Source: Noviherbaspirillum denitrificans
GTDB lineage: Bacteria > Pseudomonadota > Gammaproteobacteria > Burkholderiales > Burkholderiaceae_D
DNA: 36,583 nucleotides
Reading direction: 5' to 3'
Assembly (NCBI RefSeq): GCF_002211445.1
Contig: NZ_LSTO01000001.1
Span: 2,665,209 to 2,701,791, forward strand
Part shown: positions 1 through 36,583 of the stretch, piece after piece
How the letters are laid out: each line of letters opens with the position of its first letter
Numbering within the stretch: position 1 is the stretch's first letter
Position numbers and translations under genes: made by a program
The notes under the pieces: model-generated
Seen by the model: the letters and a program-made list of their open reading frames with translations, nothing else
What the model was told of the DNA's origin: nothing
The model's database searches: none

Positions 1-171
1 GCGCTTGGCGTCGCCCGGCGCATTCGCGCCGGCCAGGTGGACGTGAACGGCGCGCCATTCAATGCACGCGCGCCGTTTGGCGGTTTCGGGCTTTCCGGCA
101 TCGGCCGTGAAGGCGGTCGTTTCGGCATTGAAGAGTTCCTCGAGCCGCGCTCAGTCCAGATGCCCAGATAG
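1..171 (+). CDS. Aldehyde dehydrogenase, C-terminal end (partial)
   Basis: The window opens inside a gene whose last 56 codons are read in frame 1 and stop with TAG at 169-171. The visible residues include an Asn-Gly-Ala-Pro-Phe stretch followed by PFGGFGLSGIGREGG, the conserved C-terminal motif of NAD(P)-dependent aldehyde dehydrogenases. That motif lies near the substrate channel and the oligomerisation strand. The catalytic Cys and Glu lie upstream of the window and cannot be checked. The crotonase gene begins 12 bp after the stop, so the two are probably one transcript that oxidises an aldehyde and processes an acyl-CoA. The family call is firm; the substrate is unknown. Confidence 0.88.
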   Translation, partial: ALGVARRIRAGQVDVNGAPFNARAPFGGFGLSGIGREGGRFGIEEFLEPRSVQMPR

Positions 172-183
172 GAGACTTGCAGC

Positions 184-1005
184 ATGGAATTCAAACAGAT
201 CGAAGTAACGCGGACCGGACCGGAAGATATGATCGCGGTCGTCAGCTTTTCCCGTCCGGAGAAAATGAATGCGCTCACAAAGGTGATGGAAGCCGAGTTG
301 CGCCTGGCGTTCGACCAGCTGGACAGGGATGAACGTGTGCGCGTGATCGTCCTGACCGGGAAGGGCAGGGCATTCTGCGCCGGAATGGACATCGATGAAC
401 TGGAAGTCCTTCCTCCCGGCGACATCCGCGCGGCGGAGTGGATGCGCCCCTATGACATGAACCGGCGCGCCGACTACCAAGCACGCTACACCTACATGCC
501 GGCCGTCCGCAAACCCGTCATCAGCGCCGTCAATGGCGCGGCGGCGGGACTGGGCATGGTGTTTGCGCTGTACAGCGACATCTGCTTCGCATCGGAATCG
601 GCGGTGTTCAGCACCGCATTCTCGAAGCGCGGCCTGATTGCCGAGCACGGGATTGCATGGATACTGCCGAGGGTCGTCGGTCCCGGCCATGCTGCCGACC
701 TGCTCTATTCGGCGCGCAAGCTGACTGCCCCGGAAGCGCTTGCGATGGGCATGCTCAACCGTGTCTTTCCGGCGGAGACCCTGTTGGAGGAAACGCTGAA
801 GTACGCCGCGGAGCTCGCGACTACGGTATCCCCTCGTTCGCTCCGCGTCATGAAACGCCAGCTCTGGGAGGCGCCTTGCCAGACACTGTCGGAAGCGGTC
901 ATGCTGGCGAACGAGGAAATGTTCCACAGCATCGAGAGCGAAGACTTCAGCGAAGGCGTCCGCCATTTCATCGAAAAGCGGCCCGCACGATTTACCGGGA
1001 AGTGA
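184..1005 (+). CDS. Enoyl-CoA hydratase/isomerase (crotonase) family protein
   Basis: This 273-residue protein has the usual crotonase length and fold signatures. The first oxyanion-hole segment is FCAGMDI at residues 64-70 and the second is NGAAAGLG at 117-124. The Glu that many hydratases carry just after the second Gly-rich loop is replaced by Met125. One acidic residue, Glu154 (in GLIAEHG), remains in the second catalytic position. That one-acid pattern is more typical of isomerases or other crotonase chemistries than of classical hydratases. The start at 184 follows the purine-rich stretch AGGAGAC at 170-176. The gene lies 12 bp behind the aldehyde dehydrogenase and is probably cotranscribed with it. 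It converges on the LysR gene. The exact reaction cannot be assigned. Confidence 0.88.
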   Translation: MEFKQIEVTRTGPEDMIAVVSFSRPEKMNALTKVMEAELRLAFDQLDRDERVRVIVLTGKGRAFCAGMDIDELEVLPPGDIRAAEWMRPYDMNRRADYQARYTYMPAVRKPVISAVNGAAAGLGMVFALYSDICFASESAVFSTAFSKRGLIAEHGIAWILPRVVGPGHAADLLYSARKLTAPEALAMGMLNRVFPAETLLEETLKYAAELATTVSPRSLRVMKRQLWEAPCQTLSEAVMLANEEMFHSIESEDFSEGVRHFIEKRPARFTGK

Positions 1006-1050
1006 ATCCGCTGCGCACACGTGCCGCCCGGCCGGCCCGGACCGCAAACG

Positions 1051-1959
1051 CTACCGGGTAGTACGCACAAGCAGTTCGGGAACGAGCTCTCGCAATTCCG
1101 CAAGAACAAACCGGCCGGCGCGCGTAAGCGGTCTCTGTTTGGTGATGCACAGGGTAACGGTGCGAGGAATGCCGGGCTGCACCAGGCGGGCCGCGCGCAA
1201 TATCCCTGCCGCCACTTCCTGCACGACGGCCGGAAACGGCAGGATAGTCAAAGCCTCTCCGCTTGCCGCGACTTCCTTCATGGCGGCAAGCGTATCCACT
1301 TCAATGGCGACATCGAGGGAAAATCCTTTCTGGCGGGCGATATGGTCGAGCGCGCTGCGCAATCCGTTCGGTGCGGGCGGCAGGACGAGGAGTTTTCCCT
1401 TGAGGTCGGTGAATGGAAATTTCTGCCCGGCGAGGTCCGCATTGCCCGCCGCGCCGATCACATACGTATCGATGCGCCCCAAGGCTTCCTCACCGGCGGG
1501 TGTGCTTTGCCCGTAGCGATTGATGACAGCGATATCCAGCCTGCCGGACGCCAATTGCTCATCCAGGTTGCCGCTGAAGCCCTCCGTGATGCGCAGGCGG
1601 ACGCCGGGCGCGGATGCGCGAACACGAGAGAACAGTGCGGTGGTCAGTTCACGCGAGATGGACGGCAGCACGCCGAGGTGCACAGTGCCGATCGGTACGC
1701 CGGCGGCATCCTTGACTTCGTTGCGCAGCTGTTCCGCTTGTGCCAGCATGAGCTGGATGTGGGGCCGGATGCGCATTCCGAATTCGGATAGCACCACCCC
1801 CCGTCCCGTGCGATGGAACAGGCGATCCCCCCATTCCGCTTCAAGCTGAGCCAGCTTCCTGCTGATAAGTGACTGCGCCACCGCGCTTGCCTTTGCCGCC
1901 TTGGACAGCGAGCCGAGCTGGGCGACGAGTTCAAACGCTTCCAGTTGGTCCAGATTCAT
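1051..1959 (-). CDS. LysR-family transcriptional regulator
   Basis: A 302-residue LysR-type regulator. It has an N-terminal winged helix-turn-helix (residues about 3-60, with LGSLSKAAKASAVAQSLISRK) followed by the two-lobed effector domain seen from about residue 90 (GTVHLGVLPSISREL). The frame is open upstream to 2172, but the family's DNA-binding domain begins almost at the Met at 1959 (MNLDQLEAF), so that start is chosen. No strong ribosome-binding site is visible there, and a Met at 2037 is an alternative. The gene converges on the crotonase gene with 45 bp between stops, so it does not share a promoter with it. Its targets are not evident from position. Confidence 0.87.
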   Translation of the reverse strand: MNLDQLEAFELVAQLGSLSKAAKASAVAQSLISRKLAQLEAEWGDRLFHRTGRGVVLSEFGMRIRPHIQLMLAQAEQLRNEVKDAAGVPIGTVHLGVLPSISRELTTALFSRVRASAPGVRLRITEGFSGNLDEQLASGRLDIAVINRYGQSTPAGEEALGRIDTYVIGAAGNADLAGQKFPFTDLKGKLLVLPPAPNGLRSALDHIARQKGFSLDVAIEVDTLAAMKEVAASGEALTILPFPAVVQEVAAGILRAARLVQPGIPRTVTLCITKQRPLTRAGRFVLAELRELVPELLVRTTR

Positions 1960-2213
1960 ATCAAATGACTGCCAGGCGATTCCTTCGCGCTCCGCTACAT
2001 CGAAAACCTTCCCGGTGCTGACGGGATACGGCTTCATTATATCGGCGCCTGACGGCAAGATGCGTTGCCGTCCGGGACCTTCCTGTACCGGATTTCCGGA
2101 GGTTGGAGGCAGCGCTTTCAGTGATCTCCGGTGCGCCGGTGCATTGCAGCCGCGAGCGAACTCCCGGAACAATCGAACGGCTTGGCAAGGGCCGCATCGA
2201 CCAGGTGTAGTCG

Positions 2214-2228
2214 TTCAAATTTTTTGAA
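2214..2228. promoter_or_regulatory. AT-rich inverted repeat TTCAAA-N3-TTTGAA
   Basis: Two perfect 6-bp arms separated by TTT lie in the gap between the LysR gene and the small zinc-ribbon gene, 4 bp past the latter's stop. This could be a regulator binding site about 255 bp upstream of the LysR start, or a weak hairpin. It lacks the GC-rich stem of a rho-independent terminator. Only the symmetry is seen; a role is inferred. Confidence 0.3.
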
Positions 2229-2231
2229 TGA

Positions 2232-2444
2232 TCAGGAAAGGTACAAGTCAGTCCATTCCTCGAAGTGCGCCGGCAGGGGGCGCGAACGGTAGGCGCTGGC
2301 AGCATTCCCCTCCCTGCTGCCGCCGCAATAGGGACAGCGTATTCTTCCGCGCTCCTTCTTGTCACCAAAGGCGCTGCTGAACTGCTCAAGAATGTATTGC
2401 CTCGTGCATTCCGGATTCGGGCAGCGCTCCAGGCGAATAGCCAT
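2232..2444 (-). CDS. Small zinc-ribbon-like protein (hypothetical)
   Basis: A 70-residue protein with two cysteine pairs, CPNPEC near residues 8-13 and CPYC near 37-40, spaced like the two knuckles of a zinc ribbon. The start at 2444 has a good ribosome-binding site (GGGAG about 8 bases upstream). Codon use is GC-rich, like its neighbours. There is no membrane segment or signal peptide. The gene stands alone between the LysR and pirin genes on the same strand. The four Cys argue for a folded Zn-binding protein, but the family is not recognised and no function is proposed. Confidence 0.6.
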   Translation of the reverse strand: MAIRLERCPNPECTRQYILEQFSSAFGDKKERGRIRCPYCGGSREGNAASAYRSRPLPAHFEEWTDLYLS

Positions 2445-2602
2445 TTGATTTGCTCCCGCGTGCTTGCTGTCTGTGCGTACCGTATATGAATTTAGACTAG
2501 CACCTTGTCGGAATGATTCAACCGTGGTTTCACTCGCCCGGCAGTCATCGCGCGATGCGCTCGAAGAAGCGTTCGTGGTTGCTTGACACGGGGAGCCGAA
2601 TC

Positions 2603-3346
2603 TCAGCTTCCCGCGATGGACGCGGAAGGGAAGACAAACGCTAGAACTTCGGCGTCCGGAGATGTCGTTGATAGCTGCAACTGTCCGCTCATTGTCATGG
2701 CGAGGGCGTCGCCGCCCTCGAGTGCGAGTGGCATCGACCTTGCCGTTTCCACGCGTATCGAACCCTGGACAACATGCAGGTAGGCGCTGGACGACGCCGG
2801 AACGGCCATTTCCAGCACATGCCCTGGAAGAAGTATCCCGGCAAGAATCGAAACGTCCTGGTCCACGGTCAGGCTACCACCTCGGCCGTCAGGAGTGACG
2901 AGGGCTTGCCATCGTCCTGTTCTTTGGCCTCTGTCGAAGCGGCGCTGGTCGACCGCCGGCGTTGCGCCTCGCGTCCGCGGGCGCACCCAGACCTGGAGGT
3001 GGTGATCCTCCTCGGTCATGGAGGCGTTCATCTGGCTGTGCCAGATACCTGAGCCCGCAGTCATTTTCTGAACGTCGCCGGGATAGACGTAAGCATGGCT
3101 GCCGAGACTGTCGCGGTGCTCGATTGCGCCCGACAAAGGAATGATGAAGATTTCCATGTCCCTGTGCTGATGCATGGCGAAGCCTGTTCCAGGCTGTATG
3201 ACGTCTTCATTCAACGCAACCAGGGGGCCGAATCCGTTGCGATCCGGATCATGGTAGTCCCCAAACGAAAAACTGAAGCGTGCGTACAGCCAATCCAGCT
3301 TTAGCGTGCCTCGGTCTGCACCTCGGCGTATGTCTAACGATGCCAT
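2603..3346 (-). CDS. Pirin family protein (bicupin)
   Basis: A 247-residue cupin protein with pirin hallmarks: an N-terminal domain with GFAMHQHRDMEI (residues 55-66) and GSGIWHSQMN (98-107), then a C-terminal cupin with little motif conservation. Pirins such as E. coli YhhW bind one metal through three His and one Glu. Here His59, His61 and His103 are in place, but the position expected to hold Glu has Gln105. That may change metal affinity or remove the quercetinase-type activity reported for some members. The start at 3346 has a strong ribosome-binding site (CAGGAGAAG). It lies 51 bp downstream of the EamA gene and is probably transcribed with it. Confidence 0.88.
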   Translation of the reverse strand: MASLDIRRGADRGTLKLDWLYARFSFSFGDYHDPDRNGFGPLVALNEDVIQPGTGFAMHQHRDMEIFIIPLSGAIEHRDSLGSHAYVYPGDVQKMTAGSGIWHSQMNASMTEEDHHLQVWVRPRTRGATPAVDQRRFDRGQRTGRWQALVTPDGRGGSLTVDQDVSILAGILLPGHVLEMAVPASSSAYLHVVQGSIRVETARSMPLALEGGDALAMTMSGQLQLSTTSPDAEVLAFVFPSASIAGS

Positions 3347-3397
3347 TCTTTCTTCTCCTGCCAGGCAGCCTGTGTAACGATGTTTGCGGTCGCCGGC

Positions 3398-4303
3398 TCA
3401 GGCGAGCGCTTGCGCCGGACGCCGGTTGACCAATACAACGCCGGCCGCGATGACAGCTACGGCGACGGGCATCCATGGTGTCAGCTTCTCGCCGAACAGG
3501 AGTACCCCGCCGAGAACGCCGGTCGCCGACATTACATAGCCGAGCTGGCTGAAATAAACCGGGTCCGCCACTTTCTGGAAGCGGAAGTAAACAAGGTAAC
3601 CCAGGCTCGTGAACGTGCACTGCAGGAGCACGAGCGGCCAGTCTGTGCTGCCCCCGGGACCGGGATCGCTTGCCAGCAACAGGGGGAGCAATGCGGCAGC
3701 ACCGGCAACAAGCATGCTTCCGGCCAGCGTCGGTGCGTCATACCCTTCCGGCAGATAGCGCTTCCGATACACGTTTCCGGCGGCGACGCTGAGCGGGATG
3801 CCGAGCGCCAGCAGCACTTCGGCGCCAGGCGCCGCCTGGTGAGCGGGCTTGCCGAGAACAAGCAGGCCCGCGCCCGCCATGCCAAGCAACACGCCGGCCA
3901 GGCGGCTGGCCCGGTAGCGCTCCATTCCTGCCATCCAACCGAAGGCATAGGTAAAGAGCGGGGGCAAGGTGTAGGCGAGCGAGGTCGTGGTGGTGCCGAG
4001 TCCAGGCATGACGACGAAGGCCAGGCTGTTCGGCAGGGCGACACCAAGAATGCCGGCGATCAAGCTGTACTTGGCGACATGAGCGGACAGGAGCATGCGT
4101 CCTCTCCGGCCGGCAATCAACAGGATGAGCCCGCTGCCGAGCGCTGCCCAGAAGGTAAAGGGGATGGGCGACCATCCGGCGCCGCTGGCAAGCCTGGCAA
4201 CGGGCAAGGTTGCGCCGAGCAGGATGCCCGTCATGATGAGCAGCGTCAGCGGCTTGTTCATAAGGCGCTGTCCGCTTGTGATTGCGGTTTGAAGGGTAGG
4301 CAT
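3398..4303 (-). CDS. EamA/DMT-family transporter
   Basis: A 301-residue inner-membrane protein with about ten hydrophobic segments in two repeated halves, the pattern of EamA (DUF6) drug/metabolite transporters. Glycine-rich helices such as LLGMAGAGLLVLG, and VAVIAAGVVLVNRRP near the C-terminus, are typical of the family. The frame is open upstream, but the start at 4303 is preferred: it has CGGAG 7 bases upstream and leaves a normal N-terminus (MPTLQTAIT). A Met at 4261 is an alternative. It is divergent from the LysR gene at 4417 and likely its target. Substrate unknown; amino-acid or metabolite export is common in the family. Confidence 0.85.
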   Translation of the reverse strand: MPTLQTAITSGQRLMNKPLTLLIMTGILLGATLPVARLASGAGWSPIPFTFWAALGSGLILLIAGRRGRMLLSAHVAKYSLIAGILGVALPNSLAFVVMPGLGTTTTSLAYTLPPLFTYAFGWMAGMERYRASRLAGVLLGMAGAGLLVLGKPAHQAAPGAEVLLALGIPLSVAAGNVYRKRYLPEGYDAPTLAGSMLVAGAAALLPLLLASDPGPGGSTDWPLVLLQCTFTSLGYLVYFRFQKVADPVYFSQLGYVMSATGVLGGVLLFGEKLTPWMPVAVAVIAAGVVLVNRRPAQALA

Positions 4304-4383
4304 GTCGGGCTCCGGTTCACTGGACGACGTCAGTCTACTGGCCTCCCTTGATGGAAAAAATCCCATGCGAGGAACATAATTTA

Positions 4384-4396
4384 TTCCAATTTGGAA
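4384..4396. promoter_or_regulatory. Candidate LysR operator (T-N11-A) between divergent genes
   Basis: The 13-bp element TTCCAA-T-TTGGAA is a perfect inverted repeat of the T-N11-A form typical of LysR-type binding sites. It lies in the 113-bp gap between the EamA gene (start 4303) and the divergent LysR gene (start 4417). This is the classical place for a regulator that controls itself and its neighbour. The symmetry is seen; the binding is inferred. Confidence 0.55.
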
Positions 4397-4416
4397 AAAA
4401 TGAGGGAGATTTGGGT

Positions 4417-5310
4417 ATGGATAACCTGCTTTCATTGCGCGCGTTTCGGCGGGTAGTGGAAACTACCAGCTTCTCGCGCGCCGCCGAGCTGCTTGACGTT
4501 ACGCCGGGTACCATCAGCAAGCTGGTTGCGCAACTTGAGCAGCACCTCGGAGCACGTCTGCTGGCGCGCTCCACGCGCAGGATGAGCCTGACCGAGGCAG
4601 GGCGCATCTACTATACGCATTGTGTGCGCGTACTGGATGAGCTCGACCATGCCGAGCGCGCCGTACAACAACTGGTCGATGTGCCGCGCGGGACCCTGCG
4701 TATCAGCGTTCCCACCTCTTTCGGCATCCTTTGGCTTAGCCAGCGGCTGCCGCTTTTCCTGCGCCAGTATCCGGAAATCCGCCTGGATGTCGTCGCAAAT
4801 GATCATTACGTGGACCTCTTGGATGGCGGCTTCGACATGGCGTTGCGCATCAGCAGGAAGCTGCAGGATTCCTCCATGATGGCCAAGCCGCTCGGCGAGA
4901 TCCCGCATGTGCTTGTTGCGAGCCCCGCCTATTTTTTGGCGGCAGGCAAGCCGCGGACTCCCGCTGACCTCACCCAACACAACTGCCTGGTTTACACGTT
5001 GTCCCAGATGCCGGGCGAATGGGTATTCAGGGAAGGAAAGTCTGCCATCACAGTCCAAGTCCAGGGCAATTACCACTGCAACAACAGCGTGATGTTGCGC
5101 GCAGCGCTATTGCAAGGGACGGGAATAACGCAGACACCGCTTCCGGTCGTGGAGGATTTGTTGCAGACCAGTCAGCTCATTACTTGCCTGGAAGAATGGC
5201 AGCCACCTTCGCATCGTCTTTTCGCGATGTTGCCGCAAACCGGTGCAATTTCGCCGAAGGTGCGCGCCTTCATCGAATTCGTCGCGCAGCAGAGCGCTGC
5301 CATAAGGTAG
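4417..5310 (+). CDS. LysR-family transcriptional regulator
   Basis: A 297-residue LysR regulator. The winged helix lies at residues 1-60 (SFSRAAELLDVTPGTISKLVAQLE), followed by a CrgA/TsaR-like effector domain with GTLRISVPTSFG and the RL-LFLRQYPEI segment. An upstream in-frame Met at 4348 exists, but the start at 4417 has the ribosome-binding site GAGGGAG and the standard LysR N-terminus. It is transcribed away from the EamA exporter gene, with a T-N11-A palindrome between them, so regulation of that exporter and of itself is the most likely role. The inducer is unknown. Confidence 0.88.
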   Translation: MDNLLSLRAFRRVVETTSFSRAAELLDVTPGTISKLVAQLEQHLGARLLARSTRRMSLTEAGRIYYTHCVRVLDELDHAERAVQQLVDVPRGTLRISVPTSFGILWLSQRLPLFLRQYPEIRLDVVANDHYVDLLDGGFDMALRISRKLQDSSMMAKPLGEIPHVLVASPAYFLAAGKPRTPADLTQHNCLVYTLSQMPGEWVFREGKSAITVQVQGNYHCNNSVMLRAALLQGTGITQTPLPVVEDLLQTSQLITCLEEWQPPSHRLFAMLPQTGAISPKVRAFIEFVAQQSAAIR

Positions 5311-5344
5311 GGCAGTGATGCCATTAACAGTCGCTGTCTCTGCT

Positions 5345-5372
5345 TTTACTTCGGCACAATTGCGGATATCAT
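5345..5372 (+). promoter_or_regulatory. Predicted promoter of the gntR-like gene
   Basis: TTTACT (5345-5350) and TATCAT (5367-5372) are separated by 16 bp and resemble sigma-70 -35/-10 boxes. The predicted start of transcription, near 5379, falls inside the TAGCGCTA operator. This fits negative autoregulation. Confidence 0.5.
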
Positions 5373-5373
5373 A

Positions 5374-5385
5374 GTTAGCGCTATC
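5374..5385. promoter_or_regulatory. Operator-like palindrome upstream of the LacI-family gene
   Basis: GTTAGCGCTATC contains the perfect core TAGCGCTA and shares 11 of 12 bases with the central 12 bases of the palindrome before the gluconokinase gene. It lies about 30 bp upstream of the LacI-family start and overlaps the predicted transcription start. It is best read as an autoregulatory operator. Confidence 0.65.
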
Positions 5386-5411
5386 AATTTATTTTCCCGA
5401 GACGTCCTTTT

Positions 5412-6446
5412 ATGCCGAACGATTCCAGCAACCCGTCCCGCGGCCGCGTCCGGCGCCGCGCGACCCTGGCCGACGTGGCCAAGGCAGTTGGCGTCTCCAC
5501 CATGACGGCTTCCCGCGCAATTGGCCGCCCCGAGCTTGTGTCCGAGGAACTGCGCGGCCAGATCGAGATAGCGATCCGCGAGCTCGGCTATGTCCCGAAC
5601 CGTGCTGCGCGCGCGCTTGCGTCCGCACGTTCGCATGTCATTGCGGTACTCATTCCCTCCCTTTCAAACGCGGTGTTCACTGATGTGCTGGCAGGGGTGC
5701 AGGACGCGGTCGATGCAGAGGGTTACCAAGTGCTGATCGGCAATACGCGCTATTCCTTCGCCGAAGAGGAAAAGCTCGTCAACATCCATCTCCAGTCCAA
5801 TCCGGACGGGGTGCTCCTGACTGGCCTGACCCAGAGCGAGAGAGTGCGCCAAATGCTGTCCGCGGCGGGTATTCCGACGGTGTCGATGATGGACCTCTCC
5901 GACGATCCGGACCGTTACTCAGTCGGCATGTCGCAATTTGACGCCGGCCACACCATTACCCGCCATCTCCTGGTGAAGGGCTACCGGCGTATCGGGTTTA
6001 TTGCTGCGCAGCTCGACGAGCGCACACTCAAGCGTGCGGACGGTTACCGGCATGCATTGCAGCAGGCCGGGCTCTATGACAGCCGGCGTGAAGTACTGGT
6101 CTCCGATCCTTCGACGATTGCCTTGGGCGCGGAACTCGTCGGACGCTTGATGGCGCGTGCGCCTGATTGCGACGCGGTCTTCTGCTGCAACGACGACCTT
6201 GCTTACGGCGCCATTTTCCAGTGCCAGCGCCGCGGCATCGCGATTCCGCAGCAGCTCGCCATTTGCGGCTTCAACGACCTGCCGGCGTCAGCCTGGATGA
6301 ATCCTTCTGTCACGACCATCTCCACTCCGCGGTACCGCGTCGGTTTCGAGGCAGCGACGCTCCTGAAGCAGCTTATCTGCGGTGAGCAGCCGGAGCAGCG
6401 CCGTATCGACCTGGGCTTCACGCTCATGGCGCGCGAGAGCACCTGA
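5412..6446 (+). CDS. gntR: LacI-family repressor, GntR (gluconate)-like
   Basis: A 344-residue LacI-family regulator. The helix-turn-helix and hinge helix are at residues about 18-70 (TLADVAKAVGVSTMTASRAIG, then PNRAARALAS). The periplasmic-binding-protein-like sensor follows (IAVLIPSLSN, QLDERT, DAVFCCNDDLAYGA). From memory, these sensor motifs match E. coli GntR closely (LDERT, DGVFCTNDDLAVGAAFECQR), which supports gluconate or a phosphogluconate-type effector. The gene directly precedes gluconokinase and a TRAP transporter on the same strand. Near-identical palindromes sit before this gene and before gntK. A 10-bp-arm hairpin follows its stop, so it can be transcribed separately from gntK. 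The family is certain and the effector likely. Confidence 0.85.
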   Translation: MPNDSSNPSRGRVRRRATLADVAKAVGVSTMTASRAIGRPELVSEELRGQIEIAIRELGYVPNRAARALASARSHVIAVLIPSLSNAVFTDVLAGVQDAVDAEGYQVLIGNTRYSFAEEEKLVNIHLQSNPDGVLLTGLTQSERVRQMLSAAGIPTVSMMDLSDDPDRYSVGMSQFDAGHTITRHLLVKGYRRIGFIAAQLDERTLKRADGYRHALQQAGLYDSRREVLVSDPSTIALGAELVGRLMARAPDCDAVFCCNDDLAYGAIFQCQRRGIAIPQQLAICGFNDLPASAWMNPSVTTISTPRYRVGFEAATLLKQLICGEQPEQRRIDLGFTLMAREST

Positions 6447-6453
6447 TTCCCCG

Positions 6454-6476
6454 GCAGCGCAGCTACGCTGCGCTGC
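6454..6476 (+). terminator. Hairpin after the gntR-like gene
   Basis: GCAGCGCAGC and GCTGCGCTGC form a perfect 10-bp stem with a TAC loop, beginning 8 bp after the repressor stop. No U-run follows directly (ACAATAAAAAT), so termination may be partial. The gntK promoter starts 15 bp further on. Confidence 0.5.
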
Positions 6477-6490
6477 ACAATAAAAATCTG

Positions 6491-6518
6491 TTTACATGCC
6501 GTCCATATCCACTAAAAT
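6491..6518 (+). promoter_or_regulatory. Predicted promoter of gntK-TRAP operon
   Basis: TTTACA (6491-6496) and TAAAAT (6513-6518), with a 16-bp spacer, are good sigma-70 boxes. The predicted transcription start, about 6525-6530, coincides with the edge of the TGTTAGCGCTAACA operator. A bound LacI-type repressor would therefore block initiation. Confidence 0.6.
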
Positions 6519-6527
6519 GCCATTCAC

Positions 6528-6541
6528 TGTTAGCGCTAACA
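6528..6541. promoter_or_regulatory. GntR-type operator, perfect 14-bp palindrome
   Basis: TGTTAGCGCTAACA is perfectly symmetric with a central CG step, as is usual for LacI-family operators. It lies 10 bp upstream of the gntK start and repeats the element before the repressor gene. The sequence is seen directly. Assignment to the adjacent repressor is an inference from the duplicated site and gene order. Confidence 0.75.
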
Positions 6542-6551
6542 AAGGAATCAA

Positions 6552-7103
6552 ATGAAGGCAGGGCAAGACAGTGGCGGCAAGTCAGCATCGCAGGGCGCGG
6601 AACCGCGGCGTTACGTCGTCATGGGGGTCAGTGGATGCGGAAAAAGTGAAATCGGCGCGCGACTGGCCGAGCGCCTGGGGTGTCGCCACATTGAAGGAGA
6701 CGCCTACCACTCCCGGCACAACATACAAAAGATGGCGGCCGGCATTCCTCTCGACGATGCGGATCGCGAGGACTGGCTGGAGCGCCTGTCGGAAGAGCTC
6801 GCCCTGGCCAGAAAAGGCGGAGCAGGGTTGGTCCTGTCCTGTTCCGCGCTCAAGCGCAAGTACCGCGACCTGCTACGGCAAGGCGATCCGGACGTCGTAT
6901 TTGTCCACCTTTCGGGGCCCCGCAGCCTGATCGAGGAGCGCATGCGCGTGCGGCCAAACCATTTCATGCCCGTGTCCTTGCTCGACAGCCAGTTTCGCGA
7001 CCTGCAGCCGCTTGATGCATCGGAAACCGGCGTCGTGATGGACGTGGGTCTGCCCCCGGATGAGCTGGTCAAAAAGGTTCTCGAATGCATCGATAAAACA
7101 TGA
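6552..7103 (+). CDS. gntK: Gluconokinase
   Basis: A 183-residue P-loop kinase of the gluconokinase family, which phosphorylates D-gluconate to 6-phosphogluconate in the cytosol. The Walker A motif is GVSGCGKS (residues 25-32). It is followed by the family signature EGDAYHSRHNIQKMAAGIPL and the DREDWLE segment. Further motifs are LSCSALKRKYRDLLR and the lid-like RPNHFMPVSLLDSQF. An N-terminal extension of about 20 polar residues precedes the kinase core. The gene is 10 bp after a palindromic operator and 31 bp before the TRAP small permease, so kinase and transporter form one gluconate-responsive operon. The product feeds the Entner-Doudoroff or pentose phosphate route. Confidence 0.93.
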   Translation: MKAGQDSGGKSASQGAEPRRYVVMGVSGCGKSEIGARLAERLGCRHIEGDAYHSRHNIQKMAAGIPLDDADREDWLERLSEELALARKGGAGLVLSCSALKRKYRDLLRQGDPDVVFVHLSGPRSLIEERMRVRPNHFMPVSLLDSQFRDLQPLDASETGVVMDVGLPPDELVKKVLECIDKT

Positions 7104-7134
7104 TCGAAGAATGAGTAGGAGATAGGAGAGAGCA

Positions 7135-7686
7135 ATGAAATCCCTGGTGAGCCGCCTTGAGCGGACCGTAGAAATTCTGATGGCGCTGGCACTGGCAATC
7201 ATGGCTGGCTGCGTCTTTGGCAACGTAGTCTTGCGCTATGCATTCAACACCGGCATCGCGGCCGCGGAAGAAATCGCGCGCCTGATGTTTGTCTGGCTGA
7301 TCTTCCTTGGGGCAATCCTCGCCACGCGCCGTCACGCGCACCTCGGCGTCGAGATGCTCCAGGCAGCGCTGCCGCCATCCGCGCGCAAGGTTTGCGCAGT
7401 CGCCAGCCATTTGCTGATCCTTTATGCGCTATGGCTCTTCCTGCACGGCAGCTGGACACAAACGGTGATAGGGATGAACATCCGTTCGACCGTCCTCGGC
7501 TATCCGACCGCATTGATGGCAGCGGCCGGACTGCTATGCGCCGCCACCATGATGCTGATTGTGGCGAACAACCTTCTGCTCATCCTCACCGGTCACCCGG
7601 CGGCGGTCGTTCCGGGCACGCCCGCCCCTCACGACGACACTTCCCCCAAGGCTGCGCCGGCACATCCGCAAGGAGCACTCGAATGA
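7135..7686 (+). CDS. TRAP transporter small permease (DctQ family)
   Basis: A 183-residue membrane protein with four hydrophobic segments (about residues 14-35, 50-70, 85-105 and 125-148). The motif AAEEIARLMFVWLIFLGA is the conserved DctQ core. The C-terminal tail is Pro/Ala-rich and cytoplasmic-looking. DctQ subunits bind the large permease and are needed for Na+- or H+-driven uptake from the periplasmic receptor. The stop overlaps the next gene's start by 4 bp (ATGA), showing translational coupling. Position behind gntK suggests gluconate or a related sugar acid as substrate. Confidence 0.9.
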   Translation: MKSLVSRLERTVEILMALALAIMAGCVFGNVVLRYAFNTGIAAAEEIARLMFVWLIFLGAILATRRHAHLGVEMLQAALPPSARKVCAVASHLLILYALWLFLHGSWTQTVIGMNIRSTVLGYPTALMAAAGLLCAATMMLIVANNLLLILTGHPAAVVPGTPAPHDDTSPKAAPAHPQGALE

Positions 7687-8960
7687 CTTTCACGCTATTC
7701 ATTGCCGCGCTTTCGGCCTTCATGCTTCTCGGGATGCCGATTGCTTTCGCGCTGATCCTGACGGGTGTCGTGTTGATGTTCCACCTGGACTTCTTCGATG
7801 CCCAGCTCGTCGCACAGAACCTGCTTTCTGGAGCGGACAACTTCCCGCTGATGGCGGTGCCGTTCTTCATTCTTGCCGGCGAACTGATGAATGCAGGCGG
7901 CATTTCGCGCCGCATCATCCAGCTCGCCGTCACCTTGGTGGGCCACATCAAGGGCGGGCTGGGATATGTCGCCATCGGGGCATCGGTCCTCATGGCGAGT
8001 CTTTCGGGCTCGGCGATTGCCGATACCGCCGCCCTTGCCACACTTCTCATTCCGATGATGCGCGATCATGGATATCCCGTCCCGCAATCGGCCGGTCTCA
8101 TTGCCTCAGGCGGGATCATCGCGCCGATCATCCCGCCGTCGATGCCGTTCATCATCTACGGCGTCACCACCAACACATCGATTACCGCCTTGTTCATGGC
8201 AGGCATCGTTCCAGGCATCTTGATGGGTCTTGTGCTGATCTGCATCTGGCGCTGCCTTGCCCCGGGAATGTCTGCCATCGAGCAGCCAAAGGCCTCCTGG
8301 CCGGAACGCCTCAAGGCGCTGAGGGATGGTACATGGGCGCTGTTGCTGCCGGTGATTATCATCGGCGGCTTGAAGGGAGGCGTCTTCACCCCGACTGAAG
8401 CGGCAGTCGTGGCGGCCGCGTACTCGCTGCTCGTGAGTGTCTTTGTCTACCGCGAGCTGAAGCCTGCCGGCATCGTGAAACTGTTCGTCGATGCCGCCTC
8501 CACCACAGCCGCCGTCATGTTCCTGGTTGCCGGCGCGCTGGTGTCGTCATATATGGTGACGCTCGCCGACCTGCCGGAGCAGGCAATTTCGCTCCTCCAG
8601 CCACTGATGGACGATCCGCGGATCCTGATGGCGGCGATCATGCTGCTGCTGCTCGCAGTCGGCATTGTCATGGACCTCACCCCGACGATCCTGGTCATGG
8701 GGCCGGTGCTGTTGCCCATCGCAGCCCATGCGGGAATCGACGCAACCTACTTTGGCGTCATGTTCATCCTGGTCGGCACCATCGGCCTCATCACGCCGCC
8801 GATCTGCACCGTACTCAATGTCGTTTGCGGCGTCGCACGGATTTCGATGGAGTCCGCCACGCGTGGCGTGATGCCTTTCCTTGCGGGCTACGTGGCGCTG
8901 CTGGCGGTGTTCGTTGTTTTCCCTGGAATCATTACCGTTCCGATGGCCTGGTTCCGCTAA
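7683..8960 (+). CDS. TRAP transporter large permease (DctM family)
   Basis: A 425-residue integral membrane protein of normal DctM length, with about 12 or more hydrophobic segments. Conserved elements include PFFILAGELMNAGGISRRI, GGLGYVAIGASVLMASLSGSA and GIIAPIIPPSMPFIIYG. The last is the proline-rich segment characteristic of DctM. The start at 7683 is fixed by the ATGA overlap with the small permease stop, although the frame is open further upstream. It forms the transport channel of the TRAP system with the neighbouring DctQ and DctP proteins. The substrate is inferred from gntK to be gluconate or a similar aldonate. Confidence 0.92.
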   Translation: MTFTLFIAALSAFMLLGMPIAFALILTGVVLMFHLDFFDAQLVAQNLLSGADNFPLMAVPFFILAGELMNAGGISRRIIQLAVTLVGHIKGGLGYVAIGASVLMASLSGSAIADTAALATLLIPMMRDHGYPVPQSAGLIASGGIIAPIIPPSMPFIIYGVTTNTSITALFMAGIVPGILMGLVLICIWRCLAPGMSAIEQPKASWPERLKALRDGTWALLLPVIIIGGLKGGVFTPTEAAVVAAAYSLLVSVFVYRELKPAGIVKLFVDAASTTAAVMFLVAGALVSSYMVTLADLPEQAISLLQPLMDDPRILMAAIMLLLLAVGIVMDLTPTILVMGPVLLPIAAHAGIDATYFGVMFILVGTIGLITPPICTVLNVVCGVARISMESATRGVMPFLAGYVALLAVFVVFPGIITVPMAWFR

Positions 8961-8981
8961 CTATCTGTCTCAGGAGTAGAA

Positions 8982-9989
8982 ATGAAAAAACTATGCCATT
9001 CCATTTTTACCGCGCTCGCCCTCGCAGGACTGATGGCCGGCGCCAGTGCCGAAGACTACAAGCCGCGCATGATTCGCTTCGGCTACGGCCTGGCCGAAGA
9101 CAGCAACCAGGGCAGGGCAGTGAAGTTCTTTGCCGACGATCTCGCCAGGCGCACCGGAGGCAAGCTGAAGGCAAAGGGCTTTGGCGGCGCGAGCCTGGGT
9201 AACGATATGCAGATGCAGAACGCGCTCATCGGCGGCGCACAGGAAATGATGGTGGGCTCGACCGCAACGCTTGTCGGGATTGTCAGCGAGTTCGGTGTAT
9301 TCGATCTGCCCTTCGTGTTCCGTAATGAACGCGAAGCGGACGCGATCCTCGATGGACCCTTCGGCCAGAAGCTGGCGGACAAGCTCCAGGAAAAGGGACT
9401 TGTCGGCCTGGTGTACTGGGAGAACGGCTTTCGCAACCTGACAAACTCCAAACGTCCGGTCTCGAGAATGGAAGACATGCAGGGCATCAAGCTGCGCGTG
9501 ATGCAGAACCCGGTATACATCGACATGTTCAAGGGCTTTGGCGCGAACGCGATACCGTTGCCGTTCTCGGAACTGTTCACGGCACTTGAAACGGGCACCG
9601 TCGACGGACAGGAAAATCCGGTGACCACCATCCAGTCCAGCAAGTTCTACGAAGTGCAGAAGTACCTTTCCATGACAAAGCACGTGTACAGCCCATGGAT
9701 TGTCCTCGCCAGCAAAAGGTGGTGGGATGGCCTTTCCAATGACGAGCGCAAGGCAATCCAGGAAGCGGCTGCGGCATCACGGGACTTTGAACGCAAGGAC
9801 TCGCGCGCGGCATCCGCCAAGGCCATCGATTTCCTGAAGTCGAAGGGGATGCAAATCACTGTTGTAAGCGACAAGGAGATCGAGCGCATGCAGGAAGCGT
9901 CTCGCCAGGCCATGTTCAAGTTTGCCAATGACGGACATGCCAAACTGATCAAGGATCTTCAGGGCGACCTCGAAAAGCTGCGTAAGTAA
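8982..9989 (+). CDS. TRAP transporter substrate-binding protein (DctP family)
   Basis: A 335-residue periplasmic receptor. It has a Sec signal peptide (residues 1-23, cleavage after GASA) and a DctP domain. The region GIKLRVMQNPVY holds the conserved Arg that salt-bridges the substrate carboxylate in TRAP receptors. It is followed by the family block SELFTALETGTVDGQENP. The start at 8982 has CAGGAG 8 bases upstream. It is last in the gntK-DctQMP operon and is followed by a strong hairpin. A carboxylate ligand is consistent with the Arg; gluconate is the contextual guess. Confidence 0.92.
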   Translation: MKKLCHSIFTALALAGLMAGASAEDYKPRMIRFGYGLAEDSNQGRAVKFFADDLARRTGGKLKAKGFGGASLGNDMQMQNALIGGAQEMMVGSTATLVGIVSEFGVFDLPFVFRNEREADAILDGPFGQKLADKLQEKGLVGLVYWENGFRNLTNSKRPVSRMEDMQGIKLRVMQNPVYIDMFKGFGANAIPLPFSELFTALETGTVDGQENPVTTIQSSKFYEVQKYLSMTKHVYSPWIVLASKRWWDGLSNDERKAIQEAAAASRDFERKDSRAASAKAIDFLKSKGMQITVVSDKEIERMQEASRQAMFKFANDGHAKLIKDLQGDLEKLRK

Positions 9990-10006
9990 AATCCACCATT
10001 CAGCAG

Positions 10007-10045
10007 GCGGCCGGCTTCCGGGAGGAAGGCCGGCCGCTTCATTTT
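10007..10045 (+). terminator. Rho-independent terminator after the TRAP operon
   Basis: A GC-rich stem (GCGGCCGGC-TTCC paired with GGAAGGCCGGCCGC, one bulged base) is followed by TTCATTTT. It begins 17 bp after the DctP stop and closes the gluconate operon. Confidence 0.8.
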
Positions 10046-10202
10046 GTCGAACGTCATCTCGACATAATTGGCCACGCCCGCTCCACTCCTGATGCGGCCG
10101 TGCAGGGACTCCGATTGAGCCGCATTGCCGTTTTGCAAGCCCGATACCGGTTCGGGTTAGCTCGCGTTCGCCGCCCGCCCTGCGACGGTATGCCGCATTT
10201 CG

Positions 10203-10220
10203 GAATTCAGCGCTAAATTC
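10203..10220. promoter_or_regulatory. Imperfect 18-bp palindrome with AGCGCT centre
   Basis: GAATTCAGCGCTAAATTC is symmetric at eight of nine base pairs and shares the AGCGCTAA core with the gluconate operators about 3.7 kb upstream. It may be a weak third site for the GntR-like repressor or a site for another regulator. Confidence 0.35.
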
Positions 10221-10288
10221 AATGCAAACGGCTGCACGGTTAATTCCAGCTTCTACCGCGTCGGCGTAAGAGAAAAGCCTACAGATCG

Positions 10289-10317
10289 TTGACATGGTAC
10301 GCCGTACCAACTATTAT
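10289..10317 (+). promoter_or_regulatory. Near-consensus sigma-70 promoter
   Basis: TTGACA (10289-10294) and TATTAT (10312-10317) have an ideal 17-bp spacer. The spacer contains a perfect 15-bp palindrome, so this strong promoter is probably held down by a bound regulator. Predicted start near 10324, which gives a leader of about 280 nt to the Bug receptor gene. Confidence 0.7.
10295..10309. promoter_or_regulatory. Perfect palindrome TGGTACG-C-CGTACCA in promoter spacer
   Basis: Seven-base arms around a central C lie exactly between the -35 and -10 boxes. The TGGT...ACCA ends resemble sites of FadR/VanR-type GntR-superfamily repressors, but the regulator is not encoded nearby. Confidence 0.6.
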
Positions 10318-10324
10318 CCAACGC

Positions 10325-10340
10325 ATGCAAACGTTTGCAT
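10325..10340. promoter_or_regulatory. Perfect 16-bp palindrome, LacI/PurR-type operator
   Basis: ATGCAAACGTTTGCAT is fully symmetric about a central CG step and closely resembles PurR-type boxes (GCAAACGTTTGC core). It begins at about +2 of the strong promoter, a repressing position. A LacI-family regulator encoded elsewhere is likely. Confidence 0.65.
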
Positions 10341-10602
10341 TGCAATGGATCCGGGTTGGCCGATTTGAGGCCAGGACACGGACGGCACAAATATCGTCAA
10401 TTCCAGCGCATCAGCCACGACCATTCGCAGGGCAGTGCGCTGAACACTCTATGCACATTGTGACGACCGTGCCGCCGCGATCTGGCGCGCGACCGCGAAG
10501 CAGCCGGGAAAACCGCTCCGCAGGATGAGGACGCAGTAATTCTGAGAGTGAACTTCCGTTCGCTCATTAAGTAAACAGCAAAATCCCTTTAAAGGAGTTT
10601 TT

Positions 10603-11580
10603 ATGAGTACGCTCTTCAGATCCGCTCGATTCGCCATGCTGCCGCTTGCCGCATGCTGCCTCGGCGCGCCGGCATTCGCACAGAATTATCCGAACAAGCC
10701 CATCACAATGGTGGTTCCGTTTACCGCCGGCAGTGCAACCGATGTCGTCGCGCGCGTCGTCGGGGAATACATGGCCAAGGACCTCGGACAACCTGTGATC
10801 ACGGAAAATCGTCCCGGCGCCGGCGGCACGATCGGGAGCAACGTGGTCGCCAAAGCGGAACCGGATGGGTACACCCTTCTGATCCAATCCAGCGCGCATG
10901 CAGCCAATCCGGCGCTCTATGACAAGCTGCCTTACGACACGCTCGCGGACTTCGCGGGCATCACGACGCTGGCAACCTTGCCCAATGTGCTGATTACCTC
11001 CTCATCCTCGGGCTACAAGTCTGTGGCCGACCTCGTGTCCGCCGCCAAGAAGAAGCCGGGCCAACTGAATTACGCATCGGCCGGCTCTGGCAGCGCCACC
11101 CACATCAATGCCGAGAAATTCCGCGCCCAGGCCCAGTTCGATGCCCTGCACATTCCATACAAGGGCACACCGCAAGCCGTGATTGAGACAGTAACGAAAC
11201 GTGTGGATTTCATGTTCGCACCGCTGGTTTCTGTCGTGCCGCAAATCAAGGACGGCAAGCTGCTGCCGCTGGCGGTCGGCACCGCCAAGCGAACGCCGCT
11301 GCTGCCGGACGTGCCCACGACGATTGAAGCAGGCGTAGCCGCGTCTGACTTCAACTTCTGGGTGGGAATGCTGGTTCCCGCGAAGACTCCCCCGGAGATC
11401 ATCAAGAAGATCCATGGATCAGTAAGCAAGGCTCTCGATTCGACAGAGGTGAAGGCACGCTTCGCATCGCTCGGTGCAGATGCATTAAAGATGTCCCCCT
11501 CCCAGTTCGACAACTTCATCAAGCAGGAAAAAGCCGAACTCGGCGCGCTAATCAAGAAAGCGGGCGTGAAAGCTGAGTAA
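10603..11580 (+). CDS. Tripartite tricarboxylate transporter substrate-binding protein (Bug/TctC family)
   Basis: A 325-residue periplasmic protein. It has a Sec signal peptide (about residues 1-26, cleavage after AFA) and the full Bug fold signature: YPNKPITMVVPFTAGSATD, ENRPGAGGTIGSNVVAKAEPDGYTLL, and the later GTPQAVIETVTKRVDFMF. Bug receptors bind carboxylates or amides between two lobes. The start has the strong ribosome-binding site AAAGGAG. No TctA or TctB membrane genes lie in the window, so it is an orphan receptor, as is common in Burkholderiales. The leader carries a strong promoter with two palindromes. Ligand unknown. Confidence 0.92.
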   Translation: MSTLFRSARFAMLPLAACCLGAPAFAQNYPNKPITMVVPFTAGSATDVVARVVGEYMAKDLGQPVITENRPGAGGTIGSNVVAKAEPDGYTLLIQSSAHAANPALYDKLPYDTLADFAGITTLATLPNVLITSSSSGYKSVADLVSAAKKKPGQLNYASAGSGSATHINAEKFRAQAQFDALHIPYKGTPQAVIETVTKRVDFMFAPLVSVVPQIKDGKLLPLAVGTAKRTPLLPDVPTTIEAGVAASDFNFWVGMLVPAKTPPEIIKKIHGSVSKALDSTEVKARFASLGADALKMSPSQFDNFIKQEKAELGALIKKAGVKAE

Positions 11581-11678
11581 TCATCGCGGTCTCGGCTCTG
11601 TCCGTCTGAAGCCACAGGAGTAAGAGCCTGATAGCGGCATCCGAGTACCTTGATGGTTCGCACATTAATGACGTTGCG

Positions 11679-11706
11679 GGGAGGGCCGTCCCCATGAGGC
11701 CCTTCC
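11679..11706 (+). terminator. Possible terminator hairpin between convergent genes
   Basis: GGGAGGGCC and GGCCCTTCC can pair over 8 of 9 bases with a 10-nt loop, in the gap between the Bug receptor gene and the converging emrB gene. No U-tract follows on either strand, so the call is tentative. Confidence 0.3.
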
Positions 11707-11714
11707 GTCTGGCA

Positions 11715-13268
11715 TCAGTGCGCCGCCGGAGGACTGCCGACCTTGCCCGGTTTGGTCAGCCAGATCAGTCCGGTCAGGCAGAAGAAGGCAATCGCACAGT
11801 AGAAGAAAAATTCATTGGTCGCCATCATCAAGCTTTGCGCATTCAGCATGCGATCGACGACGGCGAACGCTTCCTCGCGCGTCAAGCCGCCGGCATGCAG
11901 CGCGGCGAGATACTGATTGCTCGCGTCAGAGAAAGGCGACACGTGCTCGCTCAGCTGCGCATGGTTGCGCGCCGCCAGATGCTCCCATGATGTCACGCTG
12001 ATTGCCGTTCCGATTGCGGCGCCGAGCGTGCGCAGGAAGTTCGACAGGCTGGATGCCGCCGCCATGTGGTCCGGCGTAATGTTGGATAGCATGATGGTCT
12101 GCACCGGCAGGAAGAAGCAGGCCATGCCCAAGCCTTGCACCAGCCGCGGGTTGACAATGTTCCAAAAGGTTGCGTCCAGTGTCATCTGCGTGTTCCATAG
12201 CGACACGCCGCCCATCACGAGGAAGGCAAAGGTTGCCAGTGCACGCAGGTTGAGACGTGCGACATTGCGGCCGATGATCGGCGCCAGGATCAGCATGAAA
12301 AAGCCGATCGGCGCCATCGCCGCACCCGCCTGCGTGGAGGTGTAGCCCATGACCAGCTGCAACCAAAGCGGAACGATCACCACGGTGCCGAAATAGGTCA
12401 TGAATCCTACCGAGAGAACGATCACGCCGAAACGGAAGTTCTTGTCGTTGAACAGGTGCAGATCGACGATAGGGTGATGCGAGGTCAGGACCCAGGCGAT
12501 GAAGAATGTGATCGTGACGACGGCGACGATGCCGAGCGCAACGATGAATGGCGAGGCGAACCAATCATAATCCTTGCCGATTTCAAGCATCAGTTGGAGG
12601 CTGCCGACGCCGACCACCAGCAGGACCAGGCCGACCACATCCAGAGGAAGTTTCGCCGTCGGCGATTCTCGCTTGCGCATCAGCGCCCACACTGTCATGC
12701 CACCGAACAGACCGATGGGAATATTGATCAGAAAGATCCACGACCAGTGATAGTTGTCACTGATATAGCCGCCGAGTAGCGGTCCGGCAATCGGTGCCAG
12801 GATCACCGTCATCGCCCACAAGCCCATGGCGGCGCCGCGCTTCTCGGGCGGGAAATTGCGCACAAGGAGCGTTTGCGACAACGGCACCATCGGTCCTGAA
12901 ACGAAACCCTGGAGCAGGCGCAGGATGACCAGCATCGGCAGGTTGACTGAAAACGCGGCTAGCGCCGACATCAGGGTAAACATGAGGACCGAAATGGTGA
13001 ACAGCTTCACTTCACCTACCCGGCGCGCGAGCCAGCCAGTCAGCGGAACGGCAATGGCCGCCGACACCGAATAGGCGCTGATGATCCAGGTACCCTGGCT
13101 CGACGAAACGCCGAGTGCACCCGAAATCGTCGGAATGGACACGTTCGCGATCGTGATGTCGAGGATTTCCATGAATGTGGAAAGCGCGGTCGCAATCGTC
13201 AGCAGGATCAGCGGGAGACCATGCAGGGGTGCTGCCGCCTGTTGCCTGTCTGCTTCTGGAGTTGCCAT
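11715..13268 (-). CDS. emrB: EmrB-type multidrug efflux MFS transporter (DHA2 family)
   Basis: A 517-residue, 14-helix drug:H+ antiporter. The N-terminal half carries MEILDITIANVSIPTI and SQGTWIISAYSVSAAIAVPLTGW, and later LGGYISDNYHWSWIFLINIP. All are diagnostic for EmrB/QacA-type DHA2 proteins and close to E. coli EmrB. The reading frame is open upstream to 13355, but the start at 13268 (MATPEAD) is chosen for its AAGG ribosome-binding site and fit to the family. It is the last gene of the marR-OMF-emrA-emrB operon, 10 bp behind emrA. With EmrA and the outer-membrane lipoprotein it would expel hydrophobic toxicants across both membranes. Confidence 0.92.
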   Translation of the reverse strand: MATPEADRQQAAAPLHGLPLILLTIATALSTFMEILDITIANVSIPTISGALGVSSSQGTWIISAYSVSAAIAVPLTGWLARRVGEVKLFTISVLMFTLMSALAAFSVNLPMLVILRLLQGFVSGPMVPLSQTLLVRNFPPEKRGAAMGLWAMTVILAPIAGPLLGGYISDNYHWSWIFLINIPIGLFGGMTVWALMRKRESPTAKLPLDVVGLVLLVVGVGSLQLMLEIGKDYDWFASPFIVALGIVAVVTITFFIAWVLTSHHPIVDLHLFNDKNFRFGVIVLSVGFMTYFGTVVIVPLWLQLVMGYTSTQAGAAMAPIGFFMLILAPIIGRNVARLNLRALATFAFLVMGGVSLWNTQMTLDATFWNIVNPRLVQGLGMACFFLPVQTIMLSNITPDHMAAASSLSNFLRTLGAAIGTAISVTSWEHLAARNHAQLSEHVSPFSDASNQYLAALHAGGLTREEAFAVVDRMLNAQSLMMATNEFFFYCAIAFFCLTGLIWLTKPGKVGSPPAAH

Positions 13269-13278
13269 GGTCGTGCCC

Positions 13279-14475
13279 TTACTTGAGGTTGGCAGCGATG
13301 ATTGCTTCGGTGCGTGCCTTGCTCTTTGCGATGACGGTCGTATCCGCCGACTCATACGCAGTCAGCGTGCCAGGGACAGGCGCCTGGTCCAGGTGCGCGC
13401 CTTGTTGCTCGTGCAGGTCGACTTCCACGTGCATCGACAGGCCGACACGCAGCGGATGTTCAGCGAGCTGCTTCGGATCGAGCACGATGCGTACCGGAAC
13501 GCGCTGCACTACCTTGATCCAGTTGCCGGTCGCGTTCTGTGCGGGAAGCAGCGCAAAAGCCGCCCCGGTGCCGGCGGCAAAGCCAGCGATCCTGCCATCG
13601 TAATGCACCTTGCTGCCGTAGACGTCGGCCGTCAATTTCACCGGCTGACCGACGCGCATGTCACGCAACTGCGACTCCTTGAAGTTGGCGTCAACCCAGA
13701 GCGCGTCAAGGGGGACGATGGCCATCAGCGGAGCGCCCGGTGCGATGCGCTGTCCGACCTGCACATTACGTTTGGCCACCTCGCCGCTGGTCGGCGCGTA
13801 AAGTGTGGCGCGGGCCTGTGCGAGCATGGTTTCCTGGACACGCGCGGCAGCACGCTGCACGTTGGGATGGCTTGCGACCGTTGTGCCGTCCGTCATCGCA
13901 CGCCCCGACGCGAGTTGTTCGCGTGCTGCGTTTACCGCTGCCTGCGCTGCAGAGACGGCGGCCTCGGCATGATGGATTTCTTCGCCGGACACGGCGCCGG
14001 AGCCGGCCAGCGCCTTTCTGCGCGCAAGGTCATCACGTGCCCGAGCCAGCTCGGCCTCACGCATGGCGAGATTTGCACCAGCCTGCGCCTGCGTCGCATA
14101 CAGCGTTCTCACTTCGCGCACGGTCTGTGCCAGTTGCGCTTCCGCCTGGGCCAGGGCGACGTCGGCATCGGCGGTATCCAGAATGACCAGCGGCTGGCCG
14201 GCTTTCACGACCGTCGTATCGTCCGCAAGGATTTTTCTGACCGTTCCGGCGACCTGTGGCGTGACCTGCACTACATTTCCCTGTACATAGGCATTGTCGG
14301 TTTCTTCAATATAGCGGGCAACGACGGCCCAATAGGCGAGATAGGCTAGCCCGGCGGCGCCAAAGATGGCACCGATGGCAAGCAAGACTTTCTTGCGCTT
14401 CGGCGTCCCCGAGCTTGCCTGTGCGGCCTGCACCTTTTGGGGCGCTGCGGTTTCTGCGGATGTAGATGCGTCCAT
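13279..14475 (-). CDS. emrA: EmrA-type HlyD-family periplasmic adaptor
   Basis: A 398-residue membrane-fusion protein. A hydrophobic anchor lies at about residues 28-48 (LLAIGAIFGAAGLAYLAYW), followed by EETDNAYVQGNVVQVTPQVAGTV, the biotinyl-lipoyl-like signature of EmrA. A long Ala/Gln/Arg-rich coiled-coil hairpin spans about residues 100-210, and a beta-barrel with APTSGEVAKRNVQVGQ follows. The start at 14475 has a clear AGGAAA ribosome-binding site; the frame upstream is open but lacks family similarity. It lies 22 bp after the OMF gene and 10 bp before emrB, and should bridge those two proteins. Confidence 0.92.
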   Translation of the reverse strand: MDASTSAETAAPQKVQAAQASSGTPKRKKVLLAIGAIFGAAGLAYLAYWAVVARYIEETDNAYVQGNVVQVTPQVAGTVRKILADDTTVVKAGQPLVILDTADADVALAQAEAQLAQTVREVRTLYATQAQAGANLAMREAELARARDDLARRKALAGSGAVSGEEIHHAEAAVSAAQAAVNAAREQLASGRAMTDGTTVASHPNVQRAAARVQETMLAQARATLYAPTSGEVAKRNVQVGQRIAPGAPLMAIVPLDALWVDANFKESQLRDMRVGQPVKLTADVYGSKVHYDGRIAGFAAGTGAAFALLPAQNATGNWIKVVQRVPVRIVLDPKQLAEHPLRVGLSMHVEVDLHEQQGAHLDQAPVPGTLTAYESADTTVIAKSKARTEAIIAANLK

Positions 14476-14497
14476 GGCGTTTCCTGTTTGGATTCGG

Positions 14498-15946
14498 TTA
14501 ATGCGTTTGTGCCGGTGGCGGCATGGTCTTGTTCTCGTCGAAACCTCCGCCGAGTGCGCGCAGCAGGGAGATTTGCAGGTCATCCCGGCGCGCGCGCAGA
14601 AGCGACATCGCACGGCGTTGCGCGAGCAATTGCGTCTCGACCGTGAGTACAGTGAGGTAGGGCGACAGTCCACCCCGATAGCGAAGCGTTGCGAGGCGAT
14701 GGGCTTCCTCGGCGGCGCTCAGGGCTTCCTGTGTGGCAGCTTCTTCGCGCCCGAGATCTGACAGCCTGACGAGTTGCTCGGACACGTCCTGCGCCGCATT
14801 CAGCACCGACTGGTTGTACTGCGCGATGGCGGCGTCGATTTCACTGATCTTGCCTGCGTAATTGGCGCGTAATCGCCCGGCATCGAAGATAGGGAGGCGA
14901 ATCGCTGGTCCGACACTGTTGGTGAAGCTGCCGGCGTCCAGCAGCCGGCCAAGACCGATGGCCTGAAAGCCGAACATTGCATTCAGATTAATGTTCGGAT
15001 AGAACTGTGCTTTTGCCGCATCGGCATCGTCTGTCGCTGCGGCAATGCGTGCCCGTTGTGCAGCCAATTCCGGACGACGTCCCAACAAGTTCAGCGGCAA
15101 AGTCGCCGGCACGTTCACTGCAGTCGCACGCATGGCAGGTCGCTCGATATTTTCCGCCGCGGCGGGCATGTCACCCGCGAGGGCGGCGAGCTGCAGGCGC
15201 GTGACCTTCATTGCGGTGGCGAGCTGCTCCAGTTCGATCTTCAGCGCCGCTACGTTGGTGTCTGCCTGCTTGACCTCCACCTTTGTGTCGAGCCCGCTGG
15301 CCACACGCTTGTCGATCAGCGTGCGGATATTCTGCCGTTGGCTGAGCGTGGCAAGCAGCACGTCCTGCAAATCGTATTGTCCGGCAAGCTGCGCATACGC
15401 TCTCGCGATGGATGTGGTCAGGGCGAGCCGGGCTGCTGCATGGTCGAATTCGGCCGCTTTCAATTGATTTTCGGCGGCATGGATCAAGGCTGCGTTTCGG
15501 CCCCACAGGTCGAGGTCCATCCCGAAGTTGATGGACGCCTGCCCTTGGCTGACATATTCACCTCCCTTGCCGAGCGGTGGCTTTGGAATCAGGTAGTTCT
15601 CGGGTTGAAGACCGTAGGATGCATCGAGTGCGCCATTAACCTGGGGGCTGTGCGTCGCGTCGGCGAGCGCGGCGGCCGCCCGCGCACGTGCGATGCGGGT
15701 CTGTGCGGCGGAAAGTGTCGGACTGGACGCGAGGGCGTGATCAATCAGGCGGTCTAGCTGCGCATCGCCGAACATGGTCCACCAGTTATCGTTCGGCCAC
15801 TCGGCATGTTCCAGTCCTCGCGACACAGACGGTAGGTCTATTCGTTGCAATGGCTGCAGTGCCGGCTCGAGCGTTTGGAAACTCACGCAGGCCGAAAGCA
15901 GGACCGCGAGAGAAACGACACCTGTGCTTCGTAAAATGTTCTTCAT
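14498..15946 (-). CDS. Outer-membrane efflux lipoprotein, NodT family
   Basis: A 482-residue TolC-like outer-membrane factor. A lipoprotein signal peptide ends in the lipobox LSAC with the modified Cys at residue 20. Two repeated OEP domains follow (DAQLDRLIDHALASSPTL near the N-terminus and GRRPELAAQRARIAAATDDADAAKAQFYPNINL in the second half). NodT-type OMFs pair with EmrAB- or RND-type pumps. The gene lies between marR and emrA in one operon, with only 4 bp between the marR stop (15951) and its own start. It supplies the exit duct of the pump. Confidence 0.92.
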   Translation of the reverse strand: MKNILRSTGVVSLAVLLSACVSFQTLEPALQPLQRIDLPSVSRGLEHAEWPNDNWWTMFGDAQLDRLIDHALASSPTLSAAQTRIARARAAAALADATHSPQVNGALDASYGLQPENYLIPKPPLGKGGEYVSQGQASINFGMDLDLWGRNAALIHAAENQLKAAEFDHAAARLALTTSIARAYAQLAGQYDLQDVLLATLSQRQNIRTLIDKRVASGLDTKVEVKQADTNVAALKIELEQLATAMKVTRLQLAALAGDMPAAAENIERPAMRATAVNVPATLPLNLLGRRPELAAQRARIAAATDDADAAKAQFYPNINLNAMFGFQAIGLGRLLDAGSFTNSVGPAIRLPIFDAGRLRANYAGKISEIDAAIAQYNQSVLNAAQDVSEQLVRLSDLGREEAATQEALSAAEEAHRLATLRYRGGLSPYLTVLTVETQLLAQRRAMSLLRARRDDLQISLLRALGGGFDENKTMPPPAQTH

Positions 15947-15950
15947 GATG

Positions 15951-16391
15951 TCAGGCGTTATTGATCATGCGGCGCAGGAAGGACTTGAACTGCGCCACGT
16001 CAGCCGGAGTGAAATCACGCAAAAGATGGTTCAGCGTATCGACAGCGACTTCCCTCATGCGGTCCGCTAGCTGCCGGCCCTTGTCGGTCAGCGATACCTC
16101 GACGATCCGTCTATCGGTACTGCTCCGGCTCCGCTGCACGAATCCTTTTTCTTCCAGTCGATCGAGCATACGGGTCATCGCGCCGGTATCGGTCATGCTT
16201 GATCGCGCAAGCTCGGCCGCGGTGCTCGGCGAAGTTTGTAACCGGCAAAAAATGCCGTACTGGGCGTGCGTCATGTCGAATTCAGCCAGACGGCGGTCCA
16301 CGCAGACCGCGAGCTGACCACCTGCTCTCCTGAGAAGATAGCCAATGCTTTCATCCAGTGAATAATTTTCGAGGGAATAATGTTTTGTCAT
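15951..16391 (-). CDS. MarR-family transcriptional regulator of the efflux operon
   Basis: A 146-residue MarR protein. The winged helix lies in the middle (TAAELARSSMTDTGAMTRMLDRLEEKG), followed by the conserved DRRIVEVSLTDKGRQL wing. Terminal helices would form the dimer interface. The start at 16391 has the ribosome-binding site AGGAAG. It is the first gene of marR-OMF-emrA-emrB. An 18-bp palindrome with a second copy lies directly upstream and overlaps the promoter, so it very probably represses its own operon and is released by a small hydrophobic or phenolic ligand. The ligand itself cannot be told. Confidence 0.9.
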   Translation of the reverse strand: MTKHYSLENYSLDESIGYLLRRAGGQLAVCVDRRLAEFDMTHAQYGIFCRLQTSPSTAAELARSSMTDTGAMTRMLDRLEEKGFVQRSRSSTDRRIVEVSLTDKGRQLADRMREVAVDTLNHLLRDFTPADVAQFKSFLRRMINNA

Positions 16392-16419
16392 GTTTGCTTC
16401 CTACGCGTGTTCAGGGGGG

Positions 16420-16448
16420 AATTTAACTGCCTAGGCAGTTACAGTCAA
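16420..16448 (-). promoter_or_regulatory. Promoter of the marR efflux operon
   Basis: Read on the minus strand, TTGACT (16448-16443) and TAAATT (16425-16420) are separated by exactly 17 bp. The spacer is almost entirely the MarR-type palindrome, so repressor and RNA polymerase cannot occupy it together. Confidence 0.65.
16424..16441. promoter_or_regulatory. MarR-type operator 1, perfect 18-bp palindrome
   Basis: TAACTGCCTAGGCAGTTA is fully symmetric and fills the spacer between the -35 and -10 boxes of the marR operon. MarR dimers typically bind 16-20-bp palindromes of this kind. Confidence 0.8.
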
Positions 16449-16453
16449 GGCCG

Positions 16454-16471
16454 TGAATGGCTAGGCAGTTA
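16454..16471. promoter_or_regulatory. MarR-type operator 2, half-conserved copy
   Basis: TGAATGGCTAGGCAGTTA keeps the right half (TAGGCAGTTA) of operator 1 and a degenerate left half. The two centres are 30 bp apart, close to three helical turns, so two dimers could sit on the same DNA face. Confidence 0.6.
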
Positions 16472-16751
16472 TATAACAAGAAAGCCAACGCAGTACGTCA
16501 ACTTAAAGAGTGGTGACCGCCTCCCCCTCTTCATTCCCGGCAATCCGCGCCGCCCCATCCGCTCGAATGCGCTCATGAAGACGGCATGCCTGCGGCGTCC
16601 CGCTGATGCCTTCACTTCAAAATCCATGATCAATTCGTTCAGATTTTTCCGTTTGACTTGATACCTGGCCTTGCCGACACTGCAAGACATCTGCCGGCGA
16701 ATCAGCTTGCGGGCGGAAGATGCGCAGAACGCCACCAAGGGGAGATTTGCC

Positions 16752-18746
16752 ATGCCGGAACGTGATGACAGCGAGACCACGCAACAAACATCGATAACCC
16801 GGCGCGACACGATCCGTGCCCTCGCAGGACTTGCCGCCGGCGCATGGCTCGGTCCGGGTGCGCTGGCCTCGACGAGCAATGCGGCGCAGACACCGGAGCT
16901 CATCCTGCACAATGGCCGAATCACCACACTCGATCGTCAGCGGCCATCGGCGACGGCGGTGGCGATCGCCGGCGGAAGATTCATCGCTGTCGGCACCGAT
17001 GATGAAGTGATGCGTCTGGCGACACCGCAGACCCGGCTCATCGATTGCCGCAAGCGGCGGGTGGTCCCCGGGTTGATTGACTCCCACATGCATGTCATCC
17101 GCGGCGGCCTGAACTACAACATGGAACTGCGCTGGGACGGCATTCCCTCGCTGGCCGAGGCGATGCGGCGCCTGCGCGAGCAGGTTGACAGGACACCCGC
17201 GCCCCAGTGGGTACGGGTCGTCGGGGGCTTTTCCGAACACCAGTTCGCCGAGAAGCGGCTGCCGACGCTCGACGAACTGAATGCCGTGGCGCCCGATACG
17301 CCCGTGTTTATCCTGCACCTGTACGACCGCGCCTTGCTTAATCGTGCGGCGCTGCGGGCAGCGGGATACGACCGCACTACTCCGGCGCCGCCGGGCGGCA
17401 ACATTGTCCGCGATTCCGCGGGCGAACCCACCGGCCTTTTCCTGGCGGAGCCGAATGCGCTCTTGTTGTACTCGGCGCTGGCGCGCGGGCCGAAGCTGCC
17501 TTACGAGTATCAGCTGAACTCGACCCGACACTTCATGCGCGAGATGAATCGCCTGGGTGTGACAAGCGTCATCGACGCCGGCGGCGGGTTCCAGAACTAT
17601 CCCGATGATTACAAGGTAATCGAGGATCTGCATGGGGCCGGCCATCTGACACTGCGCATTGCCTACAACCTGTTCACACAGAACTCCGGCCAGGAACTGG
17701 CGGATTTCTCCCGCTGGGCGTCGATGGTGCGCCCGGGGCAGGGTGACGACTTCTACCGGCATAACGGCGCCGGTGAAATGCTGGTCTTCTCGGCAGCCGA
17801 CTTTGAGGATTTCCGCCAGCCGCGGCCGGACATGCCAGCGAAAATGGGGCAGGACCTGGAAGCCGTTGCACGCCTTCTTGTACAGAAGCGCTGGCCTTTC
17901 CGGCTGCATGCCACCTACGACGAAACGATTTCGCGCGCGCTGGATGCGTTCGAAAAAGTCAATCGCGAAATTCCATTTGATGGACTGCACTGGTTCTTCG
18001 ATCACGCCGAGACCATCAGCGATCGCAATATCGAACGGATAGCCCGGCTCGGCGGGGGCATCGCGATCCAGCACCGGATGTCCTATCAAGGAGAGTACTT
18101 CATTGAACGTTACGGGGCGGCAGCGGCAGAGAGAACGCCACCTTTCCGTCGTATCCTCCAGATGGGTGTTCCACTTGGCGCCGGGTCGGATGCCACGCGC
18201 GTAGCGAGTTACGACCCGTGGAATGCGCTGTACTGGCTCACCACAGGCAAGACCCTTGGGGGGCACCGGCTCTATCCGGCTGCGAACCTTGTGGATCGCG
18301 AGACGGCGCTCCGCCTTTATACCGCGGCTAATACCTGGTTTTCGAACGAAGAGGGCGTCAAGGGACAAATTCGCACGGGCCAGCTCGCGGACCTGGCGGT
18401 TCTTTCGGCAGACTATTTTTCGGTGCCGGAAGAGGAAATCCGCCAGATCGTTTCATCGATGACCGTGGTTGGCGGACGTATCGTGTATGCAGCCGATGAA
18501 TTCGGTGCCCTCGATAGCCCGCCACCGCCCGCGATGCCGGACTGGTCCCCGGTTCGCAAATACGGCGGCTATTACAAGACGGCTTCCGGCCGCGGCGGAC
18601 AACAGGCACTGGCTGCGTCGTCGTCCTGCGGCTGCGCCACGGCGTGTGGCGTGCACGGCCATGCGCATGCCCGCGCTGCCGGCGCCCCGACAGCCGACGC
18701 ACGCGGCTTCTGGGGGGCGCTCGGCTGTTCTTGCTGGGCCGTGTGA
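16752..18746 (+). CDS. Tat-exported amidohydrolase (YtcJ-like) with Cys/His-rich C-terminal tail
   Basis: A 664-residue metal-dependent hydrolase of the YtcJ/amidohydrolase-3 type. A twin-arginine signal (ITRRDTIRALAGLAAGAW, Arg17-Arg18) predicts folded export. The catalytic domain shows PGLIDSHMHV (HxH metal pair), RLHATYDETI, FFDHAETISD and LGAGSDATRVASYDPW, the usual metal-site regions. The C-terminal ~45 residues are unusual: CGCATACGVHGHAHA, a low-complexity Ala stretch, then GFWGALGCSCWAV. That gives five Cys and three His, suggestive of metal binding. The start at 16752 has the ribosome-binding site AAGGGGAG. The DoxX gene follows within 20 bp and is likely cotranscribed. Substrate unknown. 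Confidence 0.85.
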   Translation: MPERDDSETTQQTSITRRDTIRALAGLAAGAWLGPGALASTSNAAQTPELILHNGRITTLDRQRPSATAVAIAGGRFIAVGTDDEVMRLATPQTRLIDCRKRRVVPGLIDSHMHVIRGGLNYNMELRWDGIPSLAEAMRRLREQVDRTPAPQWVRVVGGFSEHQFAEKRLPTLDELNAVAPDTPVFILHLYDRALLNRAALRAAGYDRTTPAPPGGNIVRDSAGEPTGLFLAEPNALLLYSALARGPKLPYEYQLNSTRHFMREMNRLGVTSVIDAGGGFQNYPDDYKVIEDLHGAGHLTLRIAYNLFTQNSGQELADFSRWASMVRPGQGDDFYRHNGAGEMLVFSAADFEDFRQPRPDMPAKMGQDLEAVARLLVQKRWPFRLHATYDETISRALDAFEKVNREIPFDGLHWFFDHAETISDRNIERIARLGGGIAIQHRMSYQGEYFIERYGAAAAERTPPFRRILQMGVPLGAGSDATRVASYDPWNALYWLTTGKTLGGHRLYPAANLVDRETALRLYTAANTWFSNEEGVKGQIRTGQLADLAVLSADYFSVPEEEIRQIVSSMTVVGGRIVYAADEFGALDSPPPPAMPDWSPVRKYGGYYKTASGRGGQQALAASSSCGCATACGVHGHAHARAAGAPTADARGFWGALGCSCWAV

Positions 18747-18765
18747 CATGGGGAAAGCAACAGTC

Positions 18766-19140
18766 ATGTCCAGGCTTTTGGTGCTGGGCCGTGCACTGGT
18801 TGGCGTATTGTTTTTCTGGGCCGGTGTGGACAAGCTGCTTGGCTGGCCGCAAGCGTTGGCAGAAGTGGCAGGCGCCGGACTTCCGGTGCCGGAATTGCTG
18901 CTGGCGCTGACAATCCTCTTGCAGTTGGCAGGAGGTGCGGCATTGATTGCGGGCAGGCTGGTGCTGCCCGCCGCGCTTGCACTCGCCGCTTTCACGGCGC
19001 TCGCGACGGTGTTGTTCCACGATTTCTGGAACGCGGAAGGGCCGGCGCGCCATGCCCAGCTAATTCCGTTCATGGAACATATAGCAATCATCGGTGCCCT
19101 CTTGATGGCGTCCGCTTTACCGACCGACAGACACCGATAA
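18766..19140 (+). CDS. DoxX family membrane protein
   Basis: A 124-residue inner-membrane protein with four hydrophobic segments and the DoxX core: RALVGVLFFWAGVDKLLGWPQAL at the N-terminus, then a helix ending GGAALIAGR, then FHDFW and a terminal helix (HIAIIGALLMASAL). The start at 18766 is preferred because GGGGAAAG lies about 9 bases upstream; an in-frame ATG at 18748 would add six residues. It follows the amidohydrolase stop by 19 bp. DoxX proteins are small membrane proteins linked in some bacteria to thiosulfate or redox partners. A Cys-rich exported partner here is suggestive only. Confidence 0.85.
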   Translation: MSRLLVLGRALVGVLFFWAGVDKLLGWPQALAEVAGAGLPVPELLLALTILLQLAGGAALIAGRLVLPAALALAAFTALATVLFHDFWNAEGPARHAQLIPFMEHIAIIGALLMASALPTDRHR

Positions 19141-19218
19141 CGCAAAGAGACCAAGAACAAACTTCTCGCGAGCATGATCCCCGGTGCTTTGCGTGTTAAA
19201 GCAGGACATGTACGCCGC

Positions 19219-19380
19219 CTAGCAGCCATAAATCTCGTCGCCAGACCCGAAACCGGTTGCGACTTCGCCGACCATTTCGAGGGGGCCGGCATAGTCCATC
19301 ACACGCGCCGCCGGCAGTTCCGGTACTAAGTCGAGGAGCAGCCCGCCCAGTTCGTGCCGCTTGACGTCAGCAGGGGGGAC
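19219..19380 (-). pseudogene. Remnant of a zinc-type alcohol dehydrogenase/quinone oxidoreductase gene
   Basis: Read on the minus strand from 19380, about 53 codons translate to PADVKRHELGG... then PELPAARVMDYAGPLEMVGE and VATGFGSGDEIYGC, ending in TAG at 19219. This matches the N-terminal GroES-like domain of medium-chain dehydrogenases (compare the family pattern PELPAVLGMDxAGxVExVGxxVTGFxxGDEVYGCAGG). A stop codon lies just upstream in frame, no start is present, and the NAD(P)-binding half is missing. It is a decayed gene fragment. Confidence 0.65.
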
Positions 19381-19706
19381 GGGGCCGCATTACATGAGTT
19401 ATGTGGATTGTTGGGGGGTAAGCGCCCTTTCAATATATCTGAATTTCTTCATTGGAATAGTCTTCAGGCAGTGATCGTCTTTGTACGATGAAATTTTTAA
19501 AGTTTAATGTGTAATATGGTTCCGCAAATTGGAATTGGCAATTTCGGCCTCCTTGTCCGTGACTTCCCTGGCACCGTCATTTCGCTCAATTCATCAAAAA
19601 TGCTGTCATAGAGGCATCAGGATGGACTCACTCAAAAATGAGCAATTTTGCATTTGAAATTAAGTTTCCACATGCAGAGCAAGTTCCGGAAAAACGGAGG
19701 GTAAAT

Positions 19707-19728
19707 TGACATTATGGGCATAATGTCA
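19707..19728. repeat. Perfect inverted repeat TGACATTATG-GG-CATAATGTCA
   Basis: Ten-base arms with a 2-bp spacer lie in the low-GC gap about 185 bp beyond the livM stop. Such symmetry at this length is unlikely by chance. It could be an operator left without its gene or a recombination site. No open frame that it could control is evident. Confidence 0.6.
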
Positions 19729-19912
19729 TGCAACTCATTGCTATCGGGCTGGTGCCTACCGGCGTCGACTAATTTTGCGACGTTTGGAAAACGTGGCAAT
19801 GCTTCAGACTCACTCCAGAAGCTTTTCGTATTGTGTCTATTTCCCTCGACAGGTGAATGCACCACGAATGCACGGTCACACTTTTTTGCTGCAAAGAGCG
19901 TCTGACGCAGAA

Positions 19913-20914
19913 TTATGCTGCGACAGTACTGACGGATGCTTTATCCTGCTTCTTCGGTACCTCGACCAAGGGCGAAAGCTCACCAACAATGCCTCTACGG
20001 AATGCCAGCACGCAGACAATAAAGATCAGTCCGGTGACGATGGTGACCGATTCTCCAATCGATCGGAACCACTCGATCCCGGTGACTAACGCCATCCAAT
20101 TGCCGAAATCGCCCAGCTTGTTTTCCAGCGCGATAATCACCACCGCGCCAACGATCGGACCGGCAAGCGTGCCGAGACCACCGACCAGCGTCATCAGTAC
20201 CACCAGGCCGGACATCGACCAGTGCACATCTGTAAGCGTTTCAAAACCCAGTATGACTGTTTTGAGCGCGCCGGCCAAACCGGCCAGCGCTCCTGAGAGT
20301 ACGAATGCGAGCAGCTTGTAGCGGTGGACGTCATAGCCCAGCGAGACTGCACGCGGCTCGTTCTCCTTGATTGCTTTCAGAACTTGACCAAAGGGAGAGT
20401 GAATGGTGCGGACGATTATCGCAAACGCGCCCAAGAAGATAGTGAGAACGACGTAATACAGCACCATGTCATTGCCCAAGCTGATTGCTCCAAGGAGATT
20501 GCCTCGTGGAATGCCCTGGAGGCCATCCTCACCGCCGGTAAAGGGCGCCTGCAGCGCAACGAAGTACAGCATCTGAGCCAAAGCCAGGGTGATCATTGTG
20601 AAGTAAATACCTTGGCGCCGAATGGCGAGTCCACCCATGACCAAACCGATCAGTGCCGCCACCGCCATCCCTGACAGGAGACCAAGCTCGAAAGGCAATC
20701 CCCATACTTTCAGAACGTGGCCGGCGACATAGCCCGCGGCGCCAAAGAATGCGGCGTGGCCGAAGGACAGCAAGCCCGTGAAGCCGATCAGCAGATTGAA
20801 AGCACATGCAAACAGCGCGAAGCACAGGACTTTCATCAGGAAAACCGGATAGATGAAGGCGGGTGCGACCAGCGCCGCGAGACAGACCACGCCATAGGAA
20901 AATTTCTTACTCAT
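19913..20914 (-). CDS. livM: Branched-chain-type ABC transporter permease, LivM family
   Basis: A 333-residue inner-membrane permease of the HAAT family. It has about ten hydrophobic helices and the LivM signatures CAFNLLIGFTGLLSFGHAAFFGAAGY, RRQGIYFTMITLALAQMLYF and AGPIVGAVVIIALE. It is the last gene of the livG-livF-livH-livM operon, 10 bp behind livH. With LivH it forms the membrane channel. The nearby binding protein and CoA-ester catabolic operon suggest the cargo is an aromatic, alicyclic or other organic acid rather than an amino acid. That is inference, as HAAT systems for such acids are known (for example CouPSTUVW-type). Confidence 0.92.
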   Translation of the reverse strand: MSKKFSYGVVCLAALVAPAFIYPVFLMKVLCFALFACAFNLLIGFTGLLSFGHAAFFGAAGYVAGHVLKVWGLPFELGLLSGMAVAALIGLVMGGLAIRRQGIYFTMITLALAQMLYFVALQAPFTGGEDGLQGIPRGNLLGAISLGNDMVLYYVVLTIFLGAFAIIVRTIHSPFGQVLKAIKENEPRAVSLGYDVHRYKLLAFVLSGALAGLAGALKTVILGFETLTDVHWSMSGLVVLMTLVGGLGTLAGPIVGAVVIIALENKLGDFGNWMALVTGIEWFRSIGESVTIVTGLIFIVCVLAFRRGIVGELSPLVEVPKKQDKASVSTVAA

Positions 20915-20924
20915 GCGGAACTCC

Positions 20925-21809
20925 TTATTTCTCTTTGCCGAACAGTCCCGCGGGACGCAGCATCAATACGATGGCCATGATGATGAATACCACCGTGGCC
21001 GACAATTCAGGGTAAAACACTCGCGCAAGGCCTTCGATCACGCCTAGGCCGAGACCGGTGATGATCGACCCCAAAATGGAACCCATCCCACCGATTACCA
21101 CCACGGCGAAGACGACAATAATCAGGTTGGATCCCATCAGCGGGGACACCTGGGTCACCGGCGCTGCCAGTACTCCGGCAAAGGCCGCGAGCGCGACACC
21201 GAAGCCATATGTCAACGTCACCATCAACGGCACATTGATCCCGAAAGCTTCGACCAGCTTCGGATTCTCGGTGCCGGCGCGCAGGTAGGCGCCGACCTTC
21301 GTCTTTTCGATCACATACCAGGTCGCCAGGCAGATCACCACCGAAGCGACGACGACCCAGGCGCGATACTTGGGCAGCATCATGAAGCCGAGGTTGAATG
21401 CGCCCGACAGCGCCTCCGGTACCGAATACGGCTGCCCGGACACGCCATAGAAGGAGCGGAACAAGCCTTCCAGCATCAGCGTGATGCCAAAGGTCAGCAG
21501 CAGGCCATAGAGGTGGTCCAGCTTGTACAGGTGCCTGAGCATGGTCTTTTCGATGAACACACCGAAGGCACCGGTCAGGACCGGGGCAGCCGCGAGCATT
21601 ATCCAATAGTTGGCATCGAAGTAAGCCAGGCCCATCCACGCCAGGAATGCGCCGACCATGTACAAGGCGCCATGGGCGAAGTTGATGACGTTGAGCAGGC
21701 CGAAGATGACGGCGAGCCCGAGCGAGAGCATCGCGTAGAAGGACCCGTTCACCAGTCCGAGCAGGAGTTGGCTCAGCATGGCCTGCAGGGGAATCCCGAA
21801 AATTTCCAT
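20925..21809 (-). CDS. livH: Branched-chain-type ABC transporter permease, LivH family
   Basis: A 294-residue permease with the LivH pattern: GLVNGSFYAMLSLGLAVIFG, NFAHGALYMVGAFLAW, and the C-terminal IVVFAVVVIGGMGSILGSII, which holds the cytoplasmic loop that contacts the ATPases. The frame is open to 21872, but the Met at 21809 (MEIFGIPLQ) fits the family and follows an AGGG ribosome-binding site. It lies between livF and livM in the same operon. Pairing of LivH and LivM with LivG and LivF is expected. Confidence 0.92.
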   Translation of the reverse strand: MEIFGIPLQAMLSQLLLGLVNGSFYAMLSLGLAVIFGLLNVINFAHGALYMVGAFLAWMGLAYFDANYWIMLAAAPVLTGAFGVFIEKTMLRHLYKLDHLYGLLLTFGITLMLEGLFRSFYGVSGQPYSVPEALSGAFNLGFMMLPKYRAWVVVASVVICLATWYVIEKTKVGAYLRAGTENPKLVEAFGINVPLMVTLTYGFGVALAAFAGVLAAPVTQVSPLMGSNLIIVVFAVVVIGGMGSILGSIITGLGLGVIEGLARVFYPELSATVVFIIMAIVLMLRPAGLFGKEK

Positions 21810-21843
21810 GGTAGTAAACCCTAATGAGAGATTGCCGGCAGCG

Positions 21844-22596
21844 TTACACGCCGAGCAGTTCGTTGAGCACATCCATCTTGCCGTGCAGCTGGTCCGCAGC
21901 GAAATGCTCCACGATCTGGCCGTGTTCCATTACATAGAAGCGGTCGGCCAGCGGCGCGGCGAAGCGGAAGTTCTGTTCGACCATCACGATGGTGTAGCCC
22001 TTGGCCTTGAGCGCCGTGATCATGCGTGCCAGGGCTTGAACGATCACGGGTGCCAGACCCTCGGAAATTTCATCGAGCAGCAGCAGGCGCGCGCCGGTAC
22101 GCAGGATGCGCGCGACGGCCAGCATCTGCTGTTCGCCGCCGGATAAACGCGTGCCCTGGCTGTGGCGCCGCTCGGCGAGATTCGGGAACATAGCGTAGAT
22201 TTCTTCGATCGACATGCCCTTTTCGGTCCTGGACACCAGGGGCGGCAGCATCAGGTTTTCTTCCGTCGAGAGCGAGGAAAAGATGCCGCGCTCCTCCGGG
22301 CAATAGCCCACGCCGAGGTGGGCTACCTGGAAGGTTGGCAGGCCGATGGATTCGACGCCGTTTACCTTGATCGACCCGGTACGGTGCCCCGTCAGGCCCA
22401 TGACGGCGCGCAGGGTGGAGGTGCGTCCTGCGCCGTTGCGGCCCAGCAGTGTCACGACCTCGCCGCGCTTAACCGTAAGGTTGACGTCATGCAGGATGTG
22501 CGATTCGCCGTACCACGCCTTGAGGTCTTTGATTTCAAGGGCATTGACCGTACTTCCATTGTGGCGGACGGTGAAATTTTCGGTGATGGCCTGCAT
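21844..22596 (-). CDS. livF: Branched-chain-type ABC transporter ATPase, LivF family (Walker A Lys to Arg)
   Basis: A 250-residue ATPase. The Walker A is GRNGAGRT (residues 52-59), in which the invariant Lys is replaced by Arg58; the codon is CGC and unambiguous. The rest is standard: signature LSGGEQQ (151-157), Walker B LLLLDE (171-176) and the LivF-typical VEQN switch. The partner LivG keeps its Lys, so the heterodimer may use one fully active site, or Arg may be tolerated in this subgroup. The start at 22596 overlaps the livG stop by one base (TGATG), showing translational coupling. Confidence 0.9.
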   Translation of the reverse strand: MQAITENFTVRHNGSTVNALEIKDLKAWYGESHILHDVNLTVKRGEVVTLLGRNGAGRTSTLRAVMGLTGHRTGSIKVNGVESIGLPTFQVAHLGVGYCPEERGIFSSLSTEENLMLPPLVSRTEKGMSIEEIYAMFPNLAERRHSQGTRLSGGEQQMLAVARILRTGARLLLLDEISEGLAPVIVQALARMITALKAKGYTIVMVEQNFRFAAPLADRFYVMEHGQIVEHFAADQLHGKMDVLNELLGV

Positions 22597-23369
22597 CAGT
22601 GCGCTCCTTCCAAAACGCCGGTGGTGGTGCCCATGTAGGCTTCCATGACCTGGGCATTTCCTGACACTTCGGCATAGCTGCCTTCGGCCAGCACCGCGCC
22701 GCGCTGTAAGACGGTGATGCGGTCGCAAATGCCGGATACGACCGCCATGTTGTGCTCGACCATGAGGATGGTGCGGCCGGCGGAAACCTTCTTGATCAGT
22801 TCAGTGACACGGTGCACGTCTTCATGTCCCATGCCTTGTGTCGGCTCATCCAGCAGCATCAGCTCGGGCTCCATCGCCAGCGTAGTGGCGATTTCCAGCG
22901 CACGCTTGCGGCCGTAGGGCAGGTCTACCGTCAGTGTGTCGGCAAAGCGTTCAAGGTCTACCTCGGAGAGCAGCTGCATCGCACGTGAGTTCAGTTGCGC
23001 GAGCGTTGTCCCGCTTTTCCAGAAGTGGAAGGTTGTTCCCAGCGATCTTTGCAGCCCGACTCGCACGTTTTCCAGCACCGTCAGGTGCGGGAAAACAGCA
23101 GAGATCTGGAATGACCGGATGATGCCCCGGCGGGCGATTTCGGCGGTGGGTACGTTCGTGATGTCTTCGGCGTTGAACAGGATCTGTCCTTCTGTCGCGG
23201 TCAGGAACCGCGTCAGCAAGTTGAAGCAGGTTGTCTTGCCTGCGCCGTTCGGTCCGATCAGCGCGTGGATGTCCCCGCGCCGTATACGCAGGTTCACGCC
23301 GCTGACTGCCGTGAACCCCTTGAATTCCTTGGTGAGATTCCTCGTCTCCAAGATGATGTCTTCTGCCAT
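22596..23369 (-). CDS. livG: Branched-chain-type ABC transporter ATPase, LivG family
   Basis: A 257-residue ATPase with Walker A GPNGAGKT (residues 39-46), the LivG-specific insert after IIRSFQISAVFPHLTVLENVRVG, the DLPYGRKRALEIATTLA signature region in place of LSGGQ, and Walker B LMLLDEPTQGM. Two ATGs lie in tandem (23372 and 23369). The second is chosen because AGGAG is 5 bases from it but only 2 from the first. The frame's upstream extension to 23654 is rejected. It heads the livGFHM operon, about 42 nt downstream of the predicted start of a sigma-54 promoter. Confidence 0.92.
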   Translation of the reverse strand: MAEDIILETRNLTKEFKGFTAVSGVNLRIRRGDIHALIGPNGAGKTTCFNLLTRFLTATEGQILFNAEDITNVPTAEIARRGIIRSFQISAVFPHLTVLENVRVGLQRSLGTTFHFWKSGTTLAQLNSRAMQLLSEVDLERFADTLTVDLPYGRKRALEIATTLAMEPELMLLDEPTQGMGHEDVHRVTELIKKVSAGRTILMVEHNMAVVSGICDRITVLQRGAVLAEGSYAEVSGNAQVMEAYMGTTTGVLEGAH

Positions 23370-23421
23370 CATTTCTCCTGTTGTCTCTACATGTTGCTTG
23401 CTGCAAATCCGCACCTCGGTC

Positions 23422-23438
23422 TGCAACAAGCATGCCAA
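23422..23438 (-). promoter_or_regulatory. Sigma-54 promoter of the livGFHM operon
   Basis: Read on the minus strand, TTGGCATGCTTGTTGCA matches the -24/-12 consensus TGGCACG-N4-TTGCA at 11 of 12 bases with the obligatory GG-N10-GC spacing. Predicted start near 23411, about 42 nt before livG. Confidence 0.75.
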
Positions 23439-23535
23439 GGTCCTGCAGAAGCGGCTGCTTCCTGTCCTGCGGGCGGCGTGCGGCGTTTGACGGGGTAGGC
23501 ACCGGTAATACGGCCTGGACACGAACCGCGCGAAG

Positions 23536-23552
23536 TGTCGACGCGGTGGACA
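23536..23552. promoter_or_regulatory. Candidate enhancer site A for the sigma-54 activator
   Basis: TGTC-N9-GACA lies within a 22-bp segment (23533-23554) that is identical at 14 of 22 positions to the segment starting at 23565, 32 bp away. Centre at about -120 from the plus promoter and -133 from the minus promoter, ordinary distances for an enhancer. Confidence 0.5.
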
Positions 23553-23562
23553 TCGGTTCGGA

Positions 23563-23591
23563 CAAAATGTGTATGCGGCGAACACACTTTG
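23563..23591. promoter_or_regulatory. Candidate enhancer site B, long inverted repeat
   Basis: CAAAATGTGT and ACACACTTTG pair at nine of ten positions around a 9-bp centre. The inner TGT-N11-ACA (23568-23584) has the same geometry as site A, with centres 32 bp apart (about three turns). It lies about -88 from the plus-strand sigma-54 start. Confidence 0.55.
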
Positions 23592-23636
23592 GTCGATTCG
23601 ACGCCGGAAAAGTACCATTTGGCGCGCCTCCGGCAG

Positions 23637-23653
23637 TTGGAACGGTAATTGCA
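23637..23653 (+). promoter_or_regulatory. Sigma-54 promoter of the binding-protein gene
   Basis: TTGGAACGGTAATTGCA has GG-N10-GC spacing and matches 11 of the 12 consensus bases. Predicted start near 23664, giving a 127-nt leader before the gene at 23791. Confidence 0.75.
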
Positions 23654-23790
23654 CTCTGTTGCTTCAGGCCACCGCCTCGATCCAGGCGACGCCACAACTT
23701 CCCGGGAATCGCAGGAGACGCGCGGAATAACGCAAACTGGCTGGGCCAGACCGCGCAGTACACACTCAACTACAACACGGAGAGCACTTC

Positions 23791-25011
23791 ATGAAGCAGG
23801 TCACACGTATCGCAAGGACCGCATTGGCTACTGCAGCGGCCGCACTTGCAGCGGGAAACGCCGCGGCACAGATTACCGACGATGTCGTGAAGATCGGCGT
23901 GATCGTCGACAAGACCGGCGTCTACTCCGCCAACGGCGGACCGGGGGGAGTGAGGGCAGTCGAAATGGCGGTCAAGGACTTTGGCGGCATGGTCAACGGA
24001 AAGAAGATCGAGATCGTGTCGGCTGATTACCAGAACAAGGTCGACATCGCCCTGTCCAAGGCACGCGAGTGGTTTGACGTCGACAAGGTGGACATGATCA
24101 TCGAGTCGACCGATTCGGCGGCATCGATCGCCATGCAGAAGCTGGCCGCGGAGAAGAAGCGCGTCATGATCTTCGCCGGCTCCGCCACCACCGCGCTCAC
24201 GAACAAGGAGTGCTCGCCCTATGGCGTGCACTACGTGTATGACACTTATGCGCTCGCGACTGGCACCGGCCGCGCGGTCATGCAGGACGGCGGCGACAGC
24301 TGGTACTTCATCACCGCCGATTACGCCTTCGGCTCCTCGCTGGAGAGGGATACGACGCGGGTGATCCAGGATATGAAGGGCAAGGTGCTGGGCACCATCA
24401 AGCATCCGCTGTCGGCCTCCGATTTCTCTTCCTTCCTGCTGCAGGCGCAGGCATCCAAGGCCAAGGTGATCGGCCTGGCCAACGCCGGCAAGGATACCCA
24501 GAATTCCGTGCGCCAGGCCGCCGAGTTCGGCATCGTCAGCGGCGGACAGAAGCTGGCCACGCTGCTGGTGTTCGATACCGACATCAAGGGCCTCGGTTTG
24601 AAGAATGCGCAGGGCCTGCTGTTCACCACCGGCTTCTACTGGGACTACAACGACGAAACCCGGAAGTGGTCGCGCCGCTTCTACGACGTCCACAAGGCCA
24701 TGCCTACCATGATCCAGGCCGGCATGTATTCCGCCACCATGCATTACCTGAAGTCCATCCAGGCGACCGGCACCGACAACGCCGACGCGGTGATGAAGAA
24801 GATGAAAGAGAGCGAGATCAACGACTTCTTCGCCAAGGGCGGACGCATCCGGGAAGACGGGCGCATGATCCACGACATGTACCTTGCGGAAGCCAAGAAG
24901 CCTTCGGAGTCGAAGGAAGAGTGGGATATCATGAAAATCAAGAGTGTCATCCCGCGCGACCAGGCTTTCCAGCCCCTGTCGGAAAGCACTTGTCCGCTGG
25001 TCAAGAAGTAA
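23791..25011 (+). CDS. Branched-chain-type ABC transporter substrate-binding protein (LivK-like)
   Basis: A 406-residue periplasmic receptor with a Sec signal peptide (about residues 1-26, cleavage after AAA). The type I binding-protein fold follows: VKIGVIVDKTGVYSANGGPGGVRAVEMAVKDFGG at the mature N-terminus, then IIESTDSAASIAMQ and WYFITADYAFGSSLERDTTR. These features match HAAT receptors, many of which bind aromatic or short organic acids rather than amino acids. The start has the ribosome-binding site GGAGAG. It is transcribed divergently from livGFHM, with paired sigma-54 promoters between. It most likely delivers the substrate of the downstream catabolic operon. Confidence 0.92.
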   Translation: MKQVTRIARTALATAAAALAAGNAAAQITDDVVKIGVIVDKTGVYSANGGPGGVRAVEMAVKDFGGMVNGKKIEIVSADYQNKVDIALSKAREWFDVDKVDMIIESTDSAASIAMQKLAAEKKRVMIFAGSATTALTNKECSPYGVHYVYDTYALATGTGRAVMQDGGDSWYFITADYAFGSSLERDTTRVIQDMKGKVLGTIKHPLSASDFSSFLLQAQASKAKVIGLANAGKDTQNSVRQAAEFGIVSGGQKLATLLVFDTDIKGLGLKNAQGLLFTTGFYWDYNDETRKWSRRFYDVHKAMPTMIQAGMYSATMHYLKSIQATGTDNADAVMKKMKESEINDFFAKGGRIREDGRMIHDMYLAEAKKPSESKEEWDIMKIKSVIPRDQAFQPLSESTCPLVKK

Positions 25012-25018
25012 GTCAGGC

Positions 25019-25043
25019 GACGGCGGCACAGGACGCCGCCGTC
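25019..25043 (+). terminator. Hairpin after the binding-protein gene
   Basis: GACGGCGGC and GCCGCCGTC form a perfect 9-bp stem with a 7-nt loop, 8 bp past the stop. No U-run follows. It may attenuate expression of the next genes or protect the 3' end of the abundant receptor message rather than terminate fully. Confidence 0.45.
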
Positions 25044-25073
25044 AACTTGCCGATTGGGCGCCAAGGCGTGAAG

Positions 25074-25253
25074 ATGAAACAGACATCGCCGTTACCGAGC
25101 AAGGAGCAGGTCAGGCACTGGCTCGCCCGCCGCCGCCTCGCGGCCGGGCCTCTCCCCGAACCGGAGCAGATACGCCGGGAGCTCGGATGGGGAGCGCTGG
25201 CGAAACAGGGTTCAACGGGGGAATTGCATGGAAATGGTCGAAACAATGGCTAA
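25074..25253 (+). CDS. Small hypothetical protein (59 aa)
   Basis: A 59-codon frame starting at ATG 25074 with a weak AAGG ribosome-binding site. The product is basic, with LPSKEQVRHWLARRRLAAG and LPEPEQIRRELGWG. The pattern of a short helix, a Pro-rich linker and RRELGW looks like a real small protein rather than noise, but the family is not recognised. It lies 62 bp after the receptor gene, beyond a hairpin. Its last 26 bases overlap the next gene in another frame, which suggests translational coupling. No Cys, signal peptide or membrane segment. Confidence 0.42.
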   Translation: MKQTSPLPSKEQVRHWLARRRLAAGPLPEPEQIRRELGWGALAKQGSTGELHGNGRNNG

Positions 25254-25965
25254 CGTCCGCGCGGCCGCTCAAGCGAAAGCCGGCCGGCCCGGCGTGCTGT
25301 TCGTGCTGAACGACGTCCCGAAAGGGATGGATGACGAATTCACGCGCTGGTACCACCAGGAGCACCTGACCGAGCGTCTTGCGCTCCCCGGCTTCCGGCG
25401 CGCGCGCCGTTACCGGTCGGTGGATGGTCAGCCCAATTACATGGTCGTCTATGATTGCGACACCTTGGAGACGCTGGCGTCGCCACCCTACCTAGACCGG
25501 CTTGCGCACCCTTCGCCGTGGACGCAGAAAATCATGCCGCATTTCCTCAACATGGAACGCTCCGCCTGCAGCGAGACCTGGGCAGCAGGAGTGGGCATGG
25601 GTGGCGCGGCCATGGTCACGCATTGCAAGCCGATTCACGGCAGGGAAGAAGACGCCCGGCGTTTTATTCGTGAGGAGCTCGGCCCGCGGCTGATGCAGAA
25701 TTCCAGCATCGTGCGCATTGCCCTATGGGAAACCGACGCCGGCGTGACAGGCAAGCCGAGCGCCGAGCGCAAGATGCGCCCGGGCAAGGACACCATCGCG
25801 GACTGGGTGCTGTTCATCGAATGCACCGATGTCGGCCAGGTCGCGTTGGCGCTGCACACCCATGTCCTGGCGGGCGAGGGCGCGCGCACAGGACTGTTGC
25901 TGGGTTCCTGGCTGCGCTACCAGCTGATCTATGAACGCCATGCAGCGGTCGCCGGGCCGGCGTAA
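25228..25965 (+). CDS. EthD-like dimeric alpha-beta barrel protein
   Basis: A 245-residue protein with GVLFVLNDVPKGMDDEFTRWYHQEHLTERLALPGFRRARRY near the N-terminus. The W-[YH]-xxxH-xxER-xx-PGF pattern is typical of EthD/DUF4286-type ferredoxin-like barrels. A second half with VTHCKPI and DWVLFIECTD may be a repeated barrel domain, giving an intramolecular dimer. The start at 25228 has GGGGGAA upstream. It probably shares the sigma-54 transcript of the receptor gene and converges on the activator gene. Such barrels often act on or bind small hydrophobic acids; the function here is unknown. Confidence 0.7.
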   Translation: MEMVETMANVRAAAQAKAGRPGVLFVLNDVPKGMDDEFTRWYHQEHLTERLALPGFRRARRYRSVDGQPNYMVVYDCDTLETLASPPYLDRLAHPSPWTQKIMPHFLNMERSACSETWAAGVGMGGAAMVTHCKPIHGREEDARRFIREELGPRLMQNSSIVRIALWETDAGVTGKPSAERKMRPGKDTIADWVLFIECTDVGQVALALHTHVLAGEGARTGLLLGSWLRYQLIYERHAAVAGPA

Positions 25966-25977
25966 CCGAGGCCCGGC
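25951..25977. terminator. Bidirectional hairpin between convergent genes
   Basis: GCCGGGCC and GGCCCGGC pair perfectly over 8 bp around an 11-nt loop that contains the EthD-like gene's stop. The activator gene ends 10 bp further. It could end transcription from both sides, although it lacks a U-tract. Confidence 0.45.
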
Positions 25978-25986
25978 CTGAACGGC

Positions 25987-27654
25987 TCAGGCGGGCTCGG
26001 GCTCTTCTCCCGACAGCTTCTTGTAGAGGTAGGCGCGCGAAATGCCGAGTTCTTCAGCGACCTTCTTCTTGTTCCCCTTGTGCCTGACCATGGCCTCCCG
26101 GATCATGGTTTTTTCCATTTCCTCGATCGCGTCCTGGATCCTGCCCGACGCAGGCGCAGGTGCTTTCGGCGCGAACTCTGCCGGCGGCGCCGCCGGGCGT
26201 TCCGGCACTTCATGCGACATCAGGCGGAAATTGTCGAGCGTAATCTCCGGTCCATCGCAGAAGATGGCCGCCTTTTCGACTTCATGCAGTAACTGGCGCA
26301 CGTTGCCCGGCCACGGCAGCTCCTTGAGGTAGGCATAGACGCGCGCGTCCACTCCCTTGACCGAGGTGCGGTGCCGTTCCGCGAATGCGACGAGGAAGCT
26401 CTGCACCAGTTCGGGAATGTCTTCCGGGCGTTCGCGCAGGCTCGGCATGCGGATGGTGACGCCGCTGATACGGTAGTACAGGTCCAGGCGAAACTCGGCG
26501 TTGGCAATCATTTCCTGGAAATTGCGGTTGGTCGCGCTGATGAGACGGAAATCCGAGTGGCGCGGCCGGTCGCCGCCTACGCGCTCGAAGATGCCATCCT
26601 GCAGCACGCGCAGCAGCTTGACCTGGACCTCGGCGGGCATGTCGCCGACTTCGTCGAAAAACAGCGAGCTTTGGTCGGCGAGTTCGAACTTGCCCTTGCG
26701 GCCCTTTTTCTCGGCGCCGGTAAAGGCGCCGGCTTCATAGCCGAACAGTTCGCTCTCCACCAGCGAGGCGGGCAGGGCGGCGGCGTTGACGAAGACCATC
26801 GGGTTTTCGCTGCGCCGGCTCAATGAATGGATCGCATGTGCGGCCAGTTCCTTGCCGGTGCCGCTCTCACCGATGATCAGCACCGGCACCGACAGCGGCG
26901 CGACCTTGGAGATATCCGCCTTGAGCTGGCGTATCGCATCGCTGTTGCCGACCATCTTGTCGAGCCCGAAGGTGCGGCGCTTCAGTCCGGTCAGCTCGCT
27001 TCGGTAGAACTCGACCTCTGACCGCAGCTTGACCACTTCCTTGCTGAGTTCTAGGACGGTTTCCGGGCCCTTGAACATCACGCGTCCCAGTGCCCCGACA
27101 GTCTTTCCGTTGTCGGTCAGGGGAATCCGCGCGACGACGCGCGTGACACCGCCCATTTCCTGCAGCTTGCCGATCTCGGCTTTGCCGGTGCGGACCACTT
27201 CATGCAGGTTGGTGTTCTCGATGACGTCGGTGACCTTCTTCCCGACCGCTTCGCCGTGTTCGATGCCGAAGAAGCGCTCGTGGACAGGCGGGATGTAGCG
27301 GACGCGCGCCTGGTCGTCCACCACAACGACCGATTCGTAGGGGTTGTTCAGGAAGTAGTCGAAGACAAGATGCGCAAAATCGACGTTGGTGACGAAATCG
27401 AACAGGGTGGACTTGCTGGTGGCGTCCTGGATGAAGAACAGGGTCGCGTCCTCGCTGGAACGGAAGCTGGCGATGAGCTTGGGGTCGCCGTCGATCGCGA
27501 GCATGCCGCGGCGGCGGTCCTCATGGTGATAACGCTCGAGGACGCGCTGCCGGACGGCCTCATCGCGCGCAAAACCGGTGGCGCAGGTTACTTCGCCCCT
27601 GGGGTCCAGGACCAGTACACCGAAGGCGAAGGGATCGCTGTTCTTTGTCTGCAT
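25987..27654 (-). CDS. Sigma-54-dependent Fis-family transcriptional activator (enhancer-binding protein)
   Basis: A 555-residue bacterial enhancer-binding protein. Residues 1-100 form an unrecognised sensor segment, followed by a PAS-like domain at about 100-200 (YESVVVVDDQARVRYI...). A coiled linker spans 200-225. The AAA+ domain has Walker A GESGTGKE (262-269), the sigma-54-contacting GAFTGA loop (309-314) and Walker B LFFDEVGD (331-338), then WPGNVRQL (448-455). A C-terminal Fis-type helix-turn-helix lies at about 530-547. All residues needed for sigma-54 activation are present. The start at 27654 is chosen over an open extension to 27945. It sits between two sets of genes that carry sigma-54 promoters and is their likely activator. 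The PAS domain suggests a small ligand. Confidence 0.93.
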   Translation of the reverse strand: MQTKNSDPFAFGVLVLDPRGEVTCATGFARDEAVRQRVLERYHHEDRRRGMLAIDGDPKLIASFRSSEDATLFFIQDATSKSTLFDFVTNVDFAHLVFDYFLNNPYESVVVVDDQARVRYIPPVHERFFGIEHGEAVGKKVTDVIENTNLHEVVRTGKAEIGKLQEMGGVTRVVARIPLTDNGKTVGALGRVMFKGPETVLELSKEVVKLRSEVEFYRSELTGLKRRTFGLDKMVGNSDAIRQLKADISKVAPLSVPVLIIGESGTGKELAAHAIHSLSRRSENPMVFVNAAALPASLVESELFGYEAGAFTGAEKKGRKGKFELADQSSLFFDEVGDMPAEVQVKLLRVLQDGIFERVGGDRPRHSDFRLISATNRNFQEMIANAEFRLDLYYRISGVTIRMPSLRERPEDIPELVQSFLVAFAERHRTSVKGVDARVYAYLKELPWPGNVRQLLHEVEKAAIFCDGPEITLDNFRLMSHEVPERPAAPPAEFAPKAPAPASGRIQDAIEEMEKTMIREAMVRHKGNKKKVAEELGISRAYLYKKLSGEEPEPA

Positions 27655-27665
27655 GACGGTACGCC

Positions 27666-27682
27666 TGTCTTTGCTAAATACA
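27666..27682. promoter_or_regulatory. Candidate enhancer site C (TGT-N11-ACA)
   Basis: CTGT-N11-ACAG symmetry (TGT 27666-27668, ACA 27680-27682), centred about 201 bp before the catabolic-operon start and only 12 bp upstream of the activator's ATG. It could serve both activation of the operon and autorepression. Confidence 0.45.
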
Positions 27683-27699
27683 GATCGGGTTTCGATGAT

Positions 27700-27716
27700 T
27701 GTCTCCCAAAAAGACA
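27700..27716. promoter_or_regulatory. Candidate enhancer site D (TGT-N11-ACA)
   Basis: TGTC-N9-GACA, the same arms and spacing as site A, followed by CTTT as in site B. Its centre is 34 bp from site C and about -167 from the sigma-54 start of the catabolic operon. Confidence 0.5.
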
Positions 27717-27847
27717 CTTTACGCTGTTTGCCGGGGTGTAAGGGCACAGGATTTCCTTGGTGAGAACCATCCCGAGCCCGCGTAACCCCGCGTTTTTGCA
27801 GTGAAAACAGGCAGTTTCCGTGCCACGCCCGGGGAGGCTGGCGTTCG

Positions 27848-27864
27848 GTGGCATGGACGTTGCA
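27848..27864 (+). promoter_or_regulatory. Sigma-54 promoter of the catabolic operon
   Basis: GTGGCATGGACGTTGCA contains TGGCATG-N4-TTGCA, 11 of 12 consensus bases with GG-N10-GC spacing. Predicted start near 27875. This lies downstream of ATG 27870, so it favours the ATG at 27900 as the first codon of the operon. Confidence 0.78.
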
Positions 27865-27899
27865 AAGCAATGGCATACACACCTGACTACGACAAATCC

Positions 27900-29132
27900 A
27901 TGTTGCCTTCAGAACAACTTTCTCCCGCCCCTGATGCCGCGCCACTCGACCTGCTTGCGGGCATCCGTGTCCTTGATCTCACGACGTCCATCGCCGGGCC
28001 CTATGCATCCCTCCTGCTGGCGGACTTCGGCGCCGAGGTGCTGAAGATCGAACGCCCGGGACGGGGCGACGATGCCCGCGCCTGGGGGCCACCCTTCCTC
28101 GACGGCGAATCGCTGTGGTTCCTCAGCGTCAACCGGAACAAGCACAGCCTCACACTTGATTACGCACAGCCGGCCGGGCTCGAAGCGCTTCACGCGCTGG
28201 TGAAGGCGGCCGACGTCATCCTCATCAACCAGGTCGCCCGCAGCCAAAGGAAACTCGGTATTGACTATGCGCGGCTCAAGGCCGTCAATCCACGCCTGGT
28301 GCATGTGTCGATCACCGGTTTTGGGCTCGTCGGAACGAAAAGTGACCAGCCTTGCTATGATCTGATTGCCGAGGGCTATAGCGGCGTGATGGACCTGACC
28401 GGCGAGTCGCCGGAGCGCGACCCGCAGAAGGTGGGCACGCCGGCCGCGGACTTGCTGTCGGGAGCCGATGCAGCGATGGCGGCAATGGCCGCCCTCATCG
28501 ACCGGAACCGTACCGGCCAGGGGCACGAGATCGATATCGCAATGGTCGAGAGCATGACACGATTCATGACGCCGAGGATCATTCCCTATCTTGGGTCGGG
28601 TGAGCTGCCGCGCCGCAGCGGCGGGACGGACAGCGTGATCGCCATCTACCAGACCTTCCATACCGCGGACCACCCGATCACGCTCGGCCTCGGCAACGAT
28701 GCGATCTGGAAGCGCTTCTGCGAAGCCATCGGACGCATCGACATGGCCAATGATGCGCGCTTCGCCAACAACGCCGGCCGCCGTGCCTGTCGGTCCGAGA
28801 TCGTACGGGAAGTACAAGCGATCCTCCTCAAGAAACCGCGTGCGCACTGGCTCGATCTCTTCGCCTGCGCTCGCATTCCCTCCGGTCCGATCAACCGCCT
28901 CGACCAGGTCGTCACCGATCCCACTCTTGCCGAACGCGGCTTGTTTTATGCGACGCGACGCAACGGCGCCGCGATACCGCAGGTTGGCCTCGGTATCCGC
29001 TTCAACGGCAAATTCAATACGTACCGCAAGGACCCGCCCCGCCTGGGCGAAGACACCCGCCGCACCTTTTCATCATGGCTGGGCTGGAGTGACGAAGCAA
29101 TTCAGAAGCTGGACGACGCGGGGCTGCTTTAG
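27900..29132 (+). CDS. Class III (CaiB/BaiF) CoA-transferase
   Basis: A 410-residue family III CoA-transferase with LAGIRVLDLTTSIAGPYAS, LLADFGAEVLKIERPGRGDDAR and, further on, CYDLIAEGYSGVMDLTGE. Asp154 in that segment aligns with the acyl-anhydride-forming Asp of formyl-CoA transferase. The frame is open to 27801 with another ATG at 27870, but the predicted sigma-54 start (about 27875) supports 27900; no strong ribosome-binding site is seen there. It heads the catabolic operon. It could load CoA on the incoming acid from succinyl-CoA, or recycle CoA from a pathway intermediate. The acyl-CoA ligase two genes on would be an alternative activating route. Confidence 0.88.
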   Translation: MLPSEQLSPAPDAAPLDLLAGIRVLDLTTSIAGPYASLLLADFGAEVLKIERPGRGDDARAWGPPFLDGESLWFLSVNRNKHSLTLDYAQPAGLEALHALVKAADVILINQVARSQRKLGIDYARLKAVNPRLVHVSITGFGLVGTKSDQPCYDLIAEGYSGVMDLTGESPERDPQKVGTPAADLLSGADAAMAAMAALIDRNRTGQGHEIDIAMVESMTRFMTPRIIPYLGSGELPRRSGGTDSVIAIYQTFHTADHPITLGLGNDAIWKRFCEAIGRIDMANDARFANNAGRRACRSEIVREVQAILLKKPRAHWLDLFACARIPSGPINRLDQVVTDPTLAERGLFYATRRNGAAIPQVGLGIRFNGKFNTYRKDPPRLGEDTRRTFSSWLGWSDEAIQKLDDAGLL

Positions 29133-29178
29133 AACGGAAACGCGCCGCGACCCATATATACCCTAGGAGAACGACACC

Positions 29179-29964
29179 ATGACACGCCAGTTCGAAACCA
29201 TCATCTATACCGAAGACGGCCCCGTCGGAACCATCACGCTGAACCGCCCCGACAACGGCAACATGTTCAACGAAACGATGTGCCATGAAATCCGTGACTG
29301 CATCAACGACATCCGCCGCGAGACCCGGACGCGCGTCATCGTCATTACCGGTGCAGGCGACCGCTTCTTCTGCATCGGCGGCGAAAAGACCGGCATGCCG
29401 GACACTCATCTCTACCCCGGCGTGCTGCCGGTGCTCGACATGTACGAAGCGATTGACCGCCTGCAAAAGCCGGTGATTGCTGCCGTGAACGGCTTTGCCG
29501 TCGGCGGCGGTAATGTGCTCCAGGTGATGTGCGACATCACCATTGCCAAGGAAAGCGCGGTTTTCCGCCAGGTCGGCCCGATGATGGGAAGTTTCGACGC
29601 CGGTTTCGGCACCTGGTACCTCGAAGACCTGGTCGGCAAGAAGAAGGCCAAGGAAATCTGGTTCCGCAACCCCAAGATCAGCGCAAGGGAAGCGCTGGAG
29701 ATGGGGCTGATCAACAAGGTCGTCCCCGACGATCAGCTTGCCGCCGCGACACGCGAAATGGCGCTGGAGATCGCTGACCGCGGCGCCTTCGCGCTGGCTT
29801 CGATCAAGGCGGCCTTCGGTGCCCGCCACGGCGGCGTGGGCGGCTTGTCGCGCGTAACGCATGACCTGCTGTTGCGCCTGAACCTGGACACCGAGGAGGC
29901 GAAGGAATTGTCCAAGTCCTTCAGCGAGAAGCGCGCTCCGGACGCATCCAAGTTCGGCCACTGA
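29179..29964 (+). CDS. BadI/MenB-type crotonase (beta-keto/ring-opening hydrolase or Dieckmann-type enzyme)
   Basis: A 261-residue crotonase-fold protein. Oxyanion segments are FFCIGGEK (63-70) and VGGGNVL (108-114). The block QVGPMMGSFDAGFG (131-144), followed by VGKKKAKEIWF (152-162), is the hallmark of the MenB/BadI branch, not of ordinary enoyl-CoA hydratases. MenB closes a ring by Claisen-type condensation, and BadI hydrolytically opens 2-ketocyclohexanecarboxyl-CoA to pimeloyl-CoA. No other men genes are here, while ligase, dehydrogenase, hydratase and SDR genes follow, so a BadI-like C-C cleaving role is favoured. The start has the ribosome-binding site AGGAG. Confidence 0.82.
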   Translation: MTRQFETIIYTEDGPVGTITLNRPDNGNMFNETMCHEIRDCINDIRRETRTRVIVITGAGDRFFCIGGEKTGMPDTHLYPGVLPVLDMYEAIDRLQKPVIAAVNGFAVGGGNVLQVMCDITIAKESAVFRQVGPMMGSFDAGFGTWYLEDLVGKKKAKEIWFRNPKISAREALEMGLINKVVPDDQLAAATREMALEIADRGAFALASIKAAFGARHGGVGGLSRVTHDLLLRLNLDTEEAKELSKSFSEKRAPDASKFGH

Positions 29965-29978
29965 GCGGGAGCCGGCGA

Positions 29979-31655
29979 ATGAACACCATCCTGACCCTCC
30001 ATGATCCGCAACAGGCCCGTTCCTACTACGAACGGGGCGTCTGGCGCGATCAAACGCTGTACACGCTGCTGCAGTCGCATGCGCAGGCGCGCCCGGAAGC
30101 ATGGGCCCTGCGGGACAGCGCCCGCCGCCTGACCTGGCGCCAGCTGCTGGAATGGACGGACGCGGTAGCCGCCGATCTTGCCGCGGCCGGCCTGCGCAAG
30201 GGTTCGCGGGTCGCGGTATGGCTGCCCAGCAGGGTGGAGTCGGTCGTTGTCTTCCTCGCTTGCTCGCGCAACGGTTACATCTGCAACCCGTCCTTGCACC
30301 AGAACTACACCGTGGCCGAGATCGTTCGCCTGATCGAGCGCATCGACTGCGAAGCCTTTTTCGGCCAGAAGGGCTATGGTGCCGATGGCAGCCGCGATGG
30401 CGTCGCCGGCGAGATCGGCGCGGTCAAGACCCTGCGGCGCACCTATTGGCTCGAACCGGGCCGAGACGGCGCCGGGGAATTTCCGGCTGCCGGGGCAGCG
30501 TATCCGCAAGCCGCTGCCGACGCGAATCCGGACAAGGTGGTCTACCTGGCCTTCACGTCCGGCACGACCGGACTGCCGAAGGCAGTCATGCACAGCGACA
30601 ACACCCTGCTGGCCAACGGGCGGGCGATGGTGAAGGACTGGGGGCATGATGCCAGCACTGTCCTGTTCAGCCTCAGCCCGGTGAGTCACCACATCGCCAC
30701 CGTCTCCATCGAACAAATGCTGGTCGCCGGACTCGAACTGGTAGTGAACGACCTTCCGGCCGGGATGAAACCGATCGACTGGATTCTCGAGACCGGTGCG
30801 ACCTACGTCATGGGCGTGCCCACGCACGCGATGGACATCCTGGCCGAGGCCAAACGCCGCGGGCTCGACAAGCTCGGCAAGGTCAAGGTGTTCTACATGG
30901 CCGGCGCCGCCATTCCGCGCGAAATCGCGCAGGGCTTCCTCAACCGGGGCATCCTGCCGCAGAACGTCTATGGCATGACGGAGAACGGGTCGCACCAGTA
31001 CACCTTGCCCACCGACAGCGCCGACACCATTGTCGGTACCTGCGGCCGCGCCTGCGACGCCTATGAGATCAAGCTCTGGAACCAGGAAAACCCTGACATC
31101 GAGGCGAAGCCCGGCGAGATCGGCGAGATCGCCGGACGCGGCGCCTGCCTCATGCTCGGCTACTTCAACAACCAGTCGGCGACGGAAAAGTCGTTCAATG
31201 TGCACGGCTGGTTCCTCAGCGGCGACCTCGGTATGGTCGACAGCAACGGCTGCCTGGTCATCATGGGCCGCAAGAAGGACCTGATCATCCGTGGCGGCCA
31301 CAATATCCACCCGTCGACCATTGAAGACCTTGCGATCACGCATCCGGTCGTACTCAAGGCGGCTGCCTTCCCGGTGGCGGATGACCGCCTCGGGGAGAAG
31401 GTTTGCCTGGCGGTGACTTGCACCGAAGGGGCGACGCCGCCCACCGGCGATGAACTGCTTGAACACCTGCACGAGGTGGGGCTGTCGAAGTTCGACATGC
31501 CGGAGTTCTACATTGCCCTGGATGGATTCCCGCAAACCGCCAGCGGAAAAATCCTCAAGCGCGAACTGGTCGAGTGGGTCAAGCAGGGCCGGCTCAATCC
31601 CGCGCCGGTACGTTGGACGGGCGGCGGCAACAATCACAACGACAAGGGAAACTGA
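29979..31655 (+). CDS. Acyl-CoA synthetase (AMP-forming), AliA-like
   Basis: A 558-residue ANL-superfamily ligase that makes an acyl-CoA from acid, ATP and CoA. The P-loop is AFTSGTTGLPKAVMHS (191-206), the adenine/Mg motif is VYGMTENG (330-337), and the hinge Asp is followed by GRKKDLIIRGGHNIHPSTIE (430-449). The catalytic Lys524 is in ASGKILKREL. Full length with no missing motif. The start at 29979 has GGGAG upstream, and the gene follows the BadI-like gene by 14 bp. The C-terminal tail is Gly/Asn-rich. The natural acid is unknown; cyclohexanecarboxylate or a related cyclic acid would fit the neighbours. Confidence 0.9.
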   Translation: MNTILTLHDPQQARSYYERGVWRDQTLYTLLQSHAQARPEAWALRDSARRLTWRQLLEWTDAVAADLAAAGLRKGSRVAVWLPSRVESVVVFLACSRNGYICNPSLHQNYTVAEIVRLIERIDCEAFFGQKGYGADGSRDGVAGEIGAVKTLRRTYWLEPGRDGAGEFPAAGAAYPQAAADANPDKVVYLAFTSGTTGLPKAVMHSDNTLLANGRAMVKDWGHDASTVLFSLSPVSHHIATVSIEQMLVAGLELVVNDLPAGMKPIDWILETGATYVMGVPTHAMDILAEAKRRGLDKLGKVKVFYMAGAAIPREIAQGFLNRGILPQNVYGMTENGSHQYTLPTDSADTIVGTCGRACDAYEIKLWNQENPDIEAKPGEIGEIAGRGACLMLGYFNNQSATEKSFNVHGWFLSGDLGMVDSNGCLVIMGRKKDLIIRGGHNIHPSTIEDLAITHPVVLKAAAFPVADDRLGEKVCLAVTCTEGATPPTGDELLEHLHEVGLSKFDMPEFYIALDGFPQTASGKILKRELVEWVKQGRLNPAPVRWTGGGNNHNDKGN

Positions 31656-31657
31656 CC

Positions 31658-32425
31658 ATGCCCATCACATTAAGCTACCGCGACGAGTTCGCCATTCTTA
31701 CCATTGACAGGCAAGAGGCGCTCAACGCGCTGAGCTTCTCGCTGATCGGCGACATCAATCGCTGCTTCGATGAAGTCGAAGAGTCTTCCGCGCGTGCACT
31801 GCTGATTACGGGTGCCGGACCGAAGGCGTTCTGCGCCGGGGCCGACATCGCGGAGCTGACCAACCGTGACATCGAGGCGCAGAAGCGCGGCGCCGAGTTC
31901 GGCCAACGGGTATTTGCCCGCCTCGACACGCTGCCTATGCCCTCCGTCGCCATCCTGAACGGTTATGCCTTCGGCGGCGGGCTGGAACTGGCACTGGCCT
32001 GTACGTTCCGCCTTGCCATGGCGAATGCCAAGGTCGGACTGCCGGAAATCAAGCTGGGCCTCATTCCGGGCTACGGCGGCACGCAACGCCTGCCCCGGGT
32101 TGTCGGCGAGGCACGCGCGCTGGAAATGATCATGACCGGCCGCACCGTCGCGGCTGATGAAGCCGCCCGTATCGGCCTCGTCAACCGGATTGTCGAAGGC
32201 GATCCGGTTGAAGCCGGCATCGCGTTTGCCCGCGAATTCAGCGGCCACGGCATGGTGGCCCTGCGCCTAGCGCGCGGCGCGGTGCAGCGCGCGTTGCAAA
32301 CCTCCCTGACCGAAGGCCTCAAGGTCGAGGCCGATCTTTCCACGCTTGCCTACCAGACGAAGGATGCCAACGAAGGCATGGTCGCCTTCCTGGAAAAACG
32401 CAAGCCCCAGTTCAAGGATTGCTGA
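31658..32425 (+). CDS. Enoyl-CoA hydratase (classical, two-glutamate)
   Basis: A 255-residue crotonase with both catalytic acids of true hydratases: Glu110 in FGGGLELAL and Glu130 in VGLPEIKLGLIPGYGGTQRLPR. The first oxyanion segment is AFCAGADIAEL (57-67). The start at 31658 follows the ligase stop by 2 bp with AGGGAA as ribosome-binding site, and the frame's upstream extension is inside the ligase gene. In the pathway it would hydrate the alpha,beta-unsaturated CoA ester made by the acyl-CoA dehydrogenase, as BadK does for cyclohexene-carboxyl-CoA. The hydratase family call is secure; the substrate is inferred. Confidence 0.92.
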   Translation: MPITLSYRDEFAILTIDRQEALNALSFSLIGDINRCFDEVEESSARALLITGAGPKAFCAGADIAELTNRDIEAQKRGAEFGQRVFARLDTLPMPSVAILNGYAFGGGLELALACTFRLAMANAKVGLPEIKLGLIPGYGGTQRLPRVVGEARALEMIMTGRTVAADEAARIGLVNRIVEGDPVEAGIAFAREFSGHGMVALRLARGAVQRALQTSLTEGLKVEADLSTLAYQTKDANEGMVAFLEKRKPQFKDC

Positions 32426-32427
32426 CC

Positions 32428-33174
32428 ATGGCAGAAAAAGGAACCATCATCGTCACCGGCGCCAGCCGCGGCATCGGTGCCAGCATCGCAATCGCGCTGG
32501 CAGAACTCGGCTACACCGTCGCCTGTTTGTCGCGGCGAGGGGAGCTTCCGGCCGTGCCGGATGCGAGCAAGGAGGCGGTGGCGCGCTGCAAGGGATTCAG
32601 CTGCGACGTCACCAGCGGCGACAGCCTACGCGATGCATTTGCCGCAGCGGCAGCGCTGGGCGGGCCGGTTGCGGGCCTGGTCAACAATGCAGGCGTACAT
32701 CTGGAAGGGCCAAGCACCACATTCTCCCGCGACGATTATGAAACGGTATTCGCCACCAACACGACCTCGGTCTTCATGAGCTGCCAGCACATCTATCCGC
32801 ACCTGGCAGCAGCCGGCGGCGGCCTGATCGTCAACATCGGATCCTTCTTCGACAAGCTGGGCGTCAAGCGCAACCTGGCCTACTGCGCATCAAAGGCGGC
32901 CGTGGGCGCGATCACCCGCTGCCTCGCTGTGGAGTGGGCTGGGAAGGGCATCCGCGTGATCGACGTCGCGCCGGGATACATCGAGACCGACCTGAACAAG
33001 GAGGCGATGTCGGCCGGGCCGTTGCGTGAATACCTGGAAAAACGCATCCCCGGCCGCAAGCCGGGAACCTCCGCGGATGTCGCGAAACTGGTCAAGGCGC
33101 TGTTCCTGGCCGACGCGCCTTTCCTGTCCGGGGAAACCATTTACATCGACGGCGCGCAAGGCGTCGCGCACTAG
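32428..33174 (+). CDS. Short-chain dehydrogenase/reductase (SDR)
   Basis: A 248-residue classical SDR. The cofactor loop is TGASRGIG (10-17), NNAG lies at 86-89, and the catalytic set is Asn111, Ser139, Tyr152 and Lys156 (YCASK). PGYIETDL and the C-terminal GETIYIDGAQG complete the family pattern. Residues after beta-2 (CLSRRGE) contain Arg pairs that often favour NADP(H). The start at 32428 is 2 bp after the hydratase stop. In the operon it would oxidise a hydroxyacyl-CoA to the keto form, the step BadH performs before BadI. Specificity is inferred from order only. Confidence 0.9.
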   Translation: MAEKGTIIVTGASRGIGASIAIALAELGYTVACLSRRGELPAVPDASKEAVARCKGFSCDVTSGDSLRDAFAAAAALGGPVAGLVNNAGVHLEGPSTTFSRDDYETVFATNTTSVFMSCQHIYPHLAAAGGGLIVNIGSFFDKLGVKRNLAYCASKAAVGAITRCLAVEWAGKGIRVIDVAPGYIETDLNKEAMSAGPLREYLEKRIPGRKPGTSADVAKLVKALFLADAPFLSGETIYIDGAQGVAH

Positions 33175-33183
33175 GAGACGGAC

Positions 33184-34350
33184 GTGAACATTTTTGAACG
33201 GCTCGATGCGAGCGTGGAACTGTCGGACGACGAAAGCCAGTTGCTGGACAGCGTGCGCGCGCTGGCGCGCACCGAACTGATGACGCGCGCCGAGCATTAC
33301 GACAAGACGGGAGAGTTTCCCTGGGAAAACGTCAAGGCAATCAACAACCTCGGTCTGAACGCGATGTTCATTCCGGAAGAGTATGGGGGCGCCCGGCTGT
33401 CCTACACCGCCTATCTGGAATGCGTGCGCGAGATCGCCAAGGCGTGTGCGTCCACTGGCATCATCTGGGCGACCAATTTCCATGCGATCAAGCCGCTGAT
33501 CGACTTTGGATCGGAAGAGCAGAAACAGCGCCTGCTGCCGCGCATCGCCGAAGGCGGACTGGCCGCGCTGGCGATCACGGAACCGGATGCGGGCTCCGAT
33601 GCGACAGGCATGCGCACGCGCTTCACGCCCGACGGCGACGACATCATCATCGACGGCGGCAAGACCTTCATCACCAACGGCGACGTGGCCGATGTCTACG
33701 TGCTGTTCGGCAAATGGAGCGAAATCGAGGATCCGAAGAAGGCCATCTCGGTGGTGATCCTGGAAAAGGGCACGCCCGGGCTGTCGGTGGTGCGCACCGA
33801 ACAGAAGATGGGGCACCGCGCGTCGAGCACCGCGACGATTTCCTTTGACGGCTGCCGGGTGCCGCGCGCCAACCTGCTGCGCAATCCGGGAGACGGCCTG
33901 AACATCCTGTTCTCGTCGCTCAACAAGTCCCGGCCCAGTGTTGCCGCGCATGCTCTCGGCATTGCGCGCGCGGCGTTCGAGGATGGCGTCGCGTACATCA
34001 ACGAGCGCAAGCAGTCGGGCCGCAAGATCATCGAATTCCAGGGCATCCAGTTCATGCTGGCCGACATGGCCACCGACCTCGCCATGTGCGAATCCTGGCT
34101 GTGGCGGATTGCGAAGCTGGTAGACAGCGGCGGCACTGACTTCGGCATCGAGGCGTCGATGCTGAAGATGCGCGCCTCCGACGTCGCCATGCGCATCACC
34201 ACCGACGTGGTTCAGCTGTTCGGCGGCTATGGCTATTGCCAGGATTTCCGGGCCGAGCGCCTGATGCGGGACGCCAAGATTACGCAGATCTGGGAAGGTA
34301 CCAACCAGGTGCACCGCCAGCTGATCGGCCGCAGTTTCCTGACCAAATGA
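33184..34350 (+). CDS. Acyl-CoA dehydrogenase (AliB-like)
   Basis: A 388-residue flavin-dependent acyl-CoA dehydrogenase. It has the N-terminal helical domain, the middle-domain motif LAALAITEPDAGSDATGMRT, and the C-terminal QLFGGYGYCQDFRAERLMRDAKI. The catalytic base is probably Glu371 in IWEGTNQ, the position used by short- and medium-chain enzymes. The start is GTG at 33184 with AGGAGACGG upstream. It lies 9 bp after the SDR gene. It would introduce the double bond for the hydratase. No electron-transfer flavoprotein genes are present, so ETF comes from elsewhere. Confidence 0.92.
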   Translation: MNIFERLDASVELSDDESQLLDSVRALARTELMTRAEHYDKTGEFPWENVKAINNLGLNAMFIPEEYGGARLSYTAYLECVREIAKACASTGIIWATNFHAIKPLIDFGSEEQKQRLLPRIAEGGLAALAITEPDAGSDATGMRTRFTPDGDDIIIDGGKTFITNGDVADVYVLFGKWSEIEDPKKAISVVILEKGTPGLSVVRTEQKMGHRASSTATISFDGCRVPRANLLRNPGDGLNILFSSLNKSRPSVAAHALGIARAAFEDGVAYINERKQSGRKIIEFQGIQFMLADMATDLAMCESWLWRIAKLVDSGGTDFGIEASMLKMRASDVAMRITTDVVQLFGGYGYCQDFRAERLMRDAKITQIWEGTNQVHRQLIGRSFLTK

Positions 34351-34360
34351 GAGGCATCCA

Positions 34361-35236
34361 ATGAGTGGAATCAAAACGATCGGTGTCGCCGGCTGCGGCA
34401 CCATGGGCGCAGGCATTGCCATTGTCGCCGCCCGCGCCGGTTTCCGGACCGTGGTGTTCGACACCCGGCAGGAGGCGCTCGACAAGGCGCTCAAGCAGAC
34501 TCGCGATTTCTTTGCCAAGTCTGTCCAGCGCGGCAAGATGACCGAGGAAAAGATGTCCGAAGCGATCGGCAACCTGGTCACGACGACTACCCTGGACGAC
34601 ATGTTGGAGTGCGATCTGGTGATCGATGCGGTGTTCGAGGACCTGAAGGTGAAGCACGACCTGTTTTCGAAGCTGGACAAGGTCTGTCCGCCGCACACCA
34701 TTTTCGCGTCCAACACCTCTACGCTGTCCATCACCGAGATCGCCGCGGGCTCAGGCCGCGACGACCGCTTTGTCGGTATGCACTTCTGCCTGCCGGCTCA
34801 ACTTATGAAGCTGGTCGAGATGTCGCCGGGCCTGAACACCTCCGAGGAAACCTTCGCCAAGGCGTGGGCCGCGTGCGAGGCGATGGGCCAGCGCCCGGTC
34901 AAGACCAAGGACAACCCCGGTTTCATCCTGAACTACTTCCTGATCCCCTATAACAACGACGCGATTCGCCTTGTCGAGGCAGGCGTTGCCGCGCCTGCCG
35001 ACATCGACCGCGCGATCAAGGAAGGCCTCGGCTATCCGATGGGACCGCTGGAACTGCTCGACCTGATCGGGCTCGATACCCAGCTTCTGCTGTGCGAGGC
35101 AATGTATGGCATCACCAACGAACCGCGCGCCGCCTGCCCGCCGCTGGTCAAGCGAATGATCGCCGCCGGCCACCTGGGCCGCAAGTCGGGACGCGGATTC
35201 TATACCTACGAAGGCAACGCGATGTTCGGGAGCTGA
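34361..35236 (+). CDS. 3-hydroxyacyl-CoA dehydrogenase, NAD-binding plus first C-terminal domain
   Basis: A 291-residue protein like short 3-hydroxybutyryl-CoA dehydrogenases. The Rossmann motif GVAGCGTMGAGIA is at 8-20, followed by FASNTSTL (Ser118), catalytic His141 and Glu153, and NPGFILN (Asn191). The usual HFFNP motif around the catalytic His reads HFCLP here, with Leu144 in place of Asn. That may alter substrate positioning. The gene is followed after 3 bp by a gene for the remaining part of a PaaH-type enzyme, and the two add up to one fused homologue (508 residues). The ribosome-binding site is GAGAGG. Confidence 0.9.
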   Translation: MSGIKTIGVAGCGTMGAGIAIVAARAGFRTVVFDTRQEALDKALKQTRDFFAKSVQRGKMTEEKMSEAIGNLVTTTTLDDMLECDLVIDAVFEDLKVKHDLFSKLDKVCPPHTIFASNTSTLSITEIAAGSGRDDRFVGMHFCLPAQLMKLVEMSPGLNTSEETFAKAWAACEAMGQRPVKTKDNPGFILNYFLIPYNNDAIRLVEAGVAAPADIDRAIKEGLGYPMGPLELLDLIGLDTQLLLCEAMYGITNEPRAACPPLVKRMIAAGHLGRKSGRGFYTYEGNAMFGS

Positions 35237-35239
35237 CAT

Positions 35240-35893
35240 ATGACTTATTCCATTATTGATACCGGCAACAGCCGTTCTTTCCCGGTGAGCCATGCTCTGC
35301 TGGAAGGCAAGTCCGCCGACGGCGACGTCGTCATCCTCATTGGCGACAGGGCCGGATATGCGCTTTCCAAAGTCGAGGCCGGCAGCAAGACGGCCGTCCT
35401 GGTCGAACTCGGCAGCGAATGCCTGGGCGTACATACTGGCGAAAGCCGCGCGAAGGAAGGTTCCAACGTCCTGGGATTTGCACGCTTCCGCCTCGGCGAT
35501 GGCGATCCTTCCAACCTCGTCGAGCTGGTCAGGCAACCCGGGACGCCGGCATCGGCGATCGACGCGGCCAAGGCCGTGCTGGAAGGCGCAGGCCTGAAAG
35601 TGGCAGTCTGCTTTGACTTTGCCGGGCGCATCATCGACCGCCTTGTCCGCCCTTACTACAACGCCGCGCTGCGCCGCCTCGATGAAGGCCTGGCGACCGC
35701 CGACGATATGGACCTGACGCTCAGGCTCGGCCTCGGCTATCCGGAAGGACCGATCGCGCTGCTGGAGCGTACCGGTCTTGAACATCACTTCGATGTCACG
35801 CAATCGCTGTTCGAGGCCTATGGCGAATCGCCCTATGCCCCCGCGCGCCGCGCCCGGGTCGCCAAGGCCCGTGCTGAAAAAAAGGCAGACTGA
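35240..35893 (+). CDS. PaaH-type dehydrogenase C-terminal half encoded as a separate gene
   Basis: A 217-residue protein. Residues 1-115 look like the reduced Rossmann-like insert of PaaH-type 3-hydroxyacyl-CoA dehydrogenases (no GxGxxG nucleotide motif). Residues about 125-205 match the second 3HCDH C-terminal domain (RLVRPYYNAALRRLDEGLATADDMD, then LGLGYPEGPIALLER). It has its own GGGAG ribosome-binding site and ATG, 3 bp after the upstream stop. It is therefore a true separate gene, not a frameshift. It probably forms a complex with the upstream subunit. On its own it lacks a catalytic domain. Confidence 0.75.
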   Translation: MTYSIIDTGNSRSFPVSHALLEGKSADGDVVILIGDRAGYALSKVEAGSKTAVLVELGSECLGVHTGESRAKEGSNVLGFARFRLGDGDPSNLVELVRQPGTPASAIDAAKAVLEGAGLKVAVCFDFAGRIIDRLVRPYYNAALRRLDEGLATADDMDLTLRLGLGYPEGPIALLERTGLEHHFDVTQSLFEAYGESPYAPARRARVAKARAEKKAD

Positions 35894-35894
35894 C

Positions 35895-36583
35895 ATGATG
35901 CGTCCACTGGAAGGCGTTCGCGTCCTCGACTTCAGCACGCTCCTGCCCGGGCCGATGGCCACCCTCATCCTCGCCGAGGCGGGCGCCGACGTCATCAAGA
36001 TCGAACGTCCCGGGCAGGGCGACGAGATGCGTAGCTACATGCCGAAGTTCGGCGACGACAGCGTGAACTTCGCGCTGCTCAACCGCGGCAAGCGCAGCCT
36101 GGCGGTCAATCTCAAGGAAGCGGGGATCGTCGACCGGCTGCGCGGGCTTATCGAGAGCGCGGACATCGTGGTGGAGCAGTTCCGCCCCGGCGTCATGGAC
36201 AGGCTGGGCCTCGGCTATGATGCGCTGTCGAAGATCAATCCGTCGATCATCTATTGTGCAATCACCGGCTATGGCCAGTCCGGACCAAAGGCGGACATGG
36301 CGGCCCATGACCTCAATTACGTCGCCGACGCGGGCATGCTAGGCCTCTCAATGGGCAGCGACGGCGCGCCTGTCCTGCCGCCCGCGCTGATCGCCGATAT
36401 CGCCGGCGGGACTTATCCCGCCGTAGTCAACATCCTGCTGGCGCTACGCCAGCGCGACCGCACGGGCAAGGGCTGCAAGCTGGACATTGCCATGGCCGAT
36501 AACCTGTTTACCTTCCTGTACTGGGCCATCGGCAACGGCCAGGTGGCGGGGCGATGGCCGGTGCCGGGCGGCGAACTCGGCAC
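35895..36583 (+). CDS. CaiB/BaiF-fold protein, alpha-methylacyl-CoA racemase-like (partial, 3' end cut)
   Basis: The first 229 codons of a family III CoA-transferase-fold protein run off the window. It shows LEGVRVLDFSTLLPGPMATL and ILAEAGADVIKIERPGQGD, then AAHDLNYVADAG and ALIADIAGG. The HD-N-Y block and the following Asp match the His/Asp acid-base pair of alpha-methylacyl-CoA racemases better than the single Asp of transferases. A racemase would invert the 2-carbon of a branched or cyclic acyl-CoA so that the dehydrogenase can use it. Tandem ATGs lie at 35895 and 35898, 1 bp after the previous stop. The missing C-terminus prevents a firm choice. Confidence 0.82.
   Translation, partial: MMRPLEGVRVLDFSTLLPGPMATLILAEAGADVIKIERPGQGDEMRSYMPKFGDDSVNFALLNRGKRSLAVNLKEAGIVDRLRGLIESADIVVEQFRPGVMDRLGLGYDALSKINPSIIYCAITGYGQSGPKADMAAHDLNYVADAGMLGLSMGSDGAPVLPPALIADIAGGTYPAVVNILLALRQRDRTGKGCKLDIAMADNLFTFLYWAIGNGQVAGRWPVPGGELG

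Follow-up and report, generated by a model that had tools for sequence, protein, structure and literature searches.

A candidate shared enhancer between predicted divergent sigma-54 promoters of a HAAT-family transporter in Noviherbaspirillum denitrificans

The intergenic region at 23370-23790 of the window (the whole stretch of 36,583 nucleotides of Noviherbaspirillum denitrificans DNA that was analysed) carries two opposed -24/-12 elements with a pair of palindromes between them. Based on sequence comparison, this region is, with a probability of about 0.85, the uptake branch of a local regulon governed by sigma-54 and made up of one activator, two enhancer pairs and three promoters. The elements themselves, their conservation, their specificity on the scale of the genome and their linkage to an activator gene were observed, and are described below (Table 1).

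In the mechanism that we infer from them, which includes activator binding, sigma-54 dependence, an inducer and autorepression, the activator encoded at 25987-27654 would bind as dimers to both palindromes at 23536-23586, the inducing signal probably being the acid taken up or a CoA thioester derived from it. The ring formed by the induced activator would make contact with the sigma-54 form of RNA polymerase at the promoters on either side, and the output of the shared pair would be transcription of livGFHM leftward and of the receptor gene rightward. On the pair at 27666-27716, the same activator would drive the catabolic operon from 27849; it may also repress its own gene, given that 11 bp separate the activator start codon from this second pair upstream of it. 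The preliminary description of this DNA had covered the two divergent promoters and their shared enhancer; the analysis adds the activator encoded nearby, a further enhancer pair (27666-27716) and a third promoter (27849).

Table 1. Predicted features of the gene cluster and their positions in the window
Feature	Position	Strand	Remarks
livM-like permease	19913-20914	minus	best model UrtC, score below its cut-off
livH-like permease	20925-21809	minus	PF02653
livF-like ATPase	21844-22596	minus	start inferred at the ATG overlapping the livG stop
livG-like ATPase, HAAT family	22596-23369	minus	PF00005 and PF12399; alternative ATG at 23372 possible
-24/-12 element, livG-livF-livH-livM operon	23422-23437	minus	TGGCATGCTTGTTGCA; 11/12 bases; GG-N10-GC
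Enhancer pair, site 1	23536-23552	none	TGTCGACGCGGTGGACA; TGT-N11-ACA; putative activator site
Enhancer pair, site 2	23570-23586	none	TGTATGCGGCGAACACA; TGT-N11-ACA; putative activator site
-24/-12 element, receptor (SBP) gene	23638-23653	plus	TGGAACGGTAATTGCA; 11/12 bases; GG-N10-GC
HAAT-family substrate-binding protein (receptor)	23791-25011	plus	PF13458 (Peripla_BP_6); solved relative 3i09
Gene without a family name, downstream of the receptor gene	25228-25965	plus	PF14114 (DUF4286), below cut-off only
sigma-54 activator	25987-27654	minus	PAS-like N-terminal region; AAA+ with GAFTGA; Fis-type HTH
Second enhancer pair, site 1	27666-27682	none	TGTCTTTGCTAAATACA; TGT-N11-ACA; putative
Second enhancer pair, site 2	27700-27716	none	TGTCTCCCAAAAAGACA; TGT-N11-ACA; putative
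-24/-12 element, catabolic operon	27849-27864	plus	TGGCATGGACGTTGCA; 11/12 bases
Catabolic operon	27900-35893	plus	enzymes given in the text

Promoter elements and paired palindromes

The search for -24/-12 elements was performed with the consensus TGGCACG-N4-TTGCW, in which 12 bases are specified. Three sites with at most one mismatch were found in the window, all of them with one mismatch and none an exact match. When the window was shuffled by dinucleotides (n = 30), a mean of 0.5 such sites was obtained and the largest number was 2; when the 421-bp region 23370-23790 was shuffled, 0 of 3000 sequences had one such site on each strand. Sites with up to three mismatches were not enriched in the window (60 found, 74.3 expected). 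The two elements in 23370-23790 are each oriented toward the expected gene, and the starts predicted from the GC of the -12 box lie near 23411 on the livG side and near 23664 on the receptor side; for the catabolic-operon promoter the predicted start is near 27875. For the two divergent elements, the coordinates, the 11/12 matches, the GG-N10-GC spacing, the orientation and the predicted starts in the preliminary description all proved right. The receptor-side box is the weaker one, with an A for C at -24. A sigma-70 promoter scan of 23350-23800 gave 0 candidates (0.1 expected), and the genome encodes rpoN (TIGR02395, 469.6 bits; cut-off, 277.35). The pattern TGGCAYG-N4-TTGCW was matched exactly at 13 places in the genome, and its reversed control at 1. 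One exact -24/-12 match some 8 kb beyond the window was set aside, being internal to an open frame of 806 aa and having no palindrome within 3 kb upstream.

The preliminary description had also placed a long inverted repeat and a related site between the promoters, giving no coordinates for them; these were taken as TGTGTATGCGGCGAACACA and TGTCGACGCGGTGGACA, respectively, and both were found there. The former (23568-23586) is an alternative reading of site 2 as TGTGT-N9-ACACA. Among the other inverted repeats that the repeat finder returned in 23370-23790, the longest was 23522-23538/23584-23600 (76%). The start-to-start spacing is 34 bp in both pairs, and the second pair lies upstream of the third -24/-12 site and adjoins the activator gene.

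Single TGT-N11-ACA words are frequent and the 34-bp pair is rare; likewise, TGTGT-N9-ACACA with up to two mismatches was not enriched across the window (7 found, 8.5 expected). The case for the palindrome sites rests on pairing and conservation, not on the frequency of the single word. In the organism's own genome (5,798,956 bases), TGT-N11-ACA-N17-TGT-N11-ACA occurred at 2 places, 4 kb apart and both beside the promoters described here, and the reversed-pattern control at 0. Across 15 genomes of the genus the spaced pair was found at 11 places (reversed control, 0), of which 9 were the two intergenic regions in five genomes (G000, G001, G005, G007 and G010). When 195 genomes of the family were searched, 23 places were found versus 7 for the reversed control; 11 of these belonged to this cluster, in seven genomes, and the 12 places elsewhere are near background. 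Among the seven, G129 was assigned to the cluster through its identity with L057 in letters and coordinates.

Two places in the genus stand apart from the two intergenic regions, one in G002 and one in G007. The extra G007 pair (L134 9763-9926) was found by the pattern alone, 18 kb further along from the cluster. About 100 bp from it, a 2-mismatch -24/-12 site faces a 3-hydroxyacyl-CoA dehydrogenase gene that is 38% identical to that of the window, and the pair is a possible further target of the regulon in G007.

The activator and the genes under its predicted control

The activator gene is located between the receptor gene and the catabolic operon, 2.2 kb from 23370-23790. Its product matched PF00158 (sigma-54 interaction AAA+, 214 bits), PF02954 (Fis-type HTH, 46 bits) and the AAA lid, and the GAFTGA loop was present in the alignment; judged by these domains, it is a predicted bacterial enhancer-binding protein. 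The N-terminal 200 residues appear to contain a PAS-like domain, based on a weak Pfam PAS match and on the order of strands and helices in a structure model (pLDDT 74.4, pTM 0.45). An identity with NifA was rejected, given a score of 292.6 bits against an equivalog cut-off of 528.85 and sites of the form TGT-N11-ACA; NifA sites are TGT-N10-ACA. PrdR was rejected as well, the best NCBIfam model (NF041552) scoring 370.6 against a cut-off of 795. Fourteen activator-like matches were scored in the genome, and the product of 25987-27654 is the best candidate for the protein at the palindromes. The activator was found in several Pseudomonadota genera, apparently without prior characterisation: no description of it together with the paired motif was found among the openly licensed literature matches listed. 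Noviherbaspirillum sp. Root189 carries two paralogous copies of activator, receptor and operon (L056 and L067), which differ in layout.

For the transporter, the HAAT/Liv-type assignment holds at the level of the family, with a Peripla_BP_6 receptor, two permeases of the BCAA type and two ATPases. None of the NCBIfam equivalog cut-offs for LivG, LivH, LivM, LivF or Urt proteins was reached; the livG product scored 188.9 against a cut-off of 362 for LivG and 218.8 against 304.1 for UrtD. The split Liv-type transporter tied to acid catabolism that had been proposed is retained in this broader sense, without a Liv-named equivalog. The best model for a longer livF frame (21844-22728) was UrtE, again below its cut-off. 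The gene at 25228-25965, for which 'EthD' served as a working label, has a counterpart adjoining the receptor gene at five (L031-L035) of the ten loci retrieved.

The catabolic operon encodes a family III CoA-transferase, a BadI/MenB-like crotonase, an acyl-CoA ligase, an enoyl-CoA hydratase, an SDR, an acyl-CoA dehydrogenase and two 3-hydroxyacyl-CoA dehydrogenase parts. Its start codon at 27900 was preferred over 27870 because the five genomes aligned all keep it and the transcript is predicted to start ahead of it, near 27875. Among the matches listed, no NCBIfam cut-off for the operon enzymes was reached, and the substrate may reasonably be guessed to be a cyclic carboxylic acid. Naming the operon for cyclohexanecarboxylate (ali-bad) degradation was rejected on model cut-offs (BadI, 217.7 against 467.6; AliA, 225.3 against 792.3; cyclohexanecarbonyl-CoA dehydrogenase, 303.3 against 650). 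The crotonase (29179-29964) scored similarly with BadI and MenB, below both cut-offs, and is possibly a ring-opening enzyme; the operon is kept in several genera. Downstream of the operon and just past the window (L148 622-1227), a further family III CoA-transferase is encoded whose match to the first is confined to residues 21-223 of the latter. In the relatives L034 and L036 this match is longer, and the second CoA-transferase may be shortened in this genome.

Conservation, spacing and other explanations

Relatives of the activator were retrieved with their surroundings at ten loci, 7 of which keep the receptor gene nearby. The counterparts of 23370-23790 (A-type regions, n = 8, window included) and those on the operon side (B-type regions, n = 12, window included and L038 represented twice) were compared, the region of L037 being counted in both. 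Among the A-type regions, a receptor-side -24/-12 site with up to two mismatches was present in 7/8 and a palindrome pair at exactly 34 bp in 6/8, and all five with a divergent livG had a livG-side site with at most one mismatch. The operon-side site of the B-type regions had one mismatch in 9/12 and two in 1/12, and was lacking in 2/12. Their palindromes were spaced at exactly 34 bp in 5/12 and at 33, 42 or 43 bp in 3/12; of the others, one had two sites 114 bp apart and three had a single site.

When five genomes were aligned, both A promoters and both palindromes were present in 5/5, and four relatives keep both -24/-12 elements though the surrounding DNA has diverged. Together with rpoN and the nearby activator gene, this supports the proposal of two divergent sigma-54 promoters served by one shared enhancer. 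The invariant columns of the A alignment amounted to 14/16 in the livG-side box, 10/16 in the receptor-side box, 8/17 in each palindrome and 35/355 in the remainder; for the B alignment, they were 14/16 in the box, 10/17 and 15/17 in the palindromes at 27666 and 27700, and 12/195 in the remainder. Every element was enriched over the remainder (one-sided Fisher p from 1e-6 to 3e-17), an invariance that is partly by construction, given that six fixed letters define the palindrome search and that the boxes were likewise picked by consensus.

The two palindromes between the two promoters would allow one for each, and it is conceivable, if unlikely, that both promoters are sigma-54 dependent but use separate sites, one near and one far, with no enhancer in common. 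Single palindromes upstream in L091, L092 and L095 would agree with this arrangement, only the receptor-side promoter having been scored there. However, both palindromes are still found at the 34-bp spacing in L057 and L080, whose available DNA contains no livG, and the catabolic promoter has an identically spaced pair; the pair therefore looks like one unit, and we favour the shared enhancer.

Spacing was analysed on each side. On the receptor side, the distances from palindrome to box cluster near 49, 69, 79, 90, 101 and 113 bp, with L080 lying between at 56. The best period was 10.8 bp (15 lineages, R = 0.74), which was reached by 12 of 5000 random sets; the lineages were a manual selection, and periods between 10 and 11.5 bp were scanned in the random sets as in the data. 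This periodicity suggests that the activator must occupy one face of the helix on the receptor side. Helical phasing was found neither on the livG side (n = 6; 4988/5000 random sets) nor on the CoA-transferase side (n = 14; 3298/5000 random sets).

Named genomes were scanned with the receptor alignment, giving 68 loci, of which 67 were usable (L123, a partial match, was dropped); the nearest belong to Noviherbaspirillum, Glaciimonas and Herbaspirillum. A receptor-side signature, defined as a -24/-12 site with up to two mismatches and a palindrome 40-220 bp upstream of it, was present in 14 of the 18 activator-bearing loci versus 7 of the 49 without an activator (p = 2e-6), a comparison in which contig ends may hide activators among the 49 and the loci are not independent. 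In block-shuffled upstream regions the signature appeared 3 times in 13,400. The activator-bearing loci lacking it are L061, L067, L078 and L079. Of these, L061 and L067 keep a site with at most one mismatch before the catabolic operon, and L061 also before livG; L078 has such a site before a CoA-transferase gene that is only 31% like that of the window. A livG-side box with at most one mismatch was found in 6/6 divergent loci, compared with 4/1800 block shuffles. For the operon side, 18 loci were scored (the window, G010 and 16 of the 18 named activator-bearing loci, L079 and L098 being left out), and 15 of them, including L078, had a box with at most one mismatch, compared with 11/5400 block shuffles.

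These data also bear on whether the palindromes belong to another regulator, for example one of the LysR type, with the sigma-54 boxes served by a distant activator. The general LysR motif T-N11-A, as given in PMC6449761, is formally contained in TGT-N11-ACA, and the fourteen activator-like matches in the genome would provide candidates for a distant activator. This explanation is nevertheless improbable: from locus to locus, the palindrome sites go together with the adjacent sigma-54 activator; in both regions they precede -24/-12 boxes; and no LysR-type protein was found among the frames of 19913-35893 that were compared with Pfam or NCBIfam. Spaced pairs of sites are, moreover, expected for the sigma-54 activator class. 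A chance origin of the -24/-12 matches in DNA rich in GC is the least credible explanation, for although loosely matching sites are no commoner than chance and one exact genomic match is intragenic and without an upstream palindrome, the close matches exceed expectation in the window and the genome, shuffling did not reproduce the opposed pair and conservation is strong.

Known systems and the history of the layout

A similar arrangement is found in the zraP-zraSR and hyc-hyp regions of E. coli. Published descriptions show that calling the arrangement unusual, as had been done, overstated the case, since divergent operons with shared sigma-54 enhancers have been reported from Desulfovibrio and sigma-54-dependent acid uptake for paaL. 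The orp operons of Desulfovibrio vulgaris and their activator DVU2106 (PMC3897727) resemble the arrangement proposed here in being a divergent sigma-54 operon pair with one palindrome-binding activator, although the genes, the motif and the activator differ. DVU2106 represses its own gene via an overlapping site, a precedent for the autorepression proposed here. The IHF sites of orp mattered in an E. coli reporter assay but not in a native ihf mutant (PMC3897727), and no IHF-like site with at most one mismatch was found in either intergenic region here. The type III secretion system of D. vulgaris with DVUA0100 (PMC4641369) likewise has a divergent pair of sigma-54 operons, whose common upstream region contains one predicted activator motif, but its function is another and its activator gene lies inside one of the operons.

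The phenylacetate permease gene paaL of Pseudomonas putida CA-3 (PMC3224230) shares with the system predicted here the uptake of a catabolic acid under sigma-54, and its rpoN dependence is apparently confined to the transport operon; it differs in being a single permease, and the part of the report available describes no palindromic activator site found at paaL. The ali-bad genes of Aromatoleum sp. CIB (PMC9795900) have a comparable set of enzymes (CoA ligase, acyl-CoA dehydrogenase, hydratase, dehydrogenase and BadI-type crotonase) but are under repression by the MarR-type BadR at operators overlapping -35 boxes. In the available part of a study of betaproteobacterial aromatic-acid regulation (PMC6449761), sigma54 is mentioned once and livG and cyclohexane are absent. 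No description of this regulon was found among the titles and abstract openings listed from the openly licensed literature.

The receptor tree was built from 67 proteins (65 named loci, the window and G010; L123 was dropped, as were L120 and L121 for low score), with a midpoint root for drawing only. The six divergent loci (the window, G010, L056, L058, L059 and L061) fall in one 15-row group with 95/82 support, partly unresolved inside. In these six, livGFHM, as far as the contig extends, is turned round and follows a second -24/-12 site, which has 0 or 1 mismatch and is directed away from the same palindromes, of which five loci have a pair and L061 has one. In 10 loci livG lies downstream of the receptor gene in the same direction; 9 of them are elsewhere in the 49-row half that also contains the divergent group, and L106 is outside it. 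These nine, some of which show only the beginning of receptor-livGFHM before the contig ends, come from Cupriavidus, Azospirillum, Variovorax, Roseovarius and an Ectothiorhodospiraceae bin. The receptor-side signature, scored before the receptor gene only, was present in six (L069, L091, L094, L095, L099 and L119) and absent from L082, L086 and L103. Where livG lies upstream of the receptor gene in the same direction (12 loci), the signature was found in 0/12, and 39 named loci have no close livG in the available DNA.

These layouts fit a single-promoter ancestor that was split later, the internal order of the group being partly unresolved. We suggest only tentatively, and at somewhat less than even odds, that the second promoter was born on an existing enhancer within the Oxalobacteraceae-rich group. 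The relatives with divergent or codirectional layouts provide material on how such layouts arise, and the region itself offers a compact system for testing how two opposed sigma-54 promoters can be driven from a single enhancer. To a sigma-54 activator, the analysis assigns a likely motif (paired TGT-N11-ACA) and likely targets (uptake and catabolism). If the proposed origin of the second promoter is true, this would be a natural case of an enhancer gaining a second, divergent target, in an activator regulon not described before.
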